A model generated the notes under the pieces. The model ran no database searches. It saw nothing but the letters and a program-made list of their open reading frames with translations, and had not been told where the DNA came from. The position numbers were made by a program, and so were the translations under genes. This document shows, in pieces, positions 1 to 64,000 of a stretch of DNA of 64,000 nucleotides (its first letter is position 1; each line of letters starts with the position of its first letter). Source of the stretch: Aquabacterium sp. (lineage in GTDB: Bacteria; Pseudomonadota; Gammaproteobacteria; Burkholderiales; Burkholderiaceae_C); assembly GCF_016234775.1 (NCBI RefSeq), contig NZ_JACRAH010000042.1, forward strand, positions 124,001 through 188,000. The letters run 5' to 3'.

Positions 1-1
1 T

Positions 2-304
2 GCCGTCAGCAACGAGGCTATTGAGCAAAATACTGCCTTTACCCTCGGCTTGCCCAAGGGCAGCTTCACCATCTCGGACCGAGTGGATGACGGGGTGAAG
101 TCCACCTACGTGGTCAAGACCAACGCTGGCAAGCAATACAGTTGCTACGTGACCGGCGCTGTGGGCATCACGGGCCGCGTTGTCTCTGATGCCATTTGCC
201 AGGCACAACAAGGCAAGGCATCAGCCAAGCCTGCTGCGTCGGCTGGCGGCGGCGGTGCGGCTTCGTGCAACGCTTTGCTCAAAGCCGCAGGCAAGTGTCA
301 GTGA
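2..304 (+). CDS. C-terminal part of a hypothetical, probably exported protein
   Basis: The reading frame is already open at the left edge of the window and runs to TGA at 302-304, so only the last 100 residues are visible. A TTG at 50 is internal and not a convincing start. The visible part is hydrophilic, with a compact first half, then an Ala/Gly/Lys linker and a short Cys-containing end. Four cysteines (in YSCYV, DAICQ, ASCNA and GKCQ) would suit disulfides in an exported protein, but the N-terminus that would show a signal peptide is missing. It converges on the next gene, overlapping it by 7 bp. I do not recognise the family. Confidence 0.5.
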   Translation, partial: AVSNEAIEQNTAFTLGLPKGSFTISDRVDDGVKSTYVVKTNAGKQYSCYVTGAVGITGRVVSDAICQAQQGKASAKPAASAGGGGAASCNALLKAAGKCQ

Positions 305-1050
305 GTCGCATCTGACAGATGCGCTCCCTTTGCGCCATCGTCAATCAGCTTGGCGATGGCGCTGGGCGATACGCCCAATCGAAGGGCGCGGCTAAGCGCA
401 CCCTCTAGCCGGGCCCACTCAGACGCAGATACTGTGTTGAACACCAGATCCCCAGCGGACAGATCAGCCAGTCGGGCCATCAACCCCTCCAGTAGTTCCT
501 GATCGCCGACATCGACGGCCATTTGCTCGGCCATGGCCAGCAACGCATCTCGCGCGCTAGACAACGAGTCAGTTGGCACGTCGGACAGAGGTGTTCGGAA
601 TGTGAGCACCCGATGGGCATGAATGGCTTGGCCCAAGTCTGCAGCGACGGTTGCGCTGGCAGTGATTTCAAGGCGAAGCCAGGCGTCGTTCACTTGCATG
701 AACCGCGTCTTTGTCAGCGCTGGCTGCAAGTCTTGAAACAGCCATTTGGTGCCCTCATTGGTCAGCAGGGCATCCAGCACAGTTCTTGTGTCGCTCAGCA
801 GGCCAGAGTCTTGCCACTGATGCAGGATGTCGCTACGTAGTTGGCCACCTTCTATGCCCAGGTGGTACAGCAACCCTGCAACCCGCTTGGCTGAGATCAC
901 TTGCGCCTTGCCGCGCAGCCATACAGAAAGGTTGGCGGCGCGTATGTCTGTTGCCGCAGCAATGGCACTCAACGTGTCCCCCCGCAGGCGTATCAGGGCC
1001 GCGGCCACGATAGGCACTTGATCGTTGGTCAGCTTGGGCATGTCCGCCAT
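298..1050 (-). CDS. Hypothetical protein with N-terminal helix-turn-helix
   Basis: This is a 250-residue protein starting at ATG 1048-1050. Residues about 20-60 (around DTLSAIAAATDIRAANLSVW) read like a helix-turn-helix of the XRE/Cro type: a helix, a short turn, then a recognition-like helix. The remainder is mostly helical with no motif I can name. The C-terminal quarter contains a second HTH-like stretch (LGVSPSAIAKLIDDG). It is divergent from the AAA+ ATPase at 1127, with a 76-bp gap carrying repeated TTATAGT boxes, so it may control that gene and itself. That role is inferred from arrangement only. An effector or partner role is equally possible. Confidence 0.6.
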   Translation of the reverse strand: MADMPKLTNDQVPIVAAALIRLRGDTLSAIAAATDIRAANLSVWLRGKAQVISAKRVAGLLYHLGIEGGQLRSDILHQWQDSGLLSDTRTVLDALLTNEGTKWLFQDLQPALTKTRFMQVNDAWLRLEITASATVAADLGQAIHAHRVLTFRTPLSDVPTDSLSSARDALLAMAEQMAVDVGDQELLEGLMARLADLSAGDLVFNTVSASEWARLEGALSRALRLGVSPSAIAKLIDDGAKGAHLSDATH

Positions 1051-1069
1051 TTGGGTTTAACTGTAAATG

Positions 1070-1116
1070 ACTATATCAAGTCCTTCTGCATCATTGGTGT
1101 TATAGTGAATTATAGT
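1070..1116. promoter_or_regulatory. Repeated TTATAGT boxes in a divergent intergenic region
   Basis: The AT-rich gap between the HTH gene and the AAA+ ATPase holds two direct copies of TTATAGT at 1100-1106 and 1110-1116. Their starts are 10 bp apart, about one helical turn. An inverted ACTATA lies at 1070-1075. The spacing is typical of operator half-sites on one DNA face. The boxes lie 11-27 bp before the GTG start at 1127, where a repressor would block transcription. Assignment to the neighbouring HTH protein is inference. Confidence 0.4.
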
Positions 1117-1126
1117 AATAACAGGG

Positions 1127-2710
1127 GTGATGATGATCTCAAAAGGCTGCCGCTCCTTGCGCCGCAAAGAGTACCGGCTCGCGATTGATCAGTTGAGGCA
1201 ACGCCACCCTTGGCTGGCGCAGCAGATCGTGGAGCCCCCTCCAGGGCATTTGCGGGTGCTTGCGCACTTCTTGGCTCAATGCGAGTTGTTGATGGGTGAA
1301 ACGGGACATCAGAACCCGTTGATGCTGTGTGTGACCACGGTACGCGACAAGATGCTTCTGCGATGCGAGTTGACCAATGCGAGCATGCAGCGTGAGCGAG
1401 CCATCCAAGACATCACTGAGCAGGCGCGCGATGCTGCTCAATTGAGCTGTCCTGTCTGCGGGGCCCCCTCCATGGTCAGCGACGTGCATGCAGCACAAGG
1501 GCAGCGATGCATGGAGCACGCAGGTGTGGGCGGGCTTTTCGCCGAAGATGTCCGGCGCCACAGGCAAATGGCGCGACAACGCGGTGCGCAGCGGACGAGT
1601 CTCACCGTTGGCCACCGTGGTGATGAAGTCATGGTGCTGCTGCCGAAGACCGAGTCCGGCGAAGACGAGCAACAAGCCGCTGTCAGTTTGTTGTTGAGCT
1701 CGGCATCACCCTCAGACGCAGCAGAACCCTGTCCGACAGAGCCCACGGTGACGCTGCTGGAGTTAGCAGGGCTCAAGCGCTTCGTTGATCGCCATCGTCC
1801 GAAAGGTGATGACAAGTTGAGGCGTGCTCAGGCGATGGTTGAACGCATCAACACGGCAGGAAGTGAGCGCCGAAAGTTGGGAGTTCTCCCTTGTGACTGG
1901 CCCGCCGTGCTGGACGAGTTCATCCAAGCCTTCCCGAACTTCTTCGAACTGGCTGATCTGCTGCGTGACCACTTTGCCTTGTCGGCATTGGGCGATCAAA
2001 GGGTGGCCTGGCCTCCCGTATTGCTGGTCGGCTCAGCAGGTATCGGCAAGACCGAAGCGGCCAGATGGTTGGCAGAAAAGCTGTCATTGCCATTCCGCGT
2101 GCTCGACATGGCCAGTGCGCAGTCAGGCTCTCCTTTGGCGGGGTCTGAATCCTTCTGGAGCAATTCAGAGCCAGGCATGTTGTTTGAGCTCTTGGCCTAT
2201 CAACCCAAAGCCAACCCGATCATGCTTCTGGATGAGCTGGACAAGGTCGATCAGCAGAAGCCATATGACCCCATGGCGCCGCTTTACACCCTGCTGGAGT
2301 CCCGCAGCGCGCGTAGTTTCATGGACCTGTCCATCCGAGACTTCACCATCGACGCCAGCCATGTCAATTGGATTGCCACGGCCAACTGTGCGGACAACAT
2401 TCCGGCGCCACTGTTGTCGAGGATGGCTGTGTTGCATGTGCAGGCGCCCACGCCCGACCAAGTCGCGCGCATTGCGCAGGCGATCTATGTCCGCATGCGC
2501 GCTGAGGCTTGTTGGGGCGAAACCTTTGCATCGAAGCTGGATGACGCAGTGCTAGACCAGCTAAGAGGGTTGCCACCTCGTCAACTGAGCCAAGCGTTGC
2601 GCAGAGCCCTCGGTCGGGCCGCTCGCGATGAGCGCGATCACATCACCATTCAGGACTTGCCTCCCGCCATGGGGCCAGCTGTACGCGGAATTGGGTTCAT
2701 CGCAACATAG
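1127..2710 (+). CDS. AAA+ ATPase with N-terminal zinc-finger-like region, Lon-like ATPase module
   Basis: This is a 527-residue protein. Three start codons in a row (GTG ATG ATG at 1127-1135) follow AGGGG. The N-terminal 100 residues are basic and helical. A CPVCG pair with later Cys/His (QRCMEH) at about residues 106-130 suggests a zinc site. The ATPase module begins near residue 300: Walker A is GSAGIGKT, Walker B is MLLDELD, a sensor-1-like region reads WIATANCAD, and an arginine-finger candidate is LLSRM. Layout resembles the ATPase half of Lon, but no Ser-Lys protease domain follows. The TAG stop lies inside the ATAGAA duplication flanking the metal unit. Removing the insertion restores the same stop, so the gene appears intact. 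Function is unknown. Position in an integrative island makes a host-defence or element-maintenance role possible. Confidence 0.75.
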   Translation: MMMISKGCRSLRRKEYRLAIDQLRQRHPWLAQQIVEPPPGHLRVLAHFLAQCELLMGETGHQNPLMLCVTTVRDKMLLRCELTNASMQRERAIQDITEQARDAAQLSCPVCGAPSMVSDVHAAQGQRCMEHAGVGGLFAEDVRRHRQMARQRGAQRTSLTVGHRGDEVMVLLPKTESGEDEQQAAVSLLLSSASPSDAAEPCPTEPTVTLLELAGLKRFVDRHRPKGDDKLRRAQAMVERINTAGSERRKLGVLPCDWPAVLDEFIQAFPNFFELADLLRDHFALSALGDQRVAWPPVLLVGSAGIGKTEAARWLAEKLSLPFRVLDMASAQSGSPLAGSESFWSNSEPGMLFELLAYQPKANPIMLLDELDKVDQQKPYDPMAPLYTLLESRSARSFMDLSIRDFTIDASHVNWIATANCADNIPAPLLSRMAVLHVQAPTPDQVARIAQAIYVRMRAEACWGETFASKLDDAVLDQLRGLPPRQLSQALRRALGRAARDERDHITIQDLPPAMGPAVRGIGFIAT

Positions 2711-2712
2711 AA
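2707..2712. repeat. Target-site duplication, left copy (ATAGAA)
   Basis: ATAGAA lies immediately outside the left terminus TGCGTATTCCG and recurs at 17254-17259, immediately outside the right terminus. IS21-family insertions typically make short duplications of 4-8 bp. An exact 6-bp match at both outer edges supports insertion of the two ends in a single event. Confidence 0.8.
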
Positions 2713-2759
2713 TGCGTATTCCGGACCAAACCAGCCACGCATTCCGATTCAAACCCGCC
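2713..2759. repeat. Left terminal tandem repeats of the IS21-type unit
   Basis: There are two abutting repeats, 2713-2736 (24 bp) and 2737-2759 (23 bp), sharing the core ATTCCG followed by CAAACC and ending in GCC. The first starts with TGCGTATTCCG, the outer terminus. Such multiple terminal repeats are IstA binding sites in known IS21-family elements. Confidence 0.7.
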
Positions 2760-2773
2760 ACTTTGGGCGGGTT
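2752..2773. terminator. Hairpin beyond istB inside the left terminus
   Basis: A perfect 8-bp stem, AACCCGCC with GGCGGGTT, encloses a 6-base loop. It lies 16 bp past the istB stop and overlaps the second terminal repeat. It could end istB transcription or keep outside transcripts from entering the element. There is no clear T-run on either strand, so terminator function is uncertain. Confidence 0.4.
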
Positions 2774-2788
2774 GTTCGCGGGAACGGA

Positions 2789-3511
2789 TTACTTCTTGCT
2801 CTTGCGATTCGCCCTCATTGAGGTTGTCCCTTTGATCACGATCCGCTCAGCCCCAGTGGCCAGGCGATCCAGAATCGCATCGGCTACGGTGGGATTGCTA
2901 CTGCCAAGATATTCGTGCCAACGGTCCACGGGCAACTGGCTGGTCACAAGGGTCGCCCGACTTCCGGTTCGTTGCTCAATTACTTCCAGTAAATCGCTGC
3001 GGCCAACCGCGCTGAGAGTGTTGATGCCAAAGTCATCTAGGATTAACAAATCAACTTTGGCCAACCTATCCAGGAGCTTTCGGAAGGTACCATCCGCATG
3101 GGAGATCGCCAATTCTTCGAGCAGCAAAGATATGCGCTGGAAGCTAACTGAGAGGCCATGGCGACACGCCTGATTGCCCAGTGCGCAGGCCAGCCAGGTC
3201 TTGCCATTGCCTGTGGCTCCAGTGACGATCAGGTTCATGCCGCGCTTGACCCTGGTGCACCAACCTAGCGAGGCCATCTCAGCGCGATCAAGTCCCCGAT
3301 CAGCACGGTACTCGATGTCCTCCATGCAGGCGGCTGACTCGCGCAACTTTGCTGCCTTGAGAAGGCGCTGCAAGCGCCGATTGTCTCTGAAGGTCAATTC
3401 TTGATCCACCACCAAGCCGAGGCGTTCCTCAAAGCTAAGATGTGACATTGAAGGGCTGGACAATTGTTCGTCAAATGCATGGGCCATGCCGAAGAGCTTC
3501 ATCCTGAGCAC
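2789..3511 (-). CDS. istB: IstB-type ATP-binding transposition helper, N-terminus eroded
   Basis: IstB is the AAA+ partner of the IS21 transposase IstA and selects and delivers target DNA. The 240 visible residues include Walker A GATGNGKT, Walker B LLILDDFGI and the LATGAERIVIKG stretch near the C-terminus, all typical of IstB. Family members usually begin about ten residues earlier with a helix leading into LRLxGMA. Here that motif (RMKLFGMA) is only four residues from the usable GTG at 3511, because IS3-type sequence joins at about 3500. The original start is therefore lost and expression is doubtful. The gene ends 76 bp inside the left terminus, the expected istB position, but no istA lies upstream. 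Confidence 0.8.
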   Translation of the reverse strand: MLRMKLFGMAHAFDEQLSSPSMSHLSFEERLGLVVDQELTFRDNRRLQRLLKAAKLRESAACMEDIEYRADRGLDRAEMASLGWCTRVKRGMNLIVTGATGNGKTWLACALGNQACRHGLSVSFQRISLLLEELAISHADGTFRKLLDRLAKVDLLILDDFGINTLSAVGRSDLLEVIEQRTGSRATLVTSQLPVDRWHEYLGSSNPTVADAILDRLATGAERIVIKGTTSMRANRKSKK

Positions 3512-4116
3512 AAGGTCTACCCCTACTTGCTGCGCGAGCTCAAGAACGAGCGTGCCAACCAGGTCTGGGCCATGGACATTACCTACATCCCGATGGCCAA
3601 GGGGGGGTGTACCTGACGGTGGTGCTGGACTGGTGCAGCCGCAAGGTGTTGAGCTGGCGCTTGTCCATATCGATGGACGTGGATTTTTGCATTGAAGCGG
3701 TTGAAGAGGCGATTGCTCGCTGGGGCAAGCCAGATATCTTCAACACCGACCAGGGCAGCCAATTCACCAGCCAAGCCTTCACCACAATGCTCAAGGACCA
3801 TGAGATCGCAATCTCGATGGACGGCAAAGGCTGCTGGAGGGACAACGTGTTCGTCGAGCGCCTGTGGCGCTCAGTCAAGTTCGAAGAGGTGTATCTCAAG
3901 GCCTACGCCAGCGTGACCGAGGCTCGACAAAACCTGGCCATCTACATGAACTTCTACAATTGCAACCGGCCGCACTCGACTCACGCGGCCAGCACGCCAG
4001 AGATGGCTTACTTTGAATCACTGCCTGCTCTCAAGCTGGCAGCGCAGTTAACCCAACCGGACTGCACTTATCTGCGCCGTTTGAGTGTTCAAACAACCGG
4101 GACCACCTCTCTGGCC
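3500..4116 (+). pseudogene. IS3-family transposase (OrfB) remnant, truncated and frameshifted
   Basis: From about 3500 the plus strand encodes the middle of an IS3 OrfB: HPEHKVYPYLLRELK, then MDITYIPMAKG. A run of seven G at 3600-3606 is one base short, so this frame stops at TGA 3614-3616. The next frame continues as VYLTVVLDWCSRKVL through the DDE core (FNTDQGSQFT, then the glutamate in VFVERLW). The 5' part, including OrfA and the HTH, is missing. The usual stop is not in frame, and the frame runs on past the element end into foreign sequence to 4362. The right inverted repeat is probably the CAAACAACCGGGACCACCTC stretch near 4090-4110. Not functional as it stands. Confidence 0.8.
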
Positions 4117-4128
4117 CCATCTCCATTC

Positions 4129-4362
4129 ATGGCCACTATTGGCTGGGTCTACGCGATCATTTTTAGCTTCGTTTGTGCGGTCTGCTTTTTAACTATCCAA
4201 TCAGATGCGTCACCCAGTTGGAAACAATGGCTTGGCTCGCTTTTGGTCGGAGTTTGCTGGCTTGGCTCTATCTGGTTCGTGAGCAAAGTACACATCACTC
4301 CTTGGCGTTTACTCAAGCAAGTTGGTGTGGTAGAGCGCGCTCAACTCGAACCCCGGGCCTAA
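4129..4362 (+). CDS. Small hypothetical membrane protein (77 residues)
   Basis: Sequence after the IS3 right end contains ATG at 4129 and stays open to TAA at 4360-4362. Two hydrophobic stretches (about residues 4-23 and 36-53) suggest two membrane helices, followed by a basic tail. It is in frame with the broken transposase, so a read-through fusion is possible but probably accidental. It could instead be the 3' remainder of a gene cut by the IS3 insertion. It converges on the EamA permease with a 4-bp gap. I see no family match. Confidence 0.3.
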   Translation: MATIGWVYAIIFSFVCAVCFLTIQSDASPSWKQWLGSLLVGVCWLGSIWFVSKVHITPWRLLKQVGVVERAQLEPRA

Positions 4363-4366
4363 CTTC

Positions 4367-5434
4367 TCAGTGACCGTGCCGATGGTGCGCATCGGGGAAA
4401 TGCGCGTGGGTGTGCCTCATGGGCAGATGGCGATGCATATGCTTGTGCGGCACGCCGGGCACCACAGGGCCCTCATGCACATGCTGATGGTGCGCATCGT
4501 GAACATGTTCATGCGCGTGTTCCATGTCCTCATGAGCATGCTCATGGGCGTGGTCCTCCGACAAGTGCAGCCAGACACCCCATCCCATCAAGGCTGCAGC
4601 CACCAGCAACTGAACCGTGACGGGCTCATGGAGGAACAGCACAGACACCAGCGCGCCGAAGAATGGGGCCACGGAGAAATAGGCCCCAGTGCGCGATGCA
4701 CCCAGATGGCGCAGCGCCAGGACGAACAGGGTCAGGCTCGCGCCATAGCTGAGAAACCCGAGCAAACCCGCTGACAAGGTGGTATCCCAACCGGGCCAGC
4801 CAGCGCCCAACGCCAGGGCCAATACCAGATTGGTGCCGCCAGCACTCAAACCTTTGGCCATGGCGATGAAACCCGCGTCGTTCAAGGCCACTTTGCGCGT
4901 CAGGTTGTTGTCCACCGCCCAGCCCAGGCATGCACCTAGCACCGCCAAAGAGGGCCACAGCGTTGACCTGGCTGCGTGCTCAACGGCTGAAGCAGGCCAA
5001 CTCAGCACCAGGGCACCGGCCACGATGGCGGCCATGCCCAAGACGATGCGTCGGTCCACGTTTTCCTTGAACACAACCCAGGCCAGCACGGCCGTTAACA
5101 CGCTCTCTGCATTGAGCAACAAGGACGATTGGGACGCAGACATACCTGCAAGCCCTGTCATCAACAACACGGGTGCTACGACGCCGCCTGTCGCTATTGC
5201 TCCAGCCAACCATCCCCAATCGCGCCAGGCCAGCGTCACCGGCGGCACACGCTGGAGGCGACGCACAAGCCACAACCCCATCCCGGAACCCAGGTACAAC
5301 AGTGCGGCCAGTAGCCAGGGACTTGTCTGGCCAAGCAGAACCTTGGCAAGCGGCGCGCTCACCCCGAATAGCAACGCGGCCACCAGCGCGGCCATGACGC
5401 CGATATGTCGATGAGAGAGCAGTTTTTGAATCAT
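4367..5434 (-). CDS. EamA/DMT-family permease with long histidine-rich C-terminal tail
   Basis: This is a 355-residue protein. Residues 12-290 carry about ten hydrophobic helices in the two-repeat pattern of EamA drug/metabolite transporters of the inner membrane, ending at GWGVWLHLSEDH. The last 65 residues are exceptional: dozens of His, with Asp, Glu and Met, in patterns such as HEHAHEDMEHAHEHVH. Such tails bind Zn, Ni, Co or Cu in other metal transporters. The gene sits in the metal unit upstream of czc on the same strand, so metal efflux or metal-complex export is likely (inference). The substrate cannot be read from sequence. The start ATG at 5432-5434 precedes the first helix by a few residues. 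Confidence 0.8.
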   Translation of the reverse strand: MIQKLLSHRHIGVMAALVAALLFGVSAPLAKVLLGQTSPWLLAALLYLGSGMGLWLVRRLQRVPPVTLAWRDWGWLAGAIATGGVVAPVLLMTGLAGMSASQSSLLLNAESVLTAVLAWVVFKENVDRRIVLGMAAIVAGALVLSWPASAVEHAARSTLWPSLAVLGACLGWAVDNNLTRKVALNDAGFIAMAKGLSAGGTNLVLALALGAGWPGWDTTLSAGLLGFLSYGASLTLFVLALRHLGASRTGAYFSVAPFFGALVSVLFLHEPVTVQLLVAAALMGWGVWLHLSEDHAHEHAHEDMEHAHEHVHDAHHQHVHEGPVVPGVPHKHMHRHLPMRHTHAHFPDAHHRHGH

Positions 5435-5522
5435 GGGTAAGCTGGTTCAAACAAGAAGGATGGCAACCAACAGCCTACATGCTCATGGCACGCCCCGCGC
5501 GCCTCGACAACAATGATTCCGA

Positions 5523-6335
5523 TCACTTCTCAAAGGACAGATACAGGAACACCCCGTTGTCTCCCCTAGATGAGCCAATTCCAATGGGAAGGCCAACGCC
5601 GTAAACAACTTGCCACCCTGATGCGTGGTTGATCGCTGCGCGAAACCCTGGAATGATGAATGCGGCTGAATCCCAGGCTTTCGAACCATCTGCAGACAAT
5701 CCCTGCGAGGCTGTCTTGACGCCTTCCAGCATGAAGTTGAAAGTTTCAGACTGCAAATGGATGATGCTGGCCCCGTAGTTGTAGCCGCGCAGATCAGCCT
5801 TGAGGCCGGATGCCTCGCGCGCCTTGGGTGTGTATGTCGCACCAGCATTCCAATGACTGATCCACTTATCAGTCAGCTCCCAACTGATCGGCAGATTGAC
5901 CTGATACCCCATGGCGCCCTGGCCTAGTCCCTTTTTGTAGTCGCCAGTCGGCAATATCAGCGACAACCTCGGGGCGACCGCCAATTTGTCATTGGCCAAC
6001 AGCTGATAACGATAGTTCAGGGCTACATCACCAATCCCAGAGTGGAATGCATCGTCGCCACCAACACGCGCCAACGGTACGGTGTAGGACAGCTGATGCT
6101 GCTGACCGTGGAAGGGCAGTTCGTTGGTAAACGTATAGAGCCATTCTTTGCTCTTATGGGAATATTGAAACGTCTGGATGTATTGAATGACGCCGTCTTC
6201 CTGGTTGTACGCCTCTTCTATCAGGAAGGAGTTGTCTTCAATCTTCTTCGACTCTTGCGCGTGTGCGCTGAAAACAGTTGAAGCAGCAAAGGATGCAAGA
6301 AGGCACCCGGAAAGAAACGACGGTCTTTGTTTCAT
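5523..6335 (-). CDS. Outer-membrane beta-barrel protein of the MetA-like transporter superfamily
   Basis: ATG at 6335 was chosen because it directly begins a signal peptide (MKQRPSFLSGCLLASFAAST, cleavage after SAHA). An in-frame upstream start at 6392 would add 19 unsuitable residues. The mature part, about 245 residues, is rich in alternating polar and aromatic strands, contains VAPRLSLILPTGDY and ends in a beta strand with aromatic FLYLSFEK, as outer-membrane barrels do. This pattern fits the broad 'transporter / MetA pathway' family often found beside RND efflux genes. It probably assists metal or solute passage across the outer membrane, but no substrate is evident. It lies downstream of czcA on the same strand. 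Confidence 0.65.
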   Translation of the reverse strand: MKQRPSFLSGCLLASFAASTVFSAHAQESKKIEDNSFLIEEAYNQEDGVIQYIQTFQYSHKSKEWLYTFTNELPFHGQQHQLSYTVPLARVGGDDAFHSGIGDVALNYRYQLLANDKLAVAPRLSLILPTGDYKKGLGQGAMGYQVNLPISWELTDKWISHWNAGATYTPKAREASGLKADLRGYNYGASIIHLQSETFNFMLEGVKTASQGLSADGSKAWDSAAFIIPGFRAAINHASGWQVVYGVGLPIGIGSSRGDNGVFLYLSFEK

Positions 6336-6459
6336 GGCAACCCCTTCGTCAGCGCAGTGATGCAATTGAAAATTCACCTGATAACCAAGCATTCATATCG
6401 ACTGAATATGGCAAGGGCTTAGCAACATGGGGTGCAATATTAGAGAAACCTTGCTCACT

Positions 6460-6828
6460 TCAAGGGCGCTCGTTGCGCAAGCCAACCTTTCTGAGCGCGA
6501 GCTTGCAGTCGCTCACATTGACAAAGACCCATTCGCCCACGCCGACTTCGACTTCGTTGGGGACCGCCACAATCCGCTTGTCCTTGAGGCTAGGGTTCCC
6601 GCCATAGCTGTAAGTGGCCACGGCAAACTTGGTATACCCGGCGTTGGCTGTCAACGCCTTCCGACAGTCTTGTTTGTCTGAGTGCACCACCAGTTGGTCC
6701 TTTCCCACCTCAAGAATCTGGGCCCGCCGCCAACCTTGAGCGTAGGTATCGGTCGGATCTTGTTTGATCGCACAAGCTGTCGCCAAGGTTGCAATGACAG
6801 TAGCCAGGGTCAATTTCATCTTCAGCAT
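6460..6828 (-). CDS. Small lipoprotein downstream of czcA
   Basis: This is a 122-residue protein. AAGGAG lies 7 bases before ATG 6826-6828. The N-terminus MLKMKLTLATVIATLATACA is a lipoprotein signal with the lipidated Cys at about residue 19. The mature part holds two further cysteines (QDCRKAL and SDCKLAL) that could pair, with short beta-rich segments between. The gene starts 25 bp after czcA and shares its strand, so it probably belongs to the czc transcript. I do not recognise a named family. A periplasmic accessory role in metal efflux is a guess from context. Confidence 0.6.
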   Translation of the reverse strand: MLKMKLTLATVIATLATACAIKQDPTDTYAQGWRRAQILEVGKDQLVVHSDKQDCRKALTANAGYTKFAVATYSYGGNPSLKDKRIVAVPNEVEVGVGEWVFVNVSDCKLALRKVGLRNERP

Positions 6829-6853
6829 GATTTGCTCCTTCAGGTTGAGAAAG

Positions 6854-11597
<4,744 letters not shown>

Positions 11598-11601
11598 GGT
11601 C

Positions 11602-12843
11602 TCAGTCTTTCGTCGGGGTGGGCTCGCCCAGCAGCTCCTGCAAGCGGGCATCGGCTTGATAGGCCTGGGCGGCGGCGCTCAGCGCCTGTGTTTCTGCCTC
11701 GAAGAGGGTGCGTTGGGCATCGAGCACGTCGAGGAAGCCGAATTTGCCCAGCTCGTAGCCTTTGGTGCTGGCAGCAAAGGCTTGGCGCGCGGCGGGCAAG
11801 ACCTTTTCGCGCAGGGTCTGGGCCTGCGCCAGCGCAGAGCTCAGTTGCGACAGCGCCTGCACGGCCTGCGCTTGGACACTGGCGCGCAAGGCATCGAGTT
11901 CGGCCCGGGCCTTGTCTTCGCGGCGGCTGGCTTCCAAGATGGCGCCCTGGTTGCGGTCGAACAGTGGTAGCACCAGGCTCACACCCACGATGGGTTGATC
12001 ACGGCCCAACTGCTGGTCGCGCTTGGCACCCAGCGACACCGTCAGATCCGGTGTGCGGCGCGAGCGCTCCAGATCGCTCAGGGCTTGTCGGCGAGAGATT
12101 TCCTGTTGAGCCCGAGCGATGGCCGGTGACGCCGCCAGGCGCTCAGACAAGGGCTCCCACAGTTCAGCGGAAGGCAGCCGTCCAATGTCTGCTTCAACGC
12201 GTTCGAACTGGACGGTTGGATCGCCCAAAGCTTGACGCAGTTGGGCCACCGCAGCACGCCACTCAGCTTGGGCAGCGGTGCTCGCCGACAGCGCCTGCGC
12301 CTCAGCCACCTGTGCCTTGAGCTCTTCGACGGGAGACACCTTGCCCGCCAGCACCCGCTTGGAAGCCGCCTCACGCGCCTGAGAAGACAAGCGCGCCAGT
12401 TCACTGGACAGCCTCATGCGTTCTTGCGCTATAGCCACGCCATGAAACGCCGCCATCACCTGCGACCTGACCTGGGCACGCCGCGCGGCCACATCCAGTT
12501 CAGCCTGGCCTTGGGCGGCCTGTGCTGCGCTGATGCGCGCCGAGCGTTTGCCGCCCAGTTCGATGGGCTGATTCAACTGGATGGTGGTGGTGCGCGTGGC
12601 TTGGCGGGTGTCTTCCACCAATGTGGACAACTCGGGGTTTTGCCAAGCACCAGCTTGTTGCGTGGCACCTTCACTGGCATCGCGCTCCAGCATAGAGGCG
12701 CGCAAATCTGGGTGGTGTGCAAGCGCCGTGGCCAGCGCCGCATCCAGGCTGAGGCTTTGCCCCCAGGCTGCTTGAAACATGAAAGGGATACACAGGGCTG
12801 CAAAAGCCATGCGTGACGCCCAGGAAACATCAAACCGTCGCAT
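11602..12843 (-). CDS. czcC: CzcC-type outer-membrane efflux channel (TolC family)
   Basis: This 413-residue protein has a signal peptide (MAFAALCIPFMFQAAWG, residues 12-28). It then shows the duplicated TolC pattern: two long coiled-coil segments separated by strand regions, the motif PIELGGKRSARI near residue 95 and the late KGYELGKFGFLDVLDAQRTL repeat typical of the family. It forms the outer-membrane exit duct for CzcBA. It is the first gene of the czcCBA transcript after czcI. Upstream lies a 163-bp gap that may hold a promoter or an attenuator, though I see no clear element there. Confidence 0.93.
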   Translation of the reverse strand: MRRFDVSWASRMAFAALCIPFMFQAAWGQSLSLDAALATALAHHPDLRASMLERDASEGATQQAGAWQNPELSTLVEDTRQATRTTTIQLNQPIELGGKRSARISAAQAAQGQAELDVAARRAQVRSQVMAAFHGVAIAQERMRLSSELARLSSQAREAASKRVLAGKVSPVEELKAQVAEAQALSASTAAQAEWRAAVAQLRQALGDPTVQFERVEADIGRLPSAELWEPLSERLAASPAIARAQQEISRRQALSDLERSRRTPDLTVSLGAKRDQQLGRDQPIVGVSLVLPLFDRNQGAILEASRREDKARAELDALRASVQAQAVQALSQLSSALAQAQTLREKVLPAARQAFAASTKGYELGKFGFLDVLDAQRTLFEAETQALSAAAQAYQADARLQELLGEPTPTKD

Positions 12844-13006
12844 CGAATTCTCCGCAAATCAGCAGGGGACATTCGGCGAACAGGTCAAGGGCTCAGCTTG
12901 AGCGCCTTGATCGCACAGCGCATGTGAGAGGAAGGTGGTGGCCCACCAGCCTCACGTGGCCAGGATCACATCAGGAGGATGTGTGCAGTAAACCCGTCTC
13001 GCCGAT

Positions 13007-13372
13007 TCAGCGCGAGACAGTCCAATTCGGGCGTTCGATGCGGGTTGCATCGAACGAGGCGTAACTCGCCAGTGGCGAGGCCACACCGTCCGCCTCAGGC
13101 AATGGCCCAAGCAGCGGCACAGCGGCAGACGGCAGGGAAACACCGGAGCAGCAATGGTGATCGTGATCGAGCATTGCCGACGCCTTGCCGGTTTCCTTGT
13201 CGCCACCATCATGATGAACGCCATCCGCATCAGAGTGATGGTGATGCACATGGTGGCCAAAATGATGTGATTGGCTCGGCGCACTTTCGTGCAGGCAGTA
13301 CGGTTCCATGGCAGCCCAAACGGCTTGGAACGGCAGCAATACCAGCAGGAAAATGGCAATCAATCGACGCAT
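13007..13372 (-). CDS. czcI: CzcI-like periplasmic metal-resistance protein
   Basis: ATG 13372 opens a signal peptide (MRRLIAIFLLVLLPFQAVWA). A start eight codons earlier would spoil it. The 121-residue product has PYCLHES and then a His/Asp-rich segment (SHHFGHHVHHHHSDADGVHH and DHDHHCCSG), matching the small CzcI proteins encoded ahead of czcCBA in Cupriavidus-type metal islands, where they influence regulation of the operon. It is probably periplasmic and binds Zn or Co. It sits between the P-type ATPase (42 bp) and czcC (163 bp) on the same strand. Confidence 0.85.
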   Translation of the reverse strand: MRRLIAIFLLVLLPFQAVWAAMEPYCLHESAPSQSHHFGHHVHHHHSDADGVHHDGGDKETGKASAMLDHDHHCCSGVSLPSAAVPLLGPLPEADGVASPLASYASFDATRIERPNWTVSR

Positions 13373-13414
13373 GGCGACCAGTATATCGGCAGGCAAATCA
13401 AAATCTGAGCCCGA

Positions 13415-15697
13415 TCAGCGTGACGAATTGACGCGCAGCAGCCGCAAGCCATTGCCAACGACCAGCAAGCTGGCGCCCACGTCTGCGAACACGGCCATCC
13501 ACATCGTGCCCAGGCCCGTCAGCGTCAGCACAAGGAACACCGCCTTGATGCCCAGGGCCAGCACGATGTTCTGAACCAGCAGCGCATGGGTGCGACGCGA
13601 CAGGCGCACAAAGCGCGGCAACTTGCGCAAATCGTCATCCATCAAGGCCACATCGGCCGTCTCGATGGCAGTGCCCGTGCCCGCCGCGCCCATGGCAAAG
13701 CCAATGTCGGCGCGGGCCAGCGCGGGCGCGTCATTGATGCCATCGCCCACCATGCCCACTGCACCACCTTGCTTGATCTTGCCCTCAATCGCCCTGAGTT
13801 TGTCCTCGGGCAGCATGTCGCCTTGGGCTTCGTCGATGCCCACTTGCGCCGCAATGGCGCGGGCCGTGTGGGCGTTGTCACCCGTGAGCATGACCGTCTT
13901 GATACCCAGTTCGTGAAGTTCCGCGATGGCCTGGCGGCTGCTGTCCTTGACCGTGTCGGCCACGGCAAACAGGCCCTGAACGCTTTCTTCGTCGGTCAGC
14001 AAGATGACCGTCTTGCCTTGTTCTTCCAAGGCGGTCAAACGTGCTTCCAATGCCTCAGAGCAGCGGCCCTGCTCATGGATCAGGCGGTGATTGCCCAAGA
14101 GGTAGGCCTTGCCACCGATGAGTCCCTTGGACCCACGCCCAGGTAGCGCCTCGAACGCATCCACGTTGTGCAGGGCGATGCCATCTTGTTGATCCGCAGC
14201 GGCCAAGGCGCGTGACACCGGGTGGTCGGAGCGGCTGGCCAGACTGGCCGCCAAGCTTCGAACATCTGCCTCACTATGGCCGTTCAATACGACGAAGTCT
14301 GTCTGCACAGGCTTGCCATGCGTGATCGTGCCGGTCTTGTCCAGGGCCAACCAAGCCAGCTTGCGGCCCTCCTCCAGGTAGGCCCCGCCCTTGATCAAGA
14401 TGCCTTGGCGCGCGGCTGCGGCCAGGCCACTCACGATGGTCACGGGGGTTGAGATCACCAGTGCGCAGGGGCAAGCGATGACCAGCAGAACGAGGGCCTT
14501 GTATACCCAGTCGAACCACACGCCTCCCATCAACAAAGGCGGCAGGATGGCCACGGCCAGTGCGATGGCAAAAACGACGGGCGTGTAGACGCGTGCGAAT
14601 TGATCGACGAAGCGCTGCGTCGGCGCCTTGGCACCTTGCGCCTCTTCCACGGCATGAATGATGCGCGCCAAGGTACTGTCGCCCGCCGCCGCCGTCACGA
14701 CGTATTCGAAAGAGCCCGACTCGTTGATGGTCCCGGCAAAGACCGCATCGCCCTGGGCCTTGTCCACGGGCAGGCTCTCACCCGTGATGGGTGCCTGGTT
14801 GACCGTCGAGCGCCCGCTGGCGATGGTGCCATCCAGCGCGATGCGCTCACCTGGTTTGACGCGCACACGCGCCCCCACGGCAACCGACTTGGCAGCGATC
14901 TCTTGCCAACTGCCGTCAGCTTGCAGGACGGTGGCGCGCTCAGGCGTCAATTGCATCAACCCCTGAATGGCGTTGCGAGCACGATCCAGTGACTTGGCCT
15001 CGATCAACTCCGCCACCGTGAACAGCACCATCACCATGGCCGCCTCGGGCCACTGGCCCAGCACCAGCGCACCCGTCACGGCAATGCTCATCAAGGCATT
15101 GATGTTGAGGTTGCCGTTTCGGATGGCCACCCAGCCCTTTTTGTAGGTCGTGATGCCGCAGGCCAGCACGGCAGTGACCGCTAGCACGGCGGCCAGCCAT
15201 GTCGGCAAACCCAGCCAGTGCACGGCCTCAGCAGCGATGGCGGCCGCACCGGCCAGGGCGAGCGGCCACCAGGGCTTGGCAGGTTCAGGCGCGAGGGCAG
15301 CGTCGGATGAAGTGCCTGTGGCGATTTCTGGCGTGAAGCCCAGAGATCGGACCGCATCGAGGATGGGTTCAATGGCTTGAGGCTCGTGTGACACGGTCAA
15401 CACACGCTGCATCAGGTTGAATTCCATGCCCAACACTCCGGCCATGCCGCCCAACCTCTTGCGCAACAAAGCTTCTTCCGTCGGGCAGTCCATCTGCATG
15501 ATGCGGATGGGAGTTTGTGTACTTGCCCCCATGGCCACGGGCTCGCCCAAAGCCACAGGAACAGGCTTCACATCATGGCTGCAGCAAGTCGTCTCGCATG
15601 ACGCAACAGGTGGCATGGCTGCCGGGGATGTCGCGCTGCAAGGCTCGTCGCCATGGGCATGGTCGTCGTGCGAATGGTGTTCGTGATGGCTGGACAT
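13415..15697 (-). CDS. cadA: Zn/Cd/Pb-exporting P1B-type ATPase (CadA/ZntA type)
   Basis: This ATPase pumps soft divalent cations out of the cytoplasm. The His/Cys-rich leader (SHHEHHSHDDHAHGDEPC) is followed by one heavy-metal-associated domain with MDCPTEE at about 69-75. The transport CPC motif is at 409-411 (VIACPCALV). It also has ITGES, phosphorylation DKTGT at 453-457, the SDHPVSRA loop and GDGINDAPA. ATG 15697 is preferred over ATG 15724, because the MerR-type promoter has its -10 box at 15723-15728, overlapping the outer ATG; the transcript should start near 15716. The product is 760 residues. It is divergent from cadR and upstream of czcI on the same strand. Confidence 0.92.
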   Translation of the reverse strand: MSSHHEHHSHDDHAHGDEPCSATSPAAMPPVASCETTCCSHDVKPVPVALGEPVAMGASTQTPIRIMQMDCPTEEALLRKRLGGMAGVLGMEFNLMQRVLTVSHEPQAIEPILDAVRSLGFTPEIATGTSSDAALAPEPAKPWWPLALAGAAAIAAEAVHWLGLPTWLAAVLAVTAVLACGITTYKKGWVAIRNGNLNINALMSIAVTGALVLGQWPEAAMVMVLFTVAELIEAKSLDRARNAIQGLMQLTPERATVLQADGSWQEIAAKSVAVGARVRVKPGERIALDGTIASGRSTVNQAPITGESLPVDKAQGDAVFAGTINESGSFEYVVTAAAGDSTLARIIHAVEEAQGAKAPTQRFVDQFARVYTPVVFAIALAVAILPPLLMGGVWFDWVYKALVLLVIACPCALVISTPVTIVSGLAAAARQGILIKGGAYLEEGRKLAWLALDKTGTITHGKPVQTDFVVLNGHSEADVRSLAASLASRSDHPVSRALAAADQQDGIALHNVDAFEALPGRGSKGLIGGKAYLLGNHRLIHEQGRCSEALEARLTALEEQGKTVILLTDEESVQGLFAVADTVKDSSRQAIAELHELGIKTVMLTGDNAHTARAIAAQVGIDEAQGDMLPEDKLRAIEGKIKQGGAVGMVGDGINDAPALARADIGFAMGAAGTGTAIETADVALMDDDLRKLPRFVRLSRRTHALLVQNIVLALGIKAVFLVLTLTGLGTMWMAVFADVGASLLVVGNGLRLLRVNSSR

Positions 15698-15722
15698 GGG
15701 GATTTGAGTAACCGTTTGGCCC

Positions 15723-15753
15723 ATTACACAACCTGAAGCTACTATAGAGTCAA
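15723..15753 (-). promoter_or_regulatory. MerR-type promoter/operator of the P-type ATPase gene
   Basis: On the minus strand, -35 TTGACT (15748-15753) and -10 TGTAAT (15723-15728) are separated by 19 bp, the overlong spacer used by MerR-family activators. The spacer contains the imperfect dyad CTATAG...CTTCAGG expected for a CadR/PbrR/ZntR protein, which would twist the DNA on metal binding. CadR is encoded divergently, 18 bp away. Confidence 0.8.
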
Positions 15754-15771
15754 GGGGTTTCTGGAGTTTTC

Positions 15772-16203
15772 ATGAAAATCGGTGAATTGGCCCAGGTGGC
15801 GCAGTGCACGGTCGAGACCATCCGCTATTACGAAAAGGAAGGCCTGCTGCCTGCGCCTGGCCGCACGGCAGGCAACTTCCGCGTGTACGGGCCCGAGCAC
15901 GTCGAGCGGTTGCGCTTCATCCGCAACTGCCGTGCGCTGGACATGAGCCACGATGAAATCCACACCTTGCTGGGTCTGGCAGACAAGGCGGAGCAAGGTT
16001 GCGGCGCGGTGAACGAGGTTTTCGATCAGCACATCGCCCACGTCGATGAGCGCATACGGGAGCTCACCCACCTCAAGCAGCAATTGGCCACCTTGCGCCA
16101 GCGATGCCAAAGCGTGCAAGCCGTGCAGTCGTGCGGCATCTTGCAGGGTCTGGCGGCCATGGAGGCTGAACCCAAATCAGAGCGACACACCCATCTGGGC
16201 TGA
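15772..16203 (+). CDS. cadR: CadR/PbrR-type MerR-family metal-responsive regulator
   Basis: This is a 143-residue protein. The N-terminal winged helix (MKIGELAQVAQCTVETIRYY) is the MerR DNA-binding domain, followed by the dimerisation coiled coil. Candidate metal ligands are Cys in EQGCGAV and the pair in RCQSVQAVQSCG, and a short His tail (RHTHLG). This pattern resembles Cd/Pb-responsive CadR or PbrR more than MerR itself. It probably represses the promoter at 15723-15753 without metal and activates it with Cd, Pb or Zn. A methyltransferase gene follows after 19 bp. Confidence 0.88.
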   Translation: MKIGELAQVAQCTVETIRYYEKEGLLPAPGRTAGNFRVYGPEHVERLRFIRNCRALDMSHDEIHTLLGLADKAEQGCGAVNEVFDQHIAHVDERIRELTHLKQQLATLRQRCQSVQAVQSCGILQGLAAMEAEPKSERHTHLG

Positions 16204-16222
16204 ACAGATCAAGAGGCACACC

Positions 16223-16843
16223 ATGCAAAACAAGGATCACTGGGAAAAGGTTTACACCACCAAGGCGCCGGACAGCGTGAGCTGGTTTCAAGCGCATGCC
16301 GACATGTCCATGCGCTTGATTCGAGCAAGCGGCCTCGGTCGTGATGCGGCCATCGTCGATATTGGCGGTGGGGCCTCCACGCTGGTCGATGACCTGCTGG
16401 GCGACGGCTATACCAACGTGACCGTGCTGGACCTGTCTGCCGCCGCCTTGGCAGAAAGTCAGCACCGTCTGGGTGCCCGAGCGGCTTGCGTCAAATGGGT
16501 GGAGGCGGACATCACCCGCGCCACCTTCGATCCCCACAGCATCGACCTCTGGCATGACCGCGCCGTGTTCCACTTCCTGACCGCGCAGGAGGACCGTCAG
16601 ACCTACGTCAAACAGGTCTTGCAGGCGCTCAAGCCAGGAGGCCACGTCATCATGGCGACCTTCGGCAGCCATGGCCCCACGCAGTGCAGTGGCCTGCCCG
16701 TCATGCGCTACGCACCGGATGAGCTGCACGCCGAATTTGGGGAGGCGTTCACCATGCTAAGCCACGAAGAGCAAATACACCACACGCCCTTCGGGAGCGA
16801 TCAGCAGTTCATCTACTGCATGTGCCGAAAACAAATGGCATGA
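16223..16843 (+). CDS. Class I SAM-dependent methyltransferase beside cadR
   Basis: ATG 16223 (MQNKDHWEKVYTTKAPDSVS) matches the usual start of this small family. A longer frame overlapping cadR is not credible. The 206 residues include SAM-binding motif I VDIGGGAST, the acidic residue ending strand 2 (VLDLS), EADI, and PGGHVIMATF after the fourth strand. Cysteines occur at QCSGL and near the end (YCMCRK). It is probably cotranscribed with cadR, 19 bp upstream. Proteins of this type are common in metal islands and may methylate a metalloid or a small thiol, but the substrate is not visible here. It is the last gene before the right terminus of the unit. Confidence 0.75.
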   Translation: MQNKDHWEKVYTTKAPDSVSWFQAHADMSMRLIRASGLGRDAAIVDIGGGASTLVDDLLGDGYTNVTVLDLSAAALAESQHRLGARAACVKWVEADITRATFDPHSIDLWHDRAVFHFLTAQEDRQTYVKQVLQALKPGGHVIMATFGSHGPTQCSGLPVMRYAPDELHAEFGEAFTMLSHEEQIHHTPFGSDQQFIYCMCRKQMA

Positions 16844-17184
16844 ACGCTTTGCATCGTGCATTTTCTCGACATCCACCACCTGCAGCTTTACCAATCAAGA
16901 GTGCTGGTGTGAGCTAATTCAGACTCTAGAGTCCATTGCGATCCCATGTGGATAGCCCGACTAGTAAGGGCTTCAAACTACGAACCATTCAATCGGCGCT
17001 ACGGTCCTTTTGCAGTGGGTTTCGAGAGCAAGATGGCCTTGATCGAATGGACAGCCCAACAAGCGGAAAGGTGTTGGTGACGCAATGTTTTTACGAACCA
17101 ACTCCGTAGCCAAATGAAACTTTCATTCGAATAGCTGGACTTGCTTTCATCGGATTCAGTGGACTTCTATGAAGCGGAAGGAGT
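16844..17184. other. Gene-free stretch inside the right end of the metal unit
   Basis: About 340 bp with no convincing gene on either strand. This is where istA would start in a normal IS21 element, on the minus strand, but I find no IstA-like sequence. A perfect inverted repeat, AATGAAA-C-TTTCATT, lies at 17113-17127. Diverged copies of the terminal repeat may extend into 17135-17184. Confidence 0.5.
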
Positions 17185-17253
17185 GGTGGTTTTGAATTGG
17201 AATGGCCGGTGGGTTTGAAATGGAACATCTGGTGCTTTTGATCGGAATACGCA
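17185..17253. repeat. Right terminal tandem repeats (three 23-bp units)
   Basis: Three abutting 23-bp units lie at 17185-17207, 17208-17230 and 17231-17253. Each begins GGTG, continues with TTTGA three bases on, and has GGAA at positions 14-18. The outermost ends CGGAATACGCA, the inverse of the left terminus at 2713. The arrangement is that of IS21-family ends. Confidence 0.75.
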
Positions 17254-17259
17254 ATAGAA
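17254..17259. repeat. Target-site duplication, right copy (ATAGAA)
   Basis: ATAGAA directly follows the right terminus CGCA and matches 2707-2712 outside the left terminus. Joining the two flanks through one copy restores a short gap between the ATPase stop and the lipoprotein gene at 17334. Confidence 0.8.
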
Positions 17260-17333
17260 GGCTCCCTCCCAAAGGCCGCCCCGGATATCGATAGAAAATA
17301 TGCGGCAAATCGGATAACTCACAGGGTGATGGA

Positions 17334-18092
17334 ATGGATCTCAAAAGACTGGCCGCGCTGGCGAGCTTGATCATGGTGGGCTGCGCAACGCCTCCGCCGA
17401 AGGAGGCTGCAATGGACTGGGCAGCATTCATCGCTTCCGTGCCTGGCTCGGTGATCAGCGACGTGGATTACCAGACCTCGACGCTCAAGCGCAGTGCGCA
17501 TCGGGCCAATACGCCAGGGCTGGCACAAACCAAGGCCAGCTTTGGCTCTTGGTGCCAAACCCATGGCGGTAAGGCCTCCGATACGCCGCTGTCGCCCGGA
17601 ACTGGCGTGGCGCAATCTTTCCATGTCGCCTCTGCGGCCTGGTCGAACCAGGATCTGGTCCTGCGTGGAGATCGTTACAGCAGCACGTCGCTGTTCTGCT
17701 TCGATGGCCAGGCGCAGTTGATGGCCGTGATGTTTGTCCGAACCTATGGCGGTTATCGCAACTCGCGCTATGAGCCGGACAAACTGCCAGCTCCGGTGAT
17801 TGCTTTTTACACGCCGGACCAAGCCGCCCAATTCGCGGATTTCTACAACGCCAAGGAAAAGGAGCGCAGCGACGCCATCATCAAAGAAAGCCAGCGTCGC
17901 TCAGATCGTCAGGCCGAAGAGACTCGCCGTCTGCGCAGTGCGCCGAAGGTAGGCGACCAGACCATGGAAGGCATCGTCATAGAGCTGCGTCCACCTCTCG
18001 CGTTGATCCAGTACAGTGCGCTTCAGCGCCAGATGTTTGGCAAGCCGCAGTCAGAGTGGGTGCCGATCACGTCGTTGACTGCGCCGCGCTGA
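17334..18092 (+). CDS. Hypothetical lipoprotein with coiled-coil segment
   Basis: This is a 252-residue protein. The signal MDLKRLAALASLIMVGCA places the lipidated Cys at residue 17, so it is likely anchored to a membrane facing the periplasm. The middle holds two cysteines (SWCQTH and LFCFDG) and aromatic-rich strands. Residues about 168-205 are a charged helix rich in Glu, Arg and Lys (KEKERSDAIIKESQRRSD) suited to a coiled coil, followed by a small beta region. Before the metal unit inserted, this gene lay about 85 bp after the AAA+ ATPase on the same strand, so they may once have been cotranscribed. I do not recognise the family. Confidence 0.6.
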   Translation: MDLKRLAALASLIMVGCATPPPKEAAMDWAAFIASVPGSVISDVDYQTSTLKRSAHRANTPGLAQTKASFGSWCQTHGGKASDTPLSPGTGVAQSFHVASAAWSNQDLVLRGDRYSSTSLFCFDGQAQLMAVMFVRTYGGYRNSRYEPDKLPAPVIAFYTPDQAAQFADFYNAKEKERSDAIIKESQRRSDRQAEETRRLRSAPKVGDQTMEGIVIELRPPLALIQYSALQRQMFGKPQSEWVPITSLTAPR

Positions 18093-18158
18093 GGCTGTGC
18101 TTTTCGTGGCACCGGGCTGACTACGGTCATTACGATAATTACGATAGTCACCTGGTGT

Positions 18159-18638
18159 TTAGCCTCGCTGGTGCGACTGACCACACCCATGGCAGAACCA
18201 AGTCTTGCGCCATTGATCTTTGGCTGCGCTGTACTCTTTGGCCTGGATGTGCCAGGCCTTCATCAGCAGCCAACCCAATGCGATCAGGCCCAAACCAGCA
18301 AGCGCCTCTTTCCAGTTGTGGGCAAGCATGGCGACCGCTGACATGTCCAGCCTGCAGCTCCGCTCAAATACGTCACAGGTCGTCGATGCGTGGTACGTGA
18401 CCGCGCCGCCAAGTCCATAGCTCACCACAAAAGGCAAAGGCGATGGCGGAGAGGGCGGTGCGCAATGCTGAGCAAGCAACGTGGCCTGCGAGCCGTGGCT
18501 GCTTCCCTGCGCAAACTGGCCATTCGACGTGAAGGCGATGTGCTCGGCTTGAAAGTGCTGTGTTCCATCGGCATGCACCACGGCCATCAGCTGAATGTGG
18601 GGGCTGCCGCAACGAGGACATTGCATCGACATGTTCAC
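18159..18638 (-). CDS. Zinc-ribbon membrane protein, hypothetical
   Basis: This is a 159-residue protein. It begins with CPRCGSPH (residues 7-14) and ends with CHGCGQSH, two Cys pairs that probably form one zinc ribbon across the chain. A hydrophobic helix (LAGLGLIALGWLLMKAW, about 111-128) suggests one membrane span near the C-terminus, with both Cys pairs presumably on the cytoplasmic side. The middle is Ser/Pro/His-rich. Its ATG overlaps the last bases of the upstream lipoprotein gene (18635-18638, ATGA), so the two form an operon. The function is unknown; zinc ribbons with membrane anchors are often signalling or assembly factors. Confidence 0.6.
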   Translation of the reverse strand: MNMSMQCPRCGSPHIQLMAVVHADGTQHFQAEHIAFTSNGQFAQGSSHGSQATLLAQHCAPPSPPSPLPFVVSYGLGGAVTYHASTTCDVFERSCRLDMSAVAMLAHNWKEALAGLGLIALGWLLMKAWHIQAKEYSAAKDQWRKTWFCHGCGQSHQRG

Positions 18639-19726
18639 CCCTCCGCTCCTTCGGTGTTGACGGTGCAGGTCAGCGTGGGATCGCCGCCCTCCATGTCAGC
18701 AGAGAGCACACCGACCTTGGTCAAGCGGCCATAGGTCTTGCCGTCCTTGCCTAACTTCAAAGCGGCTGCTTTCACCACTTCCTGCCAGCTGACACCCGGC
18801 ATGAAGCTGCGATAAACGTGCTCACCGCCATCGCGAGAGACGGCGACCTTTCGCACGGTGAGCCCATGAATCCTGAGGGGTTCGGGTAAGGTCACCGGTG
18901 TGATGCCTTGGTCTGGGCTCCATCCCGATAGCCTGAGTGCCGCCTCGGCTTGATCAAAGCGTTGGGTGATAGAGGCGCAAGACAGCGCCTGTTCAAGCTG
19001 GATCTTGGCCTTGCTGCCCCATGGCTGCACAGTTGCGCTGGCGCCATACCCGACCAGCCACAGATTCGTCGGCGCGCCAGGTTGCCAGCCGGTGTCGCGC
19101 ACTAGTTGCTGAATGAAACCTTGGAAGGCAAGTTGTTGCCTCTCGCTGATCGGTTGCCTGTCGGGAATGGCCAGCATCGGCGGTTTGGGCCCGGAGGTGC
19201 GCACGTTGCCGCTGTGTTCAATGGCGGTCTGTTGCATGAACAGATGCAAGTTGGCTGCGTTGTTGACCGCGTAACCGAGCGATTGCCCCCGGCAAACTGA
19301 GAAGGAGGGTACCGCTTCTGACTTGCTCATGCTCCACCAGATCGTGGCGGTCGCCGACCAACAGTCGTTCCGGACCCAGTCGGTCACCGTGACGGCCACA
19401 CGAGGAAAGTGAGTCTTATTCGTGCCGTCGTAGGGATGCTTGCTAAAGACACCTGCCAGAGGCGTCGTGCGGACACTCGGCAAGGCTGCCCTATCTTGGC
19501 GCTCGAAGTTGTCTGGTGCAGCAGCCTGAGCAGGCTTTGTTGAGGTACCCACTGACAGTCGCACCTTGGTTGACCCGTCGGGTTGCGCTTGTGTGGTGAC
19601 ACACCCTGATAGGGCCTGCATCAGAGCAAGCACACCGATGGATGTCATCAGGCGCAGGCTGGAGGCCTTGTGATGGCAGCGCGACTTCACGCTGCCCGTG
19701 GTGTTGAGTCGTCGCTGACTTTTCAT
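18635..19726 (-). CDS. Hypothetical lipoprotein in operon with the zinc-ribbon protein
   Basis: ATG 19726 is chosen for the purine-rich GAGGGAAG ending 8 bases upstream. A frame extension to 19762 would overlap the operator. The N-terminus is long and basic, then hydrophobic (MTSIGVLALMQALSGCVTT), giving a lipidated Cys at about residue 42 after an extended n-region. The mature region, about 320 residues, has paired cysteines (NDCWS with FSVCRGQ, ALSCAS and LTCTV) and a long central helix-rich part. No catalytic motif is apparent. It overlaps the zinc-ribbon gene by 4 bp and is divergent from the XRE regulator at 19800, which may control it. Confidence 0.6.
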   Translation of the reverse strand: MKSQRRLNTTGSVKSRCHHKASSLRLMTSIGVLALMQALSGCVTTQAQPDGSTKVRLSVGTSTKPAQAAAPDNFERQDRAALPSVRTTPLAGVFSKHPYDGTNKTHFPRVAVTVTDWVRNDCWSATATIWWSMSKSEAVPSFSVCRGQSLGYAVNNAANLHLFMQQTAIEHSGNVRTSGPKPPMLAIPDRQPISERQQLAFQGFIQQLVRDTGWQPGAPTNLWLVGYGASATVQPWGSKAKIQLEQALSCASITQRFDQAEAALRLSGWSPDQGITPVTLPEPLRIHGLTVRKVAVSRDGGEHVYRSFMPGVSWQEVVKAAALKLGKDGKTYGRLTKVGVLSADMEGGDPTLTCTVNTEGAEG

Positions 19727-19753
19727 GATCTTGCTTCCCTCTCGAATGTTATC

Positions 19754-19771
19754 TATAGACACGTGTCAATA
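19754..19771. promoter_or_regulatory. Palindromic operator candidate between divergent genes
   Basis: A perfect 10-bp palindrome GACACGTGTC at 19758-19767 is extended by near-symmetric TATA/AATA flanks. It lies midway between the lipoprotein gene (start 19726) and the XRE regulator (start 19800), 33 bp from the latter. This position suits autoregulation by the XRE protein and control of the divergent operon (inference). Confidence 0.5.
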
Positions 19772-19799
19772 GTGTACATATTCGGAAGACTCGCTGTCC

Positions 19800-20054
19800 A
19801 TGAGACCGAGTCGAAACCAATCGTTGATCGAAGCCTTGGGGGTGGAGATCAAGGTGCGCAGGTTAGAACTCGGCTTGTCGCAGGAAGACCTGGCGGGGCG
19901 CTGTGAGTTGGATCGGCCTTACATCACTCTGATCGAGAGCGGGCGCAAGCAGCCCACCATCAGCGTGCTGCATCGGCTGGCGGGGGCCTTGGAGTTGTCG
20001 CTGGCGGAAATGTGTGGTCGTGTCGAGGTGCGCTACCAAGCGACGGCGACCTAG
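19800..20054 (+). CDS. XRE-family helix-turn-helix regulator
   Basis: The 84-residue protein is almost entirely a Cro/CI-type domain: VEIKVRRLELGLSQEDLAGR then the recognition region ITLIESGRKQPTISVLHRLA. There is no effector domain, so it probably acts as a dimeric repressor. It is divergent from the lipoprotein/zinc-ribbon operon with a palindrome between, and sits next to the integrase at the island end. It may regulate either set. The stop at 20052-20054 leaves 55 bp before the convergent integrase. Confidence 0.8.
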   Translation: MRPSRNQSLIEALGVEIKVRRLELGLSQEDLAGRCELDRPYITLIESGRKQPTISVLHRLAGALELSLAEMCGRVEVRYQATAT

Positions 20055-20109
20055 GCAGTTCAAGTCGAGCTGAATGGGATTTGAGAAACTGGGAAACGTG
20101 CAGGCCACG

Positions 20110-21216
20110 TCAACCTAGTTTTTTTGCCAAATCTTCTGCTCTTGGGTGGTAGTACCTCTTCAGCATCCGCAGGTCCTTGTGCCCTGTCACGGCTGACAAC
20201 TCCAGCATGTTCGAGAGCTTGTCGGCCAGCCTTGACGCTGCCTCGTGGCGGCTGTCATGGAAGTGGACATCTTCCAAAAATCCTGGCACGGGCCTCTTCT
20301 TTTGAGCCTTGCAGTCCGCCAGGTATTGTTCGCGCGCCCGTTCAACGGCACGGGTGAAGCCCTTGCGCAGAGCCATGGCCGTGGTGCTGAACACCGGACC
20401 CACCCGTGGGTCATCGTTGCTGCTGTGCTCGTCTTCAAGCTCATAAGGCAAAGACTTCAGGATCGCAACGGCGCGCGTGGACAACGGCACCGTACGGGCA
20501 TCGCCGTTCTTGGTGTCCGGCAAGTGTGCCGTCTGCTTGTAGAGATCGACAAACTCCCACCGCAACGCCAGCAGCTCACCTCGGCGCATCGCGGTTTCCA
20601 GGGCCAGTCGCAACAAGGGAGCCAGCCAGGGGTTACGCGTTCCCTTGGTGAATGTCCCATCTGTGCGGCGCTCCCCGCTTTCCAGGTGGCTCAGCAGATA
20701 CCGCTCCTCGTCTGGGGAAAAGCGTCGATCTCTGGCCTTGGCCTTCTCTGGGCGCTTCACGTACGGAATCGGGTTGTCCACATAGATGCCCCATTCGCGG
20801 CGAGCGTGGTTCAGCACCGTGGAGATCACGTCAATTTCACGATTGACGGTAGCGCCCGACACCACAGCCAGGCGACGGTCACGCCACGCCGCCACGGCCT
20901 TGCTGGTGATGGCGGTCATCTTCAGGCTCACCAATGCTGCATCGCGCAGGATCACGTCGATCTTCACGGCCTCGATCTCAGCCGACTTCTTGCGGGGCGT
21001 CACTTCCTGCTTGTAGCGCTGCAAAATCTTGGCGAGGGTGTTGGCTTCGGCTTCCTTGCGGTCCACGAAGCCGGTGGTTTCCATCTCGCGCTCCAGGCCT
21101 CGCATCCACTTCTCTGCATCCTCGCGGTACATGAAGGTCTTGGTCTGTTGTGGAAAGCCATTGCGGCGCACCCGCGCTTGCCACTGCAACTCGCCTCTTT
21201 TTTTGATGTTGCCCAA
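20110..21216 (-). CDS. Tyrosine recombinase (integrase) of island 1
   Basis: The enzyme would insert and excise island 1 at tRNA-Pro. TTG 21216 is preferred as start: AGGAG lies 8 bases upstream, and the product then begins with GNIKKRGELQW, the usual opening of this integrase group. Starting at 21492 would translate the tRNA fragment and att region (it reads GVRGFEPPASTSRTQPD), which is an artefact. The 368-residue product has an N-terminal arm-binding domain, a core-binding domain around residues 75-165, and catalytic motifs: Arg in TAMRRGELLALRW, HDSRHEAASR, TGHKD and Tyr in KRYYHP. It reads away from the att fragment at 21313-21359 into island 1. Confidence 0.9.
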   Translation of the reverse strand: MGNIKKRGELQWQARVRRNGFPQQTKTFMYREDAEKWMRGLEREMETTGFVDRKEAEANTLAKILQRYKQEVTPRKKSAEIEAVKIDVILRDAALVSLKMTAITSKAVAAWRDRRLAVVSGATVNREIDVISTVLNHARREWGIYVDNPIPYVKRPEKAKARDRRFSPDEERYLLSHLESGERRTDGTFTKGTRNPWLAPLLRLALETAMRRGELLALRWEFVDLYKQTAHLPDTKNGDARTVPLSTRAVAILKSLPYELEDEHSSNDDPRVGPVFSTTAMALRKGFTRAVERAREQYLADCKAQKKRPVPGFLEDVHFHDSRHEAASRLADKLSNMLELSAVTGHKDLRMLKRYYHPRAEDLAKKLG

Positions 21217-21312
21217 GGTGTTGCTCCTGATTTTTGGTTGCCGCTGTCGCACCAGTGTCGCAAAAAATGAGGAAATCAACCAGTGGCTAAGCAGGCATTG
21301 AATGTCTGGTTG

Positions 21313-21359
21313 CGTTCGGGACGTAGAGGCCGGAGGTTCGAATCCTCTCACCCCGACCA
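21313..21359 (+). repeat. 3' fragment of tRNA-Pro(CGG), right end of island 1
   Basis: The segment runs from the anticodon loop (TTCGGGA) through the variable loop, T arm (GGAGG-TTCGAAT-CCTCT), acceptor strand CACCCCG, discriminator A and CCA. It matches the 3' half of bacterial tRNA-Pro with anticodon CGG. The D arm and 5' acceptor strand are absent, and the sequence left of 21313 does not pair, so this is a duplicated attachment site and not a working tRNA. The intact gene should lie to the left of the window. Confidence 0.75.
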
Positions 21360-21367
21360 GGTTTCCC
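21338..21367 (+). repeat. att direct repeat, left copy of island 2
   Basis: These 30 bp begin TCGAATCCTCTCACCCC and end GTTTCCC, covering the T loop to the CCA end of the tRNA and 8 bp beyond. They are identical to 28012-28041. The pair brackets the second integrase and the restriction-modification genes. Confidence 0.85.
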
Positions 21368-21418
21368 AGAGGCAAATGCCCAGGAGGCCCATCAATAAAG
21401 GGTTCTCTCCCTTTGACC

Positions 21419-21441
21419 TTCCCACAATCCCTCCCACAAAT
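21419..21441. repeat. Candidate integrase arm sites, left end of island 2
   Basis: TTCCCACAAT (21419-21428) and the near copy CTCCCACAAAT (21431-21441) lie just inside the left att repeat and directly before the second integrase gene. The same 10-mer appears twice near the right end (27892-27925), all on the plus strand. Confidence 0.5.
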
Positions 21442-21476
21442 AAGCCTCTCAATTGGCTGTGTGGGACAATCTGAGT

Positions 21477-23198
21477 GTGTCGAAGTTGCCAAAGAGAACC
21501 CCCTACCTCGTCCTCAAGGGCGGACGTTCCTACTTCCGTATTCGCATCCCAGATGACCTGCGTGAGGCCATCGGCAAGAAGGAGCACAGCGAGGCCCTGG
21601 GAGACCTGAACAAGGCTCAAGCCGAAGTCCAGTCGGCCCATCTCGGTGCGCAGTGGCAAGCCCGTTTCCTGGCCGAGCGCCACCGCCTTGGACTGGCCCC
21701 GAGTCCGCCCGCCCCAGCCCCAACTGTGGTGCAACAGGTTCGCCCTGCCACCCTTGATGAGGTCAGGGCTGTAGCTGCCCTGGCTGCTCAGCGGCTACTC
21801 CACCTTGATGAAGAGAACCGCATAGAAGGGTGGTCCTGGCCGGGCAGTGACAGCGCAGAGTTTGGACCCGGTAGGTCGCTGGAAGAGGTCGTCCCCGAGG
21901 CTGTCTCCGGACGGAACCTGCGCGGGCTCAAGGACAGGGCAGAGGATTGGCTGGCCGCTCATGGGCTGGACTTGCCTTCGGACGAAGGGGAGCAGCGCCG
22001 GGCACTGTATGCGTGGTCTCAGGCTACTGCCAAGGCACTGGTGGGACGCAAGCAGCGGGACAGGGGCGAGGTCTTCGATACGCCTCCGGAGCCCGATATG
22101 CCCGAGTCAATCTCAGCAAGCGAGGCCGCCCGCTTTGGCCCGGCAGACAAGCCCGCCCACTTGCTGACGCTCCGCGATGTGCTGGAGCTTTGGCGCAACA
22201 AGGGTAAGCGCCCCACGTTGAAGACCATCGACACCGCCGAGCGCATCGTGGCTCAGTATGAGGAGGTCCTCGGGAACCCTCCGTTACTGAAGCTGACCCG
22301 TCAACAGGGACTGAAGTTTCGGGATTGGCTCCTCGACCAAGGCCAGTCACCCCGCACCGCTGCCGACCGGCTGGGCTATGTCTCCCGCCTGATTCGTTTC
22401 GAGATGCAGGAGCAGCAGCGCATAACGGTCAACCCATGGGCAACCATCAAGATTGAAGGCTCTAGGGAGCGGGTAACGGTGCGCAAGCCCATCAAGGCGG
22501 ACAAGCTGGCGGCCCTGTTCGCTGCCCCGCTGTTCCAGGCGTATGACCTACCCACGGTGCGGACGGCGGGCCGGGATGCCTCCTACTGGATTCCCATCCT
22601 TGGCGCGTACACGGGCGCACGGGTGACTGAGCTAGCGCAGCTCCTGACCACCGACATTCGGCAGGACGGGTGCCTCTGGTGCATCTCGATCATAGATGAG
22701 CAGGCGTGGCAGTCCGTCAAGAACACTTCCTCCAAGCGCGTCATCCCGATGCACCCGGAGCTGATACGGCTGGGGCTGCCAGAGTACGCAGCCAGCTTGC
22801 GGCTGGCGGGGCATGAGCGGCTGTTCCCCATGGCGCCGGTCTCAGACCTTAACAATGCGGGTGGGCCCTTCGCTACTTGGTTCTCAAAGCTCAAGGCGCG
22901 CCATGGGTGGGGGCCTGAGAACACCTTCCACTCCTTCCGGCACACCATCGAGACCATGCTCAAGCGTAAGCAGGTCTACCCCTTCAACATCAATGCGTAC
23001 ACGGGGCACAAGCAGAAGGGCGGGGATGCGGACACCACCTACAGCCACCCAGAACCCGCAGACCTGGTGGACGTGGCGGAGGCAGTTAAGCACGAGGGCC
23101 TTGTGCTACCCCGCGTGTTCCCCCCTGCCGGTTGGGTACCGCCGCCACTGGTGGATGGCATTCTGACTACGAAGCCCCGCGAACGGGATGCCGCCTGA
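21477..23198 (+). CDS. Tyrosine recombinase (integrase) of island 2, long form
   Basis: GTG 21477 gives the opening VSKLPKRTPYLVLKGGRSYF, which matches the start of this integrase group. A TTG eight codons earlier (21453) is possible, and neither has a strong ribosome site. The protein is 573 residues, longer than usual. It has an N-terminal DUF6538-like strand region (residues 1-60), a variable middle, a SAM-like core-binding domain (about 215-330), and catalytic motifs GARVTELAQL, HSFRHT, YTGHK and the Tyr in DTTYSHPEP. About 60 residues follow the Tyr. The gene starts 110 bp from the left att repeat and reads into island 2. Confidence 0.88.
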   Translation: MSKLPKRTPYLVLKGGRSYFRIRIPDDLREAIGKKEHSEALGDLNKAQAEVQSAHLGAQWQARFLAERHRLGLAPSPPAPAPTVVQQVRPATLDEVRAVAALAAQRLLHLDEENRIEGWSWPGSDSAEFGPGRSLEEVVPEAVSGRNLRGLKDRAEDWLAAHGLDLPSDEGEQRRALYAWSQATAKALVGRKQRDRGEVFDTPPEPDMPESISASEAARFGPADKPAHLLTLRDVLELWRNKGKRPTLKTIDTAERIVAQYEEVLGNPPLLKLTRQQGLKFRDWLLDQGQSPRTAADRLGYVSRLIRFEMQEQQRITVNPWATIKIEGSRERVTVRKPIKADKLAALFAAPLFQAYDLPTVRTAGRDASYWIPILGAYTGARVTELAQLLTTDIRQDGCLWCISIIDEQAWQSVKNTSSKRVIPMHPELIRLGLPEYAASLRLAGHERLFPMAPVSDLNNAGGPFATWFSKLKARHGWGPENTFHSFRHTIETMLKRKQVYPFNINAYTGHKQKGGDADTTYSHPEPADLVDVAEAVKHEGLVLPRVFPPAGWVPPPLVDGILTTKPRERDAA

Positions 23199-23435
23199 AC
23201 CGGGGGCTCTGTGCTGGCTGGTTGGCCTTGATGGCAAAAAAGACAGGTGCACGCGGATGCACATCCGCTGAGCGTCTGACAACCCCGTCAGGGGCTGCCA
23301 GTTGCCATTTACTTGTTACGGCCTTCTCTTATGTAACGCCGCAGATCCCCCATGGATATTGGGTTCTAGCCCTGTGCTGTTGACTGTAGGTGTCCATTTT
23401 GTACACCCCAGATTGGGCCCGTGACTGCCCTGTGG

Positions 23436-24218
23436 TCAGAACTCATCGACATTCACCAGTGGGGCGGGACTGGGGAGGTCAACAAGTAGCGCATGCAGTT
23501 CCCTTGCCAAGGTGTCCCGCTCATCGGCGGGCAAACTCAATGCAAGTGTGACCACTCGGCGCAGGTTGTCCCGTACTTCGTCCAGCGGGGATGGGCCAGC
23601 GGGGACCTCCATCAGGCCGCCCGGGGCCTCGTTGCCTTCGTCCTTGGACATTGCTTTGAAGATGTTGGGGAAGTCCTTCTCCATCCAGTTGCGCAGGGTG
23701 TTGTGATTCATGCCCAAGGCCGCGCCCATCTCTCGATAGCTTTGCCGCTTGCGGGTCCCCTTAACAACATGCCAATACTTGCGGGCCTTGACGTAGGCCC
23801 CGAAGACCTTACGGCGTTCTGCTGGCTTGAGTTGCACCCCGTGCCCCATGTTGGCCTCAGCGGCTACCCATATTGCATCGTCCATGGACATTGGCGCCAC
23901 AAGTACACGGACCAAGGTTGTCGGGCCGAGGCACTCCATGACCAGCGCATCGGCTTCCCATCGGTGCCACCCATCAAGCAGATAGAACCGGCTGGCTCCC
24001 TGCTTGTCGGCTACCTCTGCGACCTTGATGGGCGGGGGAGTCTTTCCGGCCCGGGTCATGTCCCGATACTGACGAATGGCGCCTGGGTTCAGCTTGGCGC
24101 GAACCTGAAGGGCTTGGAGTCGGAGGATCTGTTCACGGTCCAGCCACTCTTCGGTCCACTGGATGGCTTCAGCGGAAGACGATTGCTGTTCTTGTGCGCT
24201 GGGTTTGGTCATGGGCAT
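23436..24218 (-). CDS. ParB N-terminal-domain protein with HTH region
   Basis: This is a 260-residue protein. A ParB/sulfiredoxin-fold region spans about residues 30-125 and contains the nucleotide-pocket-like LLDGWHRWEA; it is followed by an HTH-like stretch (SYREMGAALGMNHNTLRNWM, about 163-182). It lacks the long C-terminal dimer domain of chromosomal ParB and has no ParA partner here, so it is more likely a regulator or nuclease-like ParB relative than a segregation protein. The small gene upstream overlaps it by 50 bp, suggesting coupling. Its role in the island is unknown. Confidence 0.7.
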   Translation of the reverse strand: MPMTKPSAQEQQSSSAEAIQWTEEWLDREQILRLQALQVRAKLNPGAIRQYRDMTRAGKTPPPIKVAEVADKQGASRFYLLDGWHRWEADALVMECLGPTTLVRVLVAPMSMDDAIWVAAEANMGHGVQLKPAERRKVFGAYVKARKYWHVVKGTRKRQSYREMGAALGMNHNTLRNWMEKDFPNIFKAMSKDEGNEAPGGLMEVPAGPSPLDEVRDNLRRVVTLALSLPADERDTLARELHALLVDLPSPAPLVNVDEF

Positions 24219-24414
24219 GTGCTGCGTTGTCTGCGTTCTGCGTGTGTTGCTTGTGTTCGTGGGCGATGAGGGCGAAGACCTCGTTAAAGGTCACGGCCTG
24301 CCTGGTGCGTGCCTGGGTGGCCCGCTGGGTGTCCTTGATGTGGTCGAAGGCGGATACCGGGATGGGGACTGTCCGGAAGACAACCTTCTCCCGCTCGGGT
24401 TGCTGGTGCTGCAT
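24169..24414 (-). CDS. Small hypothetical protein upstream of the ParB-like gene
   Basis: This is an 81-residue protein with AGGAG about 9 bases before ATG 24412-24414. The first 55 residues (KVVFRTVPIPVSAFDHIKDT, then VTFNEVFALIAHEH) have the strand-helix-helix rhythm of ribbon-helix-helix DNA-binding proteins. The tail is rich in His, Gln and Thr. It overlaps the ParB-like gene by 50 bp in another frame. The RHH assignment is inferred from pattern only. Confidence 0.5.
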   Translation of the reverse strand: MQHQQPEREKVVFRTVPIPVSAFDHIKDTQRATQARTRQAVTFNEVFALIAHEHKQHTQNADNAAHAHDQTQRTRTAIVFR

Positions 24415-24601
24415 TGCTGCGTTCTCCTGTTGGTTTGCGCAGGGGGCCGGGGTGCCTTCTGCTATAGCTGGTGTTTATCGATATTATTTTGTTGATAGTC
24501 TGTAGCTGCCATTAGGCAAATCAACGGGTTAGCTGGCGATTTGACCTCCTGCGCATGCTCCAGATTTGGACCATCTTCAAGGCGCCCTGGACCGGCCCTC
24601 G

Positions 24602-25219
24602 TCACGCCTCCCGGGGGGCATTGAGGTACTGATACAGCGTCTCCCGGCTGATACCGTAGGCCTCTGCCAGGGCTGTGCGTCCCTTGCCATTTGCCGCCTT
24701 GTCCTTGGCCCGCAGCTCCTGCGCTTGCTCCGTGGTCAGCTTCGGGGCTCGGCCCTTGTAGACGCCCTTGGCCTTGGCCAGCTCGATGCCCTCCCGCTGG
24801 CGCTCCCGGATCATGTCCCGCTCAAACTGGGCAACAGCGCCCAGCAGGTGCAGCATGAGGGTTGCCATCGGGTCGTCCTGCTCGGGCCTGAAAGTCTGCC
24901 GCTCCTTGATGAACTCCACCGATGCGCCCCGCTTGGTGAGGCTGTCGATGATGGCCTTGAGGTCCCCCAGGTTGCGGGCCAGCCGGTCCATCGAGTGAAC
25001 CACCAGAGTGTCCCCCTTGCGGCAATGCTTGAGGGCAGCTTGCAACTGTGGGCGCTCGACCGTGGCCCCGCTCACCTTGTCTTCAAACACTTCGTCCAGC
25101 TCCAGGCCCTCAAGCTGGCGGGCCGTGGACTGGTCCAAGGTGGACACGCGGAGGTATCCAACCCGCTGGCCCTTGGTCTGCTGTGGGGCCGGGGAGGTGC
25201 TGGGGGTCTTGCTGGTCAT
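24602..25219 (-). CDS. Serine recombinase (resolvase/invertase family)
   Basis: This is a 205-residue protein. The catalytic domain has the nucleophilic Ser in GYLRVSTLDQ (about residue 26), the arginine motif DRLARNLGDL, and the long E helix around RDMIRERQREGIELAKAKG, followed by a C-terminal HTH (GRTALAEAYGISRETLYQYL). Length and layout match Tn3-type resolvases and DNA invertases. It could resolve cointegrates, invert a segment or be carried along. No clear res array is seen, though a 14-bp palindrome lies 42 bp upstream. Confidence 0.88.
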   Translation of the reverse strand: MTSKTPSTSPAPQQTKGQRVGYLRVSTLDQSTARQLEGLELDEVFEDKVSGATVERPQLQAALKHCRKGDTLVVHSMDRLARNLGDLKAIIDSLTKRGASVEFIKERQTFRPEQDDPMATLMLHLLGAVAQFERDMIRERQREGIELAKAKGVYKGRAPKLTTEQAQELRAKDKAANGKGRTALAEAYGISRETLYQYLNAPREA

Positions 25220-25639
25220 GGCCTGCCTGTCGGTTGAATGTGTCAGGCTGGACTCTAGACCATTGATATCAATGTGTCAAGAAATTGAATTATGACCCTA
25301 ATCGGACATATTTCCGGGTACACACCTGTCAGGTGAATATGTGGCCTTGAGGTATACCCCAGACTGACACTAGCGGCATTAACCATGCCAGTCGGCCCCT
25401 TGGTCAGCACTGAGGAGCGTTTATAGGTGGGGAAGTGACGCTACATGGCAGGCCCGCTGTGAAAACCGATGGGGCATGGGGGGCGTTCAGGAGGCGGAAT
25501 GCTTAGGTACGTGCTCGGAAAAGTTCGCTATGGAGTTCGGGCCTGGATGCGTTAACTCGCTCCACATGGCGTGGGCCCCTTCGATAAAAAGAACTCCGTC
25601 GTGGCGAGGCTTGGTTTTCAGTTTGCTACAGTCCCAAGC
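25220..25639. other. 420-bp intergenic region before the methyltransferase
   Basis: Apart from the palindrome at 25261-25274, I see no gene and no clear controller-protein box. It must hold the divergent promoters of the recombinase and the R-M operon. Composition becomes more AT-rich towards the methyltransferase. Confidence 0.4.
25261..25274. promoter_or_regulatory. Perfect 14-bp palindrome upstream of the serine recombinase
   Basis: CATTGATATCAATG is fully self-complementary and lies 42 bp before the recombinase start. It may be an operator or a recombinase half-site pair. No second copy was noticed. Confidence 0.35.
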
Positions 25640-26872
25640 ATGGCTAACCAACTTGAATTCATCTCACTCTTCTCTGGTGCCGGTGGCTTGGACCTCGGTT
25701 TCGAGGCTGCCGGGTGGGAGTGCCTCTACGCCTCTGACATCGACGTATGCGCAGTGGAAACGCTGAAGGTCAACCAGGGTAAATGGGTCGGTGGACAACA
25801 GGTTCTCGGGCAGACAGTGATTGAGCAAGCTGATGTGGCCGCGCTTAGCGGTTCCGAAATCCTGCGAAAAATAGATCGGCGCAAGGGGGAAGTGCCGTTG
25901 CTTGTGGGGGGGCCCCCCTGCCAGTCCTGGAGCAGTGCAGGTAATCAACTTGGATTCGAGGATCCGCGTGGACAACTGTTCAAGGACTACGTGAGAATTG
26001 CCTCGGAGACTGGTGTCCGCTGGCTCGTGTTTGAGAATGTCCGAGGATTGCTTACTGCGCGTGGTCCTGATGGACAACCAGGGTCAGCTTTGGAACACAT
26101 TCGCAAGGTACTTTTAGACGCGGGTTTCCAAACGGAAGTCGAATTGTGCAACGCTGCAGACTTTGGAGTTCCGCAGCGCCGCGTTAGGTTAATTTTGATA
26201 GGTTTTCGTGCTGGCGATAGGCCTTCCTTCCCGAAGGCCACGCACTCAAAATCGCTCGACTTGGTGGGGGGCGAATTGCAGCCCTGGAACACTTTGGGGG
26301 GCTGCCTAGCCGGCCTGGAGCCCCTTGCCCATGATGAGGTAATTCGGGCCAACCCATCGTTGCATGCTCAATTGTCTGTGTTACAGCCAGGCTCAGGTGT
26401 AAAGAGCCCGGGGAAAAAGGAAACGACGCGTCCTGGCGGGCATTGGGGCTACAAGCAAGGAGCATTCGTCGCAGACCTCGCACTGCCCGCTCGCACTGTG
26501 ACTGCCAGCGGTCAGCAAGATTGGGTAAAGGATCCTAAGCTTGGGCTTCGTCGCCTGTCTCCACGAGAGTGCGCCGCTATTCAGACCTTCCCCTGCAACT
26601 GGGAGTTCGTTGGCAAACGCTCAGACCAGTATCGACTTATTGGGAATGCGGTCCCCGCAGGCTTGGCGTATGCAATTGCCTGCGAGTTGAAGCGTAGTGT
26701 TGAGGCCGGAGCTAAACGCCTGAAGGATCCGGCGTTGACCTCTCAACTAATCCCATTGCGTCCACATCTCCAGTCCGCAATTCACTACACCCGCAAGGAG
26801 GAAATTAGAAATGGTGACTCGCGTCGGGTTGCGCCTATCAAACGACGGAGCCGTGTGGCAGCAATGCAATGA
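25640..26872 (+). CDS. DNA cytosine-5 methyltransferase
   Basis: ATG 25640 is chosen because MANQLEFISLFSGAGGLDLG begins directly with motif I. A frame extension upstream to 25571 adds 23 unsuitable residues. The order of motifs is that of C5 methylases: FSGAGGLDLGF (SAM binding), the catalytic GGPPCQSWSSAG with Cys94, FENVRG (motif VI), DFGVPQRRVR (motif VIII), a target-recognition region (about 220-300), then RLSPRECAAIQTFP and RLIGNAVP. At 410 residues it is of usual size. It protects island DNA and presumably the host from the overlapping endonuclease. The recognition sequence cannot be deduced. Confidence 0.93.
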   Translation: MANQLEFISLFSGAGGLDLGFEAAGWECLYASDIDVCAVETLKVNQGKWVGGQQVLGQTVIEQADVAALSGSEILRKIDRRKGEVPLLVGGPPCQSWSSAGNQLGFEDPRGQLFKDYVRIASETGVRWLVFENVRGLLTARGPDGQPGSALEHIRKVLLDAGFQTEVELCNAADFGVPQRRVRLILIGFRAGDRPSFPKATHSKSLDLVGGELQPWNTLGGCLAGLEPLAHDEVIRANPSLHAQLSVLQPGSGVKSPGKKETTRPGGHWGYKQGAFVADLALPARTVTASGQQDWVKDPKLGLRRLSPRECAAIQTFPCNWEFVGKRSDQYRLIGNAVPAGLAYAIACELKRSVEAGAKRLKDPALTSQLIPLRPHLQSAIHYTRKEEIRNGDSRRVAPIKRRSRVAAMQ

Positions 26873-27792
26873 GGTCAATGACAGTGGATGCCATCTACGA
26901 ATATCACACAAAACAGGCGGAAGTTGCCAAAGCGATTTATATTGCGTCAAGGACTCCAGATAGCGATGCCAACGATTGGAACTTGGCAATACGTGAGGCT
27001 CGTGCGTTGTTAGCTGACGCGTTAAGGGCGTCCAATTTGCTTCAATCTGTTGACCAAGCCCTTCAGACAAAAGGGGCTCACATGCTTGCTTTCAGGCATA
27101 TGACTGCTCCGCCAATCAGTCAAGATCAATTTTCTCTCGCATGCCCGGAATGGATCAAGGGCTCAGAGAAGCCTGAGTCAAGGCCACTCAAGGCAATTGC
27201 GGCTTCCGCCGTTGCTGCGCAATTCCACATTAGGCGCTCCCGCCCGCTCACGCCTTGGGTCACGGAGGGGCGCAAACCGCGTATGACAGAGGTTAAGCGA
27301 CTGCTTTGGTCAGTAGCCCCCCTGCTGGCAAGCCAGCAATTGGCAACCCTTCAACGTAACCGCGCGGCAAGTGCGCAAGAAGGTGCGGTTATTGACCTGT
27401 TGGCCTCCAAGGGATGGACCAGGCTTCAGGCCAGTCTGCTAGACACACGAGCGACCCTTCCGGTACGGCACTACATGCATAAGACCCGCTTCGCAACGGC
27501 ATCTAATGCGCCACAAGAAGTTGACATAGCCTTGGGCTTGGAAGGATCCATCGTTCTTGCCACTGAGTGCAAGGTATCAAATGACGCGACCAACTCGATT
27601 AAGCGGGTCAACGATGTGTTGAAGAAGGCGAAGGCATGGAAGGATCACTGGGGAAACTTCGTTAAAACTGCCGCGCTACTCCAAGGGGTCATAGCTGCGA
27701 AAGACGTTCATCGGCTTCTGGATGATGGCGTCGAAGTGTTCTGGTCTCACGACTTGAGTGTGTTCGAAACTTGGATCGATGCCCGAACCTGA
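26869..27792 (+). CDS. Putative type II restriction endonuclease, PD-(D/E)XK type
   Basis: This is a 307-residue protein. It begins within the methyltransferase stop (ATGA at 26869-26872), as cognate restriction genes often do. The N-terminal half is helical. The second half has a nuclease-like core: Asp in QEVDIALGLEG, then ECK in VLATECKVSND, an arrangement that fits the PD-(D/E)XK metal site. Helices rich in Lys and Arg follow. I do not place it in a named restriction-enzyme family. Low GC relative to the flanks agrees with recent transfer. The nuclease role rests on the ECK motif and the overlap with the methylase. Confidence 0.72.
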   Translation: MRSMTVDAIYEYHTKQAEVAKAIYIASRTPDSDANDWNLAIREARALLADALRASNLLQSVDQALQTKGAHMLAFRHMTAPPISQDQFSLACPEWIKGSEKPESRPLKAIAASAVAAQFHIRRSRPLTPWVTEGRKPRMTEVKRLLWSVAPLLASQQLATLQRNRAASAQEGAVIDLLASKGWTRLQASLLDTRATLPVRHYMHKTRFATASNAPQEVDIALGLEGSIVLATECKVSNDATNSIKRVNDVLKKAKAWKDHWGNFVKTAALLQGVIAAKDVHRLLDDGVEVFWSHDLSVFETWIDART

Positions 27793-27891
27793 CTTGCATC
27801 ACTTAGAAGCCGTAGGTAGTTCCCGTGAGAAGAGGTTGAGTGGTCGCCACTGCAGTAACTCGATGTTGCCCGTTGACGGCCTTCAGTTTTC

Positions 27892-27925
27892 TTCCCACAA
27901 TCAGGCCCGCAAGTCTTCCCACAAT
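27892..27925. repeat. Candidate integrase arm sites, right end of island 2
   Basis: Two direct copies of TTCCCACAAT lie at 27892-27901 and 27916-27925, about 90-120 bp inside the right att repeat. They match the copy at 21419-21428 by the left end. Confidence 0.5.
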
Positions 27926-28011
27926 GGGTGGTTTGCGAAGCAGGTTAAATCGCGATAAGCCCTTTATCTATCGGTGTTGTGGCGTGTTTTGAGGTCCAGA
28001 CTCCCTGGAGT

Positions 28012-28041
28012 CGAATCCTCTCACCCCGACCAGGTTTCCCG
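28012..28041 (+). repeat. att direct repeat, right copy of island 2
   Basis: Identical over 30 bp to 21338-21367, from the T loop of tRNA-Pro past CCA. The sequence that follows leads into a terminator, as expected behind the original tRNA gene. This marks the junction with chromosomal DNA. Confidence 0.85.
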
Positions 28042-28045
28042 AGAA

Positions 28046-28083
28046 AAAAGCCCGCCAGGTTCATGCAATCGGCGGGCTTTTTC
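28046..28083 (+). terminator. Rho-independent terminator, probably of tRNA-Pro
   Basis: A perfect 12-bp stem, AAAAAGCCCGCC with GGCGGGCTTTTT, encloses a 14-base loop and has flanking A and T runs, so it could work in both directions. It lies 12 bp behind the tRNA CCA end. It may also serve the chrA gene converging from the right. Confidence 0.85.
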
Positions 28084-28134
28084 TTTGGTGCTGTGGCACG
28101 GTGCCCCCATCACAGCCTGGGATCCCTGTGGGTG

Positions 28135-29466
28135 TCAGACCAGGCCAGCCAGCTTCAACACGAGCCCGATCAACGCGCACGCTGCGATCACGTGGATCAC
28201 ATTGCGCTTGAAGCGAAACAGGGCCACGGCCGCCGCAACGGCGATCAGGGCGGACGCCACATCGAAGTGGCCCGAGAAGCCCTGCGGCCAAAGCACGTGG
28301 TACGCAAAGAACAGCGCCAGGTTCAGGATCACGCCGACGACGGCGGCCGTGATGGCGGTCAGCGGGGCGGTGAACTGGATGTCATCGTGCGTGGATTCGA
28401 CCAGCGGCCCGCCCGCCAGAATGAACACGAAGGAAGGCAGGAAGGTGAACCAGGTCACCACCGTGGCGGCCACGGCGCCCGCCATGAACAGCGCGTCAGG
28501 CCCGAACAGGGCTTTCGCGTAGCCGCCCACAAAGCCCACAAACGCCACCACCATGATCAGCGGGCCGGGTGTGGTTTCACCCAGGGCCAGGCCATCGATC
28601 ATCTGCGCGGGTTGCAGCCAGCCGTGGTGATCCACGGCACCTTGGTAGACATAGGGCAGCACGGCATAGGCGCCCCCGAAGGTCAGCATGGCCGCCTTGG
28701 TGAAGAACCAGCCCATCTGGGTCAAGGCGTGGTCCCAGCCAAAGCGGGTGCTGAGGTAAGCCATGGGCACAAGCCACAGCAAGGCGCCGATCATCAGCAC
28801 CTTGGTAAGGCCCGCCCAACTGAACACGGCATGGGCCGGTGTGGGCGTGTGGTCATCGATCAGGGCGGTGCCGTAGGACTTGTCTGCCGCACCATGGCCG
28901 CCGCCGGACTTGAACGAGGCCGGCGACCACTTGCTGCCTATCCAGCCCGTGATGGCGGCCAGCAGCACGATCAAGGGGAAGGGCAGGTTCAAGGCAAAGA
29001 TCGCCACGAAGGACGCGGCCGCAATGCCCCACAGCACCTTGTTCTTCAAGGCGCGGCTGCCAATGCGGTGGGCCGCCTGAACCACGATGGCCGAAACCGC
29101 CGGTTTGATGCCATAGAACAGCCCGGCCACCAGCGGCACGTGGCCGAAGGCCATGTAGATCCACGACAGCGCGATGAGGATGAACAGCGAAGGCAGCACG
29201 AACAGGACGCCTGCCACGATGCCGCCCCAGGTGCGGTGCATCAGCCAGCCGATGTAGGTGGCCAGCTGCTGCGCCTCAGGACCGGGCAGCACCATGCAGT
29301 AGTTCAGCGCATGCAGAAAGCGTTTCTCGGAAATCCAGCGGCGGCGCTCCACCAGCTCCTGGTGCATGATCGCGATCTGCCCGGCCGGCCCGCCAAAGCT
29401 GATGAAGCCCAGCTTGAGCCAGAAGAAAAATGCTTCGCGAAAGCTGACGCTGATCGGCTCGGACAT
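28135..29466 (-). CDS. chrA: Chromate efflux transporter ChrA
   Basis: This is a 443-residue inner-membrane protein with about ten to twelve helices in two homologous halves, the long-chain CHR form. Each half shows the family motif: FGGPAGQIAIMHQELVE (about residues 24-40) and FGGAYAVLPYVYQ (about 263-275), with PGP in each half (VLPGPEAQQLATYIG and TTPGPLIMVVAFVG). ChrA exports chromate by proton-linked transport. It is the first chromosomal gene right of the islands. The chrB and chrF regulators common in plasmid chr loci are absent. A catalase-like gene lies upstream on the same strand, 53 bp away. Confidence 0.92.
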   Translation of the reverse strand: MSEPISVSFREAFFFWLKLGFISFGGPAGQIAIMHQELVERRRWISEKRFLHALNYCMVLPGPEAQQLATYIGWLMHRTWGGIVAGVLFVLPSLFILIALSWIYMAFGHVPLVAGLFYGIKPAVSAIVVQAAHRIGSRALKNKVLWGIAAASFVAIFALNLPFPLIVLLAAITGWIGSKWSPASFKSGGGHGAADKSYGTALIDDHTPTPAHAVFSWAGLTKVLMIGALLWLVPMAYLSTRFGWDHALTQMGWFFTKAAMLTFGGAYAVLPYVYQGAVDHHGWLQPAQMIDGLALGETTPGPLIMVVAFVGFVGGYAKALFGPDALFMAGAVAATVVTWFTFLPSFVFILAGGPLVESTHDDIQFTAPLTAITAAVVGVILNLALFFAYHVLWPQGFSGHFDVASALIAVAAAVALFRFKRNVIHVIAACALIGLVLKLAGLV

Positions 29467-29519
29467 GCGCGGCTACCCTGCGGTTTGGTGGAAGCCCGAG
29501 AGGATAACCTTGACTTGCC

Positions 29520-30608
29520 TCAAGGTTCGATGCGGGGTTGCCCATTGAGTTGATGGCGCAGTTTGGACACCGCGATATACACATCCTTGCGTACACGCGA
29601 GATGCCGCCCAGCGGACGGTGTGCGGCGATGCTGTGCCATGGCGTGAACGAGCGCACTTCGCAGGTCTGGGCGTCTTCAGGCGTCTGCGCCGGGATGGTG
29701 ATGCGGGCCACGGGCACAAACGGTGACTTGGCTTCCTTCCACTCGATCGTCGGGTCTTCGATCGGCATCTCGGCGGGTACGGTGCGTGTCTGCACCATGA
29801 AGTCGAAGCAGGCCGAGCCCGTGGCCAGTTGTGCCGTCAGGTTCTCGCTCATGCGGTTGGCTGTGTCGGACTGTTCGACGAAGGTGCCGCCCGCACAAGG
29901 CCTGGCCGAGAACTTCATCTGCTCGCTGCCCAGCTTCGACGGCGTCGTGCTCCAGTAGCGCGAGTTCAAGGGGTTGAGCACCTTGTGCCCTGTGAAGCCC
30001 AGGATGATGGGAGTCTCATGGAAGAGGTGGGCGGCCAGCCAGCCTGTCAGGGCCAATCCGCCTCCTGTTGCTGCTTTCTGAAAGGCCACATAGTCTGCGG
30101 CGTTGCGGACGAAGAACACCGGGTGGTTGGTCATCAGGAAGTCCTGCGTGCTGGCGCTTTGCTCGTCCTCCAGCAGCTTGGGGCCACCTACGCCCATGAT
30201 CTTGAGTGCCATGCCTCGCGCGTCATTCTTGTGGTCGTCCTGAGATGAGCCCGAACCATTCGAGAAGCGCACGACCGCGTTGTAAGACTTGGGTGTGGCG
30301 AACAAGCCTTGCGCCATATGGGACGGCAGTTTGTCCAGCACGGTGAAGGTGGCCTGCACACAGCCGTGTGACTTGCGGTGGGCGTCCCGGAAAGCATGGC
30401 CGTTCTGGTCGAACCCGGCTTGCACGGAGGTGCGGATGGCCTCGGCGAGTGCGGCCGTGGCGGCGGCTTCACCGGCGGGGATGATCTCGCCATCCGCATT
30501 CGGGGGTGATGTTGCGACGGTCGTGGCGGCACAACTTACCAGGCTGGACAGCAGCAGGGTGGTGGCCAGCGCGCTCATGCGTGAAGGAAATGGGGCAATG
30601 TGGGGCAT
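29520..30608 (-). CDS. Exported catalase-family heme protein
   Basis: This is a 362-residue protein. A signal-like N-terminus (LATTLLLSSLVSCAATT) suggests a lipoprotein. The body follows the minimal catalase fold: HGCVQATFTVLDKLP, the strand with VVRFSNGSGSSQDD, ARGMALKIMGV, and TQDFLMTNHPVFFVRN. Towards the C-terminus HRPLGGISRVRKDVYIAVSK corresponds to the heme-side motif of short catalases such as SrpA. The usual distal His region is reduced (HRKSHG), so peroxidase or catalase activity is likely but not certain. It lies upstream of chrA on the same strand and might counter peroxide formed during chromate stress (inference). Confidence 0.8.
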   Translation of the reverse strand: MPHIAPFPSRMSALATTLLLSSLVSCAATTVATSPPNADGEIIPAGEAAATAALAEAIRTSVQAGFDQNGHAFRDAHRKSHGCVQATFTVLDKLPSHMAQGLFATPKSYNAVVRFSNGSGSSQDDHKNDARGMALKIMGVGGPKLLEDEQSASTQDFLMTNHPVFFVRNAADYVAFQKAATGGGLALTGWLAAHLFHETPIILGFTGHKVLNPLNSRYWSTTPSKLGSEQMKFSARPCAGGTFVEQSDTANRMSENLTAQLATGSACFDFMVQTRTVPAEMPIEDPTIEWKEAKSPFVPVARITIPAQTPEDAQTCEVRSFTPWHSIAAHRPLGGISRVRKDVYIAVSKLRHQLNGQPRIEP

Positions 30609-30715
30609 GGAGTCTTTCTCGCCTGAATGGTTTTCGTTGCTCTGATGGCGCTGAACTATGCGCCGTGATCGCGATGCCCCATAGGGACATGCCCGCCACC
30701 CGGATAATTCGCTGG

Positions 30716-32647
30716 ATGCGTACTCTGAGAATGGACATTCAGGTCCTGCGGGCCATCGCGGTCCTGTCCGTCCTGATCTTTCACTTCGACCTGCCCGGCC
30801 TGAACAAGGGTTTCCTGGGCGTCGACATCTTCTTCGTCATCTCCGGCTACCTGATGTCTCGGGTCATTGTCGACGAGATGGACGAAGGGCGCTTCAGCCC
30901 GGCCTCCTTTTACTTCAGGCGTGCCCGGCGGCTGCTGCCGGCAGCGTGGGTCATGTTGGCATGCGTGACCTTGCTGGCACCCTGGGCCTTGACCATCAGT
31001 GCGCTGCACGACTACGCCACGCAACTGGCCGGTGCGCTGGGCTTCGTTGCCAACATCGTGCTGTGGCAGCAAAGCGGCTACTTTGATGGCGAGGCGACGC
31101 TCAAACCTTTGCTGCACACTTGGTCATTGGCGCTGGAGGAGCAGTACTACTTCGTGCTGCCCTTGTTGCTTGGGCTCATTGGCTTGATCGGCCGGCGCTG
31201 GCGCGCAAGCGCTCTGCTGGTGCTGACGCTGGCGAGTTTCGCCCTCTGCCAATGGGGGCTCCGGCATGAGCCATCTGGCGCGTTTTACCTCTTGCCGACG
31301 CGTGCCTGGGAACTGCTGGTGGGGTCCTTGTGCGCCTTGCCTGGTTGGCAGGCGCGCCTTGAGGGGCGGGTGCGTGTGGACATGGGCTGGGTCTGGCTGC
31401 CTGTGATGGCGTTCGGCCTGATAGCTGGCGTGGACGATGTGCACCCCAGGGGTGATGCCTTGCTGGTGGTGTTGAGCACGGCAGGGTTGGTGCTGATGCC
31501 GTCGGCCATGTTGCAGTCGCAGCGCGTCTGGATGCGGCCCCTGCACTGGATTGGCGACCAGTCCTACTCCTTGTACCTGGTGCACTGGCCCTTGATCGCG
31601 CTGGCCAAGAATGTCTGGCTGCAAGGTGCGCCGGCCTGGTTGTCGTGGGTGTTGTTGCCCGTGTCGTTCGGGTTGGCGCAGTTGTCGTATCGGTATGTCG
31701 AACAACCTTTCCGGCGCGTGGCCACGCCAGCCTTGCTGGTTCGCCGATTGAGCTGGATTCTGTTGGGGTTGGCGCTGGCCTCGGCCTGGATGTGGCATCA
31801 CCTGCAGACCGCCGGGGCCGTGGACTGGCGGAAGGTCCGGCAGCCGAACTATGGCTTGTCGGCGACGTGTGACTTCGAGGGCGACTTCGAGGACGTGTCA
31901 GCCTGTCGGGTTGGTGGCCGACCTCGCACGCTGGTCTGGGGCGACAGTTATGCCATGCACCTCATGCCGGGTCTGGCGCCCTCCGCGGCGCTTGGTGGCC
32001 TGGTGCAGGCAACGCGAAGCTCTTGTGCACCTTTGTTGAGCCATGCGCGTCAGGTTCGCGCGGATCCCGCAGATCGGGGGGCAAGGTGCATGGCCTTCAA
32101 CCGCTCTGTGCTGGCCTACCTGCGTGCGCATCCACAAATCGAGTTCGTGGTGCTGTCCGCACGTTGGCAGTATTTCTTCGATGACCCGGTCGTGGACGCC
32201 CAGGGGCGTATCGTCAAGCCGACACATGATGAGTTGATCGCTGCATTGAGCCAGACGGTCAAGGCGGTGAGGCGGATGGGGCGCAAAGTGATCATCGTGT
32301 CGCCCCCGGCCTCTGTGGGGCCGCAACTGGACCTGGGCTTGTGCGCCGAGCGGCATCTGCAGGGCCTGGTGTCCTTCATGCATCAAGCCGACCAGCGCTG
32401 TGCGTTTGCTCAAAGCGATCACGAGCGTTATCAGGCACCTGTGATCGCGTTGCTGGATGCGGTGGCGCAACACGCGGGCGTCAATGTGGTGCGTCTGGAC
32501 AAGTTGACCTGTCGCAACGGCCGTTGCATGAGTGTCATGGACGGCATACCGCTTTACCGCGATGCCGGCCACCTGTCTCGGGATGGGGCCAGGTACTTGG
32601 GGCAGCGGCAGGACCTAGGTCACATTCTGGTGAGCATGGCGCGTTAA
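30716..32647 (+). CDS. OafA-type acyltransferase with C-terminal SGNH domain
   Basis: ATG 30716 (MRTLRMDIQVLRAIAVLSVL) puts the first membrane helix near the start; ATGs at 30674 and 30689 are possible but overlong for the family. The protein is 643 residues. Residues 1-370 form the ten-helix acyltransferase-3 domain, with the catalytic-type His in LIFHFD, FLGVDIFFVISGYL, and RRARRLLPAAW. The C-terminal SGNH hydrolase-like domain shows VWGDSYAMHLMPG and the late DAGHLSRDG. Such proteins O-acetylate surface polysaccharides or peptidoglycan, moving acetyl groups across the inner membrane. It is divergent from the catalase-like gene. Confidence 0.88.
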   Translation: MRTLRMDIQVLRAIAVLSVLIFHFDLPGLNKGFLGVDIFFVISGYLMSRVIVDEMDEGRFSPASFYFRRARRLLPAAWVMLACVTLLAPWALTISALHDYATQLAGALGFVANIVLWQQSGYFDGEATLKPLLHTWSLALEEQYYFVLPLLLGLIGLIGRRWRASALLVLTLASFALCQWGLRHEPSGAFYLLPTRAWELLVGSLCALPGWQARLEGRVRVDMGWVWLPVMAFGLIAGVDDVHPRGDALLVVLSTAGLVLMPSAMLQSQRVWMRPLHWIGDQSYSLYLVHWPLIALAKNVWLQGAPAWLSWVLLPVSFGLAQLSYRYVEQPFRRVATPALLVRRLSWILLGLALASAWMWHHLQTAGAVDWRKVRQPNYGLSATCDFEGDFEDVSACRVGGRPRTLVWGDSYAMHLMPGLAPSAALGGLVQATRSSCAPLLSHARQVRADPADRGARCMAFNRSVLAYLRAHPQIEFVVLSARWQYFFDDPVVDAQGRIVKPTHDELIAALSQTVKAVRRMGRKVIIVSPPASVGPQLDLGLCAERHLQGLVSFMHQADQRCAFAQSDHERYQAPVIALLDAVAQHAGVNVVRLDKLTCRNGRCMSVMDGIPLYRDAGHLSRDGARYLGQRQDLGHILVSMAR

Positions 32648-32706
32648 CCACAACTCAGTCGCTATCATGAAGGCTTGTGTCACCCTGATTCAGAAGGGCC
32701 TGCCAA

Positions 32707-33669
32707 TTGTCTAGTCGCCATTCATTGTCGAAACGGATGCTGGTCGCGCTGCTGGCCATGATGGGCGCAGGGCAGGTTCTGGCCGCCTACTCGCAGATCA
32801 TCGCCTTTGGAGACAGCCTGTCTGACACAGGCAATCTGTACAAATTGTCCCTGCCCTTTCTGGGTGGGTATCCCGGCGAGCCCTACTACCAGGGCCGCTT
32901 TTCCAATGGGGCTGTGGCGGTAGAAGCCATGGCTGCTGACCTGGGTGTGCCGGTGACCAGCTACGCCGTAGGCGGCGCGCAGACCGGCATGAATAACCAG
33001 GGCGGGCCCTTTCTCGATGGTACAGGTGTGACCGGCCAAATCATGAGCTACGCCCAGCAGATACGCGGGCGAAGCTCAGATCCGGACGCGCTGTATTTCG
33101 TATGGGCCGGCCCCAATGACTTTTTGACCGGTGGCAACATCTGGTCAGCCAAGACCTCGACTAAAGCCTATGGCAACATGGTGGCCAACGTTGACGGCCT
33201 GTACTACCTTGGTGCTCGGCATTTCTACATTCCCTTGATGCCGGACTTGAGCCTGACGCCTGCGGGTCAGCAATCTGATGCGGCCTATCAAGCGGCGGCG
33301 GCGCTGCGCACGGACGAATACAACCGCCTCTTGCTGGCGGGTATGAGCAGTCTGGCGACGCGGTACGAGGGCATGAATGTGACCTTGTTCGACACGGCGG
33401 GTTTCATGTCTGCGCAAATCCCTTCGCTGCAAGCGACGGGTGTGGAGACGGTGGCTGCCTGTTTCAACATCAGTGCCGGCACGACCTGTCAGCAGCCCGA
33501 TGCCTATCTGTTCTGGGATGGGCAACACCCGACTGCCTTCACCAATCAGATGCTGGGCCGCGCATTTGCGTCAGCTGTGCCAGAACCTGGTGTACCCAGT
33601 TTGATGGGGATCGGTGCCGTCCTGATGTTGTTGCACGCTGGACGCCGGCGCAAGCCACTATTGATCTGA
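32707..33669 (+). CDS. Secreted GDSL/SGNH esterase with PEP-CTERM sorting signal
   Basis: TTG 32707 is favoured because AGAAGGG lies 8 bases upstream; ATG 32737 has no such site. The 320-residue precursor has a signal peptide ending at VLAA. The GDSL nucleophile is Ser37 in FGDSLSDTGN, further block residues occur at GGAQTG and GPNDF, and the Asp-His pair in FWDGQHPT comes late. The C-terminus is a PEP-CTERM tail: VPEPGVPSL, a hydrophobic helix and the basic RRRK. Exosortase-bearing bacteria use this tail to sort proteins to the surface or extracellular matrix, so an exosortase should exist elsewhere in the genome. Confidence 0.88.
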   Translation: MSSRHSLSKRMLVALLAMMGAGQVLAAYSQIIAFGDSLSDTGNLYKLSLPFLGGYPGEPYYQGRFSNGAVAVEAMAADLGVPVTSYAVGGAQTGMNNQGGPFLDGTGVTGQIMSYAQQIRGRSSDPDALYFVWAGPNDFLTGGNIWSAKTSTKAYGNMVANVDGLYYLGARHFYIPLMPDLSLTPAGQQSDAAYQAAAALRTDEYNRLLLAGMSSLATRYEGMNVTLFDTAGFMSAQIPSLQATGVETVAACFNISAGTTCQQPDAYLFWDGQHPTAFTNQMLGRAFASAVPEPGVPSLMGIGAVLMLLHAGRRRKPLLI

Positions 33670-33675
33670 TTGGTC

Positions 33676-34386
33676 ATGCAAGACCAGAAGGGGCATCGCC
33701 CATGCAGCTGGCCGTGGGCTGGCCTGTTGGCGCTGTTCCTCTTGTGGGCATGCCCCGCCCAGGCCGAGGTGGCCGCGGTGGCCAGCGCGCCGCATGTGGT
33801 GGCGTCGCAGGCATCCCCGGCACCCCGTGTTCTGCGCGATGCCCACTGGCTGGCCAAAGCCTGGGCCATGCCGGTCGCCTCGCGCTATCGGTCTCATATC
33901 GAGTACCAGCGCAACCTGTCATTTTGTGGGCCAACGAGCCTGGCGAATGTGGCCCATTCGATGGGTCAACCCATGGATCAGACTGCGGTACTGGAGGGAT
34001 CCGGCATCAGCACGCTGGCGGGCTATCTGCCTTCAGGCATCACCCTGGACGCGCTGGCTCAGGTGGCACGCCTTCGCTTCAGCGGGGCGCGCGTGACGGT
34101 GCTGCGGGGTTTGGATCTGGCCGCGTTTCGGCAGCATCTGCGGCGCGTCAATGAGCCAGATCGACGCTACATCGTGAACTTCTCGCGCACGCCTTTGTTT
34201 GGCAAAGGCGGCGGTCATCACTCGCCGATCGCGGCTTTCCTGGAGGCAGAGGATCTGGTGCTGGTGCTCGATGTCAACCAGGCATTCGGCTCCTGGTTGG
34301 TGAAGTCCGCCGATTTGCTGGCGGCGATGAACACGCATGATGACAGTGCGCAGGCCATGCGAGGCCTTCTGCTCATCGAGCCTTGA
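33676..34386 (+). CDS. Phytochelatin-synthase-like cysteine peptidase, exported
   Basis: This is a 236-residue protein. A signal sequence (WAGLLALFLLWACPAQA) precedes the papain-like core. Catalytic Cys84 lies in SFCGPTSLANV, His181/182 in GGHHSPIAAF and Asp199 in VLDVNQ. This matches the short bacterial and cyanobacterial relatives of phytochelatin synthase, which mainly cleave Gly from glutathione and make little phytochelatin. Plant enzymes carry an extra Cys-rich C-terminal domain, absent here. The start ATG lies 7 bp after the GDSL gene, so they may be cotranscribed. The end overlaps the convergent histidine kinase by 14 bp. Role in metal detoxification or glutathione turnover is inferred. 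Confidence 0.82.
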   Translation: MQDQKGHRPCSWPWAGLLALFLLWACPAQAEVAAVASAPHVVASQASPAPRVLRDAHWLAKAWAMPVASRYRSHIEYQRNLSFCGPTSLANVAHSMGQPMDQTAVLEGSGISTLAGYLPSGITLDALAQVARLRFSGARVTVLRGLDLAAFRQHLRRVNEPDRRYIVNFSRTPLFGKGGGHHSPIAAFLEAEDLVLVLDVNQAFGSWLVKSADLLAAMNTHDDSAQAMRGLLLIEP

Positions 34387-35788
34387 AGCCTGGTTCCGGT
34401 GTCATCCAGGTCACCTCGACGCGCAAGCCGCCCAGGCGGGGAGAGCGTGCCACGCGAACTTCGGCATGGTGAACTGCAGTAACCCGTTTGACGATGGACC
34501 ATCCCAGGCCACTGCCTGGCATCTCGTTGCCGAGCACCCGGAAGAATCGCTCACCCAGTCTGGCCGCATCAGCCTCGTTCATGCCGGGTCCACTGTCCTC
34601 GACAATCAAGGTGAGCCCATGCCCTGGCTGCCTATCCAGGGTCAGGTGGATATGGGCGTGCGCTGGGCTATAGCGTGAGGCGTTGTCGATCAGGTTGCGG
34701 ATCAAGGTGCTCAGCAGCGTGGCATTGCCCGTCACCATGCAGGGCGACGAGGGGGCATCCAGCTCGACGAGCTGTTGTTTGTCCAGCCATTGGCTTGCGC
34801 TGTCGGCCATGACCTGGCGGGTCAAGGCAGCCAGGTCCAGCGGTTGCAGATCCAGTGCCTGCCCCGATTCCAGCCTGGACAGCGTCAGCAATTGCTCAAC
34901 CAGTCGGGTGGCGCGATCGCAGCCCGCCAGCGTGGCCTGCAGCGCATGGCGGCGTGGCACTTCCTGCGATTCGGCCAGCGCCACCTGAGCCTGTGTGCGG
35001 ATGGCGGCAATGGGCGTGCGCAACTCATGTGCTGCATCAGCCGTGAAGCGCCGCTCGGATTCCAGCAGCGTCGAGATGCGGCCAAACAGCCCGTTGAGGG
35101 CTTGCAGCAAGGGGCTCAGGTCGGCGGGGGTGTGGTGGAGTTCGATGGGGGCCAGCGCATGCGCCGGCCTGGCCTCCAGCGTCTGGCGAATCTGCCTCAA
35201 GGGCAGCAGGCCGCGCCGAATGGCCAGCCACACGGCCAGCATCAACAAGGGCAGGGCGACCAGAATGGGCCACAGCATCCCGTGAAGAATCGCCATGAGG
35301 ATGTCGGCCCGAGAGTCGATTTGCTCGCCGACATAAACCTGCACATCACGCTCGGCGCCGCGGGTGGCGAATACGCGCCAGCGCGTGCCGTTGATCTCGA
35401 CCGTGCGATAGCCTTCGTGGGCATCCACATGTGCGCCGTCATCGTCGTCGTCGTTGGCGACGTCACGGCCTGCCATCGCAACCATGGGGGTCTGGGGCGC
35501 ATTGCTCGTACGCAATGCAAGGCGGCCTTCGTGGAACACCTGAAACGCGACCTTGGGCGCGTAGCGGTGCAGGCTGGGGGCATCCAGATGATGGTCATCA
35601 TCATCCTGGGTGTGGCTCTGCTGCGCCACCAGCAAGGCGGCCGCCTGGGCCAGGTGGCTGTCCAGCAACTCATCGAGTTCATGACGGGCGTCGACCCAGG
35701 TCAGGCCGATGGCCACGAACCAGATGGCCAGCACGCTGGTGGTCACCAGCGCCAGCAGTCGGCTCTGAATGGAGAGGGGAGCACGCAT
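34373..35788 (-). CDS. Sensor histidine kinase with acidic/His periplasmic domain
   Basis: This is a 471-residue protein. It has two membrane helices (about 12-32 and 165-190) flanking a periplasmic sensor region. That region contains unusual Asp/His runs, QDDDDHHLD (61-69) and NDDDDDGAHVDAHEG (112-126), which could bind a cation. A HAMP-like linker follows, then the dimerisation helix with His254 in TADAAHELRTPIAAIRTQ, NLIDNAS, EDSGPGM and GSGLGWSIV of the ATPase domain. It is the QseC-like partner of the response regulator 12 bp upstream, at the end of the SHP - DHC - cytochrome b561 operon. Confidence 0.92.
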   Translation of the reverse strand: MRAPLSIQSRLLALVTTSVLAIWFVAIGLTWVDARHELDELLDSHLAQAAALLVAQQSHTQDDDDHHLDAPSLHRYAPKVAFQVFHEGRLALRTSNAPQTPMVAMAGRDVANDDDDDGAHVDAHEGYRTVEINGTRWRVFATRGAERDVQVYVGEQIDSRADILMAILHGMLWPILVALPLLMLAVWLAIRRGLLPLRQIRQTLEARPAHALAPIELHHTPADLSPLLQALNGLFGRISTLLESERRFTADAAHELRTPIAAIRTQAQVALAESQEVPRRHALQATLAGCDRATRLVEQLLTLSRLESGQALDLQPLDLAALTRQVMADSASQWLDKQQLVELDAPSSPCMVTGNATLLSTLIRNLIDNASRYSPAHAHIHLTLDRQPGHGLTLIVEDSGPGMNEADAARLGERFFRVLGNEMPGSGLGWSIVKRVTAVHHAEVRVARSPRLGGLRVEVTWMTPEPGFKAR

Positions 35789-35800
35789 GCTTGAACGGCC

Positions 35801-36460
35801 TCAGTCCTTGGGTAGGATGTAGCCTACCCCGCGCACAGTCTGGATCAAGGGGTTGCCCAGTTTGCGGCGCAGGTGGTGCACATGGACCTCAATGGCATTG
35901 CTGTCGATTTCCTGCCCCCAGCTGTAGAGATGCTGTTCCAGCTGTTCGCGAGACAGCACGCGCCCGGCGTTGAGCAGCAGGGCATGCAGGAGATCGAACT
36001 CGCGGCCCGACAGCGTGACGGTCTGTCCGCCTTGCTGCACGGTTCGCCCGGCTGGGTCCAGTTCGATGTCTTGTGCACTTAGCTTGTCGAGTGGTTGCCC
36101 ATGGGCGCGTCGAATGAGCGCCCGCAGTCGGGCCGATAGTTCATCCAGATCCACGGGCTTGATCACGTAGTCATCGGCGCCGAGATCCAGCCCTTTGATG
36201 CGATCAGGTACGGCATCGCGCGCCGTGAGGATCAGGATGGGCAGCGTCATGCCCACGCGGCGCACGGTGGCCAGCACGTCGAGGCCATCGCGCCTGGGCA
36301 GGCCCAGATCCAGCACGGCGGCCGCGTACGCCTGAGTGCGCAGTTCACGGTCGGCGGCCTCCCCATCGCACACCCAGTCCACCTGGAAGCCCTGTTGACG
36401 CAGGCCAGCCTGCAGGCCATCGCCCAGCAGGAGATCGTCTTCAGCGAGCAGGATGCGCAT
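35801..36460 (-). CDS. OmpR-family response regulator
   Basis: ATG 36460 (MRILLAEDDLLLGDGL) is the natural receiver-domain start; an upstream ATG at 36493 adds only 11 residues. The 219-residue protein has the phospho-acceptor Asp51 in VLDLGLPRRDG, a conserved Lys in DYVIKPVD, and a winged-helix DNA-binding domain ending in LIQTVRGVGYILPKD. Its cognate kinase follows after 12 bp, and cytochrome b561 lies 29 bp upstream. It probably controls this cytochrome operon, its own expression, or both. Confidence 0.93.
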   Translation of the reverse strand: MRILLAEDDLLLGDGLQAGLRQQGFQVDWVCDGEAADRELRTQAYAAAVLDLGLPRRDGLDVLATVRRVGMTLPILILTARDAVPDRIKGLDLGADDYVIKPVDLDELSARLRALIRRAHGQPLDKLSAQDIELDPAGRTVQQGGQTVTLSGREFDLLHALLLNAGRVLSREQLEQHLYSWGQEIDSNAIEVHVHHLRRKLGNPLIQTVRGVGYILPKD

Positions 36461-36489
36461 GGGGTGCCCGTGTCCTTGGTTGGTGGGGA

Positions 36490-37197
36490 TCAATCGTCAT
36501 CATCGTCATCGCCATGATGGCCCGCATCTTGAGATTGCATAGCGGCTTGCTTTGCTGGCGTCGGAGCCTGTTGCCATTGCAGCCACCAGAAGGCGAGCAC
36601 CGCTGCGAGCATCAACGTAGCCAGGCTGGTCCAGGCGCGTCGGATGCCATCCCGCGCTTGGCCAGTCTTGTAGCCCGTGATCATGGCACGCACCAGATTT
36701 TCCTTGTGCAGGCGACTGCTCAACCATACACCGGCCACATGGACCCCGATGATGATCAGCATCAGATTGGCAAGCACTTCATGCGCTTCTTCCAGCCACT
36801 CGCCGCCCAGCTCGTTGAAATTGGCCCACCCGGTGCTGGTGACGGCTGCGGTCAGCCCCAGGATCAGCATGATGGCCAGCGCGCCCGCCGGGTTGTGGCC
36901 CAGATGGTGTTGCGGTTGAGCAGTAGGGAGTGAGCGCAGGTAGCGCAGCACGGCAGCAGGGCCGCGCACGAAGCTGGCGAAGCGCGCATGGCGCGTCCCG
37001 ACGAGGCCCCAGATCAGGCGGAAGGTCACCAGGCCGGCCATGGTGTAGCCCAGCGTCACGTGGACCAGTCGCCAGCGCTCTGTTTCCGCCGTCAGATAGG
37101 CGCCGGCGAAGCACAGCACCATCAGCCAGTGAAACAGGCGCACCGGCATGTCCCACACGAGCACCTTCTCAGCGGGGGATGCGGATGAATCGTTCAT
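36490..37197 (-). CDS. Cytochrome b561-type membrane protein with acidic tail
   Basis: ATG 37197 is chosen for AAGGAG 7 bases upstream; the longer frame would lie within the diheme cytochrome gene. The 235-residue protein has four core helices of the Ni-hydrogenase/b561 group, with heme-ligand candidates in VRLFHWLMV, RLVHVTLGYTMAG, EEAHEVLAN and IIGVHVAGVW. A fifth hydrophobic helix and the extreme tail GHHGDDDDDD follow. It presumably passes electrons between the quinone pool and the diheme cytochrome c, whose gene it overlaps by 29 bp. Confidence 0.88.
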   Translation of the reverse strand: MNDSSASPAEKVLVWDMPVRLFHWLMVLCFAGAYLTAETERWRLVHVTLGYTMAGLVTFRLIWGLVGTRHARFASFVRGPAAVLRYLRSLPTAQPQHHLGHNPAGALAIMLILGLTAAVTSTGWANFNELGGEWLEEAHEVLANLMLIIIGVHVAGVWLSSRLHKENLVRAMITGYKTGQARDGIRRAWTSLATLMLAAVLAFWWLQWQQAPTPAKQAAMQSQDAGHHGDDDDDD

Positions 37198-37630
37198 TGA
37201 AATCTCCTTGGTCTGCTCGGGTGTGGCAGGCCGCACAGTTGGATGGGCTCTTGATGCTGACGCGCTGCCAGGTGGATGCGCCCACCTCGTCGTGCTCATG
37301 CAGGAACCACGATGAGCGGGTGATGCGGTCTTGAGGTGGTGCGCGGCGCTCACCAGCATGGGCGGCCAGCCAATCGCTCAGTTGGCGGGTGGTGGTGGCA
37401 TCGAGTGACGCGTCGGTGCCGAAGTGGCGCGGCAGGTTTGTCATCAGCCTTTGCCAGGATTCGGCGGGCAGCAGCCGAGGTGGATAGGCGACATGGCAGG
37501 CTGCACACTCCTGCTGGTAGCGGGGATGCAGCGGCACGCGGGATGCTTGGCCTTTGTCATCATCGGCCTGAGCTGCGCTGACGAGTACGACGGCCGACGC
37601 AAAGGCCAGCAACAGTGGGGCGGATCTCAT
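37169..37630 (-). CDS. Diheme cytochrome c (DHC)
   Basis: ATG 37630 has AAGGAG 6 bases upstream and opens a signal peptide (MRSAPLLLAFASAVVLVSAA). The 153-residue precursor has two heme sites, CAACH in the YQQECAACHVAYPP segment and CAACH in PSNCAACHTRAD. This is the layout of the DHC family, which donates electrons to SHP. Axial ligands are probably His for both hemes. It overlaps the SHP gene start by 4 bp (ATGA) and cytochrome b561 by 29 bp, indicating one tightly coupled operon. Confidence 0.9.
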   Translation of the reverse strand: MRSAPLLLAFASAVVLVSAAQADDDKGQASRVPLHPRYQQECAACHVAYPPRLLPAESWQRLMTNLPRHFGTDASLDATTTRQLSDWLAAHAGERRAPPQDRITRSSWFLHEHDEVGASTWQRVSIKSPSNCAACHTRADQGDFNERFIRIPR

Positions 37631-38070
37631 GGGCGCTCCTTGAGGGTGATCAGCCAGGCCAGGACATCGGCCTTCTCGGCTGCGGTGCATTCGCGCCCGA
37701 CCACGTCATTGCAGTTGCGGCGGAACCATTTCTCGGCCTTGGCGGCTTCGGTGAAACGATCAGGGTTGAAGGCGGGCGCCAGCGGGCGGATGGCTTTGCC
37801 CGTGGCGGCGTGCTGGCCGGCCTGAGTCGGCGTGGCGCCATGGCAGCTCGCACAGCGCCACTCGCGTCCGTGCAGGCCTGTGAAGAATTGCTGGCCGCGC
37901 TGGGCGTCTGCAGCGCGCCCGGCCTGTGCGGCATAGGCGGCCAGTAGTTTTTGGGGCGTGTCGGCGAAGGCCGTGCCAGGGCCTCCCAGGCTGACGATCA
38001 GCATGGCAACCAGCCTGGGGGCACGGGTGGCTCCGCGAAGCAGTGTGGTGAAGTGTTGTGTAGTCATCAT
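37627..38070 (-). CDS. SHP-type oxygen-binding cytochrome c (DUF1924)
   Basis: ATG 38070 follows AAGGAG by 5 bases. The frame continues far upstream, but that part lies inside the CLC gene and is not real. The 147-residue precursor has a signal peptide (cleavage near AFA), a single heme site WRCASCHG at about residues 72-79 and a C-terminal Cys pair (RRNCNDVVGREC) likely to form the SHP disulfide. Sphaeroides heme protein binds O2 and NO at a heme with a displaceable asparagine ligand. Its gene occurs with DHC and a b-type cytochrome in other bacteria, as here. First gene of the operon. Confidence 0.85.
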   Translation of the reverse strand: MMTTQHFTTLLRGATRAPRLVAMLIVSLGGPGTAFADTPQKLLAAYAAQAGRAADAQRGQQFFTGLHGREWRCASCHGATPTQAGQHAATGKAIRPLAPAFNPDRFTEAAKAEKWFRRNCNDVVGRECTAAEKADVLAWLITLKERP

Positions 38071-38153
38071 GGCGACTCCTTGGGGGCCATGATGGTGGGC
38101 CAGCCTTATGGCTTCCTTAAGGCTCGGCCGTGATAAGAACGCTCGTGATGGGC

Positions 38154-39389
38154 TTACTTGTCGTGCAGCGAAGCGTCGTGCTTGGCCTGCCCGGCACGTT
38201 GGGCCTTGTAGATGCCCGTGTGGCCCGAAAACAGGTAGCTGATCACACAGGCGAGCGCCGCAAACAGGCCAATTGGCGCGCCAAACAGCTCCATGGCCAT
38301 GAGCGTGCAGGCCAGCGGCGTGTTGGCTGCACCCGCAAACACCGCCACGAAGCCCAGTGCCGCCATGAAGCCGACGGGCTGATGCAGCAAGGGCGCCAGG
38401 GCATTGCCCAGGGTCGAGCCAATGAAGAAGAGGGGCGTCACCTCGCCACCCTTGAAACCAAAACCCAGGGACCAGACCGTGCTGAGCAGCTTGCCCGCGA
38501 AATCCCATGCGGGCACGGCTTGCTGGAAGGACTCGGCCACGGGCGCCAGGCCCAGGCCGATGTAACGCCAGCCATCGCCAAACCAGACCACAGCGGCCAG
38601 GATCACGCCACCGACGACAGGGCGCAGCGGTGCATGGCTGATCCAGACCTTCACGCGGCTTGATAGCAGATGGGCTGATTGCGCAAACAGCATCCCGATC
38701 AGACCGAAGATGCTGCCGGCCAGCATCACGGCAATCAGGGTCCAGACCGTCAGGCCAGGTACCGCGCCGATGGCGTAGTGGGCGTGCTGGATGCCCCAGA
38801 GCCTGGTGACCTGATCGGCCACGATGGCCGCCACGAAGCAGGGCCACAGGGCGTCGTAGCGCATGCGGCCCACCATCAGCACTTCCAGCCCGAACACGGC
38901 GCCCGCCAGGGGGGTGCCGAACACGGAGGCAAAGCCCGCGCTGATACCCGCCATCAGGAGCAGGCGACGATCGTGGGGCGACAGCTTGAACAACTTGGTG
39001 AGCTGGTCAGCCAGCGCCCCGCCCATCTGCACGGCCGTGCCTTCGCGCCCCACCGAGGCGCCAAACAGATGCGAGATGACGGTGGCCAGCAGAATCAGTG
39101 GTGCCATGCGCAGCGGGATGGTGCGCTTGGGGTCATGGATTTCATCGAGCAGCAGGTTGTTGCCGCCTTCCACGCTCTGGCCAAACTTGAGGTAGACCCA
39201 GCCGACCACAAAGCCAGCCAGGGGCAGCAACCAGATCAACCAGCGGTTGGCCTCACGTGTCGCGGTGGCCCAGTCCAGCGAGACCAGGAACAGGGCCGAG
39301 GCCGAGCCGGCCAGGATGGCCACCAGGGTGGCCAGCAGCAACCATTTGCTGACCTGAGGCAGGAGGTCGAATTGCTCGGGGAGGTTCAT
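38154..39389 (-). CDS. CLC-family ion transporter, probably fluoride-type
   Basis: This is a 411-residue inner-membrane protein with about ten or more helices. The gating glutamate is Glu116 in SVGREGTAVQMG. The other pore motifs depart from chloride CLCs: EGGNNLLLDEIHDP replaces the usual GSGIP region, and GFKGGEVTPLFFIG replaces GGIFAP. These variants resemble the CLC-F clade that exports fluoride in exchange for protons (recalled family knowledge, moderately sure). No obvious ribosome site precedes ATG 39387-39389. A long hairpin lies just upstream instead. It is followed by the SHP operon on the same strand, 83 bp away. Confidence 0.8.
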   Translation of the reverse strand: MNLPEQFDLLPQVSKWLLLATLVAILAGSASALFLVSLDWATATREANRWLIWLLPLAGFVVGWVYLKFGQSVEGGNNLLLDEIHDPKRTIPLRMAPLILLATVISHLFGASVGREGTAVQMGGALADQLTKLFKLSPHDRRLLLMAGISAGFASVFGTPLAGAVFGLEVLMVGRMRYDALWPCFVAAIVADQVTRLWGIQHAHYAIGAVPGLTVWTLIAVMLAGSIFGLIGMLFAQSAHLLSSRVKVWISHAPLRPVVGGVILAAVVWFGDGWRYIGLGLAPVAESFQQAVPAWDFAGKLLSTVWSLGFGFKGGEVTPLFFIGSTLGNALAPLLHQPVGFMAALGFVAVFAGAANTPLACTLMAMELFGAPIGLFAALACVISYLFSGHTGIYKAQRAGQAKHDASLHDK

Positions 39390-39403
39390 GCTGAGTGGAA
39401 AGG

Positions 39404-39451
39404 CCGATGGCCCGGATCTGCATGTCCTTCATGCAAATCGTGGGCCATCGG
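39404..39451 (-). promoter_or_regulatory. Long hairpin in the leader of the CLC gene
   Basis: CCGATGGCCC (39404-39413) pairs perfectly with GGGCCATCGG (39442-39451), and nested TGCATG pairs with CATGCA inside, giving a two-stage stem. It ends 14 bp before the start codon, so if transcribed it would form part of the 5' leader. It may sequester the start or act as a cis regulator. It does not match the fluoride riboswitch layout as I know it. Confidence 0.45.
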
Positions 39452-39512
39452 GGCTTCCGTTCAGGAATTGTAGTGGCCCGGCATGGGGTGGGGGCCGGGC
39501 ACCCCGTGATCC

Positions 39513-41216
39513 TCAGTTGATGTACGGGATCGTCAAAGTGGCCTGTGTGCTGCCGTTGAAGACCAGATCGAACTTGAAGTCGGTCTTGTTGGCCGGGGCG
39601 TAGTGCGGGTCCTTGGTGTCGACCACCAGGCTCAGGCGGTGGCCCTTGGGCACGTCGTACGACATCATGTGGAAGTCCATCGGGAAGCTGATGGTCTTGC
39701 CGGGTGTGGCCCAGTGAACCGAGCGGGCGCTGTGGGTGATCAGCTTGCCGATGCCGAACTCGTCGACGTCATACAGGTAGGTGATCACCTGCGCCTGAGC
39801 CTGGGCCGGGCGCATCTGCAACTGCACCTTGGGGATGCCGCGCAGCTTCAGCGTGCTCGTCAGCTTCGGGCCGTTGTAGACCACGCCATGGGCACGGTTG
39901 ACCAGGGCTGGTGCCGCGATGGGGAAGATGCCCGCGCCGCTGAGCAGCTCGCTGACCAGCGGAATGCCCGTGGTGGCCACGGTGTCGCCAGCGCTGCTGA
40001 GCCTGTCATTGATGATCAGGCCGCTGGGCGAGGTCTGCAGGGCACCGTTGATGCCCTTGGTGCAGAAGCAGTCCAGCTGGAAGCGCACGTCACCACGAGG
40101 GGCGATGTAGTAGGTCATGTTCTTGACCGTGGCATCCGGCCAGGTGGCCAGGCGTTCACGTGTCGAGCCATTGCCCACGGCCATGTCGACTTGCGGCTCG
40201 GCCATGATGCCAGTGTCCTTGCCCTTGAGCCAGTAGTCGAACCAGCGGTGTGCCTGGTCATAGATGTAGTTGTCCGTACCCAGCAGGGCACCCAGCGCTT
40301 CGGCCGTGGCATGCCAGCCCTTGTTGAGCAGGATTTTCTTGGGGCCTTGCAACTGGCTGAACATGTCCAGCGTCGAGTTGGGCGTGAACATCTCGTCCGA
40401 GTAGTTCTTGCTCAGGAAGACAGGGGCACGGCGCGCATTGATCTTGTCGATCTCGAACAAAGGCGAGCGTGGGCGGGCCCAGGCGCGGATCTCGTCGGCA
40501 CGTTGTTGGGTGGTGTCCGGGTTGAGCAGGTCGGCCTGCAGCACCTTGACTTCCGGATCCAGCTTGCCGGCAATCGGGGCCACACCCACCAGCAGGTTCA
40601 GGTTGGACTTGTTGGTGGTCTCCTGGGCATAGAGTTGCTCTTCCAGGCTGGCCCATCCCGACAAGGCGGCAGCGGTCTTGATGCGGGGCTCACGGGCCAG
40701 GCCCAGCAGTGAGATGCCGGCGCCGTAGGAGATGCCGCTGATCGCGATGTTGGCCTGGTCCACCGGCACGTTGGCGCCCAGCCAGTCCACGATGTCGCTG
40801 ACATCCTTGATGTCATCCGGCGAGGCCACGCTGGTGATGCCTTCGGACTTCCACCAGCCGCGCGAAGCGTATTCGATGACGATGTAGCCGTCCTTGGCCA
40901 GCTTGTAGGCCTGGCCGATGTATTCCCAGTCCGGGCAGACCCAGCTGTTGACCATGATGATGGTCGGGAACTTCTGATCCGGGCTGCTGATTTTGGGCAG
41001 GAAGACGTTGGCGGTGAGCTTGACGCCGTCGTGCGTGGTCAGCGACAGCTTGTTGACGAAGCAGGTGCCGTTGTCGGGGTTGATCTTGCCGGGGCTGGTG
41101 AGGTAGCCGGTGTAGGCCTCACCCGGTGCGACGGGTTGACAGGTGATGGCGGCCGAGGCGCTGACGGCGCACAAGGAAAGCCCCGCACCCCACAGGGCGC
41201 TCCAACGTTTGCTCAT
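39513..41216 (-). CDS. Secreted CocE/NonD-type hydrolase (peptidase S15 family)
   Basis: This is a 567-residue protein. The signal peptide (GAGLSLCAVSASA) is followed by an alpha/beta-hydrolase domain with nucleophile Ser163 in GISYGAGIS, the region SRGWWKSEG typical of X-Pro dipeptidyl-peptidase relatives, the acid NYSDEMF and the His in LNKGWHATAE. The last 200 residues form the C-terminal jelly-roll domain of S15/CocE proteins. Substrates in this family range from peptides to esters such as cocaine, so the true substrate is unknown. The gene stands alone and is divergent from the thiolase. Confidence 0.85.
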   Translation of the reverse strand: MSKRWSALWGAGLSLCAVSASAAITCQPVAPGEAYTGYLTSPGKINPDNGTCFVNKLSLTTHDGVKLTANVFLPKISSPDQKFPTIIMVNSWVCPDWEYIGQAYKLAKDGYIVIEYASRGWWKSEGITSVASPDDIKDVSDIVDWLGANVPVDQANIAISGISYGAGISLLGLAREPRIKTAAALSGWASLEEQLYAQETTNKSNLNLLVGVAPIAGKLDPEVKVLQADLLNPDTTQQRADEIRAWARPRSPLFEIDKINARRAPVFLSKNYSDEMFTPNSTLDMFSQLQGPKKILLNKGWHATAEALGALLGTDNYIYDQAHRWFDYWLKGKDTGIMAEPQVDMAVGNGSTRERLATWPDATVKNMTYYIAPRGDVRFQLDCFCTKGINGALQTSPSGLIINDRLSSAGDTVATTGIPLVSELLSGAGIFPIAAPALVNRAHGVVYNGPKLTSTLKLRGIPKVQLQMRPAQAQAQVITYLYDVDEFGIGKLITHSARSVHWATPGKTISFPMDFHMMSYDVPKGHRLSLVVDTKDPHYAPANKTDFKFDLVFNGSTQATLTIPYIN

Positions 41217-41520
41217 GTCTTCTCCAGATGTCTTCCACGGTGCTCTGACGGCGCCGCTGGCCCGAGGGCTGGTTGATGTGTCAAATCAGTCTATGTTTCA
41301 CGACAGATGTAAGTGATTCGGATATCACCTGTTGGGGGATACCCGTTGAATGTCAAGCGCCCGTCAGTCTTCGTGGCGCAAGCGGTTTTCTTTTGGCATA
41401 ACCGCTTCGGTGTAGATCTGTTTTCGGACAGGGAAGGGGTTGCATGAGACAGATCTGTCGTTGGCGGCATCCTTCGTGGCATCCTCTTGGTCTGATCAGG
41501 ATCACACTGAAGGAGACCCG
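41217..41520. other. 304-bp divergent promoter region
   Basis: It lies between the CocE-type hydrolase and the thiolase. I see no gene and no clear operator. AAGGAGACCC directly precedes the GTG of the thiolase at 41521. Confidence 0.5.
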
Positions 41521-42717
41521 GTGAGCGCACAACAAGCAGACCCCATCGTCATCGTTGGTGCCACGCGCACCCCGATTGGCGCCTTTCAGGGGCAGTTCCA
41601 GTCCACAAATGCCACCACCTTGGGTGGTGTCGCCATTGCCGGCGCGCTGGCGCAAGCGGGCCTGTCTGGCAGCGCCGAGATCGGCGAAGTGCTGATGGGC
41701 TGCTGCCTGATGGCCGGCCTGGGCCAGGCGCCTGCACGGCAGGCCTCGCTGGCGGCGGGCTTGCCCAACTCGGTCGGCGCCACCACCCTGAGCAAGATGT
41801 GCGGCTCCGGCATGAAGACCGTGATGCTGGCGCATGACCAGTTGCGTGCCGGCGTGGCTGATTTCTTTGTGGCTGGCGGCATGGAATCCATGAGCAACGC
41901 ACCTTATCTGCTGCCCGCCGAACGCGCCGGCCAGCGCTTGGGCCACGGCCGCACCATCGACCACATGTTCTTCGATGGCCTGCAGGATGCCTATGGCGGC
42001 GAACTGATGGGCCATTACGCCGATCAGGTGGCCGCGCAACAGGGTTACACCAGGGCGCAGCAGGATGCCTATGCCACCGATTCGGTGTTGCGCGCGCGCG
42101 CGGCCGTCGAGGCGGGCTTGTTCGCGGCCGAGATCACGCCGGTCACGCTCAAAGGGCGCGGCGAGCCGCTGGTGATCAGCCAGGATGAAACGCCCTCGAA
42201 GTGTCAGCCCGACAAGATCACCCGCCTCAAGCCCGCCTTCCGCCCCGATGGCACGGTGACCCCAGCGAGTTCGGCGTCGATTTCTGATGGCGCTGCTGCA
42301 TTGGTGCTGACACGATCCAGCGTGGCGCAAGATCGCGGCCAGCAGGTGCTGGCCCGCATCGTGGCCCACAGCACCTATGCAGCCGAGCCCGGTCAGTTCG
42401 CCACGGCGCCTGTACCGGCCATCCAGCGCGTGCTGGACAAGGCTGGCTGGCAGGCAGCCGATGTGGACCTGTTCGAAGTGAACGAGGCCTTTGCCATCGT
42501 GGCCCTGCATGCGATGCGCGAACTTGGCTTGCCGCACGCCAAGGTCAACGTGGCCGGAGGCGCATGCGCGCTGGGCCATCCGATTGGTGCCACCGGTGCC
42601 CGCATCATCGTCACCTTGATCCATGCATTGCGCCGCACGGGTGGCCGCCGAGGCGTCGCCTCACTGTGTATTGGCGGCGGCGAGGCCACGGCCATGGCCA
42701 TCGAGATCCCCGCCTGA
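41521..42717 (+). CDS. Acetyl-CoA acetyltransferase (thiolase)
   Basis: GTG 41521 follows AAGGAG by 4 bases and gives the usual opening DPIVIVGATRTPIGAFQG. The product is 398 residues. The acyl-accepting Cys is in SKMCGSGMK (about residue 97), with NEAFA, GGACALGHPIGATGAR and the second catalytic Cys in SLCIGGGEATA. It catalyses condensation or cleavage between acetyl-CoA and acetoacetyl-CoA or longer 3-ketoacyl-CoA. An enoyl-CoA hydratase follows after 37 bp, so the pair probably serves acyl-CoA degradation. Chain-length preference is not evident. Confidence 0.95.
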   Translation: MSAQQADPIVIVGATRTPIGAFQGQFQSTNATTLGGVAIAGALAQAGLSGSAEIGEVLMGCCLMAGLGQAPARQASLAAGLPNSVGATTLSKMCGSGMKTVMLAHDQLRAGVADFFVAGGMESMSNAPYLLPAERAGQRLGHGRTIDHMFFDGLQDAYGGELMGHYADQVAAQQGYTRAQQDAYATDSVLRARAAVEAGLFAAEITPVTLKGRGEPLVISQDETPSKCQPDKITRLKPAFRPDGTVTPASSASISDGAAALVLTRSSVAQDRGQQVLARIVAHSTYAAEPGQFATAPVPAIQRVLDKAGWQAADVDLFEVNEAFAIVALHAMRELGLPHAKVNVAGGACALGHPIGATGARIIVTLIHALRRTGGRRGVASLCIGGGEATAMAIEIPA

Positions 42718-42754
42718 AACTCCTTTTCTGTCGACCCTCTCTGAACACATCACC

Positions 42755-43531
42755 ATGATCGAACTCGATATCGACGCCAGCGGCGCCATCGCCACCATCA
42801 CGCTCAACCGCCCCCCCGCCAATGCCTGGTCGCTTGACGGCCTGCGCCAGCTCAAGGGCACGGTGGAAAAGCTCAATGCCGATCAACGCGTGCGTGCCAT
42901 CATCGTGACGGGCCAGGGCCCGAAGTTCTTCAGCGCCGGCGCCGATCTCAACGTCATGGCTGACGGCGACAAGGCCGTGGCACGTGATGTGGCCCAACGT
43001 TTTGGCGAGGCCTTTGCCACGCTGCAGGAAGCCCGCGCCGTCGTGATCGCGGCCATCAATGGTTATGCCATGGGGGGGGGGCTGGAATGCGCCTTGTCGT
43101 GCGATGTGCGCATCGCTGAAAGGCACGCCCAGATGGCCTTGCCCGAGCCGTCAGTGGGCCTGTTGCCGGCTGGTTGCGGCACGCAGACCTTGCCCTGGCT
43201 GGTGGGCGAAGGCTGGGCCAAGCGCATGATCCTGACCAACGAACGCGTGGATGCAGGCACCGCACTGCGTATCGGCCTGGTGGAAGAGGTGGTGGACACC
43301 GGTGCCGCCCTGGCCAAGGCCACGGAGATGGCGCAGCGCGTGACCACGCTCAGCCCCGAAGGCGTGGCCTACAGCAAGCAGCTCATCCATGCCGCGCGCC
43401 AGGGTGTGCCACGTCACGCGGCACTGTCCATCGAGCGTGAGAAGTTTGTGGACTTGTTTGACAGCCCCAACCAGCGTGAAGGCGTCAATGCTTTCCTGGA
43501 AAAGCGCAAGCCGAACTGGACCACGAACTGA
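42755..43531 (+). CDS. Enoyl-CoA hydratase/isomerase family protein
   Basis: ATG 42755 (MIELDIDASGAIATITLNRP) is the natural start; an earlier frame start lies inside the thiolase. The 258-residue crotonase-fold protein has the oxyanion segment KFFSAGADLN, the second oxyanion loop AMGGGLECALSCDVRIA and the catalytic-type acid in LPEPSVGLLPAGCG. One of the two hydratase glutamates appears present, so hydration is plausible, but isomerase or hydrolase activity cannot be excluded. The Gly triplet is coded by a run of ten G (43072-43081), prone to slippage. It probably acts with the thiolase upstream. Confidence 0.9.
   Translation: MIELDIDASGAIATITLNRPPANAWSLDGLRQLKGTVEKLNADQRVRAIIVTGQGPKFFSAGADLNVMADGDKAVARDVAQRFGEAFATLQEARAVVIAAINGYAMGGGLECALSCDVRIAERHAQMALPEPSVGLLPAGCGTQTLPWLVGEGWAKRMILTNERVDAGTALRIGLVEEVVDTGAALAKATEMAQRVTTLSPEGVAYSKQLIHAARQGVPRHAALSIEREKFVDLFDSPNQREGVNAFLEKRKPNWTTN
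43072..43081 (+). repeat. Ten-G homopolymer inside the hydratase gene
   Basis: The run spans the last base of Met and the Gly-Gly-Gly codons of the second oxyanion loop. A gain or loss of one G would truncate the protein. It may be a natural phase-variation site or simply error-prone for sequencing. Confidence 0.9.
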
Positions 43532-43551
43532 TCGAGGCTGATGGAAGGACG

Positions 43552-43590
43552 GTTACAGGGCGTTAACACACGCCTTGTATCCTGTTACCC
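43552..43590. promoter_or_regulatory. Nested hairpin between hydratase gene and PA2779-like gene
   Basis: GGTTACAGG (43552-43560) pairs with CCTGTTACC (43582-43590) with one mismatch, and GCGT...ACGC pairs within. It lies 20 bp after the hydratase stop and 29 bp before the next start. It may be a terminator without a T-run or a leader structure. Confidence 0.35.
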
Positions 43591-43619
43591 TGTTTCATCA
43601 CACGCTGTAGGACATTTAC

Positions 43620-44021
43620 ATGAAACTCTCTCGCAAAGCCATTGCCATGACCGTGGCCATCGCCCTGAGCCACACCGCTGGGCTGCAAGTTGCGCAGGCG
43701 GCCACCATCGCCACCGATGCCGTGGCCGTGGCCTCAGCCGATGCCCAGATCGCTGCACGCCGTGCCCATGTGATGGACACGCTCAACCGTGCCGACGTGG
43801 CACAGGCCCTGATGGAAAAGGGCGTGGACATGGACGCTGCCCGCGCACGCGTGGCTTCCTTGTCTGATGCCGAAGTGACCAAACTGGCTGACCAGCTCGA
43901 CAAGGCCCCCGCCGGCGCCTCCGACATCCTGGGCACCATTGTGTTCATCTTCGTGCTGCTGCTGATCACCGACATCCTGGGCTTCACGAAGGTCTTCCCC
44001 TTCACGCGCTCGATCCGCTGA
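43620..44021 (+). CDS. PA2779-family small membrane-anchored protein
   Basis: This is a 133-residue protein. The signal peptide (AMTVAIALSHTAGLQVAQAA) is followed by a helical periplasmic part (ARRAHVMDTLNRADVAQALM) and one C-terminal membrane helix (ILGTIVFIFVLLLITDILGF). This matches the small PA2779-type family, always found next to PA2778-type cysteine peptidases, as here. The function is unknown. The stop lies 3 bp before the peptidase start, so the two are translated together. Confidence 0.8.
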   Translation: MKLSRKAIAMTVAIALSHTAGLQVAQAATIATDAVAVASADAQIAARRAHVMDTLNRADVAQALMEKGVDMDAARARVASLSDAEVTKLADQLDKAPAGASDILGTIVFIFVLLLITDILGFTKVFPFTRSIR

Positions 44022-44024
44022 TTG

Positions 44025-44999
44025 ATGCGCGGTCCATCGCGCCTGCTGGGTGCGCTGGCCCTGACGTGCAGCCTGCTCGGGCTGCACGGCTGCGCCTCCA
44101 TGCAGGCTGAGCAGACGCGAGCCCTGCTGGCGCAGCCGCCTGTCGACATTCCATCGCAAGCGGTGTTGTCGGGCACACCTTTTTTCCCTCAGTCCGAATT
44201 GCAATGCGGGCCCGCCGCGCTGGCCACCGTGATGCAGTCCGCTGGTGTGCGCATCACGCCGGATGAACTCACGCGCAGCGTGTTCCTGCCAGGCCGAAAG
44301 GGCAGTCTTCAGATCGACATGTTGGCTGCGCCACGCCGTCATGGTCTGATCAGCACGCGTATTGAACCAGGCTTGCCGGCCTTGTTGCACGAGGTGGCTG
44401 CCGGGCATCCCGTTGTGGTACTGCTGAACCTCGGGCTGGCCATCTACCCGGTATGGCATTACGCGGTGGTGATCGGCTACGACCTGCCATCAGGCGATGT
44501 GCTGATGCGCTCGGGTACCACCGAGCTGCAACGCCTGCCGCTGTACACCTTCGAATACACCTGGGCACGGTCTGGCCAATGGGGTTTTGTGGTGTTGCAG
44601 CCTGACCAACTGCCTGCGGCATCCAGCGAAGTGGACGTCACCGATGGGCGCGTGACCTTCGAGCGTCTGGCCACGCCTCAGCAAGCCGTGTCAGCCTATC
44701 GCACAGCCTTGCAGCGATGGCCGCACAACCTGGTCATGAGCCTCGGCTTGGGCAATGCCCTGATGGCATCTGGCGACGCGCGTGGTGCCGCTGAAGTCCT
44801 GGCCAGCGCGGCGCGCGAACATGACGGCGCAGCTGCGTGGAACAACCTGGCTATGGCGCACCTGAAGCTGGGTGAGCGCGAGGCCGCGCTGGCGGCTGCC
44901 GAGCGCGCCGTGAAGCGTGCGCAGATTGCGGAGCCTCGGTGGTTGCCCGCAGCTCGGGCCACATTGAGCGAAGTGCGGCAAACCCTTTCAGGGAAATAA
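44025..44999 (+). CDS. PA2778-family C39-like cysteine peptidase lipoprotein with TPR-like tail
   Basis: ATG 44025 directly follows the PA2779-like gene. The 324-residue protein begins with a lipoprotein signal (LALTCSLLGLHGCASM). The papain/C39-like domain has Cys in ELQCGPAALATVMQ (about residue 60) and His in PVWHYAVVIGYD, with the Asp downstream as third candidate. From about residue 210 helices repeat in TPR fashion (AVSAYRTALQRWPHNL, then AAWNNLAMAHLKLGEREAAL). It is probably an outer-membrane-anchored periplasmic peptidase. The partner and substrate of this family are not known to me. Confidence 0.85.
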   Translation: MRGPSRLLGALALTCSLLGLHGCASMQAEQTRALLAQPPVDIPSQAVLSGTPFFPQSELQCGPAALATVMQSAGVRITPDELTRSVFLPGRKGSLQIDMLAAPRRHGLISTRIEPGLPALLHEVAAGHPVVVLLNLGLAIYPVWHYAVVIGYDLPSGDVLMRSGTTELQRLPLYTFEYTWARSGQWGFVVLQPDQLPAASSEVDVTDGRVTFERLATPQQAVSAYRTALQRWPHNLVMSLGLGNALMASGDARGAAEVLASAAREHDGAAAWNNLAMAHLKLGEREAALAAAERAVKRAQIAEPRWLPAARATLSEVRQTLSGK

Positions 45000-45142
45000 C
45001 GCAGACGTGGCGGGGAACACACCCACTCTAGGGATAGCCTCCCCCTAAATTTGGAGGGGGTCCCCCCTTTCGGCGGGTTTGTTGGCGCATGGGCTTTGTC
45101 TACATTGTGTGGAGTGCCACATGTTGATAAAGGGAGCGCGGC

Positions 45143-45583
45143 ATGGACATCGATACTCAAACCATCGCGTGGGTCGCCATGGCAGTCGGTTTCGTCGGCA
45201 TTGCCTGGGCGATCTTCTGGCCAGTTGAACCACATCCGGGCGTCAACCCCATCTCCACCCACTGGGATCTGGTTCATGTGGATGACAACGGGGTCATGCA
45301 GTTCACCATGGTGCGCGTGCTCAAGATCAACCCCACCAGTCGGCGCATGACCGCCTGGTGTTCCAACAGTGGCTCCGAGCGCGTGTTCAAGCTCAGCAAG
45401 ATTGTCAAAGCCACCGACGTGCGCAGCGGTGCACGCATCAATATTGCCAGGTTGATCGACAAGCCTCGCGTACTGGTTGAGCATGTGCCGTCGGCCAGCG
45501 AGGCACGCGCTACGCCAGATCAAGTGTCGAGCGACATGGATGTCGGCAGCTGGTGGAGCACCTCCCGCCTGGGTCTGCACTGA
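45143..45583 (+). CDS. Hypothetical protein with N-terminal membrane helix
   Basis: This is a 146-residue protein. Residues 8-27 (AWVAMAVGFVGIAWAIFWPV) form one membrane helix. The rest is a small beta-rich domain (TMVRVLKINPTSRRMTAWCS, then RVFKLSKIVKATDV) whose strand pattern recalls the small WYL-type ligand domain, though that is weak evidence. A C-run/G-run inverted repeat lies upstream at about 45038-45060. It stands alone between the PA2778-like gene and the hydratase. No function can be assigned. Confidence 0.6.
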   Translation: MDIDTQTIAWVAMAVGFVGIAWAIFWPVEPHPGVNPISTHWDLVHVDDNGVMQFTMVRVLKINPTSRRMTAWCSNSGSERVFKLSKIVKATDVRSGARINIARLIDKPRVLVEHVPSASEARATPDQVSSDMDVGSWWSTSRLGLH

Positions 45584-45652
45584 GTCGGCCCATCGCCACA
45601 CAGGTGGGCACATGGGTGGACAATGGCGGATCGTCCTTGAACGGTCCTGCTC

Positions 45653-46453
45653 ATGAACAACACTTCTGCCAACGCGCAAGCGGCTGCGGCCATCCTGGCA
45701 CAGCGCCGGCTCCAAGGGCTTCAAGGCCCTTGTCTGCCTGACAGCCTCAGGCCGGCTTCATTGCAAGAAGCCATGGCCATCCAGCGCGCTGTCATGCCCT
45801 TGATGGGCGATGCCGTGGGTGGCTGGAAGTGCGGCACGCCTGGGCCCGACAAGCTGGTGGTCGCCCCGATCTATGCCAGCACCATCCACCGTCAGGCGGG
45901 CTCGGCGCCATGCCCTGTCTGGGCGAGCGAGGGCGCTGTGCGTGTGGAGCCAGAATTGGCCTTCCTCCTTGGGCGTGATTTGCCCGTGCGAGCACAACCC
46001 TATTCACCCGATGAGGTGGATGCGGCCATCGCGTCCACGCACCTGGCCCTGGAGTTGATCGACAGCCGCTACAACGATCCGGCCGTGCTGAGTTTTGCTG
46101 ACAAGCTGGCTGATGGCCTGGTCAATCAAGGGCTTTTCATCGGCCCGGAGGTGGACGGCGACGCGGCCGCTCTCACGCGTGTGATGCCCATCGGCGTGCG
46201 CATTGATGAAGGCCCTGAGCAAGCTCGTGCCGGCCAGCACCCTGATCCGCTGCCCAGGCTGCCCCTTTATTGGTTGGTCGAGTACCTGCGGGAGCAGGGG
46301 GTCGGGCTGAAGGCTGGGCAGGCTGTGATCACGGGTTCGTATGCCGGCACCTTTCCGTTGCCAGTGGCGTATGACCTGTCTCTGCGGTTCGGTGATCTGG
46401 GCGCCATGTCCGTGCGTTTCAGTCCTCGCTCACGCACGGATGTTGATTATTGA
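45653..46453 (+). CDS. 2-keto-4-pentenoate hydratase family protein (FAH fold)
   Basis: This is a 266-residue protein. Features of the MhpD/FAH family include GGWKCGTPGPDK, the metal-ligand region RVEPELAFLLGRD with two acids, ALELIDSRY, and GQAVITGSYAGTFPL near the C-terminus. These enzymes hydrate 2-hydroxypenta-2,4-dienoate or decarboxylate related acids in aromatic meta-cleavage pathways and need Mg or Mn. No other aromatic pathway gene is adjacent, so the substrate is open. Its stop codon lies inside the TetR operator at 46447-46468. Confidence 0.85.
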   Translation: MNNTSANAQAAAAILAQRRLQGLQGPCLPDSLRPASLQEAMAIQRAVMPLMGDAVGGWKCGTPGPDKLVVAPIYASTIHRQAGSAPCPVWASEGAVRVEPELAFLLGRDLPVRAQPYSPDEVDAAIASTHLALELIDSRYNDPAVLSFADKLADGLVNQGLFIGPEVDGDAAALTRVMPIGVRIDEGPEQARAGQHPDPLPRLPLYWLVEYLREQGVGLKAGQAVITGSYAGTFPLPVAYDLSLRFGDLGAMSVRFSPRSRTDVDY

Positions 46454-46468
46454 CTGTTCAGTCAATAA
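46447..46468. promoter_or_regulatory. TetR-type operator upstream of the tetR gene
   Basis: A near-perfect palindrome with 10-bp arms and a 2-bp centre, whose core reads TTGACTG-TT-CAGTCAA. It overlaps the hydratase stop and ends 17 bp before the regulator start. The same core pattern, TTGACCG-GT-CGGTCAA, recurs at 47108-47123 before the SDR gene. Confidence 0.8.
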
Positions 46469-46485
46469 TTTGATAGGATGACGCC

Positions 46486-47070
46486 ATGAGCGGTCGTCCA
46501 CGCAGTTTTGATCCCGAAGAGGTGCTGAGCAAGGCCATGATGGTCTTCTGGCGTCACGGTTACGACGCGACCGGGTTGACCCAACTGGAAGCAGCGACCG
46601 GCCTCGGGCGCCAAAGCCTTTACGCCGCATTCGGCGACAAGAGAGGCCTGTTTCTGGCTGCGGTTGATCACTATTTCAAAACTGTGATCGAACCTGGTTT
46701 TGTGGCGGTGCTGGATGCGCCAGGATCGGGCTTGTGCAATGTGCACAAGGTGATCGACAGTTGGGAGGCCGTGTCATTGGCGCCTGACTTCTCGGGTTGT
46801 CTGATCGGCAACAGTGTGGCCGAGATGGGGCGGCGCGACGAGGTCATGGCTGGCGTTTTGCAGCGCAAGTTTGAACTGATGGAGGCCGCGCTGGTTCGTG
46901 CGCTCAAGCGTGCACGTCAGGCGGGAGAAGTGCCCCCTGGCTTGCAGCCCAAGGTTGCGGCGCAGTCACTGCTGGCCTTGGCTCAAGGTTTGGCCGTCCT
47001 GGCCCGTCTGCGATCCGACCCGGCGGTGGTTCGCAGCGTGATGAGTACGGCCAGAGCATGGCTGGTTTGA
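46486..47070 (+). CDS. TetR-family transcriptional regulator
   Basis: This is a 194-residue protein. The N-terminal DNA-binding domain reads FDPEEVLSKAMMVFWRHGYD, then GLGRQSLYAAFGDKRGLFLAA, of the AcuR/YxaF-like branch. The C-terminal ligand domain contains FSGCLIGNSVAEM, a Cys-containing segment common in that branch. It is flanked by two matching palindromes, one before its own gene and one before the downstream SDR gene. It therefore probably represses itself and the SDR. The inducer may be an aldehyde, ketone or electrophile acted on by the SDR (inference). Confidence 0.9.
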   Translation: MSGRPRSFDPEEVLSKAMMVFWRHGYDATGLTQLEAATGLGRQSLYAAFGDKRGLFLAAVDHYFKTVIEPGFVAVLDAPGSGLCNVHKVIDSWEAVSLAPDFSGCLIGNSVAEMGRRDEVMAGVLQRKFELMEAALVRALKRARQAGEVPPGLQPKVAAQSLLALAQGLAVLARLRSDPAVVRSVMSTARAWLV

Positions 47071-47107
47071 TCGCAAATGGCTTGCGGTCAATTTTTTTAC
47101 CTTAATA

Positions 47108-47123
47108 TTGACCGGTCGGTCAA
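47108..47123. promoter_or_regulatory. TetR-type operator upstream of the SDR gene
   Basis: A 16-bp palindrome with the arms TTGACCG and CGGTCAA and a GT centre, 14 bp before the SDR start. It shares TTGACYG-N2-CRGTCAA with the operator at 46447-46468, so both should bind the same regulator. Confidence 0.8.
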
Positions 47124-47137
47124 GAATGGAGTTGAAC

Positions 47138-47890
47138 ATGTCTTCGAAACTTGCAGGCAAGGTGGCACTGGTGACGGGTGGCACGAGTGGTATTGGTCTG
47201 GCCGCAGCGCGCCTGTTCATTGAGGAGGGCGCACGCGTGGTGGTCACGGGCTCGCGTGATGACAGTGTGGCCAAGGCACGTGATGCGCTGGCTGGTGTCA
47301 GCGCGGTGCGCGTGTCAGACACCGCCCGGCAGGAGGACGTCAGCGCGCTCTTGAGCGAGATTCGCGCAGAGTTTGGTCAGGTCGATGTGGCGTTTCTCAA
47401 CGCAGGCATTTTGAAGGCGGGCAGCCTGGCGCAAGGCAGCGAGGCTGATTTCGACGCTGTCATCAGCGTTGACCTGAAGGGCCCCTGGCTGACTTTGCAA
47501 GCCTTGATTCCACATCTGGCGCCGGGTGCGTCGGTGGTGGTCAATACCTCGGTGGCCAATGAAAGAGGGTGGGCAGGGCTGGGGGCCTACTCCGCAGCCA
47601 AAGCTGGTTTGCGCGCTTTGGTGCGTACAGCGACAGCGGAACTCGCGCCACTCGGGATCCGTGTCAATGCGGTGAGCCCTGGTCCAACCTGGACGCCCAT
47701 CTTCGGCCGAAACGGTGCCACGCCAGAGCAGGCTGAAGCGGCTGCCCAAGGATTGATTCCGCGCATTCCACTCGGGCGTCTGGGGCAGCCGGAAGAAATT
47801 GCCAAGGCGGTCTTGTTCCTGGCGTCCGCAGATGCTTCATTTGTTGCGGGCGCGGAGTTGGTCGTCGACGGGGGGCTCAGCCAGGTGTGA
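47138..47890 (+). CDS. SDR-family oxidoreductase
   Basis: ATG 47138 has GGAG 8 bases upstream; an earlier frame start at 47108 lies in the operator. The 250-residue protein has the classical short-chain dehydrogenase motifs TGGTSGIG (about residues 15-22), LNAGIL, catalytic Ser in NTSVANERG, and YSAAKAG with Tyr and Lys. LVVDGGLSQV closes the protein in the usual way. NADP or NAD preference is uncertain, although GSRDD after strand 2 hints at NADP. It is controlled by the TetR protein upstream. Confidence 0.93.
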   Translation: MSSKLAGKVALVTGGTSGIGLAAARLFIEEGARVVVTGSRDDSVAKARDALAGVSAVRVSDTARQEDVSALLSEIRAEFGQVDVAFLNAGILKAGSLAQGSEADFDAVISVDLKGPWLTLQALIPHLAPGASVVVNTSVANERGWAGLGAYSAAKAGLRALVRTATAELAPLGIRVNAVSPGPTWTPIFGRNGATPEQAEAAAQGLIPRIPLGRLGQPEEIAKAVLFLASADASFVAGAELVVDGGLSQV

Positions 47891-47926
47891 CCGTGGTACC
47901 GGCAACCAGCTCACGTGGCAGGCCCA

Positions 47927-50900
47927 TCAGCCCAGGTTCATCAAGCTCGCGTTGCCGCCCGCTGCTGCGGTGTTGACCGAAATGCACTGCTCGCTCAGCA
48001 GGCGCCACACGCTGAAGCCTCCCATCTGACGCCAGCCCGGCGGCAAGGTCTGCAAGGGCAGGATGGGGCCGGGCTTTTCGCTGAGGTATTCGGCCATCTC
48101 GATCACATCGACCGATTCGGCGTGCATGAGCACGGCCTGCCACGGGGCGTCGGCCATGTCACTCACCAGATGGATACGTTCGCGCAGCTCGTCGGGCAGT
48201 TGCATCAGCAATGGCGCCAGGGAAGGGTGATCCAGCCAGACGGCCTGGGTGCCGGCTGCCAGCACGGTGGCGAACTGATAGAGCAGATCCGAATGCGCGC
48301 TGGCCAGACACAGCACGGCGCGTTTGGTCAGCAGACGGTAGCGGTTGCGCTCGCCCGTCGGCCCAGGCAGATTCATGTCCAGCCCCAGTGGGCTTGTTTG
48401 TAGCAGGTGTTGGGCGTGCAAGGACAGCGTTTGGGCGTGGGGTGTGGGCGCGGCTTCCAGCCAGTCAAGGAAGGTTTGCAGGGGAGCCAGTGCTTGCGTT
48501 GGGGCACGTCGCTTTGCCAGCGCCTTCAGGCGGGCCGCGCGCAGGCTGGTGTCAGGGCTTTGATGCAGCAGCCGATGCAGGTACAGCGGCCCACCCGCCT
48601 TGGGCCCGGTGCCCGAGAGCCCTTCGCCACCAAAGGGTTGAACGCCCACCACGGCGCCGATCATGTTGCGGTTGACGTAGATGTTGCCGATGTGCGCGCG
48701 CTCGGTGATGAAGTCGATCGTCTCGTCGATGCGGCTGTGCACGCCCATGGTCAGGCCATAGCCCAGTTCATTGAGGCGGGTCACGACTGCACCCAACTCA
48801 TCTCGTTTGAAACGCAGCACGTGCAGGACGGGACCGAATACCTCCTGGATCAACTCATCCAGGCTTTGCAGTTCGATCACCGTGGGGGGGATGAAGCAAC
48901 CGTGCCTGTGGTCCTGCGCGCCGGCGATGGCGGTGTCGGCTTGATAGACGTCACGGTCGCAGGCGCGCAAGGCCGCGATATGCAACTCGATGGCTTCCAG
49001 TGCATCCTGGTCGATGAGCGGGCCGACATCGGTGTCCAGCCTGTCGGTGGGCCCCAGGCGCAGTTCACGCATGGCGCCCTTGAGCATGTGCAGCACGCGC
49101 TCGGCGATGTCCTCCTGCAGGCACAACACGCGCAGCGCGGAGCAGCGCTGGCCGGCGCTGTCGAAAGCCGAGCTCAACACATCCTGCACGACCTGTTCAG
49201 GCAGGGCTGATGAGTCGACGACCATGGCGTTCTGGCCACCGGTTTCGGCCACCAGGGGCAAGGGCTGCCAACGCTCGTTCAGGCGGGAGGCCAGTTGGGC
49301 CTGCATGTGGCGTGCGACCTGTGTGGAGCCGGTGAACATCACGCCGCGAATGGCGGGGTGGGCAACCAGGGCGGCCCCGATGGTTTCGCCTTCACCCGGC
49401 AGCATCTGCAAGGCCACGCGCGGGATGCCCGCTTCATGCAGGATGCGCACGGCCTGTGCGGCGATCAAGGGCGTTTGCTCGGCGGGCTTGGCCAGCACGG
49501 TGTTGCCGGCGGCCAGTGCGGCGGCCACTTGCCCGGTGAAGATGGCCAGCGGGAAGTTCCAGGGGCTGATGCACACCACCGGCCCCAGTGGCAGGTGGTG
49601 GCCGTCGTGCAGATCCGCTCGGATTTGAGCCGCGTTGTAGCGCAGGAAGTCGATGGCTTCACGTACTTCACCGACAGCATTGGGCAGGGTTTTGCCGGCT
49701 TCGCGCACCAGCAGGCCCAGCAGCATGGGGCCGCGCTGGCACATGAGGTCGGCGGCGGTATCCAGCATGGCGGCGCGGCGTGTCACCGGTGTGTGCTGCC
49801 ATTGGGCTGCAAACTGTGCCGCCGTGGCGCAGGCTTGAAGCACATCATCGACATCGGCCCATTGCACGGTGCCAACGGTGTCACGGCGGTCGGCGGGGTT
49901 GCGGATCAACTGATCCAGCGCCGACCTCGAATCCCGGATATGGGCCACGATGGGGGCGGCCTCCACATGAGGCAGCGATTCTCGGCTCAGGTCGGCATGC
50001 AACTGTGCCAGCACAAGGTCGCTGTTCAGATCGGGGCCCATGCTGTTGGGGCGTTCGGTGCCGTAGAGCGCTTCCGGCAGCGGGATGCCCGGGTGGCTGG
50101 CGCCGATCACGCCGTCGGCATCGGCGGCACGCAACACGGCCGTGCCGGGCGCTAGCACGAGAGCATCCAGATCGACGTCCTCATCGGCAACCTGGTTGAC
50201 GAACGATGAGTTGGCGCCGTTTTCCAGCAGGCGCCGCACCAGGTAGGCCAGCAGGGTTTCATGCGTGCCGACAGGCGCATAGATCCGGCAGGGGCGGCCC
50301 AGACCGCCTTGTTCGACCGGGCCCATCACCATCTCATACAAGGGCTCACCCATGCCGTGCAGGCACTGGAACTCGTATTGCCCAGCCTTGAAATCTGGTC
50401 CGGCCAGCTCGACGACCGATGCCAGCGTGTGCGCGTTGTGGGTGGCGAATTGCGGATAGACCTCGGCGGGCGCCGACAGCAGCTTGCGCGCGCAGGCCAG
50501 GTAGGCCAGGTCGGTGTGGGCCTTGCGCGTGTAGACCGGGTAATCACGCTGACCTTCGATCTGGGCGCGCTTGATCTCGCTGTCCCAGTAGGCGCCTTTG
50601 ACCAGTCGCACCATCAGGCGGTGTCCGCTGCGCCCTGCCAGATCGATCAGGTAGTCGATGACAAAAGGCGCGCGCTTCTGGTAGGCCTGCACCACAAAGC
50701 CGATGCCATCCCAGCCCTGCATGGCCGGCTCAAGGCACAGGCGCTCCATGAGGTCCAGCGACAACTCCAGGCGCTCCGATTCTTCGGCGTCGATGTTGAG
50801 GCCGATGTGGTAGTCGCGGGCCAGGGTGCACAGGCTCAGGAGGCGCGGGTAGAGCTCGTCCATCACCCGTGTGTATTGGGCGCGGCTGTAGCGAGGGTGC

Positions 50901-51691
50901 AGGGCGGAGAGTTTGATCGAGATGCCAGGCCCATCGTAGAGCGAGCGCCCCCCGGTGGTCAGCGCAATGGCATGGATCGCGTCTTCATACGCCTTCAGGT
51001 AGCGTTGCGCATCCTCTTCAGTGAGCGCGGCTTCACCGAGCATGTCGTAAGAGTGGCGAAAGCCCATGGCCTCTTGCGCACGGGCGTTGTGCAGGGCCTG
51101 CTGGATCGTCTCGCCGATGACGAACTGCTCGCCGAGCAGGCGCATGGCCACGTCCACACTCTTGCGGATCAGGGGCTCGCCGCCCTTGATGGCCACACGC
51201 TTGAGTGCGGCACGCAGGCCGGTCTCGCCATGCGTGCTGACCAGCTTGCCGGTGAGCATCAGCCCCCAGGTGGTGGCGTTGACGAACAGCGACGGGCTGT
51301 GCCCAAGGTGGGCCGTCCAGTTGCTGCCGGCGATCTTGTCGCGGATGAGGGCGTCTCGGGTGGCCAGATCGGGGATGCGCAGCAGGGCTTCGGCCAGGCA
51401 CATCAGGGCAATGCCTTCTTGCGAGTTCAGTGAGAACTCCTGCATCAGCGCCTGTACCAGACCATCACGGCCACCCTGAACCTTGCGTTGACGCAGGCGG
51501 ATGGAAAGGTCAAGCGCCAGCGATCGGGCGGATTCGGCCTGCTCCGGCGTCAGGGTGCCGGCCTCCAGCAGGGCTTGCACGCACGCAGGCTCATCACAGC
51601 GAGTGGCCAGGGTGATGGCCTCACGCAGAGGATGGCGCTGGGTGCGCAAAGCCAGCCCAAGCGAGTGGAAGGGGCGGAGGTTCGGCGTCAT
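47927..51691 (-). CDS. putA: PutA, bifunctional proline dehydrogenase / glutamate-semialdehyde dehydrogenase
   Basis: This 1254-residue enzyme oxidises proline to glutamate at the inner membrane face. The N-terminal region is helical and lacks the ribbon-helix-helix of E. coli PutA, so it is bifunctional and not a repressor. The proline dehydrogenase barrel (about 170-470) has GPGISIKLSALHPRY, NIDAEES and RLVKGAYWDSE for FAD binding. The aldehyde dehydrogenase domain (about 570-1020) has SPWNFPLAIFTGQ, FTGSTQVAR, VAETGGQNA and catalytic Cys in SAGQRCSALRVL. A C-terminal vestigial domain follows. It converges on the SDR gene. Confidence 0.96.
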   Translation of the reverse strand: MTPNLRPFHSLGLALRTQRHPLREAITLATRCDEPACVQALLEAGTLTPEQAESARSLALDLSIRLRQRKVQGGRDGLVQALMQEFSLNSQEGIALMCLAEALLRIPDLATRDALIRDKIAGSNWTAHLGHSPSLFVNATTWGLMLTGKLVSTHGETGLRAALKRVAIKGGEPLIRKSVDVAMRLLGEQFVIGETIQQALHNARAQEAMGFRHSYDMLGEAALTEEDAQRYLKAYEDAIHAIALTTGGRSLYDGPGISIKLSALHPRYSRAQYTRVMDELYPRLLSLCTLARDYHIGLNIDAEESERLELSLDLMERLCLEPAMQGWDGIGFVVQAYQKRAPFVIDYLIDLAGRSGHRLMVRLVKGAYWDSEIKRAQIEGQRDYPVYTRKAHTDLAYLACARKLLSAPAEVYPQFATHNAHTLASVVELAGPDFKAGQYEFQCLHGMGEPLYEMVMGPVEQGGLGRPCRIYAPVGTHETLLAYLVRRLLENGANSSFVNQVADEDVDLDALVLAPGTAVLRAADADGVIGASHPGIPLPEALYGTERPNSMGPDLNSDLVLAQLHADLSRESLPHVEAAPIVAHIRDSRSALDQLIRNPADRRDTVGTVQWADVDDVLQACATAAQFAAQWQHTPVTRRAAMLDTAADLMCQRGPMLLGLLVREAGKTLPNAVGEVREAIDFLRYNAAQIRADLHDGHHLPLGPVVCISPWNFPLAIFTGQVAAALAAGNTVLAKPAEQTPLIAAQAVRILHEAGIPRVALQMLPGEGETIGAALVAHPAIRGVMFTGSTQVARHMQAQLASRLNERWQPLPLVAETGGQNAMVVDSSALPEQVVQDVLSSAFDSAGQRCSALRVLCLQEDIAERVLHMLKGAMRELRLGPTDRLDTDVGPLIDQDALEAIELHIAALRACDRDVYQADTAIAGAQDHRHGCFIPPTVIELQSLDELIQEVFGPVLHVLRFKRDELGAVVTRLNELGYGLTMGVHSRIDETIDFITERAHIGNIYVNRNMIGAVVGVQPFGGEGLSGTGPKAGGPLYLHRLLHQSPDTSLRAARLKALAKRRAPTQALAPLQTFLDWLEAAPTPHAQTLSLHAQHLLQTSPLGLDMNLPGPTGERNRYRLLTKRAVLCLASAHSDLLYQFATVLAAGTQAVWLDHPSLAPLLMQLPDELRERIHLVSDMADAPWQAVLMHAESVDVIEMAEYLSEKPGPILPLQTLPPGWRQMGGFSVWRLLSEQCISVNTAAAGGNASLMNLG

Positions 51692-51721
51692 CTCCCTGCC
51701 ACCTTAAGCCATGCGGCCCGT

Positions 51722-54220
<2,499 letters not shown>

Positions 54221-55654
54221 TCAGGGCGCGCTGGCCACGGTGGACGATGGTCTGCCAGTTGGTGCCGCGGGCTGTTTTTTCAAGTCCAGACCGGCGGTGC
54301 TGTAGTGGTTGCTGGCATTCCACAGCAACCAGCCATGCGTGTGAACGTCCTCTGATGCCTGGATCTGGGCGCGGATTTCCTTGTCGCCAAACACGCGGCG
54401 GTCAAAGGCGTAGTCCTTGAATGCCTGCAGCCAAGGCCGAAAGCGCACACCGCCCATGCCGGAGCGATCGATTGCAGCCCGAAGCGAGTGGTGCACGATT
54501 TCATAAGACGAGCCCACGGCCATCGTGTGGCCCGGGATGCCCCAGGTGAAGCCGGATGGGTAGAGCATGGGTGAGAGGTAGTCGATGCGATCGGCGAGCA
54601 TTTCCAGTTGCTGGCCGATGAGGGTGTCATTGGTGTTCCAGCAGACGTAGCCAAAGATGTCGGCCGAGACATAGACGTTGTATTTGGCCAGGCGGTTGCG
54701 GGCCTTGTCCAGGAAGGCCGAGATCATGAAGGGGCGCATCTCCCAGGTGTTGGGCTGCGAGAACTGCAGGCCAGGCGTGTCGGGGAAGCGCACGTAGTCG
54801 AACTGAATCTCGTCAAATCCGAGCTTGGCGGCTTCTTCGGCCATGGCCACGGCAGGCTCCCAGGTGTCAGGGATGGACGGGTCCAGCCATGACAGGCCTT
54901 CGCGGTCCTTGAAGATGGCGCCGGATGTGGTTTTGACCGCCCATTGCGGTTTGACCTGCACCATCTTGTCGTCCTTGAAGGTAACGACACGGGCGATCAG
55001 GTAGATGCCGCGATCATGCAGATCCTTGATGAGGGCGGGCATGTCGCGCACCGTGACCACGGTCTGCTTGGGGTAGCCCAGCTTCTCCCATACCTCGCTG
55101 CGGTAGGGCACGATGCCGGCGTCGCCCTTGATGTCGATGACGAGGGTGTTGAGCTTGGTTTGCGCCATCAACTCCAGCGCATCGCCACGCAGCTTGCTGC
55201 TGCCAATGCCCCAGGCCGACAGGTACAGACCGCGTGCGTCGAACTGTCGCAGGGGCAGGACGGTCATGCCCGACGCCGCGGGTTGCAGCTTGCCGCTTTG
55301 TTGGCGATAGCCCGGCATGCGGGCGCCCACGGCTTGCCCCGCCATCGATGCTGGCAGGGTGAAGCGACCATCGTGGTCGGTGCGCACCGTCAGGTCACCA
55401 CTGACCACATAAGCCAGCGGGATACCTTGTTTGGTGTCGGCGTCGATCACCATGCCGCGCAAGGTGGCCGCGACAACAGGTGGTGTAGAGGCGGCAGGCG
55501 GTGTGGCGGAGGGTGTCGCGGCTGGTGTGCTGGCCACGTTGCCCGGTTGCGCATGGGCTGGCCAGATGTGGGTCAGCGTGGCGCCTACCCCGAGGGCCGC
55601 CGCCAGGGCGATCAAGCCGCCCCAAGTCCAAACCTTTTTGCCAGCGGTGCTCAT
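54221..55654 (-). CDS. Putative glycoside hydrolase, DUF4015 family
   Basis: This is a 477-residue protein. It has an N-terminal membrane anchor or signal (LIALAAALGVGATLTHIW), a Pro/Thr/Ala linker (40-60), and a small beta domain (about 62-130) like a carboxypeptidase-regulatory or carbohydrate fold. The TIM-barrel-like DUF4015 domain follows, with NTLVIDIKGDAGIVPY, WLDPSIPDTWE, FDEIQFDYVRFPD and YLSPMLYPS; the acids in these motifs are catalytic candidates. Family members are predicted to act on bacterial or extracellular polysaccharide. It lies between the deacetylase and the NamZ fusion on one strand with almost no gaps. Confidence 0.82.
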   Translation of the reverse strand: MSTAGKKVWTWGGLIALAAALGVGATLTHIWPAHAQPGNVASTPAATPSATPPAASTPPVVAATLRGMVIDADTKQGIPLAYVVSGDLTVRTDHDGRFTLPASMAGQAVGARMPGYRQQSGKLQPAASGMTVLPLRQFDARGLYLSAWGIGSSKLRGDALELMAQTKLNTLVIDIKGDAGIVPYRSEVWEKLGYPKQTVVTVRDMPALIKDLHDRGIYLIARVVTFKDDKMVQVKPQWAVKTTSGAIFKDREGLSWLDPSIPDTWEPAVAMAEEAAKLGFDEIQFDYVRFPDTPGLQFSQPNTWEMRPFMISAFLDKARNRLAKYNVYVSADIFGYVCWNTNDTLIGQQLEMLADRIDYLSPMLYPSGFTWGIPGHTMAVGSSYEIVHHSLRAAIDRSGMGGVRFRPWLQAFKDYAFDRRVFGDKEIRAQIQASEDVHTHGWLLWNASNHYSTAGLDLKKQPAAPTGRPSSTVASAP

Positions 55655-55655
55655 G

Positions 55656-56474
55656 TCAGGCTCCTGTTGAAAAAGCCAAATCGATCAACTGTCTGAGACG
55701 TTGGCCACCGAGTGCATCAACCATCAGGTGTCTTGGCAGGGCTTGCATCGGATCACTCGCTGTGCAGGCCTTGTTCTCCAGCGCCAGCGAGGCTTGATAG
55801 CCTTCCGACGCGGCCATCTCCATCAGGCCCTCATCGAACATGCCGAAGGGCCAGGCCAGGTAGGACACGGGCTTGCCCATGCGTTGTTCCAGCACCGCCT
55901 TGGACCGCTTCAACTGATTGCGAGCAAAGCGTTCGAAGTCAGCAGGAGATTGCTGCTTGCGTTCCTTGACCAGATTGGGGTGCCAGTAGGTGTGCGACTG
56001 GATGTTGTACTGGCCTGTGGCCTGCAACTGCTGCAGGTGCTCCCAGCGCATGGCATAGCTTGCGTTGGAGATGGCCGACGGGTAGATGAACAAGGTGATG
56101 GGCCATCTGGTCTGGCGAACCATGGGGTCCATCACCTCGATGACCGAGCGGTGGCCGTCGTCCACGGTGATGACCACGGCGCGAGGCGGCAGTTGCTTGA
56201 GCTTGCCTTGCCGGAAGGCCACCAGATCGGCCAGAGGGATCACGTGCGCACCTGATTCGGTGATCGCCTTGATGTGATCGGTGAAGGTGGTTTTGCGCAC
56301 CGTCATGCTGTCGACGACTGTGTCGGCGAAGCGGTGATAACAAAGGATGATGGCCTGGCTGGGGCTGGCTGTGGCACGAGCCCAGTGGCTGGTCAGGCTC
56401 AGGGCGCTCAGGCCGGCGGCTTGCTGCAGCCAGGTTCGGCGGCTTTGGCGTAGGGTGTCAGGCGCAAGCAGCAT
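55656..56474 (-). CDS. Polysaccharide deacetylase (NodB homology domain)
   Basis: This is a 272-residue protein. A twin-arginine-like or Sec signal (QSRRTWLQQAAGLSALSLTS) precedes the NodB domain, with HRFADT, VITVDDGHRS (the catalytic Asp pair), the metal histidines in QSHTYWHPNL and the late YLAWPFGMFDE. It would remove acetyl groups from an N-acetylglucosamine polymer such as a biofilm polysaccharide or peptidoglycan. The second gene in the row, DUF4015, begins 1 bp after it, so the three envelope genes form an operon led by this one. Confidence 0.87.
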   Translation of the reverse strand: MLLAPDTLRQSRRTWLQQAAGLSALSLTSHWARATASPSQAIILCYHRFADTVVDSMTVRKTTFTDHIKAITESGAHVIPLADLVAFRQGKLKQLPPRAVVITVDDGHRSVIEVMDPMVRQTRWPITLFIYPSAISNASYAMRWEHLQQLQATGQYNIQSHTYWHPNLVKERKQQSPADFERFARNQLKRSKAVLEQRMGKPVSYLAWPFGMFDEGLMEMAASEGYQASLALENKACTASDPMQALPRHLMVDALGGQRLRQLIDLAFSTGA

Positions 56475-56565
56475 CAGCGGGGTCTTTGCCGCCCTTGTGG
56501 CGTGGGCAGTTGAAACCAGTATGGCGCTTTATTTCGCCATGCAACAAGCCATTAAGTGCCTGTTT

Positions 56566-57165
56566 TCACCGGGATTTCAACGTGCTGCCGTCAGCGCTCG
56601 CTTGTGCACTGATGTGGGCCAGCAGGCCCGCCATCATCACGTCCAGCCCGACTTCGATGGTGGCTTCGGGGTCGCGGCCTTCCAGCAGGTTCGCGCGGTC
56701 GAGCTCCACCATGCCATGCAGAAAGGCCCACAGGGACATGGCCAGATCCTTGGGATCCCAGGCGGTGGGTAACTGGCCGGCCAGTTGCATCACGAACGCC
56801 CAGATCGCATCGTGGCTGCCAGGCTTGTCGTCATTGAGCGCGCAGTGCTGCATCTTCATGGCGTACAACTTGGGATAGCGGCGGGCAAACCGGATGTAGG
56901 CGCGTGCCATGGCGCGGATGTCGTCCGGTGGCGCCAGCCCTGAAGCCGCTTGTTCCAGATCGGCCAGCAGCAACTTGCCCCCTTCGTCGGCCATGGCGAA
57001 TTCCAGATCAGCCTTGCTGGCGAAGTAGCGGTACAGCGCATTAGGGGTGACCCCAAGATTCGCCGCCAGTGTTCGCATAGATAGTTCCGCCACCCCGTGG
57101 TCTTCAATGAAGGCCATGGCGGACGCCAGGATGGTCTCTCGGCTGATCTTCTTGGGGTAGGACAT
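56566..57165 (-). CDS. TetR-family regulator divergent from the molybdenum hydroxylase operon
   Basis: ATG 57165 (MSYPKKISRETILASAMAFI) is chosen; a frame extension to 57240 crosses the operator into the divergent gene. The 199-residue protein has a typical TetR HTH (LSMRTLAANLGVTPNALYRYF) and a C-terminal domain of the WHG/TetR_C type (ARAYIRFARRYPKLYAMKM). A dyad TGTAC-GCT-GTACA lies at 57206-57218, beside the divergent start. It probably represses the hydroxylase operon until an aromatic or aldehyde substrate appears (inference). Confidence 0.88.
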   Translation of the reverse strand: MSYPKKISRETILASAMAFIEDHGVAELSMRTLAANLGVTPNALYRYFASKADLEFAMADEGGKLLLADLEQAASGLAPPDDIRAMARAYIRFARRYPKLYAMKMQHCALNDDKPGSHDAIWAFVMQLAGQLPTAWDPKDLAMSLWAFLHGMVELDRANLLEGRDPEATIEVGLDVMMAGLLAHISAQASADGSTLKSR

Positions 57166-57205
57166 GGGGCAAATGTACCTTGCTTGACGGCCGAGTCCAT
57201 AAAGA

Positions 57206-57218
57206 TGTACGCTGTACA
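57206..57218. promoter_or_regulatory. Dyad operator candidate TGTAC-GCT-GTACA
   Basis: A perfect inverted repeat lies 3 bp before the iorA-type gene start and about 40 bp from the TetR gene. A half-site TGTAC recurs at 57174-57178. The position would block translation-start-proximal transcription of the operon. Confidence 0.5.
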
Positions 57219-57220
57219 CC

Positions 57221-57691
57221 ATGCACACATTTAAGCTCAATGGTCAGCCTGTTTCCGTGAATGTCGAAGACGACATGCCTTTGCTCTGGGTCCTGCGGGA
57301 CGAGCTGGGCCACACGGGAACCAAATTCGGATGCGGCGTGGCCGCCTGCGGTGCCTGCACCGTGCACATCGACGGTGTGGCCACACGCTCCTGCGTGATG
57401 CCTGTGGCGGCCGTGTCCGGCAAAGCCGTGCAGACCATCGAGAGCCAGGGCGATCCCATCCTGAGCCGTTTGCAGGCCGCCTGGGTGAGCCATCAGGTGC
57501 CCCAGTGTGGTTATTGCCAGTCTGGCATGTTGATGGCGGCCACGGCCTTGTTGCGTGGCAACCCCCATCCAACGGACGCGGACATTGATGCTGCCATGAC
57601 CAATATCTGCCGTTGCGGCACCTACCAGCGCGTGCGCGCGGCCATCCATTCGGCGGCTTCATCGTCCACCGTGCAGGAGAAGCAGGCATGA
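57221..57691 (+). CDS. 2Fe-2S subunit of a molybdenum hydroxylase (IorA/CoxS type)
   Basis: This is a 156-residue protein. The first cluster is bound by Cys in [18 protein letters not shown] with the later SCVMP; the second by CGYCQSGM and CRCGTY. Both are complete. It carries electrons from the molybdenum subunit to an outside acceptor. There is no FAD subunit in the operon, which matches the two-subunit isoquinoline 1-oxidoreductase or periplasmic aldehyde dehydrogenase type, not xanthine dehydrogenase. It overlaps the large subunit by 4 bp (57688-57691). Confidence 0.93.
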
Positions 57692-59946
57692 GGGTATCTG
57701 TTTCTCGCCGCCAGTTCCTGATCACGGGGGCGGCCATGTCGGGTGGCCTGTTGGTGGGTTGTGGCAAGCCTTCGGCCTCAGACCGCCTGGGCGACAAGGG
57801 CATCCTGGCTGTGGAGGGCGGCGAGGTCGCACTCAATGGCTGGGTCAAGATCGGGCCCGACGGCAAGGTGACGGTGGCCGTGCCCCGCTCGGAGATGGGG
57901 CAGGGCGTGCTGACCGCCTTGCCCATGCTGCTGGTGGAAGAACTGGACGCGCGCTGGGAAGACGTGCAGGTCGAACAGGCGCCGGTGGCGCAGATCTACG
58001 CCAACGCCACCATGATGCTCAACGTGGTGCCCTTCACCTCGGACGATGACAGCGTGATGGCACGTGTGGCCCGGGCCAGCATGCAGCGCCTGGGTTATGC
58101 CTTGTCCTTGCAGGTGACCGGTGGTTCGGCCAGCGTGCGTGATGCCTGGGAGCCCATGCGCCTTGCCGGTGCCACGGCGCGTGCCATGCTGGTTCAGGCT
58201 GCGGCCACACGCTGGTCGATCACACCGGCGCAGTGCCAGGTGGAGGCGGGCCACGTCATCAACACGAAGACCGGCGCCCGACTGGGCTTTGGCGAGCTGG
58301 CCAAAGATGCCTCTGCCCTGACGCCGCCTCAGGACGTGCGCTTCAAGGATCCGAGCCAGTACAAGCTGATCGGCAAGCCGATGGCGCGGCAGGACATTCC
58401 CGCCAAGGTCAATGGCTCGGCCGAGTTCGGCATCGACGTGAAGCGCGAGGGCATGGTCTATGCCGCCATCGCGCAGCCACCCGTGTTTGGCGCCAAGGTG
58501 GCCAGCGTGGACAGCCAGGCTGCCCTGCAGCGCAAGGGCGTGCTCAAGGTGCTGCAGATCCCGCAGGGTGTGGTGGTCGTGGCCAACAACTGGTGGCGTG
58601 CCAAGCAGGCGCTGGCCGAGGTGAAGATCAGCTATGAGGCTTCGCCCAACGACAAGGTTTCGTCGGCCGATATCCGTCAGCGCTACAAGGACGAACTGGC
58701 GGCCAAGGACGGCTTCACTTATGGCACCCAGGGCGATGCCGATGGGGCCTTCAAGCAGGCGGCCAAGGTGATCGAAGCCGATTACTGGGCGCCTTTCCTG
58801 GCCCATGCCGCGATGGAGCCGATCAATTGCGTGGCCCAGGTGAAGGACGGCCAGGTAGAGGTCTGGTGTTCCACCCAGTCGCCTTCGCTGGCGAAGTGGA
58901 AGGCCTCCCAGGTGGCCGGGGTGGACTCGGACAAGGTCAAGCTGCATGTGCCTTTCCTCGGTGGTGGTTTTGGCCGACGCCTGGAGGTCGACATGGTCGA
59001 GCAGGCCGTGGCCATTGCCAAACAGCTCGATGGCAAGCCGGTCAAGCTGGTGTGGACGCGTGAAGAGGACATGCAGCACGACATGTACCGGCCCGCGGCG
59101 CTGTCGGTGTTCCGTGCCGCCGTGGATGCCAAGGGTCGCGTGACGGCCTGGTCCAACCGCGTGGCGGCACAGTCGGTGAGCTTTGATTCGGTCAGGCGCC
59201 TGATGCCCGCTGCGGCATCGAACGCCATGCCCGACAAGAATCAGATCGAAGGCGCGTTCGACATCCCCTACGATTTCGACAGCATCTCGGTTCGCCAGAT
59301 CCGGCCCGAGACCCATGTGCCGGTGGGCTCGTGGCGCAGCGTGGGCCATTCCTACAACGCCTTCTTCACCGAGAGCTTTGTGGATGAACTGGCCTGGGCC
59401 GTGAGGCAGGATCCCTACGCCTATCGCCGCAGTTTGCTGGGCAAGCATCCCCGTCATCTGGCCGTGCTCGATCTGGCCGCCAGCAAGGCAGGCTGGGGCA
59501 AGCCCTTGCCTGCCGGACGCGCGCGCGGCATCGCCCTGCATGAGTCGTTTGGCTCCATCTGCGCGGAAGTGGCCGAGGTGTCGGTGGAAGGTGGGCAAGT
59601 GAAAGTGCACCGTGTGGTGTGCGTCATCGATTGCGGCACCGTGGTCAACCCCGACACGGTGGAAGCCCAGATGCAGAGCTCGATCGTGTATGGCTTGAGT
59701 GCCGCGCTGTTTGGCGAGATCACCATTGCGAACGGACGTGTCGAGCAGACCAGCTTCCCCTCCTACGATGCGGTACACATGGCGCAGATGCCGGTGGTGG
59801 AAGCCCACGTCGTGCCCAGCACGGCCGCGCCGGGCGGCGTGGGTGAGCCCGGTACGCCGCCCATCGCACCTGCTGTGACCAATGCGATCTACGCCCTGAC
59901 CAAAAATCGCATTCGCTCGCTGCCCATCAGGCTGGACCATGCATAG
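57688..59946 (+). CDS. Molybdopterin-binding subunit of a molybdenum hydroxylase (IorB type)
   Basis: ATG 57688 overlaps the small-subunit stop. The 752-residue protein begins with a twin-arginine-like signal ([20 protein letters not shown]), so it is probably exported folded with its cofactor. Molybdopterin-binding stretches include [39 protein letters not shown] and the C-terminal [20 protein letters not shown] with its Glu, equivalent to the catalytic base. It oxidises an N-heterocycle or aldehyde with water as oxygen donor. The exact substrate is unknown. Confidence 0.93.
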
Positions 59947-61030
59947 CAACGAGCACGAGGTCCTGCAGCAGGCGCTGAGCTGGCATGCGGCCGGGCAGCG
60001 CTGCGTGCTGGTGACAGTGTTGAGTACCTTTGGTGCCAGCCCGCGGCCACCAGGTGCCATGGCCGTGATCAGCGAGCAAGGTTTGATCACGGGCTCTGTC
60101 TCGGGCGGCTGTGTGGAAGATGATCTGGTGCACGAGGTCATGAGCGGTGCACTCTGGGGTGAGCCGCCCGCGGGCGCACCTCGCGTGTTGATGCGGGTTT
60201 ATGGCTGTGATGCGGCCGAGCGCGAGCGCTATCGCCTGCCTTGTGGCAATGCACTGCGCCTGGCCATCGAACCCTTCTGGGACGTGGCACAGGCCGAGCT
60301 GGCCTTGGTCGCCATCCGTGCGCAGCAACTGGTGTGCAAGCGACTGGACTATGCGAGTGGCCGTGCCACCCTGACGCCCGCTCAAGACGTGCGTGATTTC
60401 AGTGACGACGAACTGGGCTTTACCGCCGTTCTGGGGCCACGACACCGCCTGCTGCTCATCGGTGCCACCGAGGTCAGCCGCTACCTGCTGCCGATCGCGC
60501 AGTCGCTGGGCTATGCCGTGAGCATCTGCGACCCGCGTACCGAGTACACCGGCGCGTGGCAGGAGCCTGGCGCCACGCAGCTGGCCGGCATGCCCGATGA
60601 CGTGGTGATGGGGTTCGGGTGTGACGAGCGCACGGCGGTGGTCACCGTCACGCACGATCCCAAGCTGGACGATCTGGCCTTGATGGAGGCTTTGCGCACG
60701 CCCGCCTTTTATGTGGGCGCCTTGGGCTCCAGCATCACCACCGCGCGGCGCAAGGACAGGCTGCGTCAGTTCGATCTGAATGCTGAACAGGTGAGCCTGC
60801 TGCGTGGACCGGTCGGCCTGCCCATTGGCTCCCGCTCGCCTGCCGAGATAGCCGTGTCCATTGCCGCCGAGCTGATCCAGGTTCGGCGCCTGCTTGAAAC
60901 AGGTGAAGACCCCTTTGAGGCCCGTCGTGCACAGCCGGACTGGATGCCGGCATCGGGCTCGCAAGCCGCTTGTGCCTTGAGCGACGAATCACGCCCACAG
61001 CCCGTGCCCACCACGCCCTCGACAGCATGA
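59939..61030 (+). CDS. XdhC-family molybdenum cofactor insertion protein
   Basis: This is a 363-residue protein. The N-terminal XdhC/CoxI domain has PRPPGAMAVISEQG and GSVSGGCVEDDLVHEV with the conserved Cys. The Rossmann domain includes LLLIGATEVSRYLLPIA, SICDPR, TVTHDPKLDDLAL, FYVGALGS and GLPIGSRSPAEIAVSIAAEL. XdhC proteins bind sulfurated molybdenum cofactor and load it into the apo-hydroxylase, here the IorAB enzyme. It overlaps iorB by 8 bp and the MocA-like gene by 4 bp. Confidence 0.92.
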   Translation: MHSNEHEVLQQALSWHAAGQRCVLVTVLSTFGASPRPPGAMAVISEQGLITGSVSGGCVEDDLVHEVMSGALWGEPPAGAPRVLMRVYGCDAAERERYRLPCGNALRLAIEPFWDVAQAELALVAIRAQQLVCKRLDYASGRATLTPAQDVRDFSDDELGFTAVLGPRHRLLLIGATEVSRYLLPIAQSLGYAVSICDPRTEYTGAWQEPGATQLAGMPDDVVMGFGCDERTAVVTVTHDPKLDDLALMEALRTPAFYVGALGSSITTARRKDRLRQFDLNAEQVSLLRGPVGLPIGSRSPAEIAVSIAAELIQVRRLLETGEDPFEARRAQPDWMPASGSQAACALSDESRPQPVPTTPSTA

Positions 61031-61614
61031 GTGTGGCGGGCTTGATCCTGGCTGCTGGACAAGGCGTTCGCTTTGGCTCGGACAAGCGCCTGGCCGTGTT
61101 GCCGGACGGGCGCACCATGCTGGAGGCCGCGCTGCAGCCCTACGCGGGTCTTTGCGAGCCCTTGCTGGTGGTGATCAGGCCCGATGATGATGGGGCGCGT
61201 GATCTCGCTCTGTCATGCGGTGCGCAGGTGGTGACCTGTGCCGATGCGGCATCGGGCATGGGTCATTCCGTGGCGCAGGGTGCTCGCGCCTTGATGAGCA
61301 TGACGGGGTTGGACGGCGTGATCATCGGCCTGGCCGACATGCCCTGGGTGACGCGCGCCACCGTGCAATCACTGCAACAAGCCTTGCTGCAGACGGGGCA
61401 ACCCGTCGTGCCCGTGTACCGCGGCAAACTCGGGCAACCGCGTGGCCTGCCAGTGAGCCGTTTGCCGGATCTGGCGCTGCTCAAGGGCGATCAAGGCGCA
61501 CGCCACATGCTGGATTGGCAGCGCGATGCGGTGCCCGTCACTGTGGACGATGCGGGCGTGCTGTTCGATGTGGACAGACCTGAAGATTTGCGGACATCCC
61601 CCGTCGCTCCCTGA
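61027..61614 (+). CDS. MocA-like molybdenum cofactor nucleotidyltransferase
   Basis: ATG 61027 overlaps the xdhC stop (ATGA). The 195-residue product opens with the nucleotidyltransferase motif LILAAGQGVRFGSDKRLAVL (about residues 6-25). It continues with IIGLADMPWVT, the metal-binding Asp motif, and ends with the fold's FDVDRPEDL. MocA-type enzymes attach CMP to molybdopterin, giving the cytosine dinucleotide used by IorAB-like enzymes. This completes the operon: two structural subunits, XdhC and MocA-like. A weak 7-bp hairpin lies downstream at 61705-61722. Confidence 0.88.
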   Translation: MSVAGLILAAGQGVRFGSDKRLAVLPDGRTMLEAALQPYAGLCEPLLVVIRPDDDGARDLALSCGAQVVTCADAASGMGHSVAQGARALMSMTGLDGVIIGLADMPWVTRATVQSLQQALLQTGQPVVPVYRGKLGQPRGLPVSRLPDLALLKGDQGARHMLDWQRDAVPVTVDDAGVLFDVDRPEDLRTSPVAP

Positions 61615-61737
61615 TTGTTGATCCAGATCGCGCGCCAGGGCTGGCACTGCGCCCAGGTATGACCGTGCTTGTAACATCGGGCCTGTGGCCCTGCTGTTGG
61701 GCCGGGAAGGCGAGGGCCTTCCAACCGAGACACAAGC

Positions 61738-64000
61738 ATGAGCGCTGAGCAAGCAACTCCTTCTTCCGGACAAGGCGCGTGGTCGCGCTGGCGCCGCCCT
61801 CTGGCCATCGTGGCGGCCTTGGCCGTGCTGTGGACGTTGCTCGTCGGCATGTGGTTGCCAGGCTGGTTGCGCCCCCGCATCGAGCAGGCTGCGGCGCAAG
61901 CCTTGGGCACGCCCGTGAGCCTGCAGGCCTTGCAGATCAGCCCCTGGCGGGGTGAGGTGGTACTGGATGGCCTGGCCGTGGGGCCAACGGCCGCGCCCAT
62001 GCTGCGCATCCAGCGCGCCCAGGCGCAGATCTCGCTGGAATCCATCTGGCGCCTGGCCCCGGTGCTGAGGCGTGTGCGCATTGACAAGCCCGATATCTGG
62101 ATCGAACGCCAGAGTACTGAACGCTTCAATTTCTCAGCCGTGCTGGACAAGCTCACGGCGCCATCCCCCCAGCCGCAAAAGGATGATGAACCCGCACACT
62201 TCGCCGTGTTCAACATCGAGGTGAACGAAGGCCTGGTGCGCTACAGCGACCGTGTCCTGAACCAGGAACACCGCGTTGATCGGTTGCGCATCGGCGTGCC
62301 CTTTGTGTCCAACCTGCCCAGCTTCGTCAACGTCGACGTGAAGCCGCAATTGAGCGCACGCGTGGACGGCAGTGCCTTGTCCATCGTGGGCGACACCTTG
62401 CCCTTTACTGAAGGCATGCGCTCCGCCGTGCACCTCAAGTGGGATGGCGTGGACGTGCCGCATTGGGTCAAGGTGGTGCAGCCCTTTGTGCCGCAACCCT
62501 GGGCGATGTCTGCCACAGACGGGCGGCTGGATGCCGACCTCACCCTGAAGTTTGAAGAACGTAAGCCGCCTGCCGTGCCCAAACTCAGCATCGAAGGTGG
62601 ACTCAAGCTGAGCAAGCTGGCCTTGAGCCTGCCGCATGCGCCTGAACTGGGGCAAGTGGAGGCAGGCTGGCAGACGCTCGATATCCAGGGTCTGGATGCC
62701 CAGCCTCTGGAGCGTCAGGTCAAGCTCGGCGCAGTCTTGCTGGACGGGGTGCAATGGCGCAATCGCCCGCTGACAGGCAAGAAGGGTGAGCCCAAGCCGG
62801 TGGTGATACCGGCAAGCCAGCAGGACTCGGCATCGAGCCCCAAGGCTTCACCCGCCTCGACATCAACGACCACGTCTGGCACCAGCCCTTGGTCATGGCA
62901 GATCGGCCAACTTCAGTTCAACCTGGCTCGGTTGGACGCACAAACCCAGGCCACACAGGCCTGGCCCGTGATCGACCTTTTGCGTCTCAAGGTGGAAGGC
63001 TTGAGCAGCCAGGCCAAGGCCGCGCCAGCCACCTGGCAGCTGAACCTGCACGACGAGCACGACGCCAGCCTGCTGGCGCAAGGCCATGTACATGCGGCCC
63101 GGCAGATGGTGGACATGCAGCTCAACCTCAGCAAGGCACAAATCAGCCCCTGGCTGGCACCGTTGGCCGATTCGCTGAAGCTGCCCTTGCGTGTTGAGCA
63201 GGGCCAGCTGGCGGTGCAGGCTCAGCTCAATGCCCGCTTGAAGGCCGCATCGGCGCTGGAGCCAGCCGAGGCGCGCCTCATCGCTGGCCACGTGGCGATC
63301 AGCCAGTTGCGTGCGCCTGCCTCGCAGAAGGGGATCGCTGACAAGGTCTTGCTCGATGAACTGTCCCTCGATGGCATACAGGTCCAGCTGGACTTGGGTG
63401 AGGGGGCTGCCCTCAGAACTGTGAGCGCCGACAAGCTGACCCTCAACAAGCTGGATGCCGCTGTGACGCGTGGTGCCCGTGGCGAGTGGCTGGGCATGGC
63501 GCCATCCAGCGCACCACCCGCCAGCAAGCTCGCAGAACGTGCAAGTGACAAACGAGGTCAAACGGCCCCCGCGCCTCAGTTCACACTCAAGGAGCTGTAT
63601 TGCCGCGCCTGCCAGTTTGCCTTCAAGGATCAGGGCGTGAGCCCGGCCGCCGCGTTCGAGCTGCATCAGACCGATCTGCATCTGGCGGATCTCAGCCAGG
63701 ACTTGAGCCGCCCGATCGCGCTGGATCTGGACACGCTCGCACAAGGCAAGGGGCGCGTGCGCATCAAGGGTACCGTCAAGCCGCAGCCTGTTCAGGTGGA
63801 TGCCCGCGTCCACGTGGCCAGCCTGGACTTGCGCGCCATCCAGCCCTATATCGACCCGATGGTCAACATCACCCTCGCCGGCGCCAAAGCCCAGATGGAT
63901 GGGCAGTTCAAGCTGCAGATGCCGCCCAACAGCGGCATGCAGGTGCGCTACAAGGGCCGCGTGGGCCTGACCGATGTGCGCGTGCTGGACCGCGTCAACG
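61738..64000 (+). CDS. DUF748/AsmA-like envelope protein, 5' part
   Basis: The frame opens at ATG 61738 and has no stop before the window ends, so 754 codons are visible and the rest lies outside. One membrane helix near the N-terminus (LAIVAALAVLWTLLVGMWLP) anchors a very long periplasmic part. Repeated beta strands and VNEGLVRYSDRVLNQEHRVD, DKLTAPSPQP and LPFTEG are typical of DUF748, related to AsmA proteins that bridge the envelope and move or shelter phospholipids. A CxxC pair (YCRACQFAF) occurs near residue 621. It is separate from the hydroxylase operon by 123 bp. Confidence 0.88.
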   Translation, partial: MSAEQATPSSGQGAWSRWRRPLAIVAALAVLWTLLVGMWLPGWLRPRIEQAAAQALGTPVSLQALQISPWRGEVVLDGLAVGPTAAPMLRIQRAQAQISLESIWRLAPVLRRVRIDKPDIWIERQSTERFNFSAVLDKLTAPSPQPQKDDEPAHFAVFNIEVNEGLVRYSDRVLNQEHRVDRLRIGVPFVSNLPSFVNVDVKPQLSARVDGSALSIVGDTLPFTEGMRSAVHLKWDGVDVPHWVKVVQPFVPQPWAMSATDGRLDADLTLKFEERKPPAVPKLSIEGGLKLSKLALSLPHAPELGQVEAGWQTLDIQGLDAQPLERQVKLGAVLLDGVQWRNRPLTGKKGEPKPVVIPASQQDSASSPKASPASTSTTTSGTSPWSWQIGQLQFNLARLDAQTQATQAWPVIDLLRLKVEGLSSQAKAAPATWQLNLHDEHDASLLAQGHVHAARQMVDMQLNLSKAQISPWLAPLADSLKLPLRVEQGQLAVQAQLNARLKAASALEPAEARLIAGHVAISQLRAPASQKGIADKVLLDELSLDGIQVQLDLGEGAALRTVSADKLTLNKLDAAVTRGARGEWLGMAPSSAPPASKLAERASDKRGQTAPAPQFTLKELYCRACQFAFKDQGVSPAAAFELHQTDLHLADLSQDLSRPIALDLDTLAQGKGRVRIKGTVKPQPVQVDARVHVASLDLRAIQPYIDPMVNITLAGAKAQMDGQFKLQMPPNSGMQVRYKGRVGLTDVRVLDRVN

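Follow-up and report, generated by a model that had tools for sequence, protein, structure and literature searches.

How did a 14.5-kb block of heavy-metal resistance genes come to lie between the ends of an IS21-type element that retains istB and lacks istA? The IS21 family provides a structural model for transposases assisted by AAA+ proteins. Its members are, in general, small, made up of istA and istB alone and treated as free of cargo.

Ends, target duplication and empty site

In the window, the whole 64-kb stretch of DNA analysed, exact inverted copies of TGCGTATTCCG (2713 on the + strand and 17243-17253 on the - strand, 0 mismatches) delimit 14,541 bp, with the hexamer ATAGAA outside both edges, precisely as a sequence-only reading of this DNA had reported. 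With up to two mismatches allowed, 8 matches to the end sequence were found against a mean of 14 expected by chance. The 11-mer alone is therefore not significant, and the case for insertion rests on three things jointly: the perfectly matched ends, the duplication and the empty site. The empty site is present in a genome of the same genus, G031, in which the uninterrupted locus reads CATAGAAGGCTCC and its flanks match those in the window at 96.8% (left) and 93.1% (right) identity. An uninterrupted locus that showed one end to be unrelated to insertion had been named beforehand as a refutation; the locus as located, with a single ATAGAA, favours insertion. Target duplications in the IS21 family range from 4 to 8 bp, and the window element has both the 6-bp duplication and the TG...CA inverted ends with multiple internal repeats expected of the family. 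It starts 2 bases past the stop codon of the host AAA ATPase gene. DNA folding of its left end gave no signal (z 0.40). Most likely, the 14.5-kb metal-resistance block was inserted in one piece by an IS21-type element.

Core remains and cargo

The features of the element and its flanks are collected in the table.

Features of the element and of the host locus on either side of it (window coordinates)
Feature	Position	Strand	Evidence or remark
Host locus, left of insertion: AAA ATPase	1127..2710	+	98% relative in G031
Left copy of target duplication ATAGAA	2707..2712	.	single copy in G031 empty site
Element right end (istB side): TGCGTATTCCG, ~2 repeat units, GC-rich inverted repeat	2713..2773	+	85% over 48 bp to right end of Xylophilus element
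istB helper ATPase, clipped at 5' end	2789..3511	-	IstB_IS21 210.5 bits
Truncated IS3-type orfB (integrase core), edges approximate	3503..4060	+	rve, rve_3 domains
C-terminal remnant of the relatives' core membrane-protein gene	4063..4362 (approx.)	+	profile match
Cargo: EamA-type transporter, His-rich tail	4367..5434	-	
Cargo: ORF	5523..6392	-	no Pfam match
Cargo: small ORF	6460..6828	-	lipoprotein-like by eye
Cargo: CzcA/CusA heavy-metal RND pump	6854..10015	-	TIGR00914 1720 bits, over cut-off
Cargo: CzcB-type adaptor	10005..11651	-	RND_mfp 147.8, over cut-off; best match TIGR00999 CzcB/NccB 242 bits, below cut-off 319
Cargo: CzcC-type outer-membrane factor	11602..12843	-	named by position and similarity, 48-49% to Zoogloea-element counterpart
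Cargo: DUF2946/CzcI-like ORF	13007..13396	-	sub-threshold Pfam match, 21.5 bits vs 23.7
Cargo: ZntA/CadA-type P-type ATPase	13415..15724	-	TIGR01525 591 bits, over cut-off
Cargo: CadR/PbrR regulator	15772..16203	+	TIGR02047 181.6 bits, over cut-off
Cargo: SAM methyltransferase	16223..16843	+	Methyltransf_11; 65% relative adjoins left end of Gallionellaceae element
Element left end (istA side): TGCGTATTCCG, run of repeat units	17113..17253	-	82% over 83 bp to right end of Xylophilus element
Right copy of target duplication ATAGAA	17254..17259	.	
Host locus, right of insertion: lipoprotein-like ORF (by eye)	17334..18092	+	no Pfam match

Domain and profile searches of the window bore out the earlier observation that istB and metal genes lie inside the ends and that istA is absent. 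The product of istB is an IS21 IstB, scoring 218 bits with NCBIfam NF038214 (cut-off 200) and E 6.6e-109 with a profile built from relatives. The gene had been correctly recognised, but its 5'-end is clipped, alignment to the family query starting only at its residue 13, and a truncated IS3-type orfB adjoins it. This IS3 fragment occupies the place in which, from the gene order of relatives, istA, an HTH gene, an XRE gene and the start of a membrane-protein gene would be expected. The C-terminal part of that membrane gene is still present, a component missed by the sequence-only reading. A profile of 27 family proteins gave it as the sole match among 1362 six-frame segments (E 1.3e-19), pairwise comparison gave 36% over 86 aa, and it sits, as in the family order, between istB and the cargo. 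The window thus keeps istB and the membrane-gene remnant of a five-gene core, in family order, and istA, HTH and XRE were not found in it, nor was any trace of a second istAB. A search of the source genome (assembly 94.7% complete, 68 contigs) turned up no IS21 transposase and only one full IstB. As IstA was found neither in the window nor in the source genome, the element is a derivative of the IS21 family rather than a complete member.

The cargo lies between the core remains and the left end, within a single pair of ends. The gene first named 'czcI' in it is only a DUF2946 match below threshold. The cargo reading frames are open and the block therefore probably still confers the predicted Cd/Zn/Pb/Co-type efflux.

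Cargo-bearing relatives

Close IS21 relatives have a common core, istB-istA-HTH-XRE-membrane protein, with cargo between this core and the left end. Of 37 distinct loci, 25 show similarity matches to all five core genes. The three extra genes (HTH, XRE and membrane protein) occur in none of 20 ordinary IS21 loci, 16 of which have at least 1 kb of upstream sequence; from the other four, no istA was recovered or the upstream sequence at hand fell short of 1 kb. End pairs were located by end-pattern searches, an initial automatic search having yielded many chance pairs. Both ends and a 4-8-bp duplication were identified in 8 of 30 sequences examined, the window included. The other seven are from an E. 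coli IncC plasmid (GCCAGC, 9,358 bp), a Comamonadaceae (ACTGGG, 10,887 bp), Methylomonas fluvii (CTCATGCT, 14,846 bp), Polynucleobacter (copy 1, ATCAAGG, 8,821 bp; copy 2, CATG, 8,820 bp), a Betaproteobacterium (AAATAT, 15,457 bp) and a Gallionellaceae (GTTAG, 19,851 bp). The two Polynucleobacter copies, in two species and at different sites, differ by one gap and 0 mismatches; the CATG duplication, which at 4 bp could be chance, depends on reading two contigs as opposite sides of a single insertion. For the Gallionellaceae element, the right end was picked partly by its duplication, and no membrane gene was recognised. In Methylomonas DH-1 both ends are present and no duplication was found.

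Each of these seven has one istB and one istA (a partial match in M. fluvii) adjoining the right end, with the cargo on the far side of this single set, and six have all five core genes. The IstA of the E. coli element is of the IS21 family (NF033546, 255 bits, cut-off 160), and the IstA proteins of intact relatives also match the solved IS5376 IstA. For the E. coli element, which carries Ni/Co genes, an empty plasmid backbone was documented in one record read and the empty-site pattern is likewise present in 26 of 30 among the matches listed. Members in Zoogloea have the same CzcA-CzcC-DUF2946-ZntA-CadR order and orientation as the window; no left ends were located for the large Zoogloea elements, two of which share DNA over about 28-30 kb. 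A second copy of the window element was not found, the closest IstB being 66% identical among 299 family genomes and 67% among plasmids. In a plasmid megablast with the whole element no record covers 80%, and the matches listed are to cargo-gene and IS3-type stretches. Judged by their ends and duplications, the relatives with istA and istB appear to move as units with cargo in the same slot, and cargo therefore looks like a feature of the IS21 group near the window element.

Origin and affinities

We consider it very probable that the 14,541-bp segment between 2713 and 17253 is a decayed member of an IS21-family transposon group that carries cargo as a rule, consistent with the earlier description of a cargo-bearing IS21-type derivative. 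An intact member would read left end, cargo, membrane protein, XRE repressor (divergent), small HTH_35 protein, istA, istB and right end. IstA, the DDE transposase, and IstB, the AAA+ target-DNA helper, would join both multi-repeat ends to the target, generating the 4-8-bp duplication and moving everything between the ends. The ends, the duplication and the empty site indicate that the element jumped into the gap behind the AAA-ATPase gene and, from the relatives, the czc/zntA/cadR cargo most likely came along in that jump. An IS3 element and deletions would then have removed istA, HTH, XRE and the starts of the membrane gene and of istB; the missing genes and what replaces them are observed, and the order and cause of their loss are presumed. 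On the best reading, istA was lost through decay and the IS3 fragment is now in its place, leaving an element presumably unable to move itself.

The sequence-only reading had favoured mobilisation in trans or capture of cargo inside a simple copy. Neither is the best reading, given that in istAB-bearing relatives the cargo occupies the same slot and appears to move with the rest of the element as a unit. A simple two-gene IS21 that inserted at ATAGAA, and in which metal genes later replaced istA, would accord with the secondary events documented by the IS3 fragment at the istB edge and with the searches, in which no intact twin of the window element was found; the empty site by itself gives no date for the arrival of the cargo. 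This history is nevertheless very unlikely, as the group's membrane-gene remnant is found where the family order puts it, between istB and the cargo, relatives with istAB already hold cargo in that slot, and those in Zoogloea have the same metal block with identical gene order. Still less probable is a composite transposon, its cargo flanked by two IS21 copies that both decayed inside. An end with istB on one side and a bare end on the other could be what two trimmed copies would leave, but no trace of a second istAB was found in the window and the seven other complete elements have a single set. The membrane-gene remnant and this single-istAB architecture led us to set both readings aside. 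Loss of istA and later transfer to the present site by some other IS21 transposase acting in trans fits the intact ends and the absent istA; it is somewhat less improbable than these two, though still unlikely, as no such transposase and only one full IstB were found in the source genome, bearing in mind that the event could have occurred elsewhere or earlier.

The group resembles IS21, IS5376, IS408 and ISPpu7 in having IstB, an IS21-type IstA in intact relatives and short target duplications. It differs in its length (8.8-19.9 kb), two regulators, membrane protein and cargo and, in the window, in the lack of istA. According to PMC10122671, the ends of IS21 members consist of several repeats, as do the ends of the window group.

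In the early region of phage Mu, a repressor gene is divergent from a small HTH gene that is followed by genes for a DDE transposase and for an AAA+ helper. The window group has the same repressor, HTH, transposase and helper layout, although its transposase is of the IS21 type, and this layout suggests that the XRE and HTH proteins may hold transposition down, as does the divergent repressor of Mu. The HTH protein matches Pfam HTH_35 (3.3e-10) and phrog_769 (1.5e-12); kinship with Mu Ner is not claimed, the PDB match to Ner being only E=1. Tn7-like and Tn5053/Tn6048-type transposons likewise rely on a DDE transposase and its AAA+ helper to move cargo. Tn6048 was rejected as an earlier report of the group, as it is annotated with TniABQR rather than IstA/IstB. 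In the accessible text of open-licence PMC literature, no description of a cargo-bearing IS21 group was found.

On the IstB tree, the window falls within a clade of 12 rows, all of them core-bearing members (support 100/99), and core-bearing rows overall are not one clade, the 20 rows requiring 3 changes. The Ni/Co element of E. coli pECO-dc1b (NZ_CP026207.1), annotated only as separate genes in its table, has the full five-gene core of the group and, like the window element, metal cargo in the same slot, ends and a 6-bp duplication; it differs in its IstB lineage on the tree and in its end sequence. A Citrobacter plasmid istAB is 84% alike in DNA to that of the E. coli element, and HTH, XRE and membrane genes were not found there. 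These elements might constitute a class, so far undescribed, of regulated transposons that use IS21 transposases to move cargo; we regard this proposal as equally likely to prove right or wrong. Such a class would have a Mu-like control module, with XRE divergent from an HTH-istA-istB operon and the repressor paired with the membrane protein through a shared QRxAxRDY motif. It would spread blocks for metal efflux, other efflux, RTX secretion and Rhs through the Beta- and Gammaproteobacteria, and could swap its istAB pair yet keep the control module. If the group does carry cargo and its own regulators, IstA/IstB would be able to move 9-20 kb, some traffic in metal-resistance and secretion genes in Proteobacteria would so far have been recorded as an IS beside genes, and the repressor and membrane protein would offer a testable control circuit. 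The IncC case places the group on an E. coli plasmid.

Insertion site and contents of the element

The two 11-bp ends and both ATAGAA copies that a sequence-only reading had placed around a 14,541 bp metal-resistance element were confirmed at their positions in the window, and the uninterrupted locus, which serves as the deciding test, is present on contig 4 of G031, a genome of the same genus. In G031, an AAA-ATPase gene with 98% protein identity to that of the window is adjoined directly by the window's right-hand sequence, with a single ATAGAA at the junction. It follows that a piece of DNA bearing both ends entered between 2712 and 17254 and left the 6-bp duplication; judged from the relatives described below, the cargo would have arrived together with these ends.

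From 2713, the right end is followed by istB (- strand) and by a truncated IS3-type orfB, whose frame continues into the tail of a small membrane protein. EamA, two ORFs without a Pfam match, CzcA, CzcB, CzcC and a DUF2946-like ORF come next, and a ZntA-type ATPase, CadR and a methyltransferase complete the order to the left end. The source genome has no second copy of the IS3 fragment against which its full length and ends could be defined. In IS21 transposition, IstA joins the element ends to the target, and IstB, also required, binds and bends the target DNA (PMC10122671, PMC11208146). A profile search of the six-frame segments of the window gave no IstA, and none was found in the source genome, which has only one full IstB. 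The window IstB aligns to the family query from residue 13 onward and, as the N-terminal region of IstB is reported to dimerise the protein (PMC11208146), the window istB may be impaired.

Coordinates of the features discussed
Sequence	Position	Feature
Window	2707-2712; 17254-17259	ATAGAA copies
Window	2713-17253	Element
Window	3508-4359 (+)	Six-frame segment matched by the membrane-protein profile
Window	19773	HTH gene
Window	20110-23198	Tyrosine-recombinase genes
Window	25571-27792	C5 DNA methylase, XamI-type endonuclease
L057 (Methylomonas DH-1)	~15739-15877	Right end
L058	14995-16249	QRxAxRDY motifs
L059 (Aromatoleum plasmid)	14983-15585	XRE repressor homologue
L061 (Citrobacter pPSV)	12001-14645	istAB
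L164 (G004 contig 184)	2915-2990	Match to the window's left end

Relatives sharing a five-gene core

An IstB search covered 299 genomes of the window's family. The two nearest matches (66% and 60%) have unexpected genes upstream of their istA, one with a tail that matches the odd tail in the window. A search of plasmids with the XRE protein of one relative gave 5 records. Five XRE proteins were then aligned, and a search of 84,980 species genomes with this alignment identified 85 relatives. The best 80 were kept, and the first 34 of these plus 5 other loci were analysed, giving 37 distinct loci with two contigs that were met twice counted once. By similarity, istB, istA, HTH, XRE and membrane protein genes are all present in 25 of the 37, a few being broken or partly matched (istA and membrane gene in L078, XRE and membrane gene in L089), and several of the remaining 12 stop at contig edges; L065, with distant istAB only, was not taken as one of the 25. 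None of the 20 ordinary IS21 loci used as controls (IstB 46-55% identical to the queries) has an HTH, XRE or membrane protein gene within the stretch fetched. For 16 of them this stretch reached 1 kb or further beyond istA on its upstream side; for the other 4 it was shorter or no istA was found. The group is rare: among 399 genomes from the order to which the window belongs, 4 have the XRE at E 1e-20. In G004, of the same genus, 76 bp match the window's left end at 82%, perhaps another element end. The Aromatoleum plasmid XRE homologue has neither the group's HTH nor membrane gene beside it, and the IS21 lying at a distance of ~3 kb belongs to a different type.

Membrane protein remains are identifiable in the window, where a profile of 27 family proteins matched one of 1,362 six-frame segments (E 1.3e-19), between istB and the cargo and oriented as in the relatives. 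The istB profile matches istB, the istA and HTH profiles matched none of these segments, and the sole XRE match in the window is weak (E 0.0005), to a different HTH gene outside the element. The window element is most likely a decayed member of this cargo-bearing group.

The IS21 family itself is already known. Two IS21 transposons are mentioned as flanking P460 genes within a Tn7-like element (PMC8649781), and according to PMC10293859 no target selector has been linked to IS21. Searches of the open-licence PMC literature gave no account of IS21 elements that regularly hold cargo between a single pair of ends, and we therefore consider the group a variant within that family.

Ends, movement and cargo of the relatives

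In a survey of 30 sequences (E. coli, Methylomonas DH-1, the window and 27 others), 8 have both ends and a 4-8 bp duplication, in DH-1 both ends are present and a duplication is missing, and in 21 at least one end was unrecognised or off the fetched stretch. In DH-1, the right end is contained in a frame that carries the annotation of a group II intron maturase. All seven complete elements besides the window have one istB and one istA adjoining the right end, with the cargo toward the left end; six have all five core genes, while no membrane gene is recognised in the Gallionellaceae element, and the istA match in M. fluvii covers residues 232-505 only.

Relatives of the window element move as a unit. 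Two Polynucleobacter species have the same element (8,821 and 8,820 bp, 0 mismatches, 1 gap) in different surroundings, with a duplicated ATCAAGG at the first site and CATG at the second. The 4-bp duplication is the weaker of the two, as its site was pieced from two contigs, each starting inside an element end. The contig of Polynucleobacter 31A-FELB (L084) is exactly the element, and only two flanking contigs were found; the assembly may have broken there because of further copies or because the element is in tandem or circular form. In E. coli pECO-dc1b, a 9,358 bp element lies within the IncC backbone. The full plasmid search matched 1,027 records, one holding most of the queried stretch, and 26 of the 30 matches listed have backbone on both sides with nothing between, as read base by base for one. 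The element is present in 2 of 5,426 E. coli genomes, in one cut by the record's end.

The window and Zoogloea cargoes have czc, zntA and cadR in like order and orientation; most czcB matches are dropped by the overlap filter, czcB being visible in one Zoogloea row.

Cargo of the other elements
Element	Cargo	Basis
E. coli	Metal-sensing repressor, RcnA, HupE, TraX and others	Annotation
Gallionellaceae	czcCBA, FTR1, Fur, ZntA, EamA, methyltransferase	
Comamonadaceae	Outer-membrane factor, HlyD-type adaptor, ABC and MacB proteins	
Methylomonas fluvii	RTX protein, type I secretion genes	
Methylomonas DH-1	As M. fluvii	Annotation
Betaproteobacterium G377	Rhs-repeat protein, 2,418 aa	
Polynucleobacter	FAD enzyme, TauE, FRG-domain proteins	
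Rhodoferax (left end only recognised)	LysE, molybdopterin oxidoreductase, FGE-type proteins	

The proposed control module and its istAB partners

An IstB tree was built on the 41 rows left of 47 after repeats were removed. The window groups there into a core-bearing clade of 12 rows (support 100/99) and the other core-bearing rows occupy two further places, so distributed that 3 changes of this label are needed versus a mean of 14 in shuffles. In two Zoogloea contigs (L072, L073), compared with L066-L070 and L077, a clearly different istAB (40-49% identity to the istA and istB queries versus 65-73%) accompanies cargo and a control module (HTH, XRE and membrane protein) that are close relatives of those in other Zoogloea elements, which suggests that the istAB pair can be exchanged while the control module is kept. 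Citrobacter pPSV has an istAB 84% alike to that of the E. coli element, but neither HTH, XRE and membrane genes nor a left end were found at this locus, and its istAB without a control module is an unexplained exception to the group pattern.

XRE and HTH presumably control istAB, and the membrane protein would act together with XRE, as the motif [QNSHF][RK]x[AS]xRD[YFH] is common to both. Of 25 distinct XRE proteins, 20 have it within their last 45 residues (shuffle mean 0.005), and of 27 distinct membrane-protein frames, 21 have it within their first 90 (shuffle mean 0.01). With XRE queries, tblastn also located the XRE tail in the head of the membrane gene in 4 of 9 elements (Polynucleobacter twice, G377 and DH-1). 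The shared QRxAxRDY, present in L058 and relatives at the XRE C-terminus and membrane-protein N-terminus, hints that the two proteins may pair; a resemblance to amyloid-signalling motif pairs is offered as an idea only.

Just right of the host locus in the window are two tyrosine-recombinase genes in opposite orientation, their 5′ ends overlapping as called; ARAGORN identified no tRNA in the window. Further right, a C5 DNA methylase gene is followed by that of a XamI-type restriction endonuclease.
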